A DNA stretch of 64,000 bases from Dysgonomonadaceae bacterium zrk40 (GTDB taxonomy: Bacteria; Bacteroidota; Bacteroidia; Bacteroidales; Dysgonomonadaceae). Where the stretch lies: positions 2,480,001 to 2,544,000 of the forward strand of contig CP070276.1 in the NCBI GenBank assembly GCA_016916535.1, written 5' to 3'. A program made the translations under genes and the position numbers. The notes beneath the pieces were generated by a model. That model saw nothing but the letters and a program-made list of their open reading frames with translations, made no database searches and was not told where the DNA came from. Positions 1 through 64,000 of this stretch are shown here, one piece after another. How positions within the stretch are numbered: position 1 is the first letter of the stretch; each line of letters opens with the position of its first letter.

Positions 1-1039
1 ATCCTTCGGAGAAGGCAATGGTCTCAGCATGGTTCAACAGATAAGGATTCAGTGTAGCCAGACCCTTGCTGATGCCTTCGGTCATGTTCAATTGCGGGAT
101 GGATCCATCAGGATTGAATCGCATTTTCTCCACAGCCACAGAACGGGTGAAGCCACCGCCGCCCGGGAGGGCACCGTTGTGATAAAAGAAGTAGGTCTGA
201 CCGCGAAAGTCGATCACTCCGGGGTGATTGGTAAAAGCCCCTCCCTGTGCCGGCATCACCACACCCCCATACTTCCATGGCCCTTCCGGACTCTGGCTGG
301 TGGAGTAGCCGATGTGTTCCGGCAGAGGTCCTCCCGGCCAGAAGAGGTAGTAAAGATCGTTTCTCTTATAGAGCCAAGGTCCCTCCTCATAGAGGGTGCT
401 GCGCTGCGGGTCACCTTCTCTTTTTCCGAATGACTCCGCGGTGAGGGGTACCTTCACGATATCTCCCTCGTAGGAGATCATATCTTCGTTCAGCTTCACG
501 TAGTAGAGGTTGGGATTTCCCCAGTAGAGATAAGCTTGTCCGTCGTCGTCGATGAAAACCGTGGGATCGATGTCTCCCCAATCGGTTTGCGCCAGCGGTT
601 TGCCCAGAGGGTCGTAAAAAGGTCCCAGGGGACTGTCGGCCACCGCCACACCAATGGCACCCCGGTTGTTCTCCCTGGAGATCATCGGCACATACATGTA
701 GAATTTCCCATTTCTCTCAATGCACTGGGCCGCCCAAGCATCCCCTTTAGCCCATACGAAATCGCTGTATGAGAGTACCACGCCGTGGTCGGTCCAGTTC
801 ACCATGTCGTTGGTGGAGTAGAGCCGCCAGTCGTCCATGGTGAACCAGGTAGATCCGTCGGCGTCGTGGGTGGTATAGAGGTATAGCCGGTCGTTCCATA
901 CCATGGGGGCCGGATCGGCTGTATAGCGTGTCTGGACGATAGGGTTTTGTGCAATAGATGACTCGATGGCTGAAATTCGCAGCAGGATCAGGAGTAGGAT
1001 AAGCAGTATCCTACTGCTTTTTGTAAAGGGACAATTCAT
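1..1039 (-). CDS. GH43 glycosidase, probable arabinofuranosidase/xylosidase (3' end cut by window edge)
   Basis: Secreted GH43 five-bladed propeller enzyme, expected to remove arabinose or xylose from xylan. The frame is open from an ATG at 1039 to the window edge, giving 346 residues without a stop. Residues 1-31 form a signal peptide ending near SIAQ. The GH43 triad is visible: Asp42 in TADPAPM (base), Asp158 in [13 protein letters not shown] (pKa modulator) and Glu219 in YEEGPWLY (acid). The last visible residues ([10 protein letters not shown]) resemble the start of a CBM6, as in GH43-CBM6 arabinoxylan arabinofuranohydrolases; that module would lie outside the window. It follows the CE1 gene by about 60 bp on the same strand and is probably the fourth gene of the unit starting at 5292. 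The substrate is inferred from family and context only. Confidence 0.9.
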
Positions 1040-1098
1040 TTTCATTTTTATTCTTCTGATTTGTGGTTGATCTGTTTCAATAAATGATATCTTATTGT

Positions 1099-2322
1099 TT
1101 ATTTTCTCCATAAGTTGGGTAAAAAGCGGTAGTAGAGCAGATGGCGCCAGGTGGACCAGTCGTGGCCGCCATTGCCGCCGACGTAGTACTCATGTTCTAT
1201 CCCGTGATTGGTAAGCGCATCGTGTAGTGCCTGGCAACGAAGGTTGAAGAAGCCCTGAGCCTCTTTGGTGCCCTGACCTACGAATAGATAATCAACCTTG
1301 CTGTTTACCTGTGGCTCCTCCAGAAAGTGCTGCAACGTAGTCTCTGGGTCGGTGTCACCGGCGCTGAGGATGCCGAAATTGGCAAACAGGTCAAGTGAAC
1401 GGAAACCGATGAACATACTGTGACGGCCACCCATAGAAAGCCCCGAGATTGCCCTTCCTTTGGGCTCCTTACGGGTAGCGTAACAATCATCAACCAACGG
1501 GATGACATGTTCTCGCAGCTCTCGTTCGAATAGGTCGAACGTCAGTTCTGCATGGCGGGGATGGTTCCTGTGGATGATCTGATTGTTGGGGATGACGATC
1601 AGCATCGGTTCCGCTTTCCCTTCAGCCAGCAAGTTGTCCATAATAAGATTCACCCTGCCATCGTAGACCCAGTTGGAGGGAAGTTCACCGCTCCCACCAA
1701 GCAGGTAGAGCACAGGGTACTGCTTATCGCTGTGATATCCGGGTGGGGTGTAAACATATAACTCACGTTCCCCGTCTGTGACATTGGAGTGGTAGATGTG
1801 TCGGGTCACAACGCCGTGGAGAACTTGCTTTGCATCATAGTAAGCCGGCTCATCACCATGTACCACCAACTGACTGTATGGGGGCATGGCGGTGAAGGCT
1901 GCGATGGTGTTCGAGGGATCGGGAATCTGCATTCCGTCCACCCGGAAGTGATAGGCATAGATGTCGGGATCGAGTGGGCCGATGGTCAGCGACCATATCC
2001 CATCTTCTCCTCTGGTAAAGGGAATGGGTTCATTTCCCTTTCCCAATGCCGTATGAATTGCACCTGGATTCAATATCACCTCGGTTGCAAGGGGAGCCTT
2101 TAGACGGAAGGTGACGGTACGGTCTTCATGTACCTCGGGAGAGTTGAGAGGTGCGCTGAAAGGAATCAAACCCTCTGTATCCTGGTGCGGGTTGAAATCG
2201 AGGTTCACGTTGGCTTGTTGTGCAATGGTTGTCTGTGAAAATCCCAATATAAAAAGCAACAGTGTCAGGAGATTGACCGATTTCGAATGATTCTGTTTTA
2301 TGTTCTGCATTATGAATTTCAT
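1099..2322 (-). CDS. CE1-family esterase with N-terminal CBM48-like domain (feruloyl/acetylxylan esterase)
   Basis: Predicted 407-residue secreted serine esterase for ester side groups on xylan. The order is signal peptide (about 1-35, ending TTIAQ), a CBM48/E-set-like sandwich (about 60-150, with [13 protein letters not shown] and IPDPSN), then a CE1 alpha/beta-hydrolase. The nucleophile is Ser296 in GLSMGG and the catalytic His is His387 in GGHDWSTW. The frame stays open to 2403, but that would overlap the upstream esterase. The ATG at 2322 leaves a 26-bp gap and directly precedes a good signal sequence; an ATG at 2310 is also possible. It is a diverged tandem paralogue of the esterase just upstream. 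CE1 covers both feruloyl and acetyl esterases, and the sequence alone does not decide which. Confidence 0.85.
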
Positions 2323-2348
2323 TGGTTGATAGATTAATCGTGAAGGAT

Positions 2349-3527
<1,179 letters not shown>

Positions 3528-3570
3528 TTATTTTTAAAGGTTTACAGAGCCGCCGCAATCCCGGTTGATA

Positions 3571-5292
3571 TTATTCCGGGAACGCGTCATTCTTCGTGGT
3601 AGCATGCAAGCCGATCAGGTTACCGGTGAAGCCGCCTGCAACGTCAGTGGAGAGGATGTCACCGGAGACCGTTCCACCCAGGTTGTGATAACTCTCACCG
3701 TTCGTTGAGTAATTGAAACGATAATCATCCCCTTTTGCGTTGATCTGTAGGCGGATAGTTTTTTTTGTCTCTATAGGGGTACTGGCAAGAACAGTTGAGG
3801 TTCCTCTTTCAGTGCGCTGCAATACCAGATAATCCTGATTGCCTTTACGGGTGATTCCGAAAAGGTAATAGAATCGCTCACTCTGGTAACAAACCATTCC
3901 GGCCAGATCCTTTTCTGAAGCAGGTTGGTATTGCAGTGTAGTGGTGGCAGTAAAATATCTGTGTTGCTGCCGGTGAAAGAGGGTGGAAGTGGGGGCAACC
4001 GCTTTCAGGTTGACAGGGAATGGTGTGAGTGCGAGTCCTTTTTTGTCAGCTTTTGTAAATCCCTCACGGGGTCCTCTCACCCCAATCCAGCGATAGTCCA
4101 GGTCTGATTGGAAATCATCGCGAAAGGTAAAGTTACCATTGGGGAAAAATCCATCTTTACCGGTTTTATTTGTTACTCCTTCCGGCATTTTTAGTTTTGG
4201 TGTCATGGGGATCAGCCCGTTCTCGAATACGGGATACTTACCGCTCCAGTCTACCGGCAGGATGAATGTCTCACGCCCGGTATTGACTCTGTTCTGTTCA
4301 TTCGGGCGGATTGCCAGAAAGACACCATAGTATTTACCGTCGGGACCCTCCACCAAGTCGGCATGTCCGGCCCAGTCCACCTTGTTTGCCCGGTCGGGAT
4401 GCAGGTAACGCTGTGAAAGGATGGGGTTGTTGTCAGCAGGAGTGTAAGGACCTTTTGGGTGATCACTGGTGAAGATCACTTCGCTGTGCCAGTCTCCGGT
4501 ACCCCCCTCGGCACACATCAGGTAATAGATGCCATTTCTCTTGTAAATGTGGGGAGCTTCGATCCAAATAGGTTTTTGCGTGATGTCCACACCTCCATCC
4601 ACAATGATTTGGTCGCTTCCGGGGATTACCTGATCATTTTCCATGTCATATTCCCATATCTTGATGACGCGATGCCCCTCATAAAGTTCTTTGCCCCTGT
4701 CAGGTGCATCGTTGTGAATCACATAGGCCTTACCGTCGTCATCGAAGAAGAGAGAGGGATCGATTCCGCCAAAATTGAGTTTCTGAACTTCACTCCATCC
4801 TTTAAACGGATCCTTTGTTTTTACCACCATGTTGCCAATATCACCGGCAAACTGTGTAGTGATCATGTAAAATGTATCGTTGTAGGGGTTGTACTTGATG
4901 GCCGGAGCATAGATCCCTGCACTAATACCGCTGTCATGTACAATCAGCTGCGATTTCCTGTCGAGCACATGACCTATTTGCTTCCAATTCACCAGATCGT
5001 TGGAGTGAAAGATGGGCACTCCGGGGAACATGGCAAAGGAAGAGGAGACAAGGAAATAATCATCTCCTTTCCTTGTGATGGAGGGGTCGGGGTAACAGCC
5101 CTGGAGAATCGGATTGTAAAACTCGTCCGGTTTTAATGGATTAGATTGGTATACAGGGTCTTCTCCCTGGTAGGTGAATTGGCTGAAAAGGGGCTGATTT
5201 GATTGAACGCTCTTTTGAGCATGTGTACCTGAATAGGTGAACAAAAGGATGCATGCAGTCAGCAGCAGTGGCAGGTTTAAATTTGTTTTCAT
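3571..5292 (-). CDS. GH43 beta-xylosidase/arabinofuranosidase with C-terminal beta-sandwich
   Basis: A 573-residue secreted GH43 enzyme of the two-domain xylosidase type. The signal peptide (about 1-25) ends at GTHAQ. The propeller holds Asp69 in CYPDPSI, Asp178 in GGIDPSLFFDDDG and Glu245 in WIEAPHIYK, the complete catalytic triad. The block FPGVPIFHSNDLVNW is typical of the subfamily 10/11/12 group. Residues from about 380 form the C-terminal concanavalin-like sandwich (GH43_C2 type, with DDFQSDLDYRWIG) that closes the active site in these enzymes. It is the first gene of a four-gene unit downstream of the HTCS gene. Beta-xylosidase or alpha-L-arabinofuranosidase activity is likely; motifs alone do not separate the two. 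Confidence 0.9.
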   Translation of the reverse strand: MKTNLNLPLLLTACILLFTYSGTHAQKSVQSNQPLFSQFTYQGEDPVYQSNPLKPDEFYNPILQGCYPDPSITRKGDDYFLVSSSFAMFPGVPIFHSNDLVNWKQIGHVLDRKSQLIVHDSGISAGIYAPAIKYNPYNDTFYMITTQFAGDIGNMVVKTKDPFKGWSEVQKLNFGGIDPSLFFDDDGKAYVIHNDAPDRGKELYEGHRVIKIWEYDMENDQVIPGSDQIIVDGGVDITQKPIWIEAPHIYKRNGIYYLMCAEGGTGDWHSEVIFTSDHPKGPYTPADNNPILSQRYLHPDRANKVDWAGHADLVEGPDGKYYGVFLAIRPNEQNRVNTGRETFILPVDWSGKYPVFENGLIPMTPKLKMPEGVTNKTGKDGFFPNGNFTFRDDFQSDLDYRWIGVRGPREGFTKADKKGLALTPFPVNLKAVAPTSTLFHRQQHRYFTATTTLQYQPASEKDLAGMVCYQSERFYYLFGITRKGNQDYLVLQRTERGTSTVLASTPIETKKTIRLQINAKGDDYRFNYSTNGESYHNLGGTVSGDILSTDVAGGFTGNLIGLHATTKNDAFPE

Positions 5293-5320
5293 CGTGGTAA
5301 AATATGATTATGAACTACCG

Positions 5321-5328
5321 CAAATATA
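5321..5328 (-). promoter_or_regulatory. Candidate -7 element for the GH43-CE1-CE1-GH43 unit
   Basis: Read on the minus strand this is TATATTTG, a perfect match to the Bacteroidota -7 consensus TAnnTTTG, about 29 bp upstream of the GH43 ATG at 5292. No TTTG lies at the expected -33 spacing, which would fit activator-dependent transcription. A sequence at 5355-5370 matches the TATTTAGATATTTAAT half of the motif shared by two xylanase promoters at 12 of 16 positions. Confidence 0.4.
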
Positions 5329-5398
5329 GCATGCAACGGGGAGACCGTATCCTGATTTTGGATAGTTAATTCACTTTTATAGATAAAACAAATAAAGT

Positions 5399-8300
5399 TT
5401 ACAGCTTGGAGGGTGATTTTCCGAAATAAGTCTTGAAGGCTGCGCTGAAATATTTCACGCTGGAGAAGCCACATAGCTCACTTACCTCCGTAACGGAATA
5501 TTTTCCGGACTGGATCAGTTTTAGGGCATGGTTTAAACGGATGCTCTTGATGAAATCAATAGGTGAGAGATCTGTCAATGATTTGATCTTCTTGTATAGC
5601 AGTGATGAACTGACATTCATCTCGGAGGCGAAGGTCTCCTTGTTGAATTGCGTGTTGTCCATGTTGGCGTGAACCACACTCACTGCTTTCTTTACAAACT
5701 GATCGTCCAGCTCGTTCAGATAGATTGTTTCTCCATCATCTTCATCAATCAGGCGAAGAGCTTTCTCTTTGACAATCTTCCTATTCTGAATGATGTTGAA
5801 TATACGCTGGTGCAGCAATGTCATGTCGAACGGTTTGGTGAGATAATCATCTGCTCCCAATCCCAATCCGTGCAATTGTTGCGATTTCTCATTCAATGCA
5901 GTTAGTAGGATGACCGGAATATGTGAAGTTTCATACGTCGACTTTACAAGCCTGCATAATTCAAACCCATCCATGTTGGGCATCATCACATCAGAGATAA
6001 TCATATCGGGCATTTTTTTCTGAATCATCTCCCAGGCAATCGCTCCATCTTTTGCGGCTACAATTTTATACCTGCTCTGCAGAGATTGTTGCAGGAACTC
6101 TATAAGGGCATCATTGTCCTCCACAATCAGGAGCTGCTCTTTTTGTTCACTCTCCTGATTGATTGCCGTGATGAATTCCTCTGCCTGCGGAACCATGGAT
6201 GTATGTTTTTCAACACTCTCAATATCGACGTTGAGTGAGGGTGATGTAGCCGACACTTCTTTATAGGGTATGGTTATGCGGAAAAGAGAACCCTCATTCT
6301 CTCTGCTCTCGAGGGAAATGCTCCCTCCGTGCATGGCTACGTAATTTTTCACCAACAGTAGACCGATCCCCGAGCCGACGATGGTTGAATTGACCACGTT
6401 GTCGCCCCTGTAAAACTCCCTAAATAGTTTTCTTTGGGCATTTTCTGAAATCCCCAATCCATGATCTTTTACCTCTAGAATCCATTTGTTTGGATCACAA
6501 TTTAGATTTATTTCGACTTCGCCCTTAGGATGTGAATACTTGATGGCATTTGATAACAGGTTATCAATCACCTTTTCAATTTTCAATTCATCTACTGCAG
6601 TTACATAAGCATCTTTGTTGCTATTGAAAACAAGCTTAACATTTCGTTTTGAGGCAGCGGCATCGAACATCGATCTTCGTTGACGGATAATTTTCACCAC
6701 ATCACTCATCATCAAAAAGGCTTGACCTTTGCCGATGTCAACCTTCTGGAAGTCTAGTAGTTGGTTTGTGACCGAGGAAAGTCTTCCCGCTTGTTCTGTG
6801 GCTAGGTTAAGGTAATAACGTCCCTCGTTAGAGAGGTTTCTCTCCTTGTTTAGTTCGTCGATAGGTGCATTGATCAGTGTCAAGGATGTACGTATGTCGT
6901 GTGCCATGTTGGCAAAAAAGCGAATCTTGTCTTCTGCGTGTTGTTGCCTGATCCGATTGATGTAAAAACGCAGGATAAAGACCAATAACGATATTGTTAA
7001 CAACATGATAGCCAGTCGAAACCAGAACGTCCTCCACCAGGGAGGCGTAATCTGAATCTTTAGTGATCGCTCCTCCACAACCTGTTTGAGTGAGTTGTCA
7101 TACATCCGTATTTTCAGTGAATAGTCACCACTTGGCATGCTGGCATAAGTGATGGCTCCCGAACTGGTCGGTTGGGTCCACTCATCATCTATTCCTTCCA
7201 TTTTCCAGGAGAATTTTGAGTAGAGAGAGGAGGTTCCGATGGGGAGAAACTCCAGAGTAAGTGTGTTTTGGTCGTATTTCAGTGAGATCTCTTCCAGCTC
7301 ATCGAGAGGGGAATCAATGGTGAAAAACTCATTGTTGCGCAAAGATCGTCCTGAGATGACAATATCCTGGAAGTATATTCTCCCCCTTAAGGGTGAAAAA
7401 AGCATCGCATCGGGTTCAAACATCAATGCTCCACTGCTGGTACCCCAAATGAGCTGTCCGTTGGAGAGCTTCAGTGATGCGTTCTGGTTGAAGGATACAT
7501 TGAAGAAGGAGGGCAAGGAGGAGAATATTTCTACATTTTTTTCCTCGGTATCAAATTTACATAGACCGGATTCTGTCCCCAACCAGAGGTGATTCCCTTC
7601 CCGCAGGAGACTGTTCACATAGTTTGAGAGCAATCCCTCATCTGTGGTGAATTTTTCAAGGGTGTTGTCTCTCAGGTTATATCGCAACAGTCCATCTCCG
7701 GAGGTCCCCATCCATACATTGTCACCAATGACAATCAAGTCATGCAGGAGATAACCATCCAGGATTGTGCGTGTTTGTCCCGTTTTTTTATCCATCACAA
7801 GCAATCCGTAGGTACATGCCAGCAGTAGATTGCCGGGTGTGAATTCCTCAAAGGCATATACCGGTTGAAATGGGTAGGCCTTGAAACGCTTCTCACTTTC
7901 AATATAACGGAAGATTTGTCCCAGCGGGCTGCCTAGCCAGAGATCGCCGTGACTGTCCCTGATAATGTCAAAGATATAGTCGTTTGTCAGTGATGAGATT
8001 CCATCATCACTGGAGTAGTGTGCAATCTCTCTGCCGGATATCCCATCGATGACATAGATGCCTGATGAATAGGTTCCTGCCCAGATGTAGCCGTTTCGGT
8101 CCTCACAGAGTGAAAGAAATACCTGTGCCTGCTCCTGTAGGTTCTGATAATAGGTTTGCCATTTGCCTGAAGATGTTTCCCAACGACTTATCCCATTGTT
8201 GGTGGCAAACCAAATGTTACCCCTGCTGTCTTCAATCACTTTGTTGACATTGTCGTTGCTTAGTGAGTTGGGGTTGTTGATCTGATGAGTGATTTGTGTA

Positions 8301-9283
8301 ACCTCAGCCGATTCCTGATCGAAATAGGAAAGTCCCCCACTATATGTACAAACCCAAATACGCTTATTTTGGTCATGTAAGATGTCATAAACCCCATTCC
8401 CCTTCAAAGATAGAGGATTGTCGGGGTTCTCCTTGTAGATGTTCAATACCTGTTGGTTATTACTGTTTAACTCCCAAATCCCCTGTCCGTCAATACCAAC
8501 CATCACTGTTGTATCAGTATTGGCTACAATGGCGTAGATAGGCTGCTTTGGAAACGGTTCAAGCGTTGATTGCTTTAGTTGGTTTCTCTGAAGATTGTAT
8601 AAATACAACCCATTTGCGCTTGTACCCACCCAAACCGTTTCATCTTGTTGGTTGTAATAAAACCGGGTTACGTTCAATTCATTATCCTCTTCATATTTGT
8701 AGATGTGGCGGTCGGTAAGGGAATGGGTATTCATCATCCAGAACCCGTTGTTGGTAGCCATGAACAAATGCAGATCATCAATCCAAATAAAGTCATGCAC
8801 ATCGTGATATTTATCCTTACCCAATGCTATAATTTTCTGGTTCTGATACTTATAGAGACCGGAAGAGGCGGCTATCAGGATGGATCCGTAACGGTCAATT
8901 GCGATCCTTTTTAGCACCAGATGGGTGTCATTCAGAGGTTTACGTATGTCAATGACAAGGTCGAAACGGTCATATACCTCGTTGTAATGAAATATCTGAC
9001 CGTTGTTGGTGAAAGCCAGGAGTGAGTCCTTGTCGTAAAGCAGTTTTGTGGTGATGATGTTAGGCGTTTCATAGGGTAATTGATAGATGTGGTAACTGTT
9101 TTCAGTCAACCGAAGTATGCCGCTCTTAGAGGATGCCCAGATGAATCCATTTCTGTCCTTGCACACCGATGCGACCTCTCTCATGCTTATTCCGTGAATT
9201 GAGTTGATGTCATAGAATTTCACATTGGAAAAGCAGTATGTAACGGAAAGAAAGAGAAGGGCAAATATGAATTTGGGTTTCAT
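5399..9283 (-). CDS. Hybrid two-component system regulator (HTCS), XynR-like
   Basis: A 1294-residue one-protein sensor-regulator that probably senses a xylan oligosaccharide in the periplasm and activates the locus. After a signal peptide come about 14 Reg_prop propeller repeats (roughly 30-640, e.g. VWVGTSANGLYLYN, HLWLGTESGLCKFD), a Y_Y_Y domain (about 660-745) and one membrane helix (about 757-776). The cytoplasmic part has a histidine kinase with His795 in NMAHDIRTSLT, an ATPase domain (GLGISENA, GSGIGLLLVKNY), a receiver with Asp1098 in ISDVMMPNMDG, and a C-terminal AraC-type DNA-binding domain. The frame could extend six bases to a TTG, but the ATG at 9283 is preferred. Its place beside the xylan genes matches XynR of Prevotella bryantii. 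That it controls this whole locus is inference. Confidence 0.95.
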   Translation of the reverse strand: MKPKFIFALLFLSVTYCFSNVKFYDINSIHGISMREVASVCKDRNGFIWASSKSGILRLTENSYHIYQLPYETPNIITTKLLYDKDSLLAFTNNGQIFHYNEVYDRFDLVIDIRKPLNDTHLVLKRIAIDRYGSILIAASSGLYKYQNQKIIALGKDKYHDVHDFIWIDDLHLFMATNNGFWMMNTHSLTDRHIYKYEEDNELNVTRFYYNQQDETVWVGTSANGLYLYNLQRNQLKQSTLEPFPKQPIYAIVANTDTTVMVGIDGQGIWELNSNNQQVLNIYKENPDNPLSLKGNGVYDILHDQNKRIWVCTYSGGLSYFDQESAEVTQITHQINNPNSLSNDNVNKVIEDSRGNIWFATNNGISRWETSSGKWQTYYQNLQEQAQVFLSLCEDRNGYIWAGTYSSGIYVIDGISGREIAHYSSDDGISSLTNDYIFDIIRDSHGDLWLGSPLGQIFRYIESEKRFKAYPFQPVYAFEEFTPGNLLLACTYGLLVMDKKTGQTRTILDGYLLHDLIVIGDNVWMGTSGDGLLRYNLRDNTLEKFTTDEGLLSNYVNSLLREGNHLWLGTESGLCKFDTEEKNVEIFSSLPSFFNVSFNQNASLKLSNGQLIWGTSSGALMFEPDAMLFSPLRGRIYFQDIVISGRSLRNNEFFTIDSPLDELEEISLKYDQNTLTLEFLPIGTSSLYSKFSWKMEGIDDEWTQPTSSGAITYASMPSGDYSLKIRMYDNSLKQVVEERSLKIQITPPWWRTFWFRLAIMLLTISLLVFILRFYINRIRQQHAEDKIRFFANMAHDIRTSLTLINAPIDELNKERNLSNEGRYYLNLATEQAGRLSSVTNQLLDFQKVDIGKGQAFLMMSDVVKIIRQRRSMFDAAASKRNVKLVFNSNKDAYVTAVDELKIEKVIDNLLSNAIKYSHPKGEVEINLNCDPNKWILEVKDHGLGISENAQRKLFREFYRGDNVVNSTIVGSGIGLLLVKNYVAMHGGSISLESRENEGSLFRITIPYKEVSATSPSLNVDIESVEKHTSMVPQAEEFITAINQESEQKEQLLIVEDNDALIEFLQQSLQSRYKIVAAKDGAIAWEMIQKKMPDMIISDVMMPNMDGFELCRLVKSTYETSHIPVILLTALNEKSQQLHGLGLGADDYLTKPFDMTLLHQRIFNIIQNRKIVKEKALRLIDEDDGETIYLNELDDQFVKKAVSVVHANMDNTQFNKETFASEMNVSSSLLYKKIKSLTDLSPIDFIKSIRLNHALKLIQSGKYSVTEVSELCGFSSVKYFSAAFKTYFGKSPSKL

Positions 9284-9380
9284 TGACAATTACTTTCTGA
9301 AAAATCATACAACCATCAGGAAGAGTTTACTTCCTATCGGTAATGGCCCATGATACATTACACATTGTAAAACGATACTT

Positions 9381-9388
9381 CAAAGATA
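9381..9388 (-). promoter_or_regulatory. Candidate -7 element for the HTCS gene
   Basis: On the minus strand this reads TATCTTTG, matching TAnnTTTG, about 98 bp upstream of the HTCS ATG. It lies in the 170-bp gap after the GH3 gene. A -33 TTTG at correct spacing is not evident, but the gap is one of the larger ones in the series and could give the regulator its own basal transcript. Confidence 0.38.
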
Positions 9389-9458
9389 GTAATAATTGTC
9401 AAAAAAACATAAGAGTCGTCTTGTTCTTAAGATTTAAAACTGCTCTCTTGCTTTGTAC

Positions 9459-12400
9459 TCACTTTTTCATCTGTTCATATTTAATTCCCGAATTATGAAT
9501 GTGAAAGTAATCGAATGAGACATCAAATGGTGTTTCCGGCTTGGATGTGTCTGAATCGAACCAGAAGGTACTGGTCATGCTCTGTGTGATGATACCATCA
9601 CAGGCAATCAATCCCGCCTTAATATTCTGCAAGGTGGCCTCCGTACTTCCAAGTAACTGATAGGTTTCACCATCGAGAGAATAGTAGGCAGTGTAGTGGG
9701 CTCCCTCTTTTGTCAAACGGAGGTAAAGTGGCTGGTCACCGACAATCATCTCATTCAGGTTAAACGATACTGCCGATCTGGCAATATCATTCTCCTCTAC
9801 CAGCAGGTCGATAGTCCCTGGCTGTGGCCCTCTCTGGCGGGTGGTCTTTGTCACCGCGCGTAGCATCAGCTTCACAAAGTTATGGTCATCCTGCCAGGCA
9901 ATGATTCCAGCATTTTCCGGTTGTGATGGGGCCCGGGAACCTATCAGCTTGGTTTCGATGGTCCAGTCATTGTTGGCGCTCTGCAGCAGTAGGTTGCGGG
10001 CATTGTTGCTTTGTTCTGAGACATCTCCCTTTTCGGTGGTGATGGTGAGAGACCCCTGGTTTGAGGAGAAAGAGTGATGGTTGCTGTTTTCACGAATCCA
10101 CTCCCACTGTGAACCGAGTTTGCTATCATTGAACTCATCACTCTGAGAGGAGTGGTCAAAGTTCAGGTAGTAGCTGTTCTCCTCCATGGTATGGTAATCA
10201 ATAAACCGTACAATGGCAGTACCGGGAACGGAGGTGACCTGATCGACCTCCACGGTGGTTGTTTCACTCATCGCTGTTGCTTCCACCGTGGGTAATGAAG
10301 ATTGTTTCATCATCTGGAAGCTGTATGCGTTTACCTCCGGTTTGAACGATTGAAGCGGAATGCCGTTCACGCTAATGGTGGCGGGTGTCAGGTCGGGAAC
10401 CACCTTGACTGGATAGCTATCGGATGCGGTGGTACCGTTATAAGTAACAGAAGCAATGATGGAGGCAACACCCGGTTGATGTGCTGTAATCTTTCCGTTT
10501 TGGTCTACTGTCACCACCGAGGGGTTCGTACTTTTGTAGACAACCTCAGTATGCTCGATTGCAACAAAGCTGTCATCCAGTAATGTAGCCGACAAACGGC
10601 TCGCTGCCGACTCACTAGGGTTGAGAATCATATTGTCAGATTCGGCTACCACTGTTTCAAGTGTTGGCTCGAATTGTCCCATCATCACGGCATTCACACT
10701 GCCCTTGATGTCATGCGACGATGCTCCCACTTCGAATGTGTAGGTCCCCTGATCAAAGGTGATTCGGTTCTGTTCCGCGTCCCAGTACCAAAGGTCTCTA
10801 CAATCGATGTCGATTGAAACGGTTTTGGTCTGTCCGGCAGGAATGGTCACTCTTTTGAATCCTTTCAGTTGCTTGAGTGGTCGCCCCTTTGCTGCAGCAT
10901 CGGCTGTTCTGAGGTAGATCTGTACAATCTCATCACCGTCTCTCTTTCCGCTGTTCGTCACATCGGTGGTGATGGTGATCCGGTCATAGGGGGTGATCTC
11001 CTTTTTACTGATGGTAATCTCATCATAGTCAAAGGTGGTGTAGGAGAGTCCATATCCGAATTCGTAGGAGACCTCCTTGCCGAAATACCAGTATGTACGC
11101 CCGTTTTTGTGCTCATCTCCACGCAGTGAGTAGTCTCCTAACGGAGGAAGAACATTGACGGAGCGATACCAGGTGACACTGCTCTTACCGCTGGGGTTGA
11201 CTTCACCGAAAAGGATCTTAGCCATAGCTGTACCCTGGGCCTGTCCGTTGTAACCGGTGTAGATCAATCCGGGCACATGCGGGTTCTGTTTGATGGCTTC
11301 CACCTCTACCATGCCCATGGTCTGCATTACCACAATGGTATTTGGGTTCACGGCTGCAACTGCCTCTATCAGCTGCATCTGATTGCCGGGTAGCGAGAGG
11401 GAGTATCGGTCTGATTCCTCCCTGCCGGTATTCTGGTCAGTACCTACAAAAATTAGCGCCACATCGGCGGTGGCTACCTTTTCCAGCGTCTCCGGATCAA
11501 TTGACTCTGCCTGTGGTTCGCGAAAGACGAAGTAGATATCCTGTGGCCCCGTGATGCCGAGGGTGTTTACCTTTACCGGAAGAGTTAAACCTCTGCCAAA
11601 GGTTCGTTCACCCCCGACACTTTCAACCCTCTGTGAAGCAATGATGTTACCGGTGGGCGCACCAATACGGACTTCCAGGGTGCCGCCTCCCTGTGCCACG
11701 TTCAGTTGTAGGATCAGTGAATCCAGGTGGGTCAGGTCAATGTTGTGATAAGATGTCCAGTCGCCATCTTTGATTCCTTGTAGTGTAGGGTTGCCAAAAC
11801 GTTCTGTGGCGATGATGCCGGGAGCGGCAACATCAAAATCGGTTGCGTTGTACTCTTTGCGGTCCCCGCCGGTACTGCGCGTGGTGAAGCTGCGCAGCGT
11901 AAAGAAATCGGTTCTGCGGCTCGTATTGCCTCCTTCACCATGGAACAACTCAATGGGAAGATTGTGTTGTTCGATATAACTGCGCAATCCCTGCAGATGG
12001 GAGATGCTCAGGTGAGCTTCCACCGGTCCGGAGTAATCACCCAGCTCCACCCTGTCGGCTTGTGGTCCCAAGACTGCAATTCTCCTGATCTTTGCGGTTT
12101 GTAATGGGAGTGCTTTTGTGGTGGTTGATGCAACCTGTTCATTTTTCAACAGAACGGGACTCTTGGTCGCAATCTCCAGTGCCAGATCGTTGTGTGCGGG
12201 ATCGTTGATGATGTCGGGTCTGAGTCTGGAGTAGGGAACGATGGCGGGAGGATCAAACTCGCCCAGCCGCATGCGGATGGTCATCATATTGATCAATGCC
12301 CTGTCGATATCTGTCATGGTGACCAGACCCTGTTGCAGTGCTTCCAGTGCATTGCTCTGGTACTCTCCCCCGCAGTCAGAGTCTACTCCAGCCTTCAAAC

Positions 12401-13280
12401 CGGCTGCAGTGGCTTCCACTCCATCCTTCAGGAAGTGATGTCCTTGGAAGATGTCGGAGATGGCTCCGCAATCGCCCGTCACATATCCATTCATGCCATA
12501 TGTTTTCCTGGCAACGGAGTCTACAAGAAATATGCTGGCAGACATCGGTATTCCATTTACGGCGTTGTAAGCCGTCATGATGGAGGGAAGATTGTCCTTT
12601 TCTATCAGCGCTTTGTAGGGTGTGAGGTAGTACTCACGCATATCCCGTTCGTCCAACTCTGAGTTACCGTTGTGGCGGTTGTATTCACTGTTGTTGGCGA
12701 TGTAGTGTTTGCCGGTAGGGACCGTTTTAAGGTATTGGGGGTCATCGCCCATCATCCCTCTCACAAAGCCGCTGGCCAGTGCGGAGACCAGGAATGGGTC
12801 TTCACTGTAACTCTCGGCGGTACGGCCCCAGCGGGGATCTCTTGCAGGTTCGATGACGGGCGACCAGTAGGTGAGGGTGAAGATGCGCTCGTTGTTGAAA
12901 CCACGGGCTTCATCCGCAATCACCGAAGCTTCTTTTCGTATCAGCTCTGGATCCCAGGTACTGCCCACGGCAATGCTGTTGGGAAAGGAGGTGGCTGTCA
13001 TACCGGCATTGTTGTTCCTTCCTACCACCCCGTGCAGTGCCTCACCCCAGACATCATACTTGTTGATGCCCAGTCGCGGTACCGGTGACATGGTGTTCCC
13101 CAGCAGTGTTTGTTTTTCTTCCGGCGTCAATCTTGAAACAAGATCGACCGCCCTCTCCTCAAACGTGTAGGCGGTGTTGAGGTAGAGAGGTTGTCTGCTT
13201 ATTTTATTGCCGTCATTTTGGGCAGCGAGGTTAAACTGCAATAGGATCAGTAGAAAGGAGCTTAAAAGAAACTGTCTCAT
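9459..13280 (-). CDS. Large multidomain GH3 beta-xylosidase-type enzyme
   Basis: A 1273-residue secreted GH3 enzyme; ordinary GH3 xylosidases are about 750-870 residues. After the signal peptide (1-20) the TIM-barrel domain carries nucleophile Asp270 in VTGDCGAI and the GKHY substrate-binding block. A CBM6-like module (about 440-590, with DGDWTSYHN and YFVFREPQ) sits inside the second GH3 domain, which resumes at ADVALIFVGTDQNTGREESDR. A fibronectin-III-like domain (about 745-840), a BIG2 domain (about 885-965, STNPSVVTVDQNGKI) and a C-terminal concanavalin-like domain (about 1045-1260, DEFNDSKLGSQWEWI) follow. The last resembles the C-terminal sandwich of GH43 xylosidases. The role is inferred to be exo-cleavage of xylo-oligosaccharides in the periplasm. 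It is the last enzyme gene before the regulator. Confidence 0.9.
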   Translation of the reverse strand: MRQFLLSSFLLILLQFNLAAQNDGNKISRQPLYLNTAYTFEERAVDLVSRLTPEEKQTLLGNTMSPVPRLGINKYDVWGEALHGVVGRNNNAGMTATSFPNSIAVGSTWDPELIRKEASVIADEARGFNNERIFTLTYWSPVIEPARDPRWGRTAESYSEDPFLVSALASGFVRGMMGDDPQYLKTVPTGKHYIANNSEYNRHNGNSELDERDMREYYLTPYKALIEKDNLPSIMTAYNAVNGIPMSASIFLVDSVARKTYGMNGYVTGDCGAISDIFQGHHFLKDGVEATAAGLKAGVDSDCGGEYQSNALEALQQGLVTMTDIDRALINMMTIRMRLGEFDPPAIVPYSRLRPDIINDPAHNDLALEIATKSPVLLKNEQVASTTTKALPLQTAKIRRIAVLGPQADRVELGDYSGPVEAHLSISHLQGLRSYIEQHNLPIELFHGEGGNTSRRTDFFTLRSFTTRSTGGDRKEYNATDFDVAAPGIIATERFGNPTLQGIKDGDWTSYHNIDLTHLDSLILQLNVAQGGGTLEVRIGAPTGNIIASQRVESVGGERTFGRGLTLPVKVNTLGITGPQDIYFVFREPQAESIDPETLEKVATADVALIFVGTDQNTGREESDRYSLSLPGNQMQLIEAVAAVNPNTIVVMQTMGMVEVEAIKQNPHVPGLIYTGYNGQAQGTAMAKILFGEVNPSGKSSVTWYRSVNVLPPLGDYSLRGDEHKNGRTYWYFGKEVSYEFGYGLSYTTFDYDEITISKKEITPYDRITITTDVTNSGKRDGDEIVQIYLRTADAAAKGRPLKQLKGFKRVTIPAGQTKTVSIDIDCRDLWYWDAEQNRITFDQGTYTFEVGASSHDIKGSVNAVMMGQFEPTLETVVAESDNMILNPSESAASRLSATLLDDSFVAIEHTEVVYKSTNPSVVTVDQNGKITAHQPGVASIIASVTYNGTTASDSYPVKVVPDLTPATISVNGIPLQSFKPEVNAYSFQMMKQSSLPTVEATAMSETTTVEVDQVTSVPGTAIVRFIDYHTMEENSYYLNFDHSSQSDEFNDSKLGSQWEWIRENSNHHSFSSNQGSLTITTEKGDVSEQSNNARNLLLQSANNDWTIETKLIGSRAPSQPENAGIIAWQDDHNFVKLMLRAVTKTTRQRGPQPGTIDLLVEENDIARSAVSFNLNEMIVGDQPLYLRLTKEGAHYTAYYSLDGETYQLLGSTEATLQNIKAGLIACDGIITQSMTSTFWFDSDTSKPETPFDVSFDYFHIHNSGIKYEQMKK

Positions 13281-13324
13281 GGCTTTGTATTTATTGTGAG
13301 ATGTGTGTTGTTGATATAACCCGT

Positions 13325-15748
<2,424 letters not shown>

Positions 15749-15762
15749 AACGGATGTTCTAT

Positions 15763-17670
15763 TTAATTGATAATTGCTATAAAGCCACCGCGGGGAAGGC
15801 AATCCACCTCAATCGTTTCAGGGAAATCTGAGAGTGGTGATGCTTCTTCAACTGCAAAACTTCTCTGATCAACTCCATCCCCGAAAAGGGTGATCGTGTC
15901 GTGTGTTCCGTCGAGTGAGAGATGTGGGAGTGTCAGCATAAGAGGCTCATCGGTGCCGTTGATGCCAGCCACATACCAGCTATCCCCTTTACGTCGGGCC
16001 AGTACCACCGATTCCCCCGGGTAACCGTTCAGCAGTTTTGTCTCATCCCATGCCGTGGGTAGCCCTGAGAGAAACTCCCTGACTGGTTCGGGAAGAGAAC
16101 GATAGGATTCGGGACGATCGGGCATGTGTTGTAGTGCCGACTCGAATAAAACGGTCAGTGCCAGCTCATGGCCGTGGGAAGTGATATGGGGGTGTTGTGA
16201 ATCACTGAAGGTGCCGGGAGTGTAATCCATCGGTCCGACCACATTTCTGGTAAAGGAGAGTGTCGCGTTGTGCCTCGCTGCTCTCTCTGTCAGTATTGGC
16301 CGGTTGTTGTACCACTCTGCACCATAAACTGCTTCCACGGTCATCATGTGGGGATAAGTACGCTGCCATCCACGGGGCAATGTTGCACCATGGAAGTTGA
16401 TGAGCAGTTGAGGATCTATAGCATCTTCCAGCAGGTCCAGGTAGTAATTCATTTCTGCATGCCCATCTCCATTGAAGAAATCAACCTTGATACCGGAAAC
16501 ACCCATTTCGTTCAGTTTACGATACTCGTTGAGCCTGCTTTCTTTTTCGTTCAGCACAAACAGGGGACCCGGTGCTCCTTCTCCGTTCCAGCTGGTGGAA
16601 GAGTTGTACCACAACAACGTCTTAATCTCTTTCTCTGCTGCATATTGGACTGCCTCGTTGACTGTCCCACCGTTACCCATCTCATTCCATTTCCAGTCAA
16701 TCAGATTGTAGGGCCATTGCATCTCTGCAGCCAGATCAATATACTCTTTAACCTTTTGAAAATCGTTTGAGCCGTTGTTGTGTGCCCAGTAAATCCAGGC
16801 GGCGGGACCCGGGGTGATCCAGCTGGTATCGGCAACTTTCGAAGGTTCGGAAACATCAGTTACCAGTGTTGATTCCACAACATCAGCCAGTGTCCCGATA
16901 ATCAGGACCCTCCAGGGCGACTCCCAATTGCCTTTTACGGGTAGTATCTTGTCGGCCAATTGCAGGCGGTAGGCACTGCTGTCGGCAGCGTTATCCAGAT
17001 GTGATCCGCAGCGATTACGTTGGATGTTGGCTTCGGTAATCAATACAAAAAGGGAGTCTGCCGGCTCCAGCAACAGCGGATAGGACCAGCGGGTGTTGAT
17101 CTGGCCTGAGCGTGGATCCCTATCGGATATCCCGCTTTGGGTGTGGGTGTAGAAGCCTTCGTAGTCGATCTTCAACGGCTGGTTCCACCGTTTGATGCCC
17201 TCAGCAATCGGATAGGTGGTGGCCTCCTCCGTGATATTTTCTCCCTCATCTACGCTGTTAAACCGATAGCGGAAAGCCACCCCGTCATCGTAGGTGCGAA
17301 CAATAAGATCCAACTTCTCTCCCGTCGGATTTTCGTAACTGTAAGTGCGTTCAAATCCGTGGTTGCTGCAATTTCTTTTCTTGCCCGTGATCATGGTATA
17401 CTCCTCCACGATCTCCAACGGTGATGTAACAGTTACAAGCTTCATGCTGTCTGTCAGGTTCTGTCTGTCTGTTTTGAGTCCGGTGAGCAGATTGTCGAAA
17501 AGTGTGTAGTTGTTGCCGGCATTTCTGTAGGTGATGGTCAGGGTAGGTTGACCAACTGTATTGCTTGCCTCTACCCTTATTTTTCCGTTTGGAGATGTGA
17601 GCGGTCGCTGGCCGGATAGACAGGAGGAGGTGATGCTGAGCAAGAGTGCCAGATATAAAATTCGTTGCAT
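15763..17670 (-). CDS. GH97 glycosidase, retaining (alpha-galactosidase-type)
   Basis: A 635-residue secreted GH97 enzyme: signal peptide (about 1-20), N-terminal beta-sandwich ([13 protein letters not shown]), TIM barrel and C-terminal sheet domain. Asp397 in [11 protein letters not shown] occupies the nucleophile position of retaining GH97 alpha-galactosidases, where inverting SusB-type alpha-glucosidases lack an acid. Glu446 in [10 protein letters not shown] fits the acid/base or calcium-site glutamate. That predicts a retaining mechanism and alpha-D-galactoside hydrolysis, though some GH97 members act on L-arabinopyranosides. The start ATG overlaps the stop codon of the GH31 gene by one base (TAATG), implying translational coupling. 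The role is probably removal of alpha-galactose decorations from imported oligosaccharides. Confidence 0.9.
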
Positions 17671-20297
17671 TATCTCTCTTTTTTATCAAGTAATGTGATC
17701 TTTTTTCTCTTTCCGTTATAGGTTACTGAAACAGTTTCGTTCTTGTCTGCATGAGGCTTTACCACCACCAGATGAAAAGTGCGGATCTGCTCCAAACCGG
17801 GGAAAGTACCCTTACGTGCTCCGATGGTTAAGGTTGCAGCCGCCTCATTCCATTTCATCTCAATGGAACTGAAGAAGCCCTTTTCATATTGATAATTGTC
17901 GCCTTCATCTTCATAAAGGGTGAAGGATGCATCTGCACCCGGATAAATACGTATCTCTACCGGTTCGTCCGATGACTGTGATGTGAATTGTTTGGCAGGG
18001 CCCATCGGAATGATTGAGCCGGCTCTGACAAAGAGGGGGATGGCGGTGAGATCGACAGGAACATTCAGTATCTGGCCTCCCTCAAATTTTACCCCACTCC
18101 GGAAATCGATCCACCCCTTCTCCTGTTTGGGAAGATAGAGCGACCACTGCTTTACCCCCGGTTCGGTTACGGGTGCCACCAGGAGGGATGGGCCGAACAT
18201 GAATTGATCTTTTTGTTCCAGCGCTGTAGGATCGTCGGCAAAGTCCATCACTAACGGACGCATCAGGGTGGAGCCGCTCATGCTGACTCGAGATGCTTCC
18301 GAATAGATATAGGGGAGCAGTCGGTATCGTAGATCGAGGGTCTGCGACACCACTTGTTCAACCGCTTCACCATATCGCCAGGGCTCGGTATTGCTCATGT
18401 AGCCATGGACCCTCAATAGCGGAAAGAAGGCAGCGGTCTGAAACCAGCGGATGAAGAGCTCGTGATAGTCGGGGTTGGTGTACTGGTCTGAAGGTCGAAA
18501 GAAGCCGCCGGCGTCGTATGTCCACCAGGGTAAGCCCGTGCTCATTTGACCAAGCCCGGCGGTGATCTGGCGACGAAGTGTCTCCCAGTCGTGACCGACA
18601 TCACCCGACCAGGTAGCAGTGCCATACCGCTGCATACCGGCAAAGGCGCTGCGTGTGAGGATGAAAGCACGCCGTCCCGGATCATCCTTTCGCAGTCCTT
18701 CGTATACCGTCCTGTTCACATAGAGCGGGTATACGTTGCGAAGGAGTTCTCCAGGCAGGGTGCCGTTCATTATTTTTCGGTGTTGAAGATCATCATTCTC
18801 CGGCTCGGTGGCATCCAGCCACCAGGCATCGATGCCGTAGGGGAGCATTTTCGCGGAGAACTGCTCCCAGTAGGCGGCAGCCGCATCAGGATTGAAGAAG
18901 TCAATCCAGTCGCTTCCGGGGATATAATATCCCTTAGCGTTCATTTCTTTACCTACCTCCGACTGTTTGTCAATTTTCGACCATACAGAGATCATCATAC
19001 GCATGTTCATTGCATGAAGCTGACGTACCATTTCTGCCGGGTCAGGATAACGATCCTCATCAAAACGCATGGCATTCCAGCCATACTTACCCCAGTATTG
19101 CCAGTCCTGCACGATCACATCGACAGGGAGCCCTCTTTCTCTGAAGGTACGGGCGTTCTCGAGCAGCTCATCTTGTGTGTGGTAACGTTCCCGGCAATGG
19201 ATATATCCGAATGCCCAGCGCGGTAGCATGGGCGCAGCTCCGGTCAACTGACGGTAGCTGGCAATCACCTCGTCACCATTCCCGGCAAAGATGGTGTAGT
19301 CGAGTGCCTCTGCCACCGGGGAGGAGAGGATGGTTTCATCGGTGACGGCTCTCCAGTAAAGCTGGGGTCGGTCCTTTTCTTCTCCCTCTACGATGACCTG
19401 ATGGGTGCCTGCTGACAGATGCGCGATGAGAGAGGTAGTTGGGGGTAGCCAGATGTTGTTGACATTGACCAGTGTATCGCCGTCGATCACCAGGTGATGC
19501 TTGCGCGCCATAGTCTGCCCCACATCGAGCATCAGTGCATAGCTGCCTGTTGCGGGAATCGTAAGCGAGCCGGTGAAACGGTTCATCTGCCTGGTCTCCG
19601 TTCTGTTGCCACTGGTGCCGGTGGCTTCCACCGTAATGCGCTCTCCCCGTTCATCATTGCGCTGAAGTAACAGCACCTCTTCAACCGGGTTGAGGTCGGT
19701 GAGCCCGTAGTTGTTCCAGAGTAGCCCATACCCCTTGCTGGAGAGGACGAAGGGAATGGCTATCTGACTGTTCACCTGTGTGAGTCGGCGCGACAATCCC
19801 CTGATGTTCAGTTGACCGTCCTGGAATTGTCCTGTGCCGAACAGATATTCGTCAGGAGGAGAGTGAAACCGCTGCATCACCTTATATACAGCGAGGTTAT
19901 CCAGGCTGTCCGCCACCATGACGCGTCCCCCTACTTTTTCGCTTAGCAGGATTTTTCCTTGATGATCGGTAAAACAGAGCGTTCTATTTTCCCGGTTGAA
20001 AATGGCAATGATCCTCTCCAACTCGATCCTTACCGACGTTTCATCTTCAGTAACCCTGTAGAGGGGTGGTGTCACCTGTTCGCTGTAAATCAATTCCTCC
20101 GGGTAGAAGCGCGCTTCTGTTTTTTTGAAAGTGACACGAATGGTTCGCTCGTTTAGGGGGTTGAGACGAAGAATACCCCCGTCGCTCTCGATCATCACTC
20201 CTTTCCCGGCATCAACTATCTGAGACTGGGGTGAGGCGGTGAGCGACAGGAGCATCAACCAGCAGTAAATCAGTAAAACAGTTTTAAAGTGTGTCAT
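17670..20297 (-). CDS. GH31 alpha-xylosidase with PA14-like insertion
   Basis: An 875-residue secreted GH31 enzyme. A signal peptide (about 1-24) and N-terminal sandwich (LNERTIRVTFKK) are followed by a PA14-like module at about 225-330 (GSYALMLDVGQTMARKHHLV, QLYWRAVT). The (beta/alpha)8 barrel has nucleophile Asp495 in AWWLDATEPE and acid/base Asp566 in WSGDVGHDW. AWWxDAxEP and an inserted PA14 are features of bacterial alpha-xylosidases such as those of xyloglucan loci. Here the likely substrate is alpha-linked xylose on complex xylan side chains, since no xyloglucan backbone enzymes are nearby. The downstream GH97 start overlaps this stop codon by one base. A C-terminal DUF5110-like sandwich (about 720-840) is seen. 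Confidence 0.9.
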   Translation of the reverse strand: MTHFKTVLLIYCWLMLLSLTASPQSQIVDAGKGVMIESDGGILRLNPLNERTIRVTFKKTEARFYPEELIYSEQVTPPLYRVTEDETSVRIELERIIAIFNRENRTLCFTDHQGKILLSEKVGGRVMVADSLDNLAVYKVMQRFHSPPDEYLFGTGQFQDGQLNIRGLSRRLTQVNSQIAIPFVLSSKGYGLLWNNYGLTDLNPVEEVLLLQRNDERGERITVEATGTSGNRTETRQMNRFTGSLTIPATGSYALMLDVGQTMARKHHLVIDGDTLVNVNNIWLPPTTSLIAHLSAGTHQVIVEGEEKDRPQLYWRAVTDETILSSPVAEALDYTIFAGNGDEVIASYRQLTGAAPMLPRWAFGYIHCRERYHTQDELLENARTFRERGLPVDVIVQDWQYWGKYGWNAMRFDEDRYPDPAEMVRQLHAMNMRMMISVWSKIDKQSEVGKEMNAKGYYIPGSDWIDFFNPDAAAAYWEQFSAKMLPYGIDAWWLDATEPENDDLQHRKIMNGTLPGELLRNVYPLYVNRTVYEGLRKDDPGRRAFILTRSAFAGMQRYGTATWSGDVGHDWETLRRQITAGLGQMSTGLPWWTYDAGGFFRPSDQYTNPDYHELFIRWFQTAAFFPLLRVHGYMSNTEPWRYGEAVEQVVSQTLDLRYRLLPYIYSEASRVSMSGSTLMRPLVMDFADDPTALEQKDQFMFGPSLLVAPVTEPGVKQWSLYLPKQEKGWIDFRSGVKFEGGQILNVPVDLTAIPLFVRAGSIIPMGPAKQFTSQSSDEPVEIRIYPGADASFTLYEDEGDNYQYEKGFFSSIEMKWNEAAATLTIGARKGTFPGLEQIRTFHLVVVKPHADKNETVSVTYNGKRKKITLLDKKER

Positions 20298-20332
20298 TTC
20301 AGATCAGAGGTGTTGCATAATTTATCTTGGGT

Positions 20333-23206
20333 TCACTTATTCAGGATAGAGAGCATTCGTTCGGCATAACGTTCTCCCAGCATCTTATAACCTTCGGCCG
20401 AGAAGTGAAGATTGTCCGGTCCGTCTTTACAACCGGCTGAAGAGATGACATAGCTGTTGGGAATTACCTCAGGAAGCGTCTGTATGATCTCATTCATCGA
20501 TGCACAGATGCCCCCCTGGTCGGCATGTACCACTTCACCAGCCAGCAGTGGAACGGAGTTGGGTGCCAGACCCACATCTTTGAGCAGGCTGTCATACACT
20601 TTTTTTACCTTTAGCGGCCAATCCTTCTCACCAGTGTTTGATTCTCCCTGATGAAGCAGGATTCCTTTAATTACACCACCGTTTTGGCGGGCAACAAGAG
20701 CCATGTCCACAAGGCGCTGGTATGGATTACCGTCATACTCCGTGACCATGTTCTTCAGCCAACCCGGAGAGGTGGCTACATACTCCTGGTAGTTCTCCTT
20801 GTCAAACAGTTCTATCTTGCATCCACCTACAGCTACGTTGACGACTCCCACCTTGATGTGGGAGGGCAATTCAGCCGTCATCTTGCGTCCGAAAAAATCA
20901 ACCGGTCCCAAACCTGTATGGCAACGTACCAAAGGAGGGTTGGCTTTATACCACTCTCCTTTTACCCGACCCATATCAGGACAATCAACTGTCTGCAACA
21001 CCCTGAAACGATCATCGATACCAATGGTATCCTCCGGTTTGAACCGTACATGTCCTTCCATGTTTGATTGACCAAGACAGAGGTAGACATGCATCTCTTC
21101 CTTTTGTGTCTCAAACCGGATCTGGTATGTTTTGACCACACCATTGAAGTCAAACTCAACCTTCGCAACACCTGTTGGTGAGTCGGCCTGAATCACGTTC
21201 ACCTTCACCTTCTTGTTATCAGCTGAGGCCGAGACAGTAGGCGTTGTTGAACCTGCGGGAAGCATACAGGTGGTTTCATAGAGGTTATATCCCACAATAC
21301 CGTTTTTATTGGTCGATCTGACAGGATGTTCAGGAATTTCTATTTCATTTCCGTTGACGGCAATGGTTACTGTTGGAACTACCGGAGGAGCGATTTTCTT
21401 CTTTTTTGAGCTGAATCCGAGTCCGATCAAATCGAAGAGTTCCGTTGAATTCTCACCTTCAGCTACCAGAAAGATCGCATGTTTCTTGTCAAGGTGATCC
21501 ACGTACTTGGCTACATCGATGGTAAACTGTGTCATTTCCTGTGCAGAGTTGGCCGGAACAACAATCTCACCGATCTTCGTGCCACTCCAGGTTTCATTCT
21601 CCCAGGGACCGTCGAGCCATACATTCACCTTGAAAGATTTCGATGTTCTGGGTGTCAGGAACAGGTTGAATGCGGTTTTGTTTCTTTTTTTGGTTCCCTT
21701 GAATGCTTTCAGCCCTTTGGTGTCTTTTTTCAGTCCGCCAAAACCGAAGTATTTGTATCCGATCACGTGACCATTCTTCACATTACCGATGGGCATGTGG
21801 TTGTTCCAGATATCCCACGCATCCTGCTGGATACTGATATCAGACAGGTAGGAAGCATAACCGGCGGAATAGTATTGATAGGGATCAAGTCCATAGATAT
21901 GAAATCCTTCAGAGGTTACCTCGGCACCCTTGTATTCATTTCCATTACTGTCTTTGGCACTCCATTTCAAGTCGTCAGCGTATGGATCATATGCACTGAT
22001 GGTCACCATTCCACCTTCCGACACCGGCTTTTCATCCCATTCCACCTTGACGGGAGCTACCATCGGCTGGCGTGCAAAACCGAAGCTGCGCGGCGGTCTG
22101 TGGTAAAAGACGTACCATTGGTCGTTGATCAGTTCGATACTGCCATGTGTGTTGTGTCCGGCATAGGAGGTCTCGATGGCCGATCCATCGCGATTCAGTA
22201 CCGGAGCCCTGGAGTCTACGAGTACTCCTCCACTTCTCCAGGGACCCAGTGGTGAGTCGCCCACGGCATAACGCAGTGTGGAGTTGGAGCTGCTTACTCC
22301 ATACTCGGGACCTGAATAACCACTGAAAACCGTAACATACTTGTTCCCCACTTTGCGTATGGAGGATGCTTCAAAGAAGTTGAATGTTTTTAAATCCTGA
22401 TCCGGATAAATCTGTGGGTAATGAGTGCCCTCCGGATCGCGGATCATGCCGTAACGGGCACTGGCAGGAAGGAAGTAGCTGATTACCTCGGTTCCCGGTC
22501 TGAGGGAGTACATGGTCTTCTGATCCAACTGTGCAGCCAGCGATCGCTGGAATCCCCAGTAACCGTATGCCCTGAAGCCTATCTCATAATCGGGATCGGC
22601 AGGATCGGTAACATATTCAATATAGACAGCCGGGTCGAAACCCAGGATGCTTCCGGGAATGGTACTTCTGCCATCTTCGGTCAGGTTGATCGGGGTAAAA
22701 GGCCCGTCGGGGCGGCTACTTTTGGCTACCATCGCCTCTCTGCGGGGACCACGGCTGTGCGGATAGAGATAATACTCTTTCGTGCCATCCTTTTTCCTGA
22801 CCTCTACCAGGTCGGGGGCATACATCACATCCCACTGACCATCTATCTGATAAGTAAAGATGGGACCTTCATCTCTCCAACTGGAGAGATCCTCCACGGG
22901 AGCCGACCACATCCTGATATCAGGACCACAGTAGCTGGTAACGCGCAGGTCATGCGAGCCGATGATGTAAGCGCGGTATTTTCCCGGATTGTCAGGATCT
23001 TCAAATACGCGGGGTTCCCCATCAGGCAAGTGTTCCCAGAGTGGCAAATAGGGATTACCGGCTCCCTGGTGGACGAATTTTTCTTTAGGGCTATAGGGTG
23101 GGGTAGGGTTCTGTTGCCCCTTCACCAGGAATGAAGCTAAGAGAAAAAATGCCATGCAGAGCATTGTCAGTTTCTCTTTTTTTGCAGTGAATCGTAAATT
23201 TTTCAT
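20333..23206 (-). CDS. GH43-type glycosidase fused to CE6-type acetyl(xylan) esterase
   Basis: A 957-residue secreted protein with two catalytic halves. Residues 45-400 are a GH43 propeller: candidate base Asp62 in PDGEPRVF, Asp191 in GFDPAVYIE, acid Glu279 in FFEASSIRK, and MYAPDLVEV. Residues about 410-590 look like a CBM6-type sandwich (WLDGPWENETWSGTKIGEIV). An Ig-like linker (600-705) leads to an SGNH esterase (SASA/CE6): Ser714 in GQSNMEG, the GHQGES-like LLHQGESNTG block, and Asp931/His934 in DNLHFSAEGY. It could remove both a glycosyl side group and acetyl esters from the same oligosaccharide. The ATG at 23206 is used; three bases upstream lies a TTG. The gap to the GH31 gene is 35 bp. 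GH43 substrate specificity is unknown. Confidence 0.88.
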   Translation of the reverse strand: MKNLRFTAKKEKLTMLCMAFFLLASFLVKGQQNPTPPYSPKEKFVHQGAGNPYLPLWEHLPDGEPRVFEDPDNPGKYRAYIIGSHDLRVTSYCGPDIRMWSAPVEDLSSWRDEGPIFTYQIDGQWDVMYAPDLVEVRKKDGTKEYYLYPHSRGPRREAMVAKSSRPDGPFTPINLTEDGRSTIPGSILGFDPAVYIEYVTDPADPDYEIGFRAYGYWGFQRSLAAQLDQKTMYSLRPGTEVISYFLPASARYGMIRDPEGTHYPQIYPDQDLKTFNFFEASSIRKVGNKYVTVFSGYSGPEYGVSSSNSTLRYAVGDSPLGPWRSGGVLVDSRAPVLNRDGSAIETSYAGHNTHGSIELINDQWYVFYHRPPRSFGFARQPMVAPVKVEWDEKPVSEGGMVTISAYDPYADDLKWSAKDSNGNEYKGAEVTSEGFHIYGLDPYQYYSAGYASYLSDISIQQDAWDIWNNHMPIGNVKNGHVIGYKYFGFGGLKKDTKGLKAFKGTKKRNKTAFNLFLTPRTSKSFKVNVWLDGPWENETWSGTKIGEIVVPANSAQEMTQFTIDVAKYVDHLDKKHAIFLVAEGENSTELFDLIGLGFSSKKKKIAPPVVPTVTIAVNGNEIEIPEHPVRSTNKNGIVGYNLYETTCMLPAGSTTPTVSASADNKKVKVNVIQADSPTGVAKVEFDFNGVVKTYQIRFETQKEEMHVYLCLGQSNMEGHVRFKPEDTIGIDDRFRVLQTVDCPDMGRVKGEWYKANPPLVRCHTGLGPVDFFGRKMTAELPSHIKVGVVNVAVGGCKIELFDKENYQEYVATSPGWLKNMVTEYDGNPYQRLVDMALVARQNGGVIKGILLHQGESNTGEKDWPLKVKKVYDSLLKDVGLAPNSVPLLAGEVVHADQGGICASMNEIIQTLPEVIPNSYVISSAGCKDGPDNLHFSAEGYKMLGERYAERMLSILNK

Positions 23207-23256
23207 CAATGTTCAGTTATTAAGTGTTACAGTATTATCTGTTCTGATCTCCGATC

Positions 23257-25803
23257 TTATTTCTTCAAATTCGCAGTACTCTTGCGCCTGCTTTCCGGGG
23301 GTCCCAGGTAGCTTGGGTTCAACCCACCTGTATCGATTACGATCTTTTGCAATACGATTCCCGGATCCAATACGCGGTAGCGAAGGGTGTGGATGCCCGG
23401 TTCAGTGATGGTATGTCGGGTACCCGACCGGATGATATGCTCTGCCTGCCACCTACCCAGTTCTCCGCGATAATGACCGTTGAAGTTGACTTGCTGTGGC
23501 GTTTCTTCGTCGAAAGATATCACATACCGCAATCCTTTGTTGTCGTTGAAGTTGAGTGTGGGGGCCAACAACAGTTGCACTTCAAATTCTCCTGTTGATT
23601 CAAAGAGGATGTCATACTCCAGGTAAATCTCCTCCTCCGGAGAGGGATAACTATTGTGCGGCAATGTGGTGACACCCGAAAGAGTTTTACCGAAGTGGGG
23701 AATCACCGACCAAAGGATGTTACCGGCCTCTTGGCGACGGGCAAAATTTTCTGCCTCAATGGAAACATATCCGTTTTGTTCAACGAAGATCTTTTCAGCA
23801 GCGGTCTCTTCTGGTGAGAGGTAGGTGACCCGTGGCATGATGTTGCGTGGGGGTTGCTGCCAGGAGGTATAACCGATACGGGGCTGGTCCATCATATGCG
23901 ACCATTTGCCATTGGCGATGACCGTGTTGTATTCCACCTGCAGCAGCGAGTCGCGCGTAAAACACTCTTTCACCTTGTCGGCATAGAGGTTTGCCCGCAG
24001 ATCTTTTTTATTCGCCAGTTGCCGGTTCATTGCCACGGCGTAGTACATCTCGTATAGATTGCTGCTGGCATTTACCGGATATAGCACCAGCTGGTAGTAA
24101 GCATCCCTATGCTTTGCCGGCAGTTGTGCATGGATACGGAAAGCATCCAGTGCAAGGGAGCGGTAGTCGTTCACCACTCTTTCAAACTCACCGTAATGTT
24201 CCAGGCTGTATGTCTTTTCATTCAGCATTTCAGGGGTGATCCTTCGGTTAAATTTCGCATAGAGGGTGAGGATACGGGCAATCTCTTCTGCGTATGTTGA
24301 GCCAAATTGTTGTGCAGCCCACTCTGTGGTATGTTCCACAAGGTTGTACGGATTAAATTGTTCGGGATCCCAGGCCATATCGAGAAAGAAGCTGATGGGG
24401 TACTCCATCGGTTTGAGGTCTCCCACGTTAACGATCCATAGTCTGTCTACTCCATGTGTATAGGCAAGGTTCATTTGTTCCCATACCCGCTGAATGGGGT
24501 TGATGTTGATCCATTTTGAATTGCGGGGAGCACCTACATAGTCGAAGTGGTAATAGATACCATAGCCCCCTTTTCTGGGTTTAGTCTCTATGTTGGGCAG
24601 TTTGCGTATGTTTCCCCAGTTGTCGTCACATAGGAGAAGTGTCACATCATCCGGCACCCGCATCCCGTGGTCATAGTAATCCTGTACCTCTTTGTACAAT
24701 GCCCAAACCTGGGGTGTTTCTGTTGCCTTTTTGCCGGTCACCTTACTGATGATCTTGCGCTGATCCGCGACGATCTTTTCCAAAAGGGCGATGTTCACCC
24801 CCTCCTCCATCGCTTCGTCACCGTCACCGCGCATGCCGACGGTTACAACCTTTTCCCAGTCGCGGCTACGTTCCATGCCATATTGCCAGGATTGTTGGAG
24901 TGCTTTGGCATTTTTGTTGTAATCCCAGATGTTTGAAAGGTTGTTTCGTTCCACATACCGGTGCCAGTCGGTCTGTGCCATCGCCATCGGTTCATGGTGT
25001 GAGGTGCCCATGATGATTCCCATCTCGTTTGCCAAAACACCGTTTTGAGGGTCATCATCGTAAAAGGCACTGCCCCACATTGCCGGCCAGAGATAGTTGC
25101 CTCTCAGTCGCAGTATCAACTCAAACACCTTTTCATAGAAACTGCTGTTGAAACCGCCAAAGGTGGCGTTGGCCCAGCCGCTCAATGCCGGTGCTTCGTC
25201 ATTGAGGAAGATGCCGCGGTAAGTCACTGCTGGTTCCCCGTCACTGTAACTTCCTTTTTGAAAGAAGAGCTTCTCTTTTCTCTCAGTCGGCACATCTGCC
25301 CAGTAATACCATGGTGAGACACCCATTTGTTCTGAGAACTCATAGATCCCGTAGATGGTTCCTCTCTTGTCGCTACCGGCAATCACAATGGCTTCCGCAA
25401 CACCCTCAAAGGGATTGGTTATCGATTCTATCACAAACATCTCACGCTTCCCCTGAAGTTTCGATGCGTCAAATTTATTTTGTGCTACAAGGGCATCCAC
25501 AGCTGATTGGGTACCAAGGGTGCCGATAATGATCAGTGGCATCCTGGTGGGAGAGAAGTTTAACATCACTTCGGGCCGATGACCGGTTACCTGTCTAAAA
25601 TCTTTTTGCAGGTCATTAACAGCTCGCTCTACTCCCTTGTCTGCATCCGGGAATAGAAGGATATCAGCTCTTCTGTCGCCATCAAAAAGCACCAGGTTAT
25701 TGCTCTGCTGTTGTGTGGTGATGAACTTATCTGCCCCGGTAAGGGTAAAGCTAATGCAGCCAATAGCTGCAATCAGGATGCATAAAATTCTTCTTCGTTT
25801 CAT
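23257..25803 (-). CDS. GH115 alpha-glucuronidase
   Basis: An 848-residue secreted GH115 enzyme, the usual length for the family. It removes (4-O-methyl)glucuronic acid from xylan, including from internal residues. After a signal peptide (about 1-24), the N-terminal alpha/beta domain (to about 185) includes IAGSDKRGTIYGIYEFSEQMG. The TIM barrel carries the family blocks YRGIFLNDEAPALSGWA, RLRGNYLWPAMW, MGTSHHEPM and MRGDGDEAM (about 323-331), and LLLCDDNWGNIRKLP. The C-terminal domain ends in a CBM-like sandwich (about 690-830, GYVSIEAENFARR). It starts 13 bp after the GH8 stop. No GH67 is present, so this is the only glucuronidase visible for the locus. Confidence 0.94.
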   Translation of the reverse strand: MKRRRILCILIAAIGCISFTLTGADKFITTQQQSNNLVLFDGDRRADILLFPDADKGVERAVNDLQKDFRQVTGHRPEVMLNFSPTRMPLIIIGTLGTQSAVDALVAQNKFDASKLQGKREMFVIESITNPFEGVAEAIVIAGSDKRGTIYGIYEFSEQMGVSPWYYWADVPTERKEKLFFQKGSYSDGEPAVTYRGIFLNDEAPALSGWANATFGGFNSSFYEKVFELILRLRGNYLWPAMWGSAFYDDDPQNGVLANEMGIIMGTSHHEPMAMAQTDWHRYVERNNLSNIWDYNKNAKALQQSWQYGMERSRDWEKVVTVGMRGDGDEAMEEGVNIALLEKIVADQRKIISKVTGKKATETPQVWALYKEVQDYYDHGMRVPDDVTLLLCDDNWGNIRKLPNIETKPRKGGYGIYYHFDYVGAPRNSKWININPIQRVWEQMNLAYTHGVDRLWIVNVGDLKPMEYPISFFLDMAWDPEQFNPYNLVEHTTEWAAQQFGSTYAEEIARILTLYAKFNRRITPEMLNEKTYSLEHYGEFERVVNDYRSLALDAFRIHAQLPAKHRDAYYQLVLYPVNASSNLYEMYYAVAMNRQLANKKDLRANLYADKVKECFTRDSLLQVEYNTVIANGKWSHMMDQPRIGYTSWQQPPRNIMPRVTYLSPEETAAEKIFVEQNGYVSIEAENFARRQEAGNILWSVIPHFGKTLSGVTTLPHNSYPSPEEEIYLEYDILFESTGEFEVQLLLAPTLNFNDNKGLRYVISFDEETPQQVNFNGHYRGELGRWQAEHIIRSGTRHTITEPGIHTLRYRVLDPGIVLQKIVIDTGGLNPSYLGPPESRRKSTANLKK

Positions 25804-25816
25804 AAGCTCTAATTAC

Positions 25817-27088
25817 TTATTTTTCATTGTGTGGGCATATGATCCGGTAATTGCCGCTCAGGTGCATGTAAGCAAAGAGCTGTAAGAGTCCATCGTAATA
25901 GGCATCGAAATAACCATCCTCATAGGGTTCATGTCTGCTATTCCAGAAATGATCTACAAATTCACGGCTCTTCTCATGCGAGCATACCAGAGATACTGCA
26001 GCCGCCGAGGCTACCAGTCCCAGTGAATGGCGCAACTTCTCATAGCCGCCTGCTCCGAGTATCTCTGTTACCGTTGTACCGTCTACATTGTATTGATCCA
26101 CAAACTGATCCAAGCCCTGCGCATAGAGAAAGTTCTGGATGTTGTGGCCATATTGCTGTTGCCACTCCTGATCCACGCATGCCCAGCTGTAATCGAGGGC
26201 AATGTTCATCGGTACACGCCAGGAGTCGAAACGAAAGGCGTCACCGATGATGTGCCGGCTGTAGAGCAGTGAGCCGTCATAATGGCTGTAGTCAGGGTTC
26301 AGTCCTGTTTCAGGATGAATAACCTTCTTCAGGTAATCACGACTTTTATTTGCACATTCCCTCCAGTAATCGGCTCTACCATCTTCCGCCCAGCGTGCCC
26401 ACACTTCGTAAAAGGCAGGAAGGTGATAGGAGGGGTCAGTGAATCCGGCACCGAAACCGGTAGGTACAAAGGTGATCAGTTGTTGTTCAGGATGGATCAG
26501 TGGTGTGACACCCTCTTCGCCTGTTTTGTCCATGGAGCTGTTGAGGATGAACTGTGCTTCTGAGAGGTAATCGATACCGCTCTCATTGCCCCAGCGGTTG
26601 GATGCAAAGATGAGAGATGTGATAAAGTACAATTCCCCGTCGGAAGCGGGCCCTTGTGAGTTGGGTGTTCCGTCAATACCGCAACTCCAGCGGAAGTATC
26701 CTTTTAGCGCACCTTCCTGATGCTGCATGTAGTGTCTGGACCATCGCCAGAGACGGTCGAACATCTCCTTTTTATCCATCTGTACGGCAATCATCATGCC
26801 ATATGACATCCCTTCTGAACGGACATCGTTGTTCTTGATGTCTGAGATGTATGCCATAGAGTCACCGGTTTCGAAGTAGATCTTCTGCGGACCTTCGAAC
26901 AGGTTTGAGAATATCTCCTCTAACCTTGCATCGATCTCTTTCTGTTTGTAACCCATCTCGGCTAGGAGATTGCGGTAATCACCGGTTTCAAACGCCCCTT
27001 TGTCTCTTGGCACCAAGGTGGCAGATGTGCAATTGGTCAGTTGCATACAACTTAACAAATAGAATAACAATAACAGTTTATTTTTCAT
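25817..27088 (-). CDS. GH8 reducing-end xylose-releasing exo-oligoxylanase (Rex type)
   Basis: A 423-residue GH8 (alpha/alpha)6-barrel protein. The N-terminus is a lipoprotein-like signal with two candidate cysteines (LLSC and LTNC). Glu92 in VRSEGMSYGMM is the catalytic acid and Asp150 in PASDGELYF the second acidic centre of GH8. Other Rex-like blocks are RWSCGIDGTPNSQGP and RVPMNIALDYSW. In xylan loci this type trims xylose from the reducing end of short xylo-oligosaccharides. It sits between the GH43 gene (60 bp upstream) and GH115 (13 bp downstream). Endoxylanase or chitosanase activity is possible within GH8, but length and context favour the exo-oligoxylanase. Confidence 0.9.
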   Translation of the reverse strand: MKNKLLLLFYLLSCMQLTNCTSATLVPRDKGAFETGDYRNLLAEMGYKQKEIDARLEEIFSNLFEGPQKIYFETGDSMAYISDIKNNDVRSEGMSYGMMIAVQMDKKEMFDRLWRWSRHYMQHQEGALKGYFRWSCGIDGTPNSQGPASDGELYFITSLIFASNRWGNESGIDYLSEAQFILNSSMDKTGEEGVTPLIHPEQQLITFVPTGFGAGFTDPSYHLPAFYEVWARWAEDGRADYWRECANKSRDYLKKVIHPETGLNPDYSHYDGSLLYSRHIIGDAFRFDSWRVPMNIALDYSWACVDQEWQQQYGHNIQNFLYAQGLDQFVDQYNVDGTTVTEILGAGGYEKLRHSLGLVASAAAVSLVCSHEKSREFVDHFWNSRHEPYEDGYFDAYYDGLLQLFAYMHLSGNYRIICPHNEK

Positions 27089-27148
27089 ATCATATGATTG
27101 TCAGATGACAGATACAACTACCGGGATCGTTTTTTTAGAAGTCGACTA

Positions 27149-28732
27149 CTATTCTGAGATACGATCTTCAATTCGGTAGTAGTCGAATTCAGAATATCCC
27201 CCTGTTTCTTTGGTGGCATAGTATGTCAGCCCAAAGCGGTAACCCATGAAATGGGGGAGGGTATAGGCCATCTGCAGGGTGTTGCCGATGGGTTCCCAGC
27301 TCACACCATCAAAGCTATAGAAGCATCTTGCTTTGTCCGTACGATCTTTGAAATCACATTCAATCTTCAGATGTACGCCGTTTTGGTTCAACGATATGGA
27401 TGCCACCTCCACCGGCTCTTCTCCTTCACCATTGATCATCACCACCGTATAACGTTCATTTTCCTTTTTTACACCCACAAAGGCATATCTTCTTTGCAGG
27501 GCGATCATGCCCGCATAATCACCGTTTTTCATATGGGTGATCTCCACGAAGGTGGAAGCTGCACTCTCCGGCCCGAAGGTGCGTTGTGTCAGCGTGTTCC
27601 GTGCCTGTAGGGGAGAGTTGTCAATTCTACCGCTGGTGAGCCTGAGATAACCCGGAGAATCGGTGAGCGACCAGAAACGGTTGTCGGGATTGTGGTTCCA
27701 TTGCCAATAGAGGGGCAGCGGATCATCATCAGGCATTCGGTTGAACTCATCAGAGGCCACGATGCCCCACACCCCCAGATTTTCCGATGCCGGAATATCA
27801 AGCGTGTCGGGTACAGCACCCTCTATCCCCAGAACCGGCCAATCATTTTCCCATGTCATTGGCATCAGATAGGGAATTCGGCCCACTGCTCCGTAATCGC
27901 GGAACATATAGGCAAACCATTCTCCTTCCGGAGTATCGATGATGCTCCCCTGCGCGATACCTCTGTCCCTGAGCAGAAGCTTGCCTTCGTAGGGACCTTC
28001 GATGTTTTTTGCCCTGTGCACAATTACCGTCCGCATGTCGTTGGGTGGCCAGGTGATGTTAAAGAGGTAGTAGAATCCATTGTGCCTGACCATCTGTGAT
28101 CCTTCAGCCGGAAGTCCTACTTTTTCTGAGGCTACCTTGCTGGCATTGGGTATGATCACCTGGTGCATGCCACCCTCCTTGAGTCCTGACAGCTCCGGGG
28201 TGAGTTCTGCAATACGTATGTCTCCCGCGCCGTAGATCATGTATACCTTGCCATCTTCATCAAAAAAGAGAGTGTGGTCATGCAGTACCGGTTTAAAACT
28301 TTTTTCTTTCCACTCTCCTTTTTCGATGTTGTCGGTGGTGAAAACATGTGTTTTACCCGATGTCGCAGAAAAGGTGGAGACATAGTAAAGCCCCTTGTGG
28401 AAACGAATACTGCTGGCCCATGAGCCTGCACCATAGGCGTTGTTCCCGTTTTCCAGGCGGAGCTTTTCGTTGTCGGCAAGGGTGTCATAGGCGTAGCTGA
28501 CCAGTTTCCAGTTCACCAGATCCTTCGATTTCATGATTGGCAATCCGGGGCTCATGTGCATGGTGGTGCTACTCATGTAGTAGGTGTCACCCACCCTTAT
28601 CATGGCCACGTCGGGTACATCGGCCCAGATGATTGGATTGGTTGCCTTTCTTATGTCACCTTCTGACGCTGTGCTGGTAGAGAGTGAGAATAGGCAGAGT
28701 AGCAAAATAGATGTTGCAAAAAAACGTTTCAT
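27149..28732 (-). CDS. GH43 glycosidase (xylosidase/arabinofuranosidase group) with C-terminal beta-sandwich
   Basis: A 527-residue secreted GH43 enzyme. The signal peptide (about 1-22) precedes a propeller whose first blade reads PIIWADVPDVAMIRVGDTYY. Asp41 is the base, but it is followed by Val-Ala rather than the usual Pro-Ser. Asp152 in LHDHTLFFDEDG and Glu210 in LPAEGSQMV complete the triad. STTMHMSPGLPIMKSKDLVNW is a recognisable signature of a GH43 group common in Bacteroidota. From about 325 a concanavalin-like C-terminal domain (GIVASDEFNRM onward) matches the GH43_C2 type. It starts 12 bp after the GH5 stop. Activity against arabino- or xylo-oligosaccharides is expected; the exact linkage is undetermined. 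Confidence 0.9.
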   Translation of the reverse strand: MKRFFATSILLLCLFSLSTSTASEGDIRKATNPIIWADVPDVAMIRVGDTYYMSSTTMHMSPGLPIMKSKDLVNWKLVSYAYDTLADNEKLRLENGNNAYGAGSWASSIRFHKGLYYVSTFSATSGKTHVFTTDNIEKGEWKEKSFKPVLHDHTLFFDEDGKVYMIYGAGDIRIAELTPELSGLKEGGMHQVIIPNASKVASEKVGLPAEGSQMVRHNGFYYLFNITWPPNDMRTVIVHRAKNIEGPYEGKLLLRDRGIAQGSIIDTPEGEWFAYMFRDYGAVGRIPYLMPMTWENDWPVLGIEGAVPDTLDIPASENLGVWGIVASDEFNRMPDDDPLPLYWQWNHNPDNRFWSLTDSPGYLRLTSGRIDNSPLQARNTLTQRTFGPESAASTFVEITHMKNGDYAGMIALQRRYAFVGVKKENERYTVVMINGEGEEPVEVASISLNQNGVHLKIECDFKDRTDKARCFYSFDGVSWEPIGNTLQMAYTLPHFMGYRFGLTYYATKETGGYSEFDYYRIEDRISE

Positions 28733-28744
28733 ATCTTGAATTTG

Positions 28745-30709
28745 TTAGGATGTTTTATCTGTGAGATATACATTTTTGATGACAATCGGTTTGTTTCCTG
28801 AAGACCAGAATCCGATGATGTAGATGTGGGAGGGATCCAATTTCACCTGTTGATCGCCAACCTGCTTGTACATGTTGTGCAGGTCAACCACTACACGACT
28901 TTCATTTCCAAAATCGTAGCGTGCCGGTTGCGACCAATAATTGTTTTCATCGAAGAGGCGGAAGGAGACCCCCGATTCGTTATCGTTTCCCAGCTCTGCA
29001 ATAAGGTATTGATAGCTGGAGAGATCTACTCCCTTGTTGTACCACCATCCGCCAAATCCCCACTGTCCGGTGATCAATGTCTTTGTTTCTTCATCGAACG
29101 ATCCCTCCTCAAAGATTGAAGGATTGAACATCTCGGTGGTGAGCGGGAAGGTGGTGGCAAGGACATTGACGACAGCTTCCCGGGTATCACCGCCGGGAGA
29201 TGTGTAGGTAGCGGTAACCACAGCTGCTCCGTCTCTCAGCGCATACATGATACCATTCTCTTCGATCCGGAGGATCGATTCATCGGATACCTGAAAACGC
29301 GTCTCTGCAGTGACATGACGAATCGAACCATCGGCAAAAATTGCCCTGGTGATCAGATAGCGCTCCCCCCCTGTCAAAATTGGCAGTTCATCATCCACAC
29401 CCACGATTTCCAGCTTCTCCAGAGCTGATGCAGAAGCTGAGTTCTGATTCGCATATTCCGTAAACCAGTGATAGATGGGCCATGGACAAGCTTCCGGATC
29501 GTTCAGGAAACTGTATTGTCCCGGTGTGCCCGGGCTGTTGTTGAACGCCGCTAGCCGGTGGCATTCAGTGAAAAGCAACCAGCTCACGTTTCCGGTCATA
29601 TCGGCAATGTATTTGAAGTTGGCCCCAAATCCGGGTCCACCCACCGTTCCGGTGAAGCTCTTTCCCCATGAGGCATCGTATTTGGCGGGAGCCCAGTCCA
29701 TCTCGGTTACCATCACAGGTGCAAAGTCTGCAACTGGCTTTACCTGTCTATTCCATCCCTGCTGAAAGCTTTCATAACCACCTCCCATTGTACCGCCCAA
29801 TTCCGGACTTGCTTCTTCGGTGTCGCTGCCATACCAGCCGGGATAGGCATGCACGGCATAGCCGATGTTGTTACCCTCCACCGGGTTATTGGCAAAGCCA
29901 CTGAAGGAGGACTGGTAGGCCAGCCCCGGCACCCATATAATATTGTCTGCATTTGCCCGGATCTTGTCGACGATACGCTGACAGAATAATTTCATCCGGT
30001 CGAAATGTCCCTGTCCGCTGCTGGCATAGGTGCCGTCAGGTCCAAGGATGTTGATTGGCTCATTCGCCAGCTCGAACATGATGCCGTGATTGTTTTTAAT
30101 CTTTGGATGTGATGATACGATGCTCCACACTTCTTCAAGGAACAGGTTGTAGTCATCCCCCACGGCTATTTTCTCTGGGCTGACACCGGGCGGTCGAAAC
30201 ACCACGTACAACCCTTTGTCGTTGGCGAATTTCGCCATCGGGATGAACACCTCATCCAGGTATTTCTTGAAACGAGCGGTTGAAAAACGCTCATGTCCTT
30301 CGTAACGAACCGATGGCATGCTCGGGTCGTCGCTCCAGTAGGGATCCATGTGCATCCGGACGAAGTTCATCTTCCACCCGGCAGACAATATCCCGTTGAT
30401 CAGCATTTGGTTGTAACGGAGACATCCCGTCACGTCATAGTTGTTCCATGCATTTTGGTTAAAGAAGGGGCTGTAGGTCTGTGCAAAGCCATGCAGGTTG
30501 ATTGTTTCACCCGCATCGTTCCTGAGGGTTCTTCCTACAACATGTAACTGTGGCAACACTGATTCCTGTTCTTCTTCATTTTCTTCCTCTGTCACTGGAG
30601 GCTTCGGTTTGACCGTTTCCTCCTGGTCTTCGGCTGCCGGTAAAGGATTATCAGCACAGGAAGTGAGCAACAGACCACACAAGTAGAATAGAAAGAAAAG
30701 GAACCGCAT
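28745..30709 (-). CDS. GH5 surface lipoprotein, probable endo-xylanase (subfamily 21-like)
   Basis: A 654-residue lipoprotein (lipobox LLTSC, then an acidic linker rich in E/P), so probably exposed on the cell surface. The GH5 TIM barrel (about 50-430) has acid/base Glu217 in FELANEPINI and nucleophile Glu336 in VMVTEMDWAP. HGFAQTYSPFF and WKMNFVRMHMDPYW resemble Bacteroidota xylanases placed in GH5 subfamily 21. A BIG2-like domain (about 440-515) and a C-terminal carbohydrate-binding-like sandwich (about 520-650) follow. It is the first gene after the intrinsic terminator at 30732-30770, with only about 22 bp between the U-tract and the start. Its expression must therefore come from read-through or an internal promoter. 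The subfamily assignment is from memory of family motifs. Confidence 0.85.
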   Translation of the reverse strand: MRFLFFLFYLCGLLLTSCADNPLPAAEDQEETVKPKPPVTEEENEEEQESVLPQLHVVGRTLRNDAGETINLHGFAQTYSPFFNQNAWNNYDVTGCLRYNQMLINGILSAGWKMNFVRMHMDPYWSDDPSMPSVRYEGHERFSTARFKKYLDEVFIPMAKFANDKGLYVVFRPPGVSPEKIAVGDDYNLFLEEVWSIVSSHPKIKNNHGIMFELANEPINILGPDGTYASSGQGHFDRMKLFCQRIVDKIRANADNIIWVPGLAYQSSFSGFANNPVEGNNIGYAVHAYPGWYGSDTEEASPELGGTMGGGYESFQQGWNRQVKPVADFAPVMVTEMDWAPAKYDASWGKSFTGTVGGPGFGANFKYIADMTGNVSWLLFTECHRLAAFNNSPGTPGQYSFLNDPEACPWPIYHWFTEYANQNSASASALEKLEIVGVDDELPILTGGERYLITRAIFADGSIRHVTAETRFQVSDESILRIEENGIMYALRDGAAVVTATYTSPGGDTREAVVNVLATTFPLTTEMFNPSIFEEGSFDEETKTLITGQWGFGGWWYNKGVDLSSYQYLIAELGNDNESGVSFRLFDENNYWSQPARYDFGNESRVVVDLHNMYKQVGDQQVKLDPSHIYIIGFWSSGNKPIVIKNVYLTDKTS

Positions 30710-30731
30710 TGTCTCTGAATGTTAGAATTTT

Positions 30732-30770
30732 AAAAAAAAAGAGGACAAGGCATTTTACTTCCTTGCCCTC
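30732..30770 (-). terminator. Intrinsic terminator after the GH10 gene, inside the main gene series
   Basis: On the minus strand the RNA forms a 10-bp stem, GAGGGCAAGG against CCUUGUCCUC with one G-U pair. The loop is 10 nt and nine U residues follow (As at 30732-30740). It begins about 20 bp after the GH10 stop and separates the six-gene core from the GH5 and all downstream enzymes on the same strand. Confidence 0.85.
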
Positions 30771-30791
30771 TTTCGGAATGAAAAGGTTTGG

Positions 30792-32990
30792 TTAATTGCC
30801 TGCTAAACCGTCAGCAAAAGCAGCATAGGTATGCTTCCGGTAAAAACCGCCTTCTGTCCAGAGACCTACCGGCTCACCACCTCTCCAGGAGGAGCTTTCA
30901 GGGCTGTCTGTCGGGCACCAGTGTGCAATACCATACCGCTGGTTAGCAGGTATGATTTCAAAATATTTCTGGATGATGAATTTATAAAATTCACCCATCG
31001 CCTTGTGTTGTGCTTCGGTCATCTGCTTTGTAAGCACTGATGTGCCGTTTTCATCTACAAAGCCCATATCCAGCTCCGTGATCCGGACCAGCTTGCCGGT
31101 TGCGGCCATCAACTCGTACATCTTAACGATATGTTCTTCCTTGCTGGCCTGAGTTGCAGGGTTGGCATGGTAAGAAACGTGCATTTGAGTACCAATGCCA
31201 TCAATGACAGTTACACCGTCTTCCTCCCACTTTTCGATCCACTTGATCAAGCTCTTGAGCTTCTGGTTATCGTCCCAGTCAGATTCCAGGTTGTAATCGT
31301 TTATAAAGAGCTTCATGTCTGCCGGACCGTGCGTGCGGGCCAGTTGTACTGCCGTACGAACATAGTTGTCACCCAGGTAATCCTGCCAGTAGAAGTTGTT
31401 TTGGGCATCCGCTTCCGGAACGTTGCTGGCCGATTGAAGGTCGTACATTCCATCACTGTTGCCATCTGCACCCGAGAGAGGTTCGTTCACCACGTCCCAA
31501 TCCAGTACATACCCATCGGTTGCTTCCATCATTCCGGCAATCCATCTGTCCATGGCCCATGTGAGGGTATCAGCCTTTTCTTCCGGGGTCTGTGGTATCT
31601 TATTCCCTGACTCTTCAATTTCCCAGACGATGTCGTCGAAATAATAGGTGTTGGCTTCCCCGAACACAGACAGGTTGAAAGCGATGGTGTTCGCCCCGAC
31701 CTGACTACCATTGATAGCACCCGTAAAGACATGTTCTTTCCATTCGGTAGTGAAACTGGGGCTTCCAACAAATGCCCAGTGCAGGTACCCTCCGGGTTCA
31801 TTGTGAGCCTGCGACTCTGCATTGGCGGGTTTCTCAGCTCTGTATTTCATGCTGAAGCGAATCTTTTCCCCCTCTTCAAAGTTTTTGGGAACTTTCACGA
31901 AAAACTGTGTATCCCAAGGATTGGCCGGATTGTCACCCGACTTAACTACGATGGCATGTCCTACGCCATCGGCACCCGTTCCGGCAGCACCAATCGTAGC
32001 AGCTTTTGGTCCAACCGTTGCTTCGGTGGCAAAGAAGCTGGAGACATCGTTATTTTCCACATCGCTGTTACTGACTAGGTTAGTCCACCAGGAAATAGAT
32101 TGTGCTTCACTGTGTGATACTTTTACCCATGCTATCTCGTAGGTTCCCACATAATGTCCCGACTGAAGCATCACAAAACTATTGGTTACAAGTCCATTTA
32201 ATTCTGCGGTCACTTCTACCCATTCTTCGGTAATTGGGATTGTTGTGTTTTGAGTATTTCCCCAAGTACCCAATGCCAGTGTAATCTCACCGGCAGTAGT
32301 ACCCTTGATACGAATGGTCACCTTGTGTTTTGTGCCCACAATAGTGGGGATGCCACTTGCTACATGGTATTGGACATCCCAGAAGTTTGCTTGTTTTACT
32401 GGATTTGCTACAACCAGTACTCCATTTTCTACTACAGGTTGTACGGGTCCACCCACCCAACCGGTGAATGGATCTACCGCATAATCCTTCAAGCCATCAA
32501 CCACCTCAACAGTAGCATCCGGATCAATCTCGATTTCCTTATCGGCAATGAGACTGTTCAAATACTTGTTGTTCTGCTGGGCATGCCAGACAAGTGTATG
32601 GCCATATATGGAGATATCTGCAGCTTTTGCCGCTCCCACAAAGGAGGTGACCTGCGAGAAATCCATCGAACCATCCTCTTTCACCACGGACCCAAATTTC
32701 ATGGCGTTTCCGGCGGTGATCTGGTCGAAGTTGGAATTGATGAGTCGGTACATCATTCCCTGATTGCTGTATTCACTGGCAGTGACACCGGCTCCAAGCT
32801 TGAAGATTGGATTGGCGCTTCTGTCCACGTAGCTTTTCAGGGCGTCATATTCGTTGAGGTATTCCATCCCTGCGATCGATTCCGGCTTCTCCACATCGAA
32901 GAGCAGTTTGGTATCGTCCACACATGAACTGGCCAAGGCCAATATCAGGAATATCACTCCGATCTTATTGATTGTATGTTTCATATTCAT
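30792..32990 (-). CDS. xyn10A: GH10 endo-xylanase with tandem CBM insertion, surface lipoprotein
   Basis: A 732-residue lipoprotein (ALASSC-VDD; Asp residues after Cys fit a surface-export signal). The GH10 barrel is split. Residues about 40-145 hold the first strands (NAMKFGSVV, GHTLVWHAQQ), residues about 150-465 hold two CBM4/22-like sandwiches, and the barrel resumes at DTLTWAMDRW. Acid/base is Glu503 in DVVNEPLSG and nucleophile Glu639 in ITELDMG. This insertion architecture is that of the xylan-utilisation-core Xyn10 of Bacteroides intestinalis and Prevotella, and the gene occupies the same place, after the xusE-like gene. It should be the main endo-acting enzyme on polymeric xylan at the cell surface. 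ATGs at 32990 and 32984 are equally possible. Confidence 0.93.
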   Translation of the reverse strand: MNMKHTINKIGVIFLILALASSCVDDTKLLFDVEKPESIAGMEYLNEYDALKSYVDRSANPIFKLGAGVTASEYSNQGMMYRLINSNFDQITAGNAMKFGSVVKEDGSMDFSQVTSFVGAAKAADISIYGHTLVWHAQQNNKYLNSLIADKEIEIDPDATVEVVDGLKDYAVDPFTGWVGGPVQPVVENGVLVVANPVKQANFWDVQYHVASGIPTIVGTKHKVTIRIKGTTAGEITLALGTWGNTQNTTIPITEEWVEVTAELNGLVTNSFVMLQSGHYVGTYEIAWVKVSHSEAQSISWWTNLVSNSDVENNDVSSFFATEATVGPKAATIGAAGTGADGVGHAIVVKSGDNPANPWDTQFFVKVPKNFEEGEKIRFSMKYRAEKPANAESQAHNEPGGYLHWAFVGSPSFTTEWKEHVFTGAINGSQVGANTIAFNLSVFGEANTYYFDDIVWEIEESGNKIPQTPEEKADTLTWAMDRWIAGMMEATDGYVLDWDVVNEPLSGADGNSDGMYDLQSASNVPEADAQNNFYWQDYLGDNYVRTAVQLARTHGPADMKLFINDYNLESDWDDNQKLKSLIKWIEKWEEDGVTVIDGIGTQMHVSYHANPATQASKEEHIVKMYELMAATGKLVRITELDMGFVDENGTSVLTKQMTEAQHKAMGEFYKFIIQKYFEIIPANQRYGIAHWCPTDSPESSSWRGGEPVGLWTEGGFYRKHTYAAFADGLAGN

Positions 32991-33009
32991 AATATTCTAA
33001 GAATGCAAC

Positions 33010-34038
33010 TTAATCTAATAATGCGGGTGTAAACCATTCCGCCTTCACTCCTCTGTCTCTAACCACCAGTGTATCTTTGGTAGACACCTGGATGTCGCCA
33101 TAATTGACAGTGTAATCGAGATAAAGCACATCTCTGTCTTGTTCTCCCCAGCTGTTTTTGTCACCTTTCGGTACAAACTTGCCAGATCCTGTGGCAGCTA
33201 CACCGTCTGTGTCAGAGGAGACCGTACAATCGCCCTGGTCATTGAAAGTGAGGAGCATCACACTGTTGCGGGGGATGTTTTCCATGTCTCTGGTCTGATG
33301 TTCCCATGCAATGGTGTTGAGTGAACGGGTGGTGATGTCGTCGATCACTTCATCATGCTCCACATATTGTGCACGACGATTGTTTGTGCCGCTCTGACCA
33401 CCGGAAATCACATCTACTCCTCTACGCAGGTAGTTTGCATCATATGGGTTGATGTATTTCACCGCATAGAGTACATAATCCTTGGGTTGTACATCCCAAT
33501 CGCCCGACACACCCCTTCTCGGATTGTCTACCATTGGTTTTCCGGAGAGAATGGTGTCAGCGTTAACCACACCTGTCATCACCACGGGAATCACATAGGT
33601 GTTCACCAGCGAGTTGGGGTCGTTGAAGAATGCATCAGTTAACTGAACGGTGACACCTCCCAGGATGCTACCTTTCTCAATGATAATCTTATCGGAAGAG
33701 AGCGAATAGTAGTTGGAGGGCATCGCGATGATATCCTCTTGTGTGGCATCAAATACCAGGTCGTTGACAATTGAATTATCCACCCGGATGCCGATTTCAA
33801 CATCCTTGTCATTGTTGTAAATGCCACCCATGGTTGCCATGATCTGGCACTTGTACTCGTTGTCGAGGCTTGTGTCAAACACATCCTCCCCAAGTACAAT
33901 GGTGCGTACGGGACTCTGATAGGCAAAATAGACGGCTGAATATTCGTAATCGGGAAACTCCCAATCCCCGTTCTCACAGGAGGTAAACAGACCGGTCACT
34001 AGTGCCGTCAGTAATGTTATGATAAATATCTTTTTCAT
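33010..34038 (-). CDS. xusE: XusE-like surface lipoprotein (DUF1735/DUF5627-type), probable glycan binder
   Basis: A 342-residue lipoprotein (LFTSC-ENGD) with no catalytic motifs. The N-terminal half (about 20-160) resembles the DUF1735 Ig-like fold found in SusE-position proteins (SAVYFAYQSPVRTIVLG, NYYSLSSDKIIIEKGS). The C-terminal half (about 180-340) looks lipocalin-like, as in DUF5627. Its position between the second SusD-like gene and the GH10 gene is that of xusE in the known core, where the product is thought to help bind xylan at the surface. The reading frame remains open upstream to 34074, overlapping the SusD gene; ATGs at 34047 and 34038 remove the overlap, and 34038 starts a good signal (MKKIFIITLL). 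Function is inferred from position. Confidence 0.85.
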   Translation of the reverse strand: MKKIFIITLLTALVTGLFTSCENGDWEFPDYEYSAVYFAYQSPVRTIVLGEDVFDTSLDNEYKCQIMATMGGIYNNDKDVEIGIRVDNSIVNDLVFDATQEDIIAMPSNYYSLSSDKIIIEKGSILGGVTVQLTDAFFNDPNSLVNTYVIPVVMTGVVNADTILSGKPMVDNPRRGVSGDWDVQPKDYVLYAVKYINPYDANYLRRGVDVISGGQSGTNNRRAQYVEHDEVIDDITTRSLNTIAWEHQTRDMENIPRNSVMLLTFNDQGDCTVSSDTDGVAATGSGKFVPKGDKNSWGEQDRDVLYLDYTVNYGDIQVSTKDTLVVRDRGVKAEWFTPALLD

Positions 34039-34067
34039 GTTTGTCATATTATAATGTTCAATTCTTT

Positions 34068-35855
34068 TTACCATCCCTTGTTTTGAACCAGGTTGCTGAA
34101 CTTAATTACTTCTCCGTAAGGAATAGGTCCGTGATACATATAATCTTCGTATGCACGTCTTTCTACCTGTGGGAGAACAGTGTATGCTCCTCCACTAATG
34201 CTCATGCCCTTTGCCGGTTCGGTGATGTCTTTTTTCCATCGACGGAGGTCCCAGAAACGGAATCCTTCAAAGCAAAGTTCGATGCGGCGCTCATTGTGAA
34301 TCAATTCACGCATCGCCTCCTTGTTGCCTTTGACCGATTCCAGGTAGGTATCGGTAGTGTTTACCCCGATACCGGCCCTCTGGCGGATCGCCTTGACCAC
34401 GTCGTATGCCGAGTATCCGTTGGCTCCTTCGCCTGTAGGACCCCATGCCTCATTGGCTGCTTCTGCGTATCCCAGGAATATCTCTGTGTAACGGATAAAG
34501 GGCTTGTAATGGTAAGCAGGTGTCTCAGAACTGGGGTTCGCATTGACCTGCTGATTCAACAACTTCTTCATGTAATAACCGGTACGGGTTGAGGTTTCGG
34601 TTCTGTTCAGAGCATTGTTGTCGCCACCGTCGGCTGCCGTGGTGATGGTGCTGTTCTGCGGACCTGCCTTACTACCATTGTAAAGAATGTAGAGCGCAAG
34701 CCGTGCATCCCTGTTGGCATAGGGGTTGTTCGGGTCATAGCCGCTGTTGGGATCGGTGATAGGAAGACCATTCGCCATGGGGAAAGCATCCACCAGGTTC
34801 TGGGTGGGGTTCACACGACCGCTGCCGAACAATGTCGGAGGATAGTTGTCCCGTTCCAGGTTGACATTGCTCTCTTTGTTTCCGCGCCATAACATCTCTT
34901 TGGGATTCACACCTGCGGGGAGGTTCTCGATTGCACTGCTGTTTTCATACCATTTGTTGCCATTTGGATCAACCTCAGCAATCGGGTTGCTTCCCAATCC
35001 GTTCAGTACGACTGCCATCCTGTTTGCAGCCTCTTCCCATGTTACATCGGTTCCGGCACTGTAGGCAGGGCTGGCAGCCAACAAAGCGGCTTGTGCACGT
35101 ACTGCCTTGGCGATACGGGCGCTCATGCGGTTTTTGGCATTGTCGCCGAACACGCGTGAATATTGACCTGCTGTAACGCCCAGAGAGCGATATTTTGCCG
35201 GTACCTGGCTGTCGTCTTCAATAACCCCGTAATCTTCCGGCAGTAGCATCAATGCTGAATCCACATCGGCATAAAGATGTTCTATGCACTCCTGGAAGGT
35301 GTTGCGCGGAAGGTTGAATTCTGAGCTGAGATCTTCCGGTTCGGTAACGATGGGAATACCCAGTAACTGTCCGTCGTCCGTCCAACCTCCATGATTGAGC
35401 AACAGATGGTACATGTAAAGGGCTCGCATGCCAAATGCATCGCCTTTCATGCGATCTCTGAACATGTCTGCAACCAGCGGGTCATTGGCCCAGCTTACCT
35501 CATCGGCAATGTCAAGGAACTGATTCAGGTATTGCCAGGAGGCGCGTAGGTACTGCCATCTGTCCATAGGGTTGTTGTTGGCTCTCCATGAACCGGTAGC
35601 CATCTGCAGATGTCCGTTGTTGGGGTTGTTTGAAACCGCATCGTCGGTAGCCACATCACTAAAAGACCAGGAACCCACCGGGTTGCTGATGTAGGCGTGG
35701 CCCAGCAATCCGGTAGCCCATGCCGGCATATTGTACAAGGCACTGTTGTCCTTATGATTTTCGATCGCAGGCTCGAACATGTCCTGACATCCTGTCTGGA
35801 CAAAGAGGAGTGCAACAAACAGTGCAATGATCGATTTTTTGTTTCTATTCTTCAT
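34068..35855 (-). CDS. xusD: SusD-like glycan-binding lipoprotein (XusD-like)
   Basis: A 595-residue SusD/RagB family lipoprotein (lipobox VQTGC). The N-terminal SusD-like TPR region includes LRASWQYLNQFLDIADEVSW and RALYMYHLLLNHGGW. The C-terminal RagB/SusD domain carries ELCFEGFRFWDLRRW, a family hallmark. It is expected to cap its partner porin, encoded immediately upstream with a 27-bp gap, and to recruit xylo-oligosaccharides. It is the second SusD of the six-gene core and is clearly diverged from the first (624 residues). Confidence 0.92.
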   Translation of the reverse strand: MKNRNKKSIIALFVALLFVQTGCQDMFEPAIENHKDNSALYNMPAWATGLLGHAYISNPVGSWSFSDVATDDAVSNNPNNGHLQMATGSWRANNNPMDRWQYLRASWQYLNQFLDIADEVSWANDPLVADMFRDRMKGDAFGMRALYMYHLLLNHGGWTDDGQLLGIPIVTEPEDLSSEFNLPRNTFQECIEHLYADVDSALMLLPEDYGVIEDDSQVPAKYRSLGVTAGQYSRVFGDNAKNRMSARIAKAVRAQAALLAASPAYSAGTDVTWEEAANRMAVVLNGLGSNPIAEVDPNGNKWYENSSAIENLPAGVNPKEMLWRGNKESNVNLERDNYPPTLFGSGRVNPTQNLVDAFPMANGLPITDPNSGYDPNNPYANRDARLALYILYNGSKAGPQNSTITTAADGGDNNALNRTETSTRTGYYMKKLLNQQVNANPSSETPAYHYKPFIRYTEIFLGYAEAANEAWGPTGEGANGYSAYDVVKAIRQRAGIGVNTTDTYLESVKGNKEAMRELIHNERRIELCFEGFRFWDLRRWKKDITEPAKGMSISGGAYTVLPQVERRAYEDYMYHGPIPYGEVIKFSNLVQNKGW

Positions 35856-35882
35856 GATTGAATTTTTTATCTGATGATGTGA

Positions 35883-38711
35883 TTAAAATGTGCCTCTTAC
35901 ACCGATGTTGTAAAAACGGGTCTGTGGCGCACTTCCAACATTCATTTCAAAATGTTTGCGTTCCTTTGAGATGGTCAGCAGGTTGTAACCACTCACATAA
36001 AGGCTGATGCCTTTGACAAATTTTCCCTGTAACGCTGTTTCCGGTATGTCGTACGTTAACTGTACCTGCGACAGGTTCAGACGATCAGCATCGTACATCC
36101 AGAAATCAGAACTGCGGAAGTTATTGGCTCCGCTGGTGGTGGTGAGTCGCGGATAGGTTGCGGTTCCCTTCGTTTCCTCTGTCCAGCGGTTGCGTACGAT
36201 CTCCGAGTATTTGTTGTCGCTGCGCACCCAGTAATATGAGTTGTCTTTCATTCCCTGTCCACCATAGAAACCATCGGCCATGGCGAAAAGGGTAAAGTTG
36301 CGCCACTTGGCTGTGAAGTTGAGACCCAGACGGAATGGAGTATCCCAGCGACCCAGGTAAACCTCGTCGTTGGTGTCGATGATGCCGTCACCATTCTGGT
36401 CTTTGTATTTGATGTCTCCCGGTGCTGGTTCGCCAAACTGCGGTGCAGGTGAACTGTCGATATCGGCCTGATCGTTGAAGAAGCCAATATTTTGCAGACC
36501 CCAGAGTGCATTCAGCGGTTGTCCAATCCTGGATTGATAATCAAACTCGTAGCTTTCATCGCGTTTAGCAACCTTGGTAGAGGTGTACATCCCATTGACA
36601 CCAAATGTCAGGTCTACCTCATTTACTTTCTTGTTCAGATAAAGACTGAAATCAAAGCCTGAACGATCATCAGCATTGTAATTTACATATGGGATGATGG
36701 AGGAGGTAGGATAACCTACCTGGGTGAAATAGATGGGATAAATGGAGTTTACCCTTGCAAGGTCACCATCCATTTTTCCTGCGAAGTAATTGACATCGAA
36801 TGTCAGCAACTGATCCCACAGTGAACCGCGAAGACCCAGATTGACCTCTTTCCGCTTGACGAAGGTCATGTCGGGATTCTCACCCCGCTGGAACTCGGTA
36901 GCAGCTTCACCACCAAGGTCGGCCCAGGAGTACCATCCTCCGCGCTGAAGGATCGATTTGTAGAGGTAGTATCCCATCTCGTTCTCGTCGGTTGAGATGT
37001 CCATGTCCTGACTGACGATACCGCCTGAAACGGTCAGCATCAAATCGTCAAAGGCGCTGTCCCCGAAGAAATCTTCCTTCACCGGACGCCATCCGAGTGT
37101 GATGGTGGGTGAAAATCCAAGTCTGTTTCCTTCCGGCAATTTGGCGGAGTAGGGAAGCGCAGAACTGAAGTCAACGTAATATTTCTGCTGGAAGTTGTAG
37201 GATGCCTGCAAACCCAGGTTCACGTTGGTCAACCGGTGGTATTGTCCGCTCTGCTGACGCTGCCATGCATTGGCCAGCACCATGGCGAACAGGTTGTGGT
37301 CACTGTCAATAGTGCGGGTATAGTCAAACTGAGCCGCCATGTTGTAGGTGTAGCGATAGGCTGAGTTGCTGATGTTCTCATTTCCGGACTTCCTGTCGGT
37401 ACCATACTGAGTGACACTTGCAATCATGTCGCTGCCGGCATAATTGGTCCAGACCGGTGCAAAACTAGCGTACTCATTTGAGTATCCCTGGTTGTAGGTC
37501 GATGCATAGTCAATACCATATTTCGCACGCATGTGCAATCCCTCGAGCAGTGATCGCAGGTTGAGGTCGAAACGGGTATTGAACTGGAACTGACGGCTCA
37601 CGAACTTGTCATCACCGGCTGCATAGGAATCGGCAATCGGGTTGGTGGGATTCAACTGTGTACCCCCCAGGAAATATTGTCCGTCGATCAGGTTGTTACT
37701 GGTATTGATGGTGTTCCATGAAGGGATGTCATTTTCTTCCAGGTAGCTGAGCGGAATCAGCGGTGCCACACGGTTGGGACGCAGGGTGGCCGCATTCGAC
37801 CACCAGTCACCCCTTGCGGTGTAGGAGTCATAGAAAGTGACATTCGCATCAGCCTGAACTTTCAGGAAATCTGTTACATTCACATCAAGGTTACCGCGTA
37901 CGAACATGCGGCTGGTATAGTTGTCCTTGCTGTTACCCACTTTGAGCAATGCGTTTTCACGATAGTAACCGGTAGTGGTATAATACTTCACCCGTTGGTT
38001 GCCACCAGAGATCTCAGCGATTGCCTCCGACCTGTTGTATGCTTTGCGAAGATAGTCTGAAGAATACATGTCGAGGTCCGGATAACGGTAGGGATTTTCT
38101 CCGGAAGCATATCGGTAGATATCTTCAATACTGGAGCTCGGTTCCAGACCGTCATTGATACGTGCCTCGTTGTACAGGGTCAGATATTCAGCAGAACCCA
38201 AATACTTTGGAAACGCCTTGGGGGTATGCATCCCGCTATTGGCGCGTACACGGATGGTGGGATCACCGAACTTACCTCGCTTGGTGGCGATCTGAATCAC
38301 CCCCTTGGCAGCACGGCTGCCATAGAGTACAACCGCTGCCGGTCCTTTCAATACGGTGATCTGCTGAATCTCGGTAGGGAGTACGTTGTTGGCATCACGA
38401 ACCATGCCGTCGATGACCACCAGGTATTCGTTCATACCCCAGATGTTTCCGTTCACACCACCAATCAAGTTTTCTACGAAGTTCAAGCTATAGGTGGTAT
38501 AGGCTTTTTCTGTCATCTCTTCCACATCGATGACCGAAACACCACCCAGGAGGTCCTGTTTGTCCATGGTGCGGAATGCAACCTCCACTCTCTTGTGCAG
38601 TGTATCGTTTTCCAATGTCATTTCATCTGTATACCCTAACTGGGCTACAGCCTGCAGTGCATTGAAAACAAAAACGATACAAATTGCGAGACCAATATAT
38701 CTTTGTTTCAT
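35883..38711 (-). CDS. xusC: SusC-like TonB-dependent transporter lacking the N-terminal extension (XusC-like)
   Basis: A 942-residue outer-membrane TonB-dependent receptor. After the signal peptide (about 1-23) the sequence goes almost directly into the plug domain (YLVVIDGMVRDANNVLP, LKGPAAVVLYGSRAAKGVI). The roughly 80-residue CarboxypepD_reg-like domain present in the other two SusC proteins here is missing. The barrel ends with FYNIGVRGTF, a normal outer-membrane C-terminal signature. The gap to the SusD-like gene is 27 bp and to the preceding SusD-like gene 26 bp. It should import xylo-oligosaccharides together with its SusD partner. The shorter form is known for the second SusC of xylan core operons, so this is unlikely to be a truncation. 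Confidence 0.92.
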   Translation of the reverse strand: MKQRYIGLAICIVFVFNALQAVAQLGYTDEMTLENDTLHKRVEVAFRTMDKQDLLGGVSVIDVEEMTEKAYTTYSLNFVENLIGGVNGNIWGMNEYLVVIDGMVRDANNVLPTEIQQITVLKGPAAVVLYGSRAAKGVIQIATKRGKFGDPTIRVRANSGMHTPKAFPKYLGSAEYLTLYNEARINDGLEPSSSIEDIYRYASGENPYRYPDLDMYSSDYLRKAYNRSEAIAEISGGNQRVKYYTTTGYYRENALLKVGNSKDNYTSRMFVRGNLDVNVTDFLKVQADANVTFYDSYTARGDWWSNAATLRPNRVAPLIPLSYLEENDIPSWNTINTSNNLIDGQYFLGGTQLNPTNPIADSYAAGDDKFVSRQFQFNTRFDLNLRSLLEGLHMRAKYGIDYASTYNQGYSNEYASFAPVWTNYAGSDMIASVTQYGTDRKSGNENISNSAYRYTYNMAAQFDYTRTIDSDHNLFAMVLANAWQRQQSGQYHRLTNVNLGLQASYNFQQKYYVDFSSALPYSAKLPEGNRLGFSPTITLGWRPVKEDFFGDSAFDDLMLTVSGGIVSQDMDISTDENEMGYYLYKSILQRGGWYSWADLGGEAATEFQRGENPDMTFVKRKEVNLGLRGSLWDQLLTFDVNYFAGKMDGDLARVNSIYPIYFTQVGYPTSSIIPYVNYNADDRSGFDFSLYLNKKVNEVDLTFGVNGMYTSTKVAKRDESYEFDYQSRIGQPLNALWGLQNIGFFNDQADIDSSPAPQFGEPAPGDIKYKDQNGDGIIDTNDEVYLGRWDTPFRLGLNFTAKWRNFTLFAMADGFYGGQGMKDNSYYWVRSDNKYSEIVRNRWTEETKGTATYPRLTTTSGANNFRSSDFWMYDADRLNLSQVQLTYDIPETALQGKFVKGISLYVSGYNLLTISKERKHFEMNVGSAPQTRFYNIGVRGTF

Positions 38712-38737
38712 CTTACTCTTTTTTAATTTTCAGTTTG

Positions 38738-40612
38738 TTACCAACCGGGATTTTGGTAAAACTCCGGATACATGCTGACATCATCTGTGTTGAAGGGCAG
38801 CCAGTAATGTTTACTGGTGAGGTTGCGTGTCTGAATCACCTCTTCATCCCAATTCAGTACGGCATTCTCTTTCGGATCTGCTTTCGGATCCAGTTCAGAT
38901 GCCCTGTCGAAATGTTGTCTGGTTTTGATGTTGTAGGGGTATTCGGTCAGCAACAGCCAACGACGCAGGTCATTGAAGCGGTGACCCTCAAATGCAAGTT
39001 CTACCGCTCTTTCACGTCGCAGTTCGCCCATGAACCCTTCCAGGTTGTTGGCATACTTGTCAGCCAATGGGTCAACACCGGCACGCTCACGGATGGTGTT
39101 CAATGCTTCTACGGCATTCTTGGAGAAATTGGAAGATTTCCCTGAGGGAGATCCGTAACCCTGTGCAGCTGCCTCGGCATACATCAGGTATACATCGGCC
39201 AGACGTACCCATGTCAGATGGAAGTGGGTGGAGTAGCTGTAGCCGTAGGTGATGTCCCACTTGTTGGCTCCAAGCGGAATGAACTTGTAGTTCAGGTAAC
39301 CGGTACGGCTTACGGTACGGGGGTCATTTACATAGTCTCCTCCTGTATAGAGACTGGCATAACGCCATTTTTCGTCCGTCGGGTTGGTAATGGTTCCTGA
39401 AACCACTTTCACTCCATCATAGATGATGTCGTTGTAGAAACGAGGATCACGATTCTTCCAGGGGTGAGTGGGGTCAAATCCCGATTCGGGGTCGTTGAGC
39501 GGCATGCCGTTTGCCATTCCGTAGTAATTTACATAGTTTGCCGCAGGTGCCAGTACGATACCGTCACCTTCTGCCATGGCTGAGGGCTGGTAGGAGTTCA
39601 TCTGGCGCCAGTATGAATCAGGACCGTAGGTCGGGCTTCTTACAATCGCTTCGGTACCTCCCGGCATCAGCCAGTTTTGCTGCATGGTATAGAACAGTGA
39701 GGAGTAATCTTCAAAATCAACCAGTGCATACTGTGTCTGTCCCGTTTCCACCATGCTAAGCAGTTGTCCGAAGGTGTCGGCTGCCTTCTTGCACATCTCC
39801 GCATCGTAGGTGCGCGGACCATTGATGCCGTTGGCCATCAGGGGGCTGCCTGCATAGAGATAGGTTTTTCCCAGCATGGAGAGCGCCCATATCTTGTTGG
39901 CACGCAATGCATTGTTTCCTGAAGTGCGACGGCCTACTTCGGTGTCGTCCCAGTTCACCGGCAGAAGGTCTGCCGCTTTCTGAAAGTCTGCTGCCATCTT
40001 CTCCGCATTTTCCCTGTAGCTCTCACGCGGAAGGGTAAGAGGCTCATCACTGGGAAGCACAGTGTCAATATAGGGGAGTCCGCCCCAATACTGTGTGAGC
40101 TGGAAGTAGAACCAGGCGCGCATAAAGTATAGTTGTCCTGTCACCAGGTCTCTTTCCTCCTGGCTTGCATCGGTCATTTTTCCATCGGCAATCGCCTGCA
40201 ACCCCATGTTTGCCACACGGATACCATACCAGGAACCGCCCCAGACAGATTTTGCAAAACGGTCGCCACCGGGACTCCAGTTTCGATCGAGAAAAGAGGC
40301 TCCATTGCCGATATAGTCGCGGTAGTTTCCTCTGTCGATGCTGAATCCCATCAGATATTCACCGTTACCAATTGTCAATACTTCATCCTCACCCCAGTTG
40401 AAGGAGCTTACCCAGTAATGCTTTGCCAGGTCGGGGGTGAGATGATACATCCTTTCCACAAATCCCTGGAAGTTCGTGAAGTTCTTGTAGGCATCGTCCG
40501 GTGCGATCACCGAATCCGGAGCCCTGTCCAGGTATTCAGTGCATGAAACAACACCCAATAGCAGGGTGGTTGCCAGTGCGTATAGGTAATATTTTAATTT
40601 TGTCTTCATCAT
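38738..40612 (-). CDS. xusB: SusD-like glycan-binding lipoprotein (XusB-like)
   Basis: A 624-residue SusD/RagB lipoprotein with lipobox GVVSC-TEYLDRAP. The typical SusD start (YLDRAPDSVIAPDDAYKNF) is followed by TPR-like helices (YFMRAWFYFQLTQYWGGLPY) and the C-terminal AVELAFEGHRFNDLRRW. It lies 8 bp downstream of the large SusC gene, so the pair is co-translated and expected to form the outer-membrane uptake complex. Its size and context match the first SusD of the xylan core. An alternative second Met at 40609 makes no practical difference. Confidence 0.93.
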   Translation of the reverse strand: MMKTKLKYYLYALATTLLLGVVSCTEYLDRAPDSVIAPDDAYKNFTNFQGFVERMYHLTPDLAKHYWVSSFNWGEDEVLTIGNGEYLMGFSIDRGNYRDYIGNGASFLDRNWSPGGDRFAKSVWGGSWYGIRVANMGLQAIADGKMTDASQEERDLVTGQLYFMRAWFYFQLTQYWGGLPYIDTVLPSDEPLTLPRESYRENAEKMAADFQKAADLLPVNWDDTEVGRRTSGNNALRANKIWALSMLGKTYLYAGSPLMANGINGPRTYDAEMCKKAADTFGQLLSMVETGQTQYALVDFEDYSSLFYTMQQNWLMPGGTEAIVRSPTYGPDSYWRQMNSYQPSAMAEGDGIVLAPAANYVNYYGMANGMPLNDPESGFDPTHPWKNRDPRFYNDIIYDGVKVVSGTITNPTDEKWRYASLYTGGDYVNDPRTVSRTGYLNYKFIPLGANKWDITYGYSYSTHFHLTWVRLADVYLMYAEAAAQGYGSPSGKSSNFSKNAVEALNTIRERAGVDPLADKYANNLEGFMGELRRERAVELAFEGHRFNDLRRWLLLTEYPYNIKTRQHFDRASELDPKADPKENAVLNWDEEVIQTRNLTSKHYWLPFNTDDVSMYPEFYQNPGW

Positions 40613-40620
40613 ATGAATGG

Positions 40621-43600
40621 TTATAACGAGATTCTCAATCCTAAATTAAAACGTTTCTGTGTTGGGTATGCGGAATTGCCACCGGTATTGGATTCACGGT
40701 CATCCGGCATTTTGGTCCACAGGAACAGGTTGTTGCCGTTGGCGAACACTTTCAGGCTGTTCAATCCTACATTCTTCAACCATTTCTCCTGGCTGAAAGT
40801 ATAGGAAACTTCGGCATATTTCAGACGGAGATAGGAGCCGTCATGAAGGTAACGCGTGCCGCTGGTGAAGCCACTGGCGATGGTTCCCCACCTTGGCAAC
40901 GGTACATCGGCATTGTTGTTGTCTTTCGACCAGTATGTTCCTTCGTTGAAGGCGGTATTCTTGATGCCACCCAGACTCTGAAGACCCACGTAGCGGGTTA
41001 CATTGTTCACACCGTAGAACTGAACGAAAGCACTCCATCCCTTGTAATCGGCACCAATTTGGGTGTTGACGGTATTCTGGGGCACTCCGGTAAATCCGTA
41101 GGGAATGTTGTCGAAAGTAGAGATGATACCGTCGGCATCATAGTCGAGAAGGATGTAGTTACCCGGGATACGGGCATCATCCGATTCATCGTGTCCGGTA
41201 GTTCCGTATAGTTCGTCCCAGTTGTTGTAATAACCGTAGTCCACATGTGCGTAGGTCTGGCCAATGGCCTTGTTGGCTGCTTTCTGGTATTCCGGTTTCA
41301 ACAGAGGATCGTCGGCTTCAATCACCTTGTTTTCTGCATGCGTATAGAATACATTCCCCCAGAGGCGCCAGTCGCTATTGAGCTGTTTGTTCCAGCGCAT
41401 CTCCAGTTCGTAACCACTGGTTTCCACTTCACCCAGGTTGGCGGTCGGTGCGGTAGTACCATAATAGGAGGGTACCGAACGACGGTTACCATCGAGCAGG
41501 ATGTTGGATCTGTTTTCCTTGAAGAAGTCGACCGATCCGGAGATCACACCACCGAACATGGCGTAGTCGGCTGCAATGTCAAGCTTGGTGGCTATTTCCC
41601 AGTGTACATTGGGGTTACCCACTTGCGACTCATAATACCACTGATAAGGGCTTTTTGTGGGATTGATTCCTGTCAGAGCCTGGTTGAAAGCACCACCGTA
41701 GCCCCAGGAGTCCATGTAGAGCCAGCGTCCGCCAATGTTGTCATCCCCTAATTGACCGTAGGATGCCCTGAATTTGAGCATGTCGAGCCATTTCAGGTCG
41801 AGACTCTTGATCAGAGGTTCTTCAGAGAACATCCATCCAACAGCACCCGACTGGAAGTAAGCAAAGCGGTATTCAGGAGAGAATTTCTCGGAACCGTTGT
41901 AGGCACCGTTGTATTCCAGCATATAACGTCTGGCATAGTCGTAGGTGGTACGGAAAACCCAGTTCTCACGATAGAAAGGCAACTGGCTTCCGGTAGCATA
42001 CTGCTCACGGCTTACATTCCCCATGGCACCCACGTTGTGGTCGCCAAAGCTGTTGATGTAGTTGAGCTGTCCTGAATAGTTGAGCCTGCGGTAGGTGGCG
42101 CCGTTGTTTACAGAACCTGCGCCGGTCATCCAGGCAATGTTGTTCTGGTAGTCAAACTTGTTGTTTCCGTCAACTGTCACATCGGTGAATACCTCCCCTG
42201 TTTCGGGATGGATCCATTTGTGCGGGTTGTCTTCCCAGTCGTTGGTATCATCGATACCGCGGTTGGTTTCCTGGAAACTGTTGTCGAAGGCCAGTCTTCC
42301 CTGGAGGGAGAGCCCTTTCAGCAGAAATCCCAGATCCTGTTCCAGCGTAAAGTCGGTATAAAGACGGTCGCTGGTGGTATAGCCCACACCGTTCACGCTG
42401 AGGTCTTCCATCGAGTTTGTGGTAGCCTGTGAAGGGTTGGGGTGATAGTACCCGAACGATCCGTCACTGTATTTGGGGCGGAACATATCGGGGGCAATGC
42501 CATAGAAGGCAGCCCATACCAGATTTTCATACTGGAAGTAGTTGGTTCCCTTTGATACGGCATGAGATCCGGAGAGGTTCATCCGCAGGGTGGTTGATTT
42601 GGTCAGTGAGAAGTCCATGTTGCTCCTCACGTTGATACGGTCGTAACCAAATCCGGTATCATAACCGCGGTTGTTGTCCACAGTCTTGTAGATATCTCCT
42701 TCGTGTGCATAGTCCAAGCTGGCAAAATATTTCACGAAGCGGGTACCACCCGATACATTGACGTTTGCATTGTAAGAAGTGGCCACATCTTTCAGCAGCT
42801 CGTCTACCCAGTTCACGTTGGGATAACGCTCAAACTCTTCTACGTTGGCCGGGTAACGATATTTGTTGATGATGTCGTGGGGTCTGTAGTTCACCCACTG
42901 ACTGGGAGCATATCCCAGTTCGTTTTCTATCACCTGGTTGCGCAACATCAGGGCATCATAGGAGTCCATCAGTTCCGGCAACTTCGAATAGGTCTTCATG
43001 GTGGTGCTCACGTTGATGTCTACGTTGGCTTTCCCCTCTTCACCTCGTTTGGTGGTAATCAGGATAACCCCGTTGGCACCGCGCACACCAAAGATGGCCG
43101 TGGCAGAGGCATCTTTCAATACCGAGATGGTTGCCACTGAGTTGATGTCGATTCCGGTCATGGGTCGTTCCACACCATCCACCAGGATCAGGGGAGCACT
43201 TCCGTTCCATGAACTGACCCCACGGATGGTAATCTCGGGGTCTTCTTCTCCGGGCTTACCGGTAGTGGTCATGGTGACCACGCCGGGAAGGTTACCGGTC
43301 AGGGCCTGACCCAAACTGCTCACACCACCGGTGCGTTCCAAAACTTTAGCATTGGTCTGGGCAATGGCACCCACCACACTCTCTTTTCTCTGCTGGCCGT
43401 AGCCAACCACAACCACCTCTTCGAGCAACTCAGTATCCTCAGTCATTGTAACCGAAAGGGTTGTTCTTCCGTTCAACGCGATGGACTGAGGCTGCATTCC
43501 CACATAAGTGACAAGCAGCGTTGCATTGGATGGTACATTGCTTAAGGTAAACCTCCCATCCAGGTCGGTCACCGTTCCGGTGGATTCACCTTCCACCTGT

Positions 43601-43743
43601 ACGGTCACGCCAATCAGGGGTTCTCCTGCTACATCAGATACAGTACCTCTTACGGTAATGTTCTGCGCATAGACAGATAAGGAAAATGCGCACAACAAGG
43701 TGAGACATATTCCTCTCATTAGATTCGAAATTTTTCTTTTCAT
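40621..43743 (-). CDS. xusA: SusC-like TonB-dependent transporter (XusA-like)
   Basis: A 1040-residue outer-membrane transporter and the first gene of the core operon. The signal peptide (about 1-26) is followed by a CarboxypepD_reg-like domain (about 27-105, RGTVSDVAGEPLIGVTVQVE), a TonB box region (EEVVVVGYGQQRKESVVGAI), the plug (RGVSSWNGSAPLILVDGV, LKDASATAIFGVRGANGVI) and a beta-barrel ending in RFNLGLRISL. It is expected to take up xylo-oligosaccharides with the SusD-like partner encoded 8 bp downstream. A 687-bp spacer lies upstream and contains the motif shared with the second GH10 promoter (43891-43930) and GTGCAC palindromes, so transcription of the core operon very probably starts there. 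Confidence 0.94.
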   Translation of the reverse strand: MKRKISNLMRGICLTLLCAFSLSVYAQNITVRGTVSDVAGEPLIGVTVQVEGESTGTVTDLDGRFTLSNVPSNATLLVTYVGMQPQSIALNGRTTLSVTMTEDTELLEEVVVVGYGQQRKESVVGAIAQTNAKVLERTGGVSSLGQALTGNLPGVVTMTTTGKPGEEDPEITIRGVSSWNGSAPLILVDGVERPMTGIDINSVATISVLKDASATAIFGVRGANGVILITTKRGEEGKANVDINVSTTMKTYSKLPELMDSYDALMLRNQVIENELGYAPSQWVNYRPHDIINKYRYPANVEEFERYPNVNWVDELLKDVATSYNANVNVSGGTRFVKYFASLDYAHEGDIYKTVDNNRGYDTGFGYDRINVRSNMDFSLTKSTTLRMNLSGSHAVSKGTNYFQYENLVWAAFYGIAPDMFRPKYSDGSFGYYHPNPSQATTNSMEDLSVNGVGYTTSDRLYTDFTLEQDLGFLLKGLSLQGRLAFDNSFQETNRGIDDTNDWEDNPHKWIHPETGEVFTDVTVDGNNKFDYQNNIAWMTGAGSVNNGATYRRLNYSGQLNYINSFGDHNVGAMGNVSREQYATGSQLPFYRENWVFRTTYDYARRYMLEYNGAYNGSEKFSPEYRFAYFQSGAVGWMFSEEPLIKSLDLKWLDMLKFRASYGQLGDDNIGGRWLYMDSWGYGGAFNQALTGINPTKSPYQWYYESQVGNPNVHWEIATKLDIAADYAMFGGVISGSVDFFKENRSNILLDGNRRSVPSYYGTTAPTANLGEVETSGYELEMRWNKQLNSDWRLWGNVFYTHAENKVIEADDPLLKPEYQKAANKAIGQTYAHVDYGYYNNWDELYGTTGHDESDDARIPGNYILLDYDADGIISTFDNIPYGFTGVPQNTVNTQIGADYKGWSAFVQFYGVNNVTRYVGLQSLGGIKNTAFNEGTYWSKDNNNADVPLPRWGTIASGFTSGTRYLHDGSYLRLKYAEVSYTFSQEKWLKNVGLNSLKVFANGNNLFLWTKMPDDRESNTGGNSAYPTQKRFNLGLRISL

Positions 43744-43858
43744 TCTCTGATTTGATTAGATTAAACAAGTAATTCTTTTTAGATGTATAAATCATCTGAT
43801 CTGTTAAAAATTCTCAATCATTCTACGTGTCTCGCATAAGATTATCACTATTTGTTTG

Positions 43859-43866
43859 TAAAATTA
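43859..43866 (-). promoter_or_regulatory. Candidate -7 element for the core operon
   Basis: TAATTTTA on the minus strand, one mismatch from TAnnTTTG, lies 24 bp downstream (in transcription direction) of the shared motif and 115 bp before the SusC ATG. The matching element of the second GH10 promoter is 34 bp from its motif copy, one helical turn more. No -33 box is apparent. Confidence 0.35.
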
Positions 43867-43890
43867 GGTATAAACACTCATTCGTTACTG

Positions 43891-43930
43891 CCAATATTAG
43901 ATACTTTATTACAATATTTAGATATTTAAT
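43891..43930 (-). promoter_or_regulatory. Shared 40-bp two-part motif, copy 1 (candidate HTCS operator)
   Basis: Plus-strand reading: CCAATATT-A-GATA at 43891-43903, an 11-bp spacer, then TATTTAGATATTTAAT at 43915-43930. The same two blocks with identical spacing occur at 45700-45739 before the second GH10 gene. It lies 148 bp upstream of the SusC ATG. Binding by the HTCS is an inference. Confidence 0.55.
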
Positions 43931-43946
43931 ACTTTTTTTTATCCAT

Positions 43947-43958
43947 GTGCACGTGCAC
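43947..43958. promoter_or_regulatory. Perfect 12-bp palindrome GTGCACGTGCAC
   Basis: Two abutting GTGCAC units form a perfect palindrome, flanked by ATCC on the left and GGAT on the right. A further TGTGCACA lies at 44061-44068. It is about 17 bp upstream of the shared motif. It may bind a dimeric regulator; its function is unknown. Confidence 0.35.
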
Positions 43959-44362
43959 GGATGCTGTAATAATCGAAATCATCTCTCCGTCTGTTGGTTT
44001 AATCTGCAATCTCTTCTACTGTTAGAATGGCATACTTGTAGGGTTTCACTATTTTGTGTATGTGCACAATGTTTTGATTAACATATGTTTAATTAAGTAT
44101 GTCAAAATCTTTGTACAGTTTAAAATATTCAGATCCTCGTCATTTCTTTACCCGGAAACAGGAGAGAATCCCTTTGCAGTTAATCAGATTTTCACACAAA
44201 GGTAAAATGATTTTTTACAAAATCAAGAGCCTGTTTGGGAAAATGATTCGAATTAACATCATGCCATCAGGGAGATTCTTTCCATTCCTGTTCGATATGT
44301 CTGCCAACAAACAGTTGTTATCGCTGAACCCGGGCTGATGTTTCCCAATGGATGAAATTGCA

Positions 44363-44397
44363 CAAATGAAGGAGGGTTGGTCCCTCTCCTTCATTTG
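44363..44397 (-). terminator. Hairpin downstream of the second GH10 gene
   Basis: A perfect 12-bp inverted repeat, CAAATGAAGGAG at 44363-44374 and its complement at 44386-44397, has an 11-nt loop. It begins 34 bp after the GH10 stop. There is no U-tract on the minus strand, so it may act as a weak terminator or a 3'-end stabiliser. Confidence 0.55.
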
Positions 44398-44430
44398 TCT
44401 GCAATATATTCATCAGGATCATCCGTAGGT

Positions 44431-45558
44431 TTATTGTTCCGAAAGCTTGCTGATCAATTGGTTTACTACCCCTTTGGGCTGGTGATCTCTGTCGAAAAGC
44501 AACGGGTAATCGGTGCGTCCTCTTACGGGGAAGTTATTTTTCCATGAATCGGCATCACTTACTCCCCACATGGTAACGCGCAACACATTGTCGCTGTTTT
44601 TCAGGAACAGATCGAAGAAATCCATCATCCTGTTGTCCCAGGCTTCTGCAACCTCCTCAGGCAGTCCTTCGGTATAGGGGTCAATCTCCTTGCGGTATGC
44701 TTCCCTGTCGGCAAGATTGGCACCTCCCATTCTGCGTGGCTCGGGTAGCGGGCTCATATCCAGTTCTGTAACCAAAACTTTTACCCCTGCGTTCACGTAA
44801 TCGTCGATGGTGGCCTGATATTCTTCAATGGTTGGATTGGTCATTCCCACATGTCCCTGCAACCCGATGCCGTCGATGCGAATGCCACGTTCCTTGAGTG
44901 TGTTGATCAGTCTTACAACTGTTTCACGCTTGCCGGGATACCATTCGTTGTAGTCGTTGTAATAGAGTTCAGCTTCCGGATCTGCTTCCTGCGCATACTG
45001 GAATGCCAATGGAATGAACTCTTCTCCCAGGATCTCGTAAAACTTGCTTTTACGGTATGATCCATCTTCCATGATTGCCTCGTTGACCACATCCCAGCCT
45101 TTGATGACGCCCTTGTAACGTCCTACAACGGTATAGATGTGTTCCTTCATCCTTTCTTTCAGGATTTCAGGGCTTACATTCTCACCGTTCTCATCGACAC
45201 AAAACCAGGCGGGCAGTTGTGAATGCCATATCAGGCAGTGTCCCGTGATAGTCAGGTTGTTGTCGACTCCAAACTGAACAAACTCATCGGCCTGAGTGAA
45301 GTCGTAACGATCTTCTTCCGGGTGGATCTCAGCACTTTTCATGCAGTTTTCAGCAACGATGGCATTGAAATGTTGCTGTACGACTTTAGTGGCTGCCGAG
45401 TCATGACCGGCTGCCTGTCGGGTGTTGAGTGCAACGCCGATAAGAAACTTGTCTTGAAGGACATCTTTTAAACCTGGTTCTTCCTTGACCTGGTTGTTGC
45501 CGCATGTCGTGAAGGCTACCGCTGCCGTGAGCAGCAACGCAATTTTCATTTTTTTCAT
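44431..45558 (-). CDS. GH10 endo-xylanase without insertions
   Basis: A 375-residue compact GH10 enzyme with a lipoprotein-type N-terminus (AFTTC-GNNQ). The single barrel has HCLIWHSQLPAWF, acid/base Glu160 in DVVNEAIMEDG, the NDYNEW block, GIGLQGHVGM, nucleophile Glu265 in VTELDMSPLPEPRR, and MWGVSDADSW. It has the normal length for a stand-alone GH10 domain, in contrast to the CBM-split GH10 of the core operon. It is transcribed alone from its own promoter region, which carries the same 40-bp motif as the core operon, and is followed by a hairpin. It probably cuts shorter xylo-oligosaccharides after import or at the surface. The residues after Cys (GNNQ) are not acidic, so a periplasm-facing lipoprotein is the better guess. 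Confidence 0.92.
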   Translation of the reverse strand: MKKMKIALLLTAAVAFTTCGNNQVKEEPGLKDVLQDKFLIGVALNTRQAAGHDSAATKVVQQHFNAIVAENCMKSAEIHPEEDRYDFTQADEFVQFGVDNNLTITGHCLIWHSQLPAWFCVDENGENVSPEILKERMKEHIYTVVGRYKGVIKGWDVVNEAIMEDGSYRKSKFYEILGEEFIPLAFQYAQEADPEAELYYNDYNEWYPGKRETVVRLINTLKERGIRIDGIGLQGHVGMTNPTIEEYQATIDDYVNAGVKVLVTELDMSPLPEPRRMGGANLADREAYRKEIDPYTEGLPEEVAEAWDNRMMDFFDLFLKNSDNVLRVTMWGVSDADSWKNNFPVRGRTDYPLLFDRDHQPKGVVNQLISKLSEQ

Positions 45559-45657
45559 GTTGTTTATCTTCTTATGGTAATTAGGTGATCTGTATCAATT
45601 GTAAAAAATGCCTCAATGATAGAAAACGCAATTTAACTTATCTTCTGTATTTGGTAT

Positions 45658-45665
45658 CAAAATTA
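45658..45665 (-). promoter_or_regulatory. Candidate -7 element for the second GH10 gene
   Basis: TAATTTTG on the minus strand matches TAnnTTTG exactly and lies 99 bp before the ATG at 45558. It is 34 bp downstream of the shared motif at 45700-45739. No clear -33 TTTG is present at 19-21 bp, consistent with activator dependence. Confidence 0.45.
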
Positions 45666-45699
45666 ATACAAATGAACAATGAATAATCGATTCAAAATT

Positions 45700-45739
45700 C
45701 CAATATTCGATATGATTCTTCCTTATTTAGATATTTAAT
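45700..45739 (-). promoter_or_regulatory. Shared 40-bp two-part motif, copy 2 (candidate HTCS operator)
   Basis: CCAATATT-C-GATA at 45700-45712 and TATTTAGATATTTAAT at 45724-45739 (plus-strand reading) repeat the blocks seen before the core operon with the same 24-bp offset. It sits 142 bp upstream of the GH10 ATG, close to the 148 bp of copy 1, whereas the sequence around it is unrelated. Confidence 0.55.
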
Positions 45740-46036
45740 GTCTCATTTATTTGTTGGTTTTTTGGTTGAATCATTTATCCTTTAGGGTTTTATTTCGACA
45801 AAATGAGCTGTTTTCTGCTTTTAAGGTACTGTTTGGACAACCCTATTACAGCACGATTCAGGGTTCTCAGAGCCTCTAGCCTTATTGCACCCTTATTGCA
45901 CCCTTATATCCACTCCAATAATTATCGGAGTGGATATAAGGAAGCAATAAGGTAAAAATATAGAATTAGCAGCCAAAAACATTTGAACAACTTCACTTTT
46001 TGGCCTAAAGTTCTTTCAGGATGTTACAGATTGTAC
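45740..46036. other. Intergenic stretch between the second GH10 promoter and the CE1 terminator
   Basis: About 300 bp without a gene. It holds the repeat structure at 45880-45952; otherwise I see no coding frame or recognisable signal. Confidence 0.5.
45880..45952. repeat. Two-step inverted repeat with 11-bp direct repeats in one arm
   Basis: CCTTATTGCAC is repeated head to tail at 45880-45890 and 45891-45901. A perfect 15-bp inverted repeat (45902-45916 with 45927-45941, 10-nt loop) follows. An outer 9-bp pair, CCTTATTGC at 45891-45899 with GCAATAAGG at 45944-45952, extends the stem to 24 paired bases with a small internal loop. No transposase is nearby. The function is unknown. Confidence 0.75.
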
Positions 46037-46074
46037 AAAAAAAAAGAGACTATCTCAATATTAGAGACAGCCTC
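46037..46074 (-). terminator. Intrinsic terminator of the SusC-SusD-CE1 operon
   Basis: On the minus strand an 11-bp stem, GAGGCUGUCUC with GAGAUAGUCUC and two G-U pairs, has a 7-nt loop and is followed by nine U residues (As at 46037-46045). It lies 24 bp after the stop of the CE1 gene. Confidence 0.85.
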
Positions 46075-46097
46075 ATCACTCAAATCCTTGTTTTTGC

Positions 46098-47324
46098 CTA
46101 ACGGAATAACAGCGGAGCAAACTCACGGAGCGAACGACGCCAGGTGAGCCATTCATGCGCACTTCCGGGTGATTCGTAGTAGACCACATTCTCCAACCCA
46201 TTTCCCTGCAATGCTTCGGCAAACGCTTTTACCCTCTCAGGGTGTTCTTCTTCGCCAATGCTGAGGAACATCAGTTTAACCTGTTTGTTGAATTTCTCAG
46301 GCTTTGTCAAGAGCCCGTCATACAACGTCTCAATCTGGTCCACACCACCGGCACCACCACTGAATCCGCCGAGATAGGCAAATTTGTCCAGATTGGGCAT
46401 CACCACCTGGAAGGTATGCATGCCTCCCATGGAGAGGCCCGCCATGGCACGGCTTTCGCGATCCGTTTTCGTGCGGAAGGAGCTGTCAATCATCGGGACA
46501 ATTTCCTTGACCAGTAATTCAGGGAATACGCTTTGGAATCGAAAAGGTGCTGCTGGGCGTGCAGGTCGCTCGACTGCGGGAGCACCAGGAGCTGGTGCAG
46601 GTGCGTTGGCACCGGCAAGGAAAGCGTTCATGCCAGGATTGTCAAATCTGCCCATGGGCTCACTTCCCGGGACTCTTGCATAGCCGCGATCCATCACGAT
46701 GATCATCGGCACCGCTTTGCCTTCGGCGATCAGGTTGTCCATGATGTCTCCCATCCGTCCCTGGAACACCCATCCTGTTTCATCTTCTCCCCCGCCATGC
46801 TGTAGGTAAAGCACGGGAAAGCGTTGATTGGTGTCCTGGTCGTACTGGGGTGGGGTGTATACATAGCACATGCGCCAGGCTTGTGTCATCTCCGACCAGT
46901 ATTTCTTCATTCTGATCTCACCATGCGGTACGTTTTGTGTCTTGTCGTAAGGCAATCCTTCAGGTATTTCGATGGCACTCACCCATTTACTCATGCCGTA
47001 GTAGGACTTGGTAGCGGGATCGGCCACGTTGACACTGTCGATGACAAGCTGGTAGTAATGGAAGCCCACCGCTTCCGGCTCAGGCGAAACGTAAGTCCAG
47101 TAACCGTCAGCCTCACGTGTCATGGGCCCGCGGAAACTGATCTGCACATTTTTTGCATTGGGTGCAAATACCCTGAAGTAGGTGTGTCCTTTATCATCCA
47201 CACGGGGCCATTGCACTCCCTCGAGGTTGTGTTCGTTTGGAAAAGAGCCTTCCGGAAATTCCTGGGCTGCGATCATCAATGGGAAGATCATCGCCAGAAC
47301 AACGAGAAATGTTGTTTTTTTCAT
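46098..47324 (-). CDS. CE1-family esterase with CBM48-like domain and Ala/Pro-rich insertion
   Basis: A 408-residue secreted esterase. The signal peptide (about 1-20, ending MIAAQ) precedes a CBM48-like domain (about 35-120, VGFHYYQLVIDSV). A CE1 domain with [28 protein letters not shown], nucleophile Ser298 in GLSMGGM and the His region [12 protein letters not shown] follows. An insertion of about 30 residues rich in Ala and Pro (about 230-258, APAPAPGAPAVERPARPAAP) interrupts the catalytic domain before the nucleophile and is absent from the two CE1 paralogues at the left end. The gene is third in an operon with a SusC/SusD pair and is followed by a strong terminator. Feruloyl or acetyl esterase activity is expected. 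Confidence 0.87.
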   Translation of the reverse strand: MKKTTFLVVLAMIFPLMIAAQEFPEGSFPNEHNLEGVQWPRVDDKGHTYFRVFAPNAKNVQISFRGPMTREADGYWTYVSPEPEAVGFHYYQLVIDSVNVADPATKSYYGMSKWVSAIEIPEGLPYDKTQNVPHGEIRMKKYWSEMTQAWRMCYVYTPPQYDQDTNQRFPVLYLQHGGGEDETGWVFQGRMGDIMDNLIAEGKAVPMIIVMDRGYARVPGSEPMGRFDNPGMNAFLAGANAPAPAPGAPAVERPARPAAPFRFQSVFPELLVKEIVPMIDSSFRTKTDRESRAMAGLSMGGMHTFQVVMPNLDKFAYLGGFSGGAGGVDQIETLYDGLLTKPEKFNKQVKLMFLSIGEEEHPERVKAFAEALQGNGLENVVYYESPGSAHEWLTWRRSLREFAPLLFR

Positions 47325-47367
47325 TTTGAGTTGATTTTTGAAATTCTTGGTAGATCATTTATAAATA

Positions 47368-47403
47368 TCTGCCGGAGGCGAAATGATTCGACACTCCGGC
47401 AGA
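47368..47403 (-). other. Intercistronic hairpin between SusD-like and CE1 genes
   Basis: A perfect 10-bp stem, TCTGCCGGAG at 47368-47377 with its complement at 47394-47403, has a 16-nt loop that contains a further 4-bp pair. It lies 30 bp after the SusD stop. The sequence after it on the minus strand is AU-rich without a U-tract, so RNA processing or stabilisation fits better than full termination. Confidence 0.6.
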
Positions 47404-47432
47404 CAATCATCAGAAAACAAAAGAATAAAGGT

Positions 47433-49112
47433 TTACCATCCCGGGTTTTGTACGAGGTTCGGATTGATGGAAGTAACGTTGTAGGGATAGGGGAACCACT
47501 CGTGCTTTCCGGCCTGGAAGCCAACCTGCTTTCCTGCGTTGGGCTCTGAGTAGGTGAGATAGCCTCTGTGTGCAGCTTCCCCATCATTGATGAAGGCATC
47601 CTTCAGGGAAGGAATGTGCTTACCGGCGTTCTTTGCTTTTTCAAATTCTCCCCAACGTTTCATGTCGACCCAGCGTGATCCTTCCATCCACAACTCATAG
47701 TTGCGTTCTTTCTTCACATCGGCAAGTGTCAACGTGGAGCTCACATAGTCAGAACCGGCACGCTGCTGCACCATTTGAAGGTACTGGAGTCCATCATTGT
47801 CGTTTGTCTGGGCACATGCTTCAGCGTACATCAGCAGCACATCGGCGTATCGCATGATGATGAAGTTGTTGAAGCGGTACCAGTTTGTGGAGCGATCTTC
47901 CTTGGCAACGATGTGTTTTCTCTGCAGGTAGTTGCTCTGCCCGTAAAGCCCGTCGGGATTGATGATCCCTCTGTTGGGGTCAGCCAGTTTCTGAGCCTTG
48001 GTCATCCCGTTGATGTCACCGTCATCACTTGGCCATTCCAGTTCCGTGAGGAATTCCTCATAAGAAATGATGGTCGCTTTGCGGCGATAGGAGTCACCGT
48101 CATTGTTCGCAAATTCATTCGCGAAGGTCTCTTCAACTGCCAGACCACCCCATCCCTGATCGGCCTGCATCGTGGGAGAAGCAGCCAGACGGGAGGATCT
48201 CCAACCCCAGAGGTTCATCTCCATCCAGGTAGAGCGCTGTATCTTTCCGTCCCAGTCGCCGATGCTGGCGTTGTTGATCAGGTTCAGTTCAAACACCTTC
48301 TCTTCGTTTCCGTCGCCGGAGAGATGGAAAAGGTTTCCATATTCTTCACCCGGTACAAGGGCATATTTGCCGGAAGTGATTACATTCTTGAGCGCTGTTT
48401 TCGCACCTGCATTGTCGCCGGCATTCAGCAAAGCCTTTCCCTGTACCGCCCAGGCGAATCCCTTGGTCACTTTCACCGCACCTTCCTTGTCGGAGGTGCT
48501 TGCACGCTCGTCAAGGTATTGAACTGCGTCGGCACATTCAGCGGCACACCACTTGAGCAGATCCTCGTGCGTCCCTTCGTAGTTGGCGGGCTTGTCTTCG
48601 GGTGCAAGCAGATGATCCACCAGGGGAGGAGTACCCCATGCCAGTGCTGCCGTCATGTGACACCATGCACGAATGACCCTTGCCTCGGAGATGCAGCGGT
48701 CCTTGACAGCGCTCTCTCCATATTCGAAGTTGTCAATAACAAGGTTGGAGTGATAGATTACGAAATACAAACGTCTGTACAATTGATAGACTACAGAGCT
48801 TTGCGAGTCGAAGCGAAATTCATTGATGCTGGCAAACTGATCATTGTCCCCATAAAATTCACCGGCTGCGAGCACATTGTCTGCACAGTAGTTGAATATG
48901 ATGTTGTACGGAACATAGATGCCATCATTGCCTCCAATGTTGGTGATGAAATCTCCGTATAAATTTACCAGAGCTGATTCGGCATCCTCATCGGTCTGGT
49001 AGAAGGAGTCAATGCTGATCACCCCTTTCTGGGGGATGTCAAGGAGATCCTCGTTGCATGCCGAGAATATCGTGACAGCAGTGATGAGTAGAGGAAGTAT
49101 ATATTTTTTCAT
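47433..49112 (-). CDS. SusD-like glycan-binding lipoprotein (third pair)
   Basis: A 559-residue SusD/RagB lipoprotein (lipobox IFSAC-NEDLLDIPQKG; acidic residues after Cys fit surface export). SusD-type start SIDSFYQTDEDAESALVNLYGDF, TPR-like GFAWAVQGKALLNAGD and C-terminal ELWMEGSRWVDMKRW are present. It partners the SusC-like porin encoded 17 bp upstream. It is shorter and clearly different from the two SusD proteins of the core operon, suggesting that this pair takes up another oligosaccharide, possibly an esterified or arabinose-rich one given the CE1 gene in the same operon. Confidence 0.93.
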   Translation of the reverse strand: MKKYILPLLITAVTIFSACNEDLLDIPQKGVISIDSFYQTDEDAESALVNLYGDFITNIGGNDGIYVPYNIIFNYCADNVLAAGEFYGDNDQFASINEFRFDSQSSVVYQLYRRLYFVIYHSNLVIDNFEYGESAVKDRCISEARVIRAWCHMTAALAWGTPPLVDHLLAPEDKPANYEGTHEDLLKWCAAECADAVQYLDERASTSDKEGAVKVTKGFAWAVQGKALLNAGDNAGAKTALKNVITSGKYALVPGEEYGNLFHLSGDGNEEKVFELNLINNASIGDWDGKIQRSTWMEMNLWGWRSSRLAASPTMQADQGWGGLAVEETFANEFANNDGDSYRRKATIISYEEFLTELEWPSDDGDINGMTKAQKLADPNRGIINPDGLYGQSNYLQRKHIVAKEDRSTNWYRFNNFIIMRYADVLLMYAEACAQTNDNDGLQYLQMVQQRAGSDYVSSTLTLADVKKERNYELWMEGSRWVDMKRWGEFEKAKNAGKHIPSLKDAFINDGEAAHRGYLTYSEPNAGKQVGFQAGKHEWFPYPYNVTSINPNLVQNPGW

Positions 49113-49129
49113 GTCTATATTTTATTGAA

Positions 49130-52100
49130 TTAGAATGTGATGTTAAGACCAAAAGTAATCTTCTTCGATTGCGGATAGGTACCGTTGTCGAAACCAGCCC
49201 TTTGGGGAGCAGTGCTGACGGTAGCTGTTTCAGGATCAACACCTGGATAAGAGGTGAAGGTAAAGAAGTCATCCAGTGAAACATATAGTCTCAGCTTGTT
49301 GATCAGTGCTTGTTGGGTAATCTCTACCGGAAGGGTATATCCCAGCTGAAGCTGTTTGATCTTGAAGTAAGAACCGCTAAACATGGAAGCTGACGATCCC
49401 CAGAAATGCCAGTCGGTAGCGACAGCCTGCGGATTGGGCATGGAGGCATTCTTGTTTTCGGGTGTCCAGGCGTTGTCATAATAATATTTCAGTGAGTTAC
49501 GCATGGGGGTATCGGCACGGTACAATACGGTGAAGATATCATTGCCGCCTACTCCTGATCCAAACATGCTCAGGTCAACACCCTTGTATGCCAGGTTGAT
49601 GTTCAGGCCGTAGGTGTAATCAGGTATTGCCTTTCCAAGATAGGTCATGTCACCATCGGATATATTGCCGTCACCGTTGATATCGGTGAGGATGGCTTCA
49701 CCCGTCTCAGGATTTACTCCTTCGTACTGGTAACCTCTGAAATACCAGATAGGATGTCCCACCTCGAAGGCAGTACGGATCGGGTTGTTGGTGCCGTCTA
49801 CACCACCTGTGGCTCCTTCCAGCCGTGCGATGGATGGATCGAGGAAGGTGACTTCGTTGTGCAATGTGGAGAAGTTGGCGCTGACAGAATAGCTGAAATC
49901 CTGACCAATGTTGTCTCTCCAGGATGCCTCCAGTTCGAGACCTCTGTTGAGAACAGAGCCGGCGTTTACAGTCGTTTCGGCAACACCGAGCTCCGGAACC
50001 GGATTGATATTTACAAGCAAATCTTTGGTTTTCTTGTCGTAATAATCCGCTGAGATAGCAAGTCTGTTTCTCAGGAATCTCATTTCAACACCCAGGTCGA
50101 GCTGATCGGAAGTTTCCCATCTGAGGTTGGGATTGGCCAGTCCGGAGGGTTTGGATCCATATGAGGGACCGCTATCTTCTACACCATACTGATACCATGA
50201 GCTGTTATAAGCGATGGTAGTGCTGTATCTGTAATCATTGAGAACGTTGATGTTACCGTTACGACCCCAAGAGGCACGCAGTCTCAGGAAAGAAAAAATA
50301 TCCATGTTGAGGTTCTCGGAAAAGAACTTTTCATTGCTGACGGTCCATCCAGCTGAGAAGGAGGGGAAATATCCCCAGCGATTGTCTGCCGGTAGTTTGG
50401 AGGAGTCGAACGCATCGGCACGGAAGTTGGCCTGAAGGGTGTAGCGATTGTCATAGGTATAGATGAGACGTCCGAAGTAGGACATCTGGGCCGATTTTCC
50501 GGGGAGATTGCCATAGCTTTTCACCGTCTTCTCCTCACCGTCAACCATGTTGCTCTTCACATAATCCATGTAACGGAAGTTGGGCTCATAGCCTGTCAGG
50601 ATATCGGGGCCCTGTGCGCTGGTGCTCACGTTGTCCCAACTGTTTTCGATGTATGACATACCGGCCATGGCGGTGATGGCATGCTGATCGAGGGTGATGT
50701 TGTAGTTGGCAAAATTTTCAAACTGATAGTAAAGCCCGGTATTGGCGTTAGCAGAGATGTTGTAGTCGTCCGACTTTGCCTGGGGAGTTGCATAATAGGG
50801 AGTGTTGAAGCTGTGTGAGTTGCTCTGTGAAACCCTGTAGCCCAAACGGGAGGTGATCACAAGCCCTTTCACCGGTTTAAGGTTCCCGAAGATCATACCC
50901 CGAAGGGTAACACCCTTGTTTTCGGAGTCCACCCGGTCTCTTTGCAACAGCGGGTTACCACTGTCATCGGTGATATACTTGGAGGTGGCATAATAGAGCC
51001 CGTTGTCGGGATCCCTGAGGATAATCTTACCCTCATCGTAAGCCTGCTTCATGGTCGGTGCAAATTGATCCGGACCGGAATAGTATACAGGGGTCAAGGG
51101 GTCAATGGTCAGCACCGAGTTCATCAATGAACCATATTGTGACATATGGGGAACCGATCGGGTAGACCATTTTTCGATGGAGTTGTTGGTGCCCACCTGC
51201 AACCAGCTCTTGATGTTGTAATCGGCGTTGATCTGAGCAGAGAGACGTTTGTACACATCCTTTTCTCCCTTCACGATACCATCGTTGTGGATGTAGTTGA
51301 GAGAGGTGAAATAGTTACCCTGGTTGTTGCCTCCCTGGAAGGTTACCGTATGCTTCTGACTCCAGGAGGGGGCGAATACCGCTTCAAACCAGTTGGTATC
51401 GGTATTGTCATAGTTGTTTGCCTCCAGCTGTGCATCGATGGGCAGGCCTGACATTCTTTTATAATCAATGAAATCATCCGCACCGAATATTTGCGGGTGA
51501 CGTGCAAGGCTTTGGTTGGCATAGCTTACATCATAACTGATGCTGGAAGAGCCGATGGCCGATGCGCCTGACTTGGTGGTTACCAATACCACACCGTTGC
51601 CGGCCTGTGCACCATAGATGGCTGCCGAGGCAGCATCCTTCAAAATCTCGATTGATTCAATCATTGAGGGATCCAGGTACTGGATGTTGTCAACCTGCAA
51701 GCCATCCACAATAAGAAGGGGACCGATATTGCCGGAGTTGGAGGAGTAGCCGCGTACACGTATCGAGGCCCCTTGTCCGGGAGCACCGGAGTTGGTCAGC
51801 ACCTGCACCCCGGAAGCCTTTCCCTGAAGGGCTGCCGCAGCATCTGACGTGACGATGTTCTCAAGAGCATCTGACCTGACCGATGAGATGGCACCCGAGA
51901 TATCGCTCTTACGCATGGTACCGTAACCAACCACCACAATCTCATCAAGGTCTGTAGCCGTTTCGTTCATCACCACATTGATGACTGATTGGTTGCCTAC
52001 CACAACTTCCCATGTATCCATGCCTACAAATGAAAACTGCAGTATGGATTCCGGCCCTTCAACAGCGATATTGTAGATACCATCAATATCAGTGATTACG

Positions 52101-52246
52101 CCGTGTTGGGTTCCTTTTTCCAGGATGGTAACACCCGGAATCGGTTCGCCTTGATTGTCCGTGACAGTGCCTCTCACCTGCAGCTGTGCATATGAGGCAA
52201 TGCTTAGACAAAAGCAAATAAAGAAAAACAGAACTCTTTTTTTCAT
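49130..52246 (-). CDS. SusC-like TonB-dependent transporter (third pair)
   Basis: A 1038-residue outer-membrane transporter: signal peptide (about 1-20), CarboxypepD_reg-like domain (about 22-100, VRGTVTDNQGEPIPGVTILE), TonB box region (DEIVVVGYGTMRKSDISGAI), plug (IRVRGYSSNSGNIGPLLIVDG, ILKDAASAAIYGAQAGNGVV) and beta-barrel ending SKKITFGLNITF. It is the first gene of a three-gene operon with SusD-like and CE1 genes. Upstream it diverges from the GH43-CBM6 gene across a 330-bp spacer. It is too different from the core transporters to be a recent duplicate. The substrate is inferred to be a xylan-derived oligosaccharide. Confidence 0.94.
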   Translation of the reverse strand: MKKRVLFFFICFCLSIASYAQLQVRGTVTDNQGEPIPGVTILEKGTQHGVITDIDGIYNIAVEGPESILQFSFVGMDTWEVVVGNQSVINVVMNETATDLDEIVVVGYGTMRKSDISGAISSVRSDALENIVTSDAAAALQGKASGVQVLTNSGAPGQGASIRVRGYSSNSGNIGPLLIVDGLQVDNIQYLDPSMIESIEILKDAASAAIYGAQAGNGVVLVTTKSGASAIGSSSISYDVSYANQSLARHPQIFGADDFIDYKRMSGLPIDAQLEANNYDNTDTNWFEAVFAPSWSQKHTVTFQGGNNQGNYFTSLNYIHNDGIVKGEKDVYKRLSAQINADYNIKSWLQVGTNNSIEKWSTRSVPHMSQYGSLMNSVLTIDPLTPVYYSGPDQFAPTMKQAYDEGKIILRDPDNGLYYATSKYITDDSGNPLLQRDRVDSENKGVTLRGMIFGNLKPVKGLVITSRLGYRVSQSNSHSFNTPYYATPQAKSDDYNISANANTGLYYQFENFANYNITLDQHAITAMAGMSYIENSWDNVSTSAQGPDILTGYEPNFRYMDYVKSNMVDGEEKTVKSYGNLPGKSAQMSYFGRLIYTYDNRYTLQANFRADAFDSSKLPADNRWGYFPSFSAGWTVSNEKFFSENLNMDIFSFLRLRASWGRNGNINVLNDYRYSTTIAYNSSWYQYGVEDSGPSYGSKPSGLANPNLRWETSDQLDLGVEMRFLRNRLAISADYYDKKTKDLLVNINPVPELGVAETTVNAGSVLNRGLELEASWRDNIGQDFSYSVSANFSTLHNEVTFLDPSIARLEGATGGVDGTNNPIRTAFEVGHPIWYFRGYQYEGVNPETGEAILTDINGDGNISDGDMTYLGKAIPDYTYGLNINLAYKGVDLSMFGSGVGGNDIFTVLYRADTPMRNSLKYYYDNAWTPENKNASMPNPQAVATDWHFWGSSASMFSGSYFKIKQLQLGYTLPVEITQQALINKLRLYVSLDDFFTFTSYPGVDPETATVSTAPQRAGFDNGTYPQSKKITFGLNITF

Positions 52247-52576
52247 AGAAATAGAATTTAAAAAATAAATTAATTTAACAAACGTGGCATTTTTTTCACA
52301 ATATTAGGGGTATGCACAGAGGTAAGGGTTAAATAATCTTTGAGAATGGTGGATTTTTTCGTGAAGAAAAGTTTTGTCCACGTTTAGATATGAATAATCC
52401 TCCCGACAGGCAGTTTCAATGTGCCAGCGTCTGAATAGTTTCCCATGACTCATAACCATATCCACCGTTCATATAGATTCGTCCCCCATGCGAAAGAAAA
52501 GATTGTTTATCTTTGTTCGCACATATTGCAGTGACATCCCGTTGTGAGCCGTATGGGTATTGTTGAATTATTAATC
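52247..52576. promoter_or_regulatory. Divergent promoter region, third SusC pair / GH43-CBM6
   Basis: A 330-bp spacer between divergent genes. Plus strand: TATCTTTG at 52508-52515 is a perfect TAnnTTTG about 60 bp before the GH43 start. Minus strand: TAATATTG at 52299-52306 is a one-mismatch -7 about 53 bp before the SusC start. TTTAGATAT at 52383-52391 equals the core of the motif shared by two xylanase promoters, but the CCAATATT block is absent at the expected distance. Confidence 0.45.
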
Positions 52577-53923
52577 ATGAATCGTATGTATCAAAAAATT
52601 ACCAAAAAGGGAATCATAGTCATTCTCTTCGTCTCTTTTCTCATTTCCCTCAATGCACAGAATCCCATTATCAGGGATCAGTTCACGGCTGATCCAACAG
52701 CCAGGGTTTTTGAAGGAAAAATATATCTTTATCCTTCGCATGATATTCCCAGTCCCATCGAAAGGCTCAAGGAATGGTTTTGCATGGCGGACTATCATGT
52801 CTTCTCTTCCGAGAACCTGACCGAATGGGAGGATCATGGGGTGATTGTCAGTCAGGAGAAGGTGCCCTGGGTAGCAGCTGAATCCTACTCGATGTGGGCC
52901 CCTGATTGTGTTTATCGGGATGGTAAGTATTACTTCTATTTTCCCTCTACCCCCGCAGGTGAAAACAGACGCGGCTTTGCGATAGGTGTCGCCGTTGGCG
53001 ATAAGCCGTACGGTCCTTTTCTACCTGAAGAGAAGCCCATTGAGGGAGTTGGCGGTATAGACCCCTGCGTGCTGATCGACCACGATGGTCAGGCCTACAT
53101 TTACTGGTCCGGACGTGGCATGTCGGTGGCAAAGTTGAAGGATAACATGCTTGAACTGGCGAGTGAGCCGGTACAGATTGAAGGATTGCCGGAGGGTTTC
53201 AAGGAAGGACCGTTTGTATTTGAGCGTGAGGGAATCTATTATTACACCTTTCCCTGGGTGAGGGACAGCACAGAGACTCTGGCCTACGCCACCGGCGACA
53301 ATCCCATGGGACCTTTCACCTTCAGGGGAGTGATCATGGAAGAGTCACCCACAGGCTGTTGGACCAACCACCATTCAATCGTGGAGTATGAGAACCAGTG
53401 GTATCTTTTTTATCATCACAACGATTACTCCCCCGCATTCGATAAGAACCGTTCTGCTCGCATCGATTCACTCTTTTTCAATGCTGACGGCACCATCCAG
53501 AAGGTGACTCCTACCTTGCGGGGTGTTGGCATCACAGCTGCCACCACTCAGATCCATCCGGACCGATACAGTGCCATCAGTGAAAAGGGGGCTTCAACGG
53601 CCTTTCTCAATGAGGAGAATCCATTTGAAGGATGGAAGGTGGGATTGAACGAGGGGGCATGGGTCCGCTATAATCGCGTGGATTTCGGCAAGGGAGACCA
53701 GAAAGAGATAATCATGAGGATATCATCAGCTACAGACAGCAAAGTGCAATTGCATGCGGTAGATTCCGAGAAGCGATTGTTGGCCGAGATCAATGTGCCG
53801 GCAGGAGAGAGCTGGCAGGGGATTGTCGTACCGCTTCAGAATGTTTCCACAGGGATTCATGATTTGGAACTCTCACTCGTTAAGGGCGGGAAGGTTGAAA
53901 TTGACTGGATACGTTTTGAATAG
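52577..53923 (+). CDS. GH43 glycosidase with C-terminal CBM6
   Basis: A 448-residue secreted enzyme. The ATG at 52577 is chosen because a typical signal peptide (ending SLNAQ, about residue 28) follows and a good -7 element lies 60 bp upstream; the frame is open to 52544. The GH43 triad is Asp39 in FTADPTARV, Asp162 in GGIDPCVLIDHDG and Glu210 in FKEGPFVFE. Residues from about 330 form a CBM6-like sandwich (WVRYNRVDFGKGDQ, GIHDLELSLVKGGKVEIDWIRF). GH43-CBM6 proteins of this kind are often arabinofuranosidases or xylosidases on arabinoxylan. It is a monocistronic plus-strand gene ending at a bidirectional hairpin shared with the convergent HTCS gene. Confidence 0.9.
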   Translation: MNRMYQKITKKGIIVILFVSFLISLNAQNPIIRDQFTADPTARVFEGKIYLYPSHDIPSPIERLKEWFCMADYHVFSSENLTEWEDHGVIVSQEKVPWVAAESYSMWAPDCVYRDGKYYFYFPSTPAGENRRGFAIGVAVGDKPYGPFLPEEKPIEGVGGIDPCVLIDHDGQAYIYWSGRGMSVAKLKDNMLELASEPVQIEGLPEGFKEGPFVFEREGIYYYTFPWVRDSTETLAYATGDNPMGPFTFRGVIMEESPTGCWTNHHSIVEYENQWYLFYHHNDYSPAFDKNRSARIDSLFFNADGTIQKVTPTLRGVGITAATTQIHPDRYSAISEKGASTAFLNEENPFEGWKVGLNEGAWVRYNRVDFGKGDQKEIIMRISSATDSKVQLHAVDSEKRLLAEINVPAGESWQGIVVPLQNVSTGIHDLELSLVKGGKVEIDWIRFE

Positions 53924-53946
53924 TTGACGATTCAATTGAATCCTCT

Positions 53947-53970
53947 TCCGGGAGTATAATTACTCCCGGA
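53947..53970. terminator. Bidirectional hairpin between convergent GH43 and HTCS genes
   Basis: A perfect 10-bp stem, TCCGGGAGTA and its complement, closes a TAAT tetraloop. It lies 24 bp after the GH43 stop and 37 bp after the HTCS stop on the other strand. It is GC-rich enough to terminate in both directions although long U-tracts are missing. Confidence 0.7.
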
Positions 53971-54007
53971 TATACTTTTGGCTAAAAGCAATCATTGAAA
54001 CTGACCC

Positions 54008-57000
54008 CTATGATTCCTGACTTATGATGGAACTGGGGGTCATGTTGTATTGTTTCACAAAGCAACGGGTGAAGTATTTGGGATCATTGAAGCCCACACG
54101 ATAAGCAATCTCTGAAACAATGACATTGTTGTTTCTGTTTTTCTCCAGGATTAGTTTGGCTATCTTCAACCTGTACAGCATCAGAAAGCGAACCGGAGGG
54201 ACCCCTGTAATTGAGATGAACTTCTTATAGGTCAAAGTGTAACTCATGTTCAACTGTTCTATCAGTTCTTTGACCCCAAAATTGGAATCGGCAAAATTTT
54301 TCTCTATCAGAACCATCACCTTCTCCATGAACTGTTGATCGGACTGACCCACCTCAAGCACCGAAATGTTCATCTCATCCTCAATAAATTTCTGTTGTCG
54401 TAAATTTCTGTTCTTCATGATGGCTTCAATTTGTGCCAAGAGGATGGAATCTTCGAACGGTTTGGTGATGTATCCGTCGATGCCGTTCTCATAACTCTCA
54501 ATATAAGCCTGTTCACTCGAATTGGCAGTGAGCAGCAGAAAGGGGATATGGCACAGTTCCACGTTCTCTCTGATTTTTCGGCAGAGCCATGCCCCGTCGC
54601 ACACGGGCATCATCAAGTCTGATACAATGAAGTCGGGCAGGATGTTACGCGCCATCTCGTAACCCTTTTCACCATTGTTTGCTTCTGCCACGTTGAATTT
54701 GTCTGAAAGAATCTTTTTGATGTAACTGCGCATATCGGGATTGTCTTCCACCAGTAAAAGGTTGGGTTGATTCCGGTCCAGCGGGATGAATGGTGGAATG
54801 ATATCTTCGGTGGAGGGGGGTAGTTCAGTTTTCATCGGTTGTGTTGTCACTTCCTTGTTACTGATGGATACCGGGAAATAAAACCTGAAAGAGACACCAT
54901 TTTTCAGAGATGATTTCACTGTGATATGGCCCTGAAGCAGTGTAACCAGTTCTTTTACAATGTGCAGTCCGATTCCGGTACTGCTTTGCCCGAATTGAGA
55001 ATAATTCTGTTGGTTGGGTATGCGGTGAAAACGATTGAAAATTTTTTCTGATTCCTCCTTCTCTATCATGCTGCCACTGTTGGTGACGGAGATGTATTGC
55101 AGCAATCTGCCGGTAACAGGTTCAGTGAACTGGCAGGCATGAAGGGTTATCTTACCCTTGTCCGGAGTGTATTTGACAGCATTTGACAAGAGGTTGAACA
55201 AAATTTTATGGATATTTTCCTTGTCAGTGACAACATCACTGTGTGAGAGTCGGTATTTTGTTTCTAGTTGAATTGATCTCTGCTGCATCAGACCTGAAAA
55301 ATCGAAAGCGGTCTGATTGAGCAATTCTACGAGGTTGAAGCCTGTCAAGTTCAGTGTCAGGTTTTTAGTGTCAATTTTATGCAAGTCAATCAACTGATTC
55401 ACCATGGAAAGGAGGTAGCGTGCATTTCTGTTGATCATTTCCAGATTTTCTTTCCCCTCCTGATTGCCTGTATCTCTGATTAATTGCCCCGTAGGACCGA
55501 GGATGAGCGTCAGTGGTGTTTTAAACTCGTGGGCAATGTTGGTGAAATAGGAGATCTTGTCCCTGTTCAGTTGCTCCATTTGCTGGGACATTTCAAAGAT
55601 GGCATTCTTCTGATGGTTGATTTCATCGTTCTGCAACTGTAGCTGTTCATTTTTGTCGATGATTTCGCTTTGTGTTTGTTCCAGCTCCCCGATGGTTCTG
55701 GTCAGTGCAGCGGTGCGGTCTTCTATCTTCTCTTTCAGAAGCTGTTGTATATTCCTCTGACGTTGATTGTACCAATGAAGAATGTACAGCAATGCGGAGA
55801 GAATGAGCAATGCGATGAGCCCATAGAACCAGCTGGTCTGATAAAATGGGGGGTGTACCACAATGGTGAGCTGGGTTCGCTCTGAAGACCAGTTGTTGTC
55901 CTGATTGGTGCACCACGCTTCAAAGGTGTATGTGCCGGCATCCAGGTTGGTATAACGGGCAGTTCGTTTGGAGAGACCCACATTGATATCTTCGTCGAGC
56001 TCCAGGATGCGGTGAAAATAGTATATCTTGTCCTGACCGGTATAATCAAGACTGCTGAAAGAGAGTTCGAACGAATTGTGAGGAGGGTAGAGATGGAGTT
56101 CTTTTGCCCGTGTAATGGATGAGGTGAGGTTTTTGGGATGCTGAAAGGGGATCATCTCGACACCGTCGCAATAGAGACTGGTCAGCGTCACCACTCTTTC
56201 TTTCTTCCTGGGGAGATGAACAAGCGGATTGAAAGAAACCAACCCGTTGGTGGTGCCCAGTATTATCCGATGGTCGGTTGTTTCACAACCTGCTCGTTTG
56301 TAAAACTGTTGAACCTGTAATCCCTCTTTTTCATCGAATTTGATTGCTCTTTTCGTAAAGGCATTTAAAAGGTAAATACCTTTCAGCGTACTGATCCAGA
56401 TGTTTCCATTCAGGTCTTCCATCAGGTTAGAGATGTTTTGGTCCGATAAGCCTGATCTGCCTGCATAGTTGGTGAAGGTGTAGCTTCCTTTTGAACTGCC
56501 TGGGTTCAGTTGGTAGATGCCATTGCCCATGCTGCCCAGGTATATTTCACGGTCTTTTGTCTCCAGGATACAAGTTATTTTTTCTTTTATCATGCTCTCG
56601 GGGTCATCCAGTTTCTGTTTGTAATGGATCGATTCATACCCGTTCCTGTAATCTTTCAGATCGATGATATAAACTCCATTCCCCCCGATCCAAAGGCGTG
56701 ATTGTGAGTCAACAAATACTGTATTCATGCGGTCGGGAATTTCTCCCGACCGTGTGTAGTGTTGAAGGCGATTCATCTGGCCGGTGGCAAAATCCAGTAT
56801 TTGGATGTGACGGCTGCTGCAGATCCAGATGGAGTTCCTCACCGGATCGAGACAGAGGTCCTGGATTTCGTTGGAGAGTAATTGGGAGTTGCTGGTTGTG
56901 AAATGTTCAAACTTGGGGTTTGAGAGATTCTCTTTTAATAGTTTATCGATGCCACCCCCAATCGTTGAGATCCAGTAATTGCCCCTGAAATCCTGAACGA

Positions 57001-58237
57001 TATCTGAGATGTTGTTGTGACACAATGAGGTGGGGTTGTCGGCATGATGTCGGTATATGGTAAAAGAATCATCCCCTTTCAGTTGTATGGCTAGACCACC
57101 ATCCACCACCCCGGCCAAAAGATTACCCTCCTTATCTTCCAGCACAGCGCTGATAATATTTGGTCGTTCGTTTTCTGACCCCTGCAGTGAATGCGTGAAA
57201 TGAATCTTTTTGGGGGTCATGAGATTGATGCCTCCAAACATCGCGCCGACCCAGATTGAGTTATTCTCATCCACATAGAGTTTGTTGATAATGTTATCGT
57301 TCAGAGCCAAACCTTCTGTTCCTTTTGTGTAGTGGACAAATTGCTCATTGCGCTGAAATATATTGACTCCATTTCGTGTTGCAATGATGATTTCTCCTGA
57401 TTCGTTTGTGGCCAGGTCTGTCACATGATTGGATGAGATACTGTTTGGATTATCAGGGTTGTGATGATAGAGGGTCATCTCTGCACTTGGAGTGTTGAAA
57501 CAGAACAAACCTTCACGCGTGCCTATCCATAGGTAATCGCCAATTGAAAAGAGTGTATTGATTGTCATCCTAGAAAACTCGGTGGTTGTAGAAAGCGGAA
57601 TCTGTGCAAATTTTCCCGGGCTATTGATCCTGTATCGGAGCAGCTGGTTAAATCCTCCGGCCCAAATTTCACTTCCATGTCTGACAATTGTCCTGATATC
57701 CACATTTTTTTTCAGGATCTGAATCTCTTCAATCTCCCTTTCCTGATTGAGAATGAGATATGCCAGGCAGTCCCCCTTGCCTATCCAGAGGTTTTGTGAA
57801 TCATCCACAAAGATGGACTGCACCGGTGAGGAGAGAATATCACTGTTTTCACCTTCAAAATTTTTCATGAATGAGATCTCCTCATGTTGGAGGTCGATAC
57901 GCATGATGCCTGCATCTGAGGCTACCCATAGATGCAAAGATTCATCTTCTGCAATGTCATAAATGTAGTTACTTTCAATAAAACGATTTGGAAGGGCCTC
58001 ACCGGCTGAATAGTGTTTAAGCTCATAACCGTCGTAGCGATCAAGCCCGTTGGAGGTGCCAATCCATATAAATCCCAACTGATCCGTATGGATGTCCCGG
58101 ATGAAATTGTCGCACAACCCTTCATTGATGGTGAGATAAGAGTAATTGTATCCGGTGAGATTGTTCTGTGCCGGAAGCAACATAACCGAAGTCAAGTGGA
58201 TTAAAAGAAAAAAAGAAAACAGAAGCCGGTATCTCAT
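54008..58237 (-). CDS. Second hybrid two-component system regulator (HTCS)
   Basis: A 1409-residue sensor-regulator. After the signal peptide there is a Reg_prop propeller domain (about 25-750, FIWIGTSNGLDRYDGYEL, IWVGAMFGGINLMTPKK), a Y_Y_Y domain (about 770-830), a membrane helix (about 836-856) and a coiled-coil linker rich in Q/E (about 858-900). The kinase has His903 in NIAHEFKTPLTLI and ATPase motifs NLLSNAVKYTPDKG and STGIGLHIVKELV. A receiver with Asp1207 in VSDLMMPVCDG and a C-terminal AraC-type domain (EIAYRVGFNDPKYFTRCF) follow. The ATG at 58237 is preferred: a consensus promoter lies 27-57 bp upstream, inside the longer possible frame to 58297. It probably controls the right-hand genes; the ligand is unknown. 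Confidence 0.95.
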   Translation of the reverse strand: MRYRLLFSFFLLIHLTSVMLLPAQNNLTGYNYSYLTINEGLCDNFIRDIHTDQLGFIWIGTSNGLDRYDGYELKHYSAGEALPNRFIESNYIYDIAEDESLHLWVASDAGIMRIDLQHEEISFMKNFEGENSDILSSPVQSIFVDDSQNLWIGKGDCLAYLILNQEREIEEIQILKKNVDIRTIVRHGSEIWAGGFNQLLRYRINSPGKFAQIPLSTTTEFSRMTINTLFSIGDYLWIGTREGLFCFNTPSAEMTLYHHNPDNPNSISSNHVTDLATNESGEIIIATRNGVNIFQRNEQFVHYTKGTEGLALNDNIINKLYVDENNSIWVGAMFGGINLMTPKKIHFTHSLQGSENERPNIISAVLEDKEGNLLAGVVDGGLAIQLKGDDSFTIYRHHADNPTSLCHNNISDIVQDFRGNYWISTIGGGIDKLLKENLSNPKFEHFTTSNSQLLSNEIQDLCLDPVRNSIWICSSRHIQILDFATGQMNRLQHYTRSGEIPDRMNTVFVDSQSRLWIGGNGVYIIDLKDYRNGYESIHYKQKLDDPESMIKEKITCILETKDREIYLGSMGNGIYQLNPGSSKGSYTFTNYAGRSGLSDQNISNLMEDLNGNIWISTLKGIYLLNAFTKRAIKFDEKEGLQVQQFYKRAGCETTDHRIILGTTNGLVSFNPLVHLPRKKERVVTLTSLYCDGVEMIPFQHPKNLTSSITRAKELHLYPPHNSFELSFSSLDYTGQDKIYYFHRILELDEDINVGLSKRTARYTNLDAGTYTFEAWCTNQDNNWSSERTQLTIVVHPPFYQTSWFYGLIALLILSALLYILHWYNQRQRNIQQLLKEKIEDRTAALTRTIGELEQTQSEIIDKNEQLQLQNDEINHQKNAIFEMSQQMEQLNRDKISYFTNIAHEFKTPLTLILGPTGQLIRDTGNQEGKENLEMINRNARYLLSMVNQLIDLHKIDTKNLTLNLTGFNLVELLNQTAFDFSGLMQQRSIQLETKYRLSHSDVVTDKENIHKILFNLLSNAVKYTPDKGKITLHACQFTEPVTGRLLQYISVTNSGSMIEKEESEKIFNRFHRIPNQQNYSQFGQSSTGIGLHIVKELVTLLQGHITVKSSLKNGVSFRFYFPVSISNKEVTTQPMKTELPPSTEDIIPPFIPLDRNQPNLLLVEDNPDMRSYIKKILSDKFNVAEANNGEKGYEMARNILPDFIVSDLMMPVCDGAWLCRKIRENVELCHIPFLLLTANSSEQAYIESYENGIDGYITKPFEDSILLAQIEAIMKNRNLRQQKFIEDEMNISVLEVGQSDQQFMEKVMVLIEKNFADSNFGVKELIEQLNMSYTLTYKKFISITGVPPVRFLMLYRLKIAKLILEKNRNNNVIVSEIAYRVGFNDPKYFTRCFVKQYNMTPSSIISQES

Positions 58238-58263
58238 TTTAGGGTAACGTTGCGAGTGAAGAA

Positions 58264-58294
58264 CAAAAGTATGAATAAACTTATGAACTGCAAA
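58264..58294 (-). promoter_or_regulatory. Consensus Bacteroidota promoter of the second HTCS gene
   Basis: On the minus strand TTTG (58291-58294), a 19-bp spacer and TACTTTTG (58264-58271) match the TTTG / TAnnTTTG pattern at the right distance. It would start RNA about 20 bp before the ATG at 58237, fitting constitutive expression of a sensor. Confidence 0.65.
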
Positions 58295-58457
58295 CATAGA
58301 AAACAGGGTTGATCAAACAGAGGATTATTTTTTCATTGATGGGTACAAAATTTATCGAACCGTTCACATCCTGTCCGTGAGGCTCTTTTTTTTTCAAAGA
58401 TGTTAATTAATCCTCTTAAAAAATTAGTTTGGCCACTACTTTTCAGGAAAAACGGGT

Positions 58458-58465
58458 TATGTTTG
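58458..58465 (+). promoter_or_regulatory. Candidate -7 element for the plus-strand GH43 lipoprotein gene
   Basis: TATGTTTG matches TAnnTTTG about 90 bp before the ATG at 58555. The nearest TTTG upstream (58428-58431) is 26 bp away, too far for the usual spacing. Confidence 0.33.
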
Positions 58466-58554
58466 TGACAGAAAAAGAAAGTGTGATGGATAGAGTGGAT
58501 CGAATATTTTTGTGCAGCCGTAAGTCATACAGCGACAAGTGGAGGTTTGGTAGA

Positions 58555-59610
58555 ATGATACAAGCAACCGTTTTTCTTTTGTCTCTTTTTGTGTTTCTGA
58601 GCGGGTGTAAGTTCTCCGATAACAATGGAGATGAGTTGACCCGTTATACCCTGTTGCAAGGTTTACGATGGGGTGATTTACGTAAAATTCCTTTTGACTC
58701 ATTGATAGCAAGTGATCCTTTTATCTTCGCTGACAAAGCCTCACGCACCTACTACCTTACCGGTTCAGGAGGAACAATGTGGAAAAGCCTGGACCTGAAG
58801 AGCTGGGAAGGTCCCTTCAGCTACATCGAGATAGACACCACTTCGTGGATGGGCTCCGATCCCATGATCTGGGCTCCTGAACTGCATTACTACAAAGGAA
58901 AATATTACTGTATTGCAACATTTACAAATACCGATATTGTTGTCGATACAGTTCCCCAACGCTGTGACGTGTTGCGACGCGGCATTCATATCTTGACGGC
59001 CGATCAGGCGGAGGGTCCTTACCGTCCGGTCACGCAGATACCCTATTTACCGGAGGAGTGGTCTACACTCGACGGTACCCTTTACGAAGAGGAGGGAGTT
59101 CCTTACCTGGTTTTCAACCATGATTGGATGCAGCTTGAAAACGGAGAGATCAGACAAATCAAACTGACGGAGGATCTTTCCCGTACCGAGGGTGAAGCCT
59201 CAACATTATTCTCAGGCAACGACGCTGCCTGGTCGCGTGATATGCAATTGATCGGAGAGCTGACCTTCGGGATGTCACTCAATGGTTTTGTCTCAGATGG
59301 ACCCTTTCTTTTCAGAACCGGCAGTGGGAGACTGGGAATGCTATGGTCCAGCTGGAGTGACAAAAGATATGCACAGGGCGTCGCGTATTCACTGACGGGA
59401 CGGTTGGAAGGCCCTTGGGAGCAGCATGAGAAACCGCTTGTCCCTGAAAATGCGGGACACGGGATGCTCTTTACCACGTTTGAGGGCAAGGAGTTGCTAT
59501 CATTGCATTATCAACCACTCGATGAGAATCCTGGCCCCCGAAAACCGATGCTTCTGGAGGTGGATCTCACCGGTGATCAACTAAACATCATAGGGAGATA
59601 CAATCCCTGA
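58555..59610 (+). CDS. GH43-family lipoprotein
   Basis: A 351-residue propeller enzyme with a lipoprotein signal (VFLSGC-KFSDNNGDE). The ATG at 58555 is chosen because it starts this signal and has GGAGG ten bases upstream; the frame is open to 58429. GH43 features are Asp54 in IASDPFIFADK (base), WAPELHYYKGKYY, and Asp173 in STLDGTLYEEEG (second acid). At the place where the catalytic Glu is expected the sequence reads FVSDGPFLF, with Asp248. TDGPFL-type variants are known in a GH43 group of Bacteroidota, so the gene need not be inactive, but the acid is unassigned. It is monocistronic, divergent from the second HTCS and convergent with the next GH43 gene (37-bp gap). Confidence 0.8.
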   Translation: MIQATVFLLSLFVFLSGCKFSDNNGDELTRYTLLQGLRWGDLRKIPFDSLIASDPFIFADKASRTYYLTGSGGTMWKSLDLKSWEGPFSYIEIDTTSWMGSDPMIWAPELHYYKGKYYCIATFTNTDIVVDTVPQRCDVLRRGIHILTADQAEGPYRPVTQIPYLPEEWSTLDGTLYEEEGVPYLVFNHDWMQLENGEIRQIKLTEDLSRTEGEASTLFSGNDAAWSRDMQLIGELTFGMSLNGFVSDGPFLFRTGSGRLGMLWSSWSDKRYAQGVAYSLTGRLEGPWEQHEKPLVPENAGHGMLFTTFEGKELLSLHYQPLDENPGPRKPMLLEVDLTGDQLNIIGRYNP

Positions 59611-59647
59611 TGATATCTCTCCTTCTTTAAACCTTTCATGTCTGTAC

Positions 59648-60652
59648 TTAAAGTGCAGAAACTCCTTCAGTCGTTTGTGCTACAAACTGCATGGTGCCGT
59701 CGGGATTGTAATGAAGCTCTTCCACACAGACACTGCGCCGTCCAATGGCTCCTCCAATGCTATCGAGTGTGAGGGTTGCGTTGTGGTAAAAAAGATACCA
59801 GTTCCCGTTGAACTCAGCTATTCCCGGATGGATGGTGAAGCTGTTCTCCGCCATGCCGGTCAACTCTCCCTGGGGTGTCCAGGGGCCTTCCATGGAGGGG
59901 GCCGTGGCATAGGAGATGGTTTCACGTCCCTCACCCATGGAGGCATAGGTCAGATAGTAGAGGTCGCCTCGTTGGTGTAGCCAGGGACCTTCCACGAAGA
60001 GGGGGAGATCGACCGTTTCAATCTCACCATCCAGTTCCGTCAGGTTCGGTTTTAAACGGGCCAGGAAGCAGGTGCCGTTGCCCCAACAGAGCCATGCCTG
60101 TCCCTCCTTGTCCATGATGAAAGTGGGATCGATATCGTTCCACCAACCTCGTGGTCCATTGGAGGTCATGTCGTCGGTAATCAGGGGCTTCCCGATTGCA
60201 TCGATAAAAGGACCTGTGGGGTTGTCGCTGACCGCCACACCAATCACTTTACTGTTATAGGGTTCACCTGCTTGGACAGTTGTATAATAATAGAATTTTC
60301 CCTCATGCTCAATCACCTGTGAAGCCCAGGCTTCACCCACACCCCATTCAAAATCGGTGGGTTTCAGCACGGATCCGTGGTCGGTCCATTTCTGCATGTC
60401 TTCTGTGGAATAGCATAGCCATTCAGTGATGTTGAACTCCTTACCTCCCGATGCGCTATCCTGACCTTCATAATACTCATCATGCCCCACGTAGAGGTAA
60501 AGTGTACCATCTTGTACCAATGGTGCGGGGTCGGCTGTGAACTTGTTTTTTATCAGCGGATTGCCTTCGTTTTGGAAAGTGTTCTGAGCATCCTTTTGTG
60601 TGCATCCTGCAACAAAGAGGAGCGTGAGGAGAGAGAATGTAAATATCTTCAT
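59648..60652 (-). CDS. GH43 lipoprotein, arabinofuranosidase/xylosidase-type, single domain
   Basis: A 334-residue compact GH43 enzyme with lipobox FVAGC-TQKD. The ATG at 60652 starts the signal peptide (MKIFTFSLLTLL); the frame extends eight codons further. The triad is complete: Asp41 in FTADPAPLV, Asp175 in NDIDPTFIMDKEG and Glu221 in FVEGPWLHQ. The fold ends near residue 330 without an added module. Motif wording is close to the truncated GH43 at the left window edge (TADPAPM, DIDPTVF, EEGPWLY), so the two are probably paralogues, one with and one apparently without CBM6. It is the last gene of the unit starting at 63853, 59 bp after the preceding GH43. Confidence 0.9.
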   Translation of the reverse strand: MKIFTFSLLTLLFVAGCTQKDAQNTFQNEGNPLIKNKFTADPAPLVQDGTLYLYVGHDEYYEGQDSASGGKEFNITEWLCYSTEDMQKWTDHGSVLKPTDFEWGVGEAWASQVIEHEGKFYYYTTVQAGEPYNSKVIGVAVSDNPTGPFIDAIGKPLITDDMTSNGPRGWWNDIDPTFIMDKEGQAWLCWGNGTCFLARLKPNLTELDGEIETVDLPLFVEGPWLHQRGDLYYLTYASMGEGRETISYATAPSMEGPWTPQGELTGMAENSFTIHPGIAEFNGNWYLFYHNATLTLDSIGGAIGRRSVCVEELHYNPDGTMQFVAQTTEGVSAL

Positions 60653-60711
60653 ATTTTGTAATTTATTGCTGTTCATTGTAAATCAAAGTTGAGATCCGTA
60701 AATATTTATCA

Positions 60712-62163
60712 CTAGTGGTTTTTAAAGTTCCATTTTGCGTTGTCACTCTTCATGTCAAATTTCGCAAGGGTGGGGGTACTGTCACCCGATGATACCAGAA
60801 CCAACTGCTCGTTACAATTGGGAATCATCTTTGGCATGATGCGATAAGTACCATCTGTCAACTGATCGATTCGCCAGAGCTGTTCCGCTGCACCGGTAAA
60901 TGCCGGGACAGTGGTTACCTCTGCATCCGCAGTGGCTGCCAGAGCCCTATCGGTGTCGGCAATGGTGATTTTGTAATAGGGACCGCCCAGATAACCCCCT
61001 GCCTCCGGCACTGCTGTGATGGTCCAGCGCTGATGAGGGCGTACCATGTAGTCACCAATTCTTACCTCAATGTTGCCGGCAGGCCAGCTATCGATGACAT
61101 CAGACAGCTGTTGTGCCGGAATCGGATGAATTGGTTCATCGTTGTCATGGTTGAAACGACGTATTCTGCCGGGCATCCGAACAAAATCTACTGCCAGTTC
61201 AAGCGAGTAGCCTCTTCTTACAGATTCAATCTTATAGGTTCCATCCTTGAAATTATCTCCCGCGACAGGCCATCCATCTTCCCAGAGCAAAGGACGGATG
61301 CCCAGCACACTGTGTCCCCCCTGGTCCAGATCAGCCTCGTAATGGCAGGACATCTTTTCCACACCATCTTCCAATATGACACGTCCGAAGTGTCCCGGTC
61401 CGATAAGTTTTTCTCTTGCAGCAAGGAGCATTTTGCCGCCACCTTTCAACATCTCTCTTCCCATGTTGTCGAGATAGGGTCCCGTAATTTCTCTCGAACG
61501 GCCCACGACGATGTTATAGGTGGAATTGGGTCCATCGCAACAGGTGCCGTGTGTACCGAGGAGATAATACCATCCGTCACGGTACTCCAGATCGGTAGCC
61601 TCACAGTCAATCGCAATATCAATCGCTTCATTCCCCTCTACCCGCTCACCCGTTTCGGGATCGAGCTCTATGAGTCGGATAAATCCGAAATAGGTACCGT
61701 AAGAGCACCATAATCGACCGGTGTTTGGATCGAGCAGCAACCCCGGGTCAATGGCATCGTTGTCTTCCACACCATCGGATTGCGCAACCAGTATGGGATC
61801 CGTATACTTGAAATCAGGAGATGAGGGGTCCAGGGTTTTGTTCCACATGGTCAATATTCTGCCGTTATGACCACCTCCCAGACCGCCTCCAGTTGCACCA
61901 TAGACAACCAAATAGCGGTCACCGATTTTGATGGCATCGGGTGCAGCCCCTCTTCCGGGTCTTACGGCACCACCCTGCCAGTTCCAACCATCATCCGATA
62001 TCAAACCGCCGCCACCAGTGCCGAAGGTATAATATTTACCCTCACATTCCATGATGGTAGAAGGGTCGTGAATAAAAGGTTTACCCACCTGTGCTTTTAT
62101 TGTCCCGGTAGTGACAATTGATAAAATTACAAGTGCTGTTTTGATGTTGTTATATAAATTCAT
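60712..62163 (-). CDS. GH43 arabinanase-like enzyme with C-terminal ricin-type beta-trefoil
   Basis: A 483-residue secreted protein. The ATG at 62163 follows the preceding stop by 22 bp and begins the signal peptide (ending TIKAQ); the longer frame would overlap that gene. Propeller residues are Asp33 in IHDPSTIMECEGKYY, Asp139 in AIDPGLLLD and Glu188 in CEATDLEYRDGWYYL. This pattern is closer to arabinanase-type GH43s than to xylosidases. From about residue 310 the sequence changes to a lectin-like region, with HQRWTITAV, YYKITIADTDRALAA, AEQLWRIDQLTDGTYRI and WNFKN repeats typical of a ricin-B/CBM13 trefoil. The substrate may be arabinan or arabinose-rich side chains; this is inferred. Confidence 0.87.
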   Translation of the reverse strand: MNLYNNIKTALVILSIVTTGTIKAQVGKPFIHDPSTIMECEGKYYTFGTGGGGLISDDGWNWQGGAVRPGRGAAPDAIKIGDRYLVVYGATGGGLGGGHNGRILTMWNKTLDPSSPDFKYTDPILVAQSDGVEDNDAIDPGLLLDPNTGRLWCSYGTYFGFIRLIELDPETGERVEGNEAIDIAIDCEATDLEYRDGWYYLLGTHGTCCDGPNSTYNIVVGRSREITGPYLDNMGREMLKGGGKMLLAAREKLIGPGHFGRVILEDGVEKMSCHYEADLDQGGHSVLGIRPLLWEDGWPVAGDNFKDGTYKIESVRRGYSLELAVDFVRMPGRIRRFNHDNDEPIHPIPAQQLSDVIDSWPAGNIEVRIGDYMVRPHQRWTITAVPEAGGYLGGPYYKITIADTDRALAATADAEVTTVPAFTGAAEQLWRIDQLTDGTYRIMPKMIPNCNEQLVLVSSGDSTPTLAKFDMKSDNAKWNFKNH

Positions 62164-62185
62164 ATAATGATGCAATTTAAAGTTG

Positions 62186-62920
62186 TTACTGACAACTGAT
62201 ATTGATGTTTTTAACTGGTTCTCCATTCTCATCGAGGATACGTACACAGAAATCGCTCATCCCCGGGCCGTTGATGACGGCACCTCGAATGATGTTTCTT
62301 CCTTTTTTGAGTGTCAGACGGCGGGAGAGCGCATCATCCATCACCATGCGCCTGTCACCAGAAAGCAACAAAACTTCCTCTCCGTTCAACCACCACATGG
62401 AAGCAGAGTTGGAACCGGCTGAGATCCTGACATTTTTCATCTCTTCAGGGCTGTCGATTACGGTTACAGCCCAGAAGAGTACTCCATAAGTGGGTTTATA
62501 CAATCCGTAGGCAAAGCGAAACAGTTTGATGTTGAAAAGTTTGCTGTCAAGTGCATGCCAGGTGAGCTCCTGATTGCCCACTTTCACTTTCTCTCCATCT
62601 TTGGGAAGCAGTGTGAACTGATTGTGAAAATAGAGGGTGTCAAATGCATTTCTCAAATAGCTGTCAGTGAAGAGCGTGTTGCTCCGGATTTGTTTCTCAA
62701 TTGGTTCCAGTAGCAACCAACGTTGAATGAATCCCTCATCATCTGGTGTTATCGGGGCAGGTGAGGCAGGAATAAAATAGTGATTGAGGCTTCGTGCCGT
62801 ATCACTGGCTACTGTTTCCGGTTCCTGGCTCCATGCTCTTCCGTTTTGTGCTTTCAGTCCGGATGCAGTGATGAGAAGAGTGAAGGCCAATAGAAGCGTT
62901 GCTCTTAGTTTCATGTTCAT
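62186..62920 (-). CDS. Secreted beta-sandwich accessory protein linked to acetylxylan esterases
   Basis: A 244-residue secreted protein: signal peptide (about 1-24, ending GLKAQ), a linker, then a region with WLLLEPIEKQIRSN, LYFHNQFTLLPKDGEKVKVG and a sandwich ending in ASMWWLNGEEVLLLSGDRRM and NIIRGAVINGPGMSDFCVR. No catalytic triad is visible. The final part looks like a carbohydrate-binding sandwich. From memory, similar sequence occurs in Bacteroidota proteins labelled acetylxylan esterase, sometimes fused to a hydrolase. Here an alpha/beta-hydrolase is encoded 12 bp upstream, so the two may act as a pair. No function is assigned beyond that association. Confidence 0.8.
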   Translation of the reverse strand: MNMKLRATLLLAFTLLITASGLKAQNGRAWSQEPETVASDTARSLNHYFIPASPAPITPDDEGFIQRWLLLEPIEKQIRSNTLFTDSYLRNAFDTLYFHNQFTLLPKDGEKVKVGNQELTWHALDSKLFNIKLFRFAYGLYKPTYGVLFWAVTVIDSPEEMKNVRISAGSNSASMWWLNGEEVLLLSGDRRMVMDDALSRRLTLKKGRNIIRGAVINGPGMSDFCVRILDENGEPVKNINISCQ

Positions 62921-62932
62921 GTTTAATGTTGT

Positions 62933-63853
62933 TTATCTTTTAGTTGAAAGGTTCTGTTTTTCCGCTTCTTCCCTAAAGAAACGGACCATTGTCTTAAAAG
63001 TATGTTCGTTAAAAGTTACAGGGCCGTGCTGGCCTTCAGGAACGGATATCAATTGATTCAGCAATTTATTCTCTTTCAATGCCGCAGCGAAGAGTTCACT
63101 TTGGCAGTGTGGTACCACATTGTCGGCAGCACCATGTATCACCAGAAAATGAGGATCAGCTTCATCTAAAAAGGTGATGGGATTGAGCAATGCAATCATG
63201 TCAGGGTTGTCGGCCGGATTTCCCCTGATCAGTGCTGCTTCGGGAGAATCATTCCCTTTGGGACCCTTGCATTCATCCATCAGCAACATATCAATGGGCC
63301 CAAACCAGTCGACTACAGCACTGACTGCACTGCTGACAGAGTGATGTGGCCCCACATTCCCTTCGATATCAACCGTCGTGTTGTTGATACTATACTCTTT
63401 TACACCGTTCGTAGTGCCTGCCAGAGATGCGAGATGTCCTCCCGAAGAAAAACCTGTGATGCCGATAAAAGAAGCATCGATATTGTAGAGGGTAGCATTT
63501 GCCCTGATAAAACGTATGGCAGACTTCACATCATTGATCTGTGCCGGATAGGGAGCATCTGAACTTGATCGGTGGTTGATGGCAATCACAGCGAATCCGC
63601 CTTCGAGGAGTTGCTTCCCCAAAGCGTCGAATGCGAATTGTTTCATGTTGTTCCCAAACCATGCACTGCCGTAAATGACAACTATTGCTTTGTAAGCAGG
63701 TTCTTCCGTTTGGGGGAGATAGATGTCAAGGTTGTGATATTCCTTTTCATCTCCGGCATAATTCAGGTTGAGCCACTGCCTTTCGCTATTTTGCCCGAAG
63801 CAGGTAACAAAACCATAGACCGAAAGGAGTGCGGTAAATAGAATTCGTTTCAT
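62933..63853 (-). CDS. Secreted alpha/beta-hydrolase esterase (BD-FAE/acetyl esterase-like)
   Basis: A 306-residue secreted serine hydrolase. The signal peptide (about 1-20, ending TCFGQ) is followed by an alpha/beta-hydrolase fold. The oxyanion region is AIVVIYGSAWFGNN, the nucleophile Ser136 in GFSSGGHLASLAG, the acid Asp in VIHGAADNVVPHCQ and the His in PEGQHGPVTF. The fold resembles bacterial feruloyl/acetyl esterases of the hormone-sensitive-lipase-like type rather than CE1. It is the first gene of a four-gene unit with the accessory protein and two GH43 enzymes. It probably removes ester groups from oligosaccharides before the GH43s act. The specific ester is unknown. Confidence 0.88.
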   Translation of the reverse strand: MKRILFTALLSVYGFVTCFGQNSERQWLNLNYAGDEKEYHNLDIYLPQTEEPAYKAIVVIYGSAWFGNNMKQFAFDALGKQLLEGGFAVIAINHRSSSDAPYPAQINDVKSAIRFIRANATLYNIDASFIGITGFSSGGHLASLAGTTNGVKEYSINNTTVDIEGNVGPHHSVSSAVSAVVDWFGPIDMLLMDECKGPKGNDSPEAALIRGNPADNPDMIALLNPITFLDEADPHFLVIHGAADNVVPHCQSELFAAALKENKLLNQLISVPEGQHGPVTFNEHTFKTMVRFFREEAEKQNLSTKR

Positions 63854-64000
63854 ATTTAATTCATTTCATTTATTCTTATGCGTAACATTTACAAAAGTGG
63901 GCCAAGGTGGTTCAACCCTAAATTTCAACCGAGATTTCAAACAACTTTTGCAATCCTTCTGAATAGCTCTTTGTTGCAACCCACTCCTGAAAATTCAAAT
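63854..64000 (-). promoter_or_regulatory. Upstream region of the alpha/beta-hydrolase unit
   Basis: 147 bp to the window edge without a gene. On the minus strand CACTTTTG (one mismatch to TAnnTTTG) lies 45 bp before the ATG, with TTTA 19 bp upstream of it, a near-consensus -33/-7 pair. No copy of the shared motif is seen. Confidence 0.3.

Follow-up and report, generated by a model that had tools for sequence, protein, structure and literature searches.

Why does a xylan PUL with two HTCS regulators carry the same promoter sequence in front of two xylanase units, and which regulator, if either, would bind it? The window (the whole stretch of DNA analysed here, 64,000 nucleotides) contains two tandem susC/D pairs, genes for GH10, GH5, GH43, GH8, GH115, GH31, GH97, GH95, GH3 and esterases, and two HTCSs; the closest named relatives of its genome are Proteiniphilum. 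An earlier note on this DNA had described a two-block motif of 40 bp before the core susC operon and the second GH10 gene, and had proposed it as the operator of an HTCS. The features considered in this study are shown in Table 1.

HTCS1 is found at the far end of a long minus-strand gene row. Its Pfam domains, all within a single protein, are ordered as a periplasmic propeller sensor, Y_Y_Y, HisKA, HATPase, a receiver and an AraC-type HTH. Within the gene row, between the first GH10 gene and a GH5 gene (28745-30709), a hairpin resembling a terminator, with a U run after it, occurs at 30725-30775, where the core operon, whose extent we infer, may end or be damped. A very stable hairpin (45885-45955; -44.5 kcal/mol, z -11.8) lies between an esterase gene (46098-47324) and the GH10 operator and is probably the terminator of the third susC/D-esterase unit.

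Table 1. Coordinates of genes and of predicted promoter elements in the window.
Feature	Position	Strand	Remarks
GH43 gene behind third operator	3571..5292	-	Glyco_hydro_43 and GH43_C2
-7 element of GH43 promoter, TATATTTG	5321..5328	-	29 bp past second half-site; 6/6 bases
Predicted GH43 gene operator (third), TATCTAT-N14-TATCCAA	5358..5385	-	matrix score 20.6
HTCS1	5399..9289	-	Reg_prop, Y_Y_Y, HisKA, HATPase_c, Response_reg, HTH_18; listed start TTG (provisional)
First GH10 xylanase gene, sixth of core operon	30792..32990	-	Glyco_hydro_10, E 1e-48
susC-like gene, first of core operon	40621..43743	-	Plug, CarbopepD_reg_2
Candidate -7 element of susC promoter, TAATTTTA	43859..43866	-	30 bp past second half-site; 5/6 fixed bases of TAnnTTTG
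Predicted core susC operon operator, TATCTAA-N14-TATCTAA	43897..43924	-	exact half-sites, 21-bp period; matrix score 43.5 (window not in training)
LacI-type palindrome, TGTGCACGTGCACG	43946..43959		22 bp upstream of susC repeat; genome pattern count 3
Second GH10 xylanase gene	44431..45558	-	Glyco_hydro_10, E 1.2e-96
Candidate -7 element of GH10 promoter, TTCATTTG	45669..45676	-	29 bp past second half-site, 23 bp past 40-bp motif; 5/6 bases
Predicted second GH10 gene operator, TATCTAA-N14-TATCGAA	45706..45733	-	matrix score 30.9
HTCS2	54008-58297		beside third susC/D pair; also a full HTCS

Repeat structure and promoter spacing

The 40-bp motif was found at 43891-43930 and 45700-45739 with no mismatch in either copy. 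The spacing of 24 bp between the block starts and the distances to the start codons, 148 bp (ATG 43743) and 142 bp (ATG 45558), were as the earlier note had given them. When the window was shuffled 100 times at the dinucleotide level, no match with up to three mismatches arose, and the 16-mer TATTTAGATATTTAAT has exactly two copies in the 3.47-Mb genome, at the susC and GH10 promoters. The reading as two separate blocks holds for the exact sequence but not for its structure: on the minus (gene) strand the blocks are two half-sites of one imperfect direct repeat, TATCnAA-N14-TATCnAA, with a period of 21 bp. The susC copy reads TATCTAAATATTG-N8-TATCTAATATTGG and the GH10 copy TATCTAAATAAGG-N8-TATCGAATATTGG; in both, two like units 21 bp apart are stacked on the same helix face, each unit consisting of TATCTRA followed by weaker TGGRAAT-like bases.

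A matrix of 44 columns was built from 16 sites of relatives, with the window excluded from training and the -7 element outside the matrix. Scanning with this matrix revealed exactly three window sites at a score of at least 15, at the susC, GH10 and GH43 promoters. The fourth match (13.1) is the susC site in a shifted register, and the largest score in six block shuffles was 11.8. The GH43 site scores below the other two and has three mismatches in its half-sites; it is the second-best match, with two mismatches, in the genome-wide scan for the full promoter pattern. A half-like match noticed earlier at 5355-5370 does exist, but it is part of this complete third site, with TATATTTG at 29 bp. 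Likewise, the 9-mer at 52383-52391 before the third susC is present as a lone half-site; as an operator it was rejected, its score of 5.3 lying within noise when set against the shuffle maximum.

TAnnTTTG at -7 is the primary-sigma promoter element of Bacteroidetes, and a TTTG element occurs near -33 in such promoters, according to the part of the source covered (PMC7366714). With its 3' part, the proximal repeat unit of the window promoters extends over the -33 region, and it would end near the place where an activator can touch polymerase. Candidate -7 elements had been placed 24 bp (TAATTTTA, susC) and 34 bp (TAATTTTG, GH10) downstream of the motif, a difference taken as one helical turn. 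Both elements exist; the one kept at the GH10 promoter in relatives, however, is TTCATTTG, and the distances from the second half-site are then alike, 30 and 29 bp, which removes the helical-turn difference. TAATTTTG matches all six bases but is not conserved among the aligned relatives, and we set it aside as the GH10 element; sequence alone does not decide the choice, and it may still be used.

Comparison with relatives revealed the same arrangement. Five genomes (G057, G056, G087, G060 and G071) have a site at the matching position of their GH10 promoters, with TTCATTTG, TTTATTTG or TTAATTTG at 29-30 bp. Among 65 distinct matrix matches of at least 15 in genomes with an HTCS1-type regulator, taken with no hand selection and including 15 of the 16 training sites, 54 have at least five of the six TAnnTTTG bases at 29 or 30 bp; the other 58 offsets gave 29 such matches in 3770 site-offset cells. 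In a hand-picked list of 37 sites, which omitted register-shifted and secondary matrix matches (e.g. L166 715 at 18.3, L179 8423, L180 13966 and L184 6429), the -7 element is at 29-30 bp in 36 and complete in all six bases in 23. A scan for sigma-70 type promoters was uninformative (3 found, 5.4 expected).

Occurrence of the site in the genome and in the order

A search of the whole genome for the full promoter pattern with up to three mismatches found four places, three of which are the window sites; the backwards pattern was found at two. The fourth place, at 839855, has no matrix match of at least 15 in its 20-kb stretch and was taken as chance. The scatter over non-promoter sites that the earlier note had named as evidence against an operator was thus not observed, and the conservation at orthologous loci that it had asked about was found in related genomes.

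The spacing of the half-sites is also specific. Pairs of TATCT[AG]A with 13-14 of 14 bases matching numbered 29 at a gap of 14, five of them inside ORFs, whereas every other gap between 5 and 25 gave 0-9; the count covers 63 sources (the window, 24 named loci and 38 other genome stretches) in which some DNA is duplicated. Background loci of 1,151,714 bp contained two matrix matches of at least 15, both lacking a -7 element, so that joint matches of matrix and -7 element amount to none in 1.15 Mb of background versus three in the 64-kb window. The half-sites are rich in A+T and many arise singly by chance, which could make the repeat a coincidence or a by-product of A+T-rich spacers. The joint matches and the shuffled windows speak against this explanation and conservation already refutes it; we regard its probability as negligible.

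Analysis of 393 genomes of the order with a stricter version of the full promoter pattern (up to one mismatch) revealed 10 places in eight genomes; as background, the backwards version matched in five genomes. Homologues of window PUL genes occur in six of the 10 stretches (L182, L203, L206, L207, L208 and L209), and none are listed for L204, L205, L210 and L211. Three of the 10 (L204, L205 and L211) have neither a xylan gene nor a matrix match. An HTCS1-type regulator was found in 14 of the 393 genomes, and these 14 include five of the eight genomes with the strict pattern (Fisher 1.4e-6) and none of the five with the backwards pattern.

The predicted regulator of the site

The receiver and DNA-binding domain of HTCS1, encoded at 5402-6169 on the minus strand, has no close paralogue in its genome, the next best being 38% identical and HTCS2 31%. 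Among the retrieved stretches, identities to this domain were either at least 50% or at most 39%. A table of 53 genomes, in which the matrix was retrained leaving each genome out, showed the site in 27 of 29 genomes with an HTCS1-type DNA-binding domain, in none of 10 with only other HTCSs and in three of 14 with no HTCS in the retrieved stretch (G262, L038 and L051). For the association of the site with the HTCS1 type the Fisher value is 1.3e-9, over rows that are not independent. Seven of the 53 genomes were retrieved via the motif (G240, G241, G262, G317, G327, G397 and G430), and G241, G317, G327 and G397 were found by protein search too. Ten genomes outside the training set were retrieved by the HTCS1-type protein alone, and eight of them have a site of at least 15 near the gene. 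The other two, G388 and G171, encode a regulator of the HTCS1 type (58-59%) yet show no site of at least 15 in the retrieved stretch. In the window's own genome, one of six neighbourhoods of other HTCSs has a match (15.6), which lacks a -7 element.

HTCS2, alone or together with HTCS1, might bind the repeat, given that it is also a full HTCS and, at 8 kb, is closer to the GH10 operator than HTCS1 is. Its low domain identity to HTCS1 argues against such binding, as do genomes in which the two regulators are separated. Three genomes (G011, G015 and G017) have HTCS1 and the site with no HTCS2 match reaching E 1e-250, and the retrieved stretches of G075 and G076 have an HTCS2-type gene, no HTCS1-type gene and no site. 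At E 1e-250, HTCS1 was found in 15 and an HTCS2 match in 13 of 101 genomes of the family. The third susC, which adjoins HTCS2, has a different conserved promoter block. HTCS2 was rejected on these grounds, and we consider its binding to the repeat, alone or shared, very improbable.

The third susC promoters (52246-52420 in the window) of many retrieved relatives share a block of approximately GGAGGA, AAATAATCCnCC and AAAGATTAATTAAC, followed by a -7-like TAnTTTTG. The block is without TATCTRA, no 21-bp tandem repeat before the third susC was common to the relatives, and the block is a candidate HTCS2 operator. In several HTCS2 relatives within the genus (L134-L136, L140 and L145), the aligned frame contains one or two in-frame TAA stops, which may reflect decay of HTCS2 or faulty assemblies.

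The motif might also be used by a regulator encoded elsewhere or be a general promoter part, its link with HTCS1 reflecting shared ancestry; orthologous sites are not independent, and one genus gives many rows of the table. A general promoter part would be expected at more than three genomic places, and the site follows the HTCS1 type rather than susC similarity, outside the family too. Similarity of susC is no predictor of the site, because the site is absent from Prevotella, Parabacteroides and Mediterranea loci with susC 66-73% identical and present in G011, G015 and G017 with susC only 55-56% identical. In G006 and G025, furthermore, the site and HTCS1 have relocated together: the susC there neighbours another HTCS (33-34%) and has no site, and the HTCS1-type gene is found elsewhere with a site directly behind it. 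A counterpart of the window's third site, placed after the HTCS1-type gene, was found in L153, L154, L156-L159, L169, L175, L179 and L181. Shared ancestry with a different binder is accordingly given as little weight by us as binding by HTCS2.

The susC site of G056 is decayed (no match of at least 12). In G073 (L188 639-6308) there is no susC site, and GH10, esterase and susC are closely spaced behind one site, an arrangement that would account for the absence. The region before HTCS1 itself (window 9289-9459) has no matrix match. Sites before apparent HTCS1-type genes (ORFs of 1282 and 1296 aa) occur in L236 and L054, which suggests autoregulation of the HTCS1-type gene in these genomes.

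Overall, these comparisons support the proposal that an HTCS operator ties both xylanases together: the motif is not scattered, is conserved, and tracks HTCS1 and not HTCS2.

Proposed activation and comparison with known systems

Our analysis suggests, with a probability of roughly 0.88, that the repeat is the operator of phosphorylated HTCS1, which would bind as a tandem dimer beside polymerase and activate the susC operon, the second GH10 gene and the GH43 gene. HTCS1, a membrane-bound hybrid two-component regulator, is the predicted binder of all three operators. Xylan oligosaccharides in the periplasm would lead to phosphorylation of the receiver, by which the DNA-binding domain would be freed. 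One AraC-type DNA-binding domain would occupy each 21-bp unit, the two domains lying head to tail and two helical turns apart. The bound pair would end just upstream of RNA polymerase, with the -7 element 29-30 bp further on. Three transcripts would be activated: the core susC operon including its GH10, the second GH10 gene and the GH43 gene adjoining HTCS1. On this reading the motif would predict the genes that the sugar-sensing regulator switches on.

The same site could instead serve repression, with unphosphorylated HTCS1 blocking transcription and leaving on signal. Such a model has been drawn for the arabinoxylan PUL of B. intestinalis, with the DNA sequence left unspecified in the text covered (PMC7815789), and one B. 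theta HTCS is described as a repressor in the part of another source covered (PMC11253607). The repeat, however, keeps a constant distance on the upstream side of the -7 element, in the manner of AraC-type activators, and is not placed over the start site. HTCS1 contains the sequence SHIP, which the same source links with a DNA-binding domain that stays closed until phosphorylation takes place (PMC11253607), and an insertion mutant of the xylan-PUL HTCS of B. xylanisolvens showed lower expression of the genes of both operons (PMC4855328). Because HTCS1 has SHIP and the B. xylanisolvens mutant lost expression, activation is likelier than release of repression; repression by HTCS1 is in our estimate unlikely, though less so than a different binder.

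A palindrome with a central CG is a trait of LacI-family operators, and a candidate of this type was identified at the susC promoter. The pattern YGTGNACGTNCACR occurs at exactly three places in the genome, and a control pattern gave one match per strand. The other two copies are at C1:2464290-2464303 and C1:2549285-2549298. All three places belong to xylan genes: the susC operon, a row of MFS_2 transporter, GH10, GH43, GH67, UxuA, reductase and kinase genes, and a GH3 gene. The GH3 gene adjoins two of the five LacI-family genes of the genome, at L251 7511-8695 and 8772-9860, and one palindrome is 2.4 kb from a LacI-family pair. A related pattern was found at six distinct places in 1.72 Mb of retrieved loci, namely five susC promoters of the genus (G000, G057, G056, G087 and G060) and one position before the GH3 gene of G060; it is absent from the susC promoter of L038. 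The palindrome probably provides a second input, one confined to the susC promoter and lacking at GH10 and GH43.

A wider reading would be that TATCTRA-N14-TATCTRA-N29/30-TAnnTTTG marks the genes that HTCS1-type regulators control directly in several families of the order, and that in this genus import is also gated by a LacI-type regulator; we see the arguments for and against it as evenly balanced. If true, xylan regulons could be read from unannotated genomes; the same pattern alone recovered xylan-type gene clusters in other genomes. Import would be gated by two signals, an outer oligosaccharide via HTCS1 and a cytoplasmic product via LacI, with sharing of the palindrome limited to the xyloside transporter-GH10-GH43-GH67 operon and the GH3 gene. 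This study names a precise sequence, its promoter spacing, three targets and one likely regulator.

AraC-type activators bind tandem half-sites that are oriented head to tail and spaced by about two turns, with the proximal half-site close to polymerase. Unlike these activators, HTCS1 would be membrane-bound and gated by phosphorylation, and its predicted promoters are of the Bacteroidetes -7 (TAnnTTTG) type. A xylan PUL of similar content is PUL 43 of B. xylanisolvens, with two tandem susC/D pairs, GH5, GH10, GH43, GH95, GH115 and an esterase, in which one HTCS (BXY_29350) controls two operons and a distant cluster (PMC4855328). The text covered of that paper gives no operator, and BXY_29350 is likened here to HTCS1 with no orthology implied. 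No operator of a xylan HTCS was found in the open-access PubMed Central text covered.

The closest likeness is to the HTCS operators of B. thetaiotaomicron: Ravcheev et al. (2013, PMC3878776) predicted direct repeats for all 16 treatable HTCSs, spaced 21 bp apart on average. In the parts of that paper covered, the operators are likewise two-box direct repeats with a non-conserved spacer and about 21 bp between tandem sites (here a 14-bp gap plus a 7-bp box), are found upstream of PUL operons, and are conserved with their HTCS; a dimer on one face of the DNA is the model there, as proposed here (PMC3878776). The HTCS type and the box, TATCTRA, differ, the likeness being one of architecture, and xylan is not among the predicted functions in the entries covered of Table 1 in that paper (PMC3878776). 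To those predictions (PMC3878776) the present analysis adds the fixed distance of 29-30 bp between repeat and -7 element. Compared with these systems, the present operator appears to be real and of an ordinary kind, well pinned to one regulator, and new as a member of the HTCS operators.
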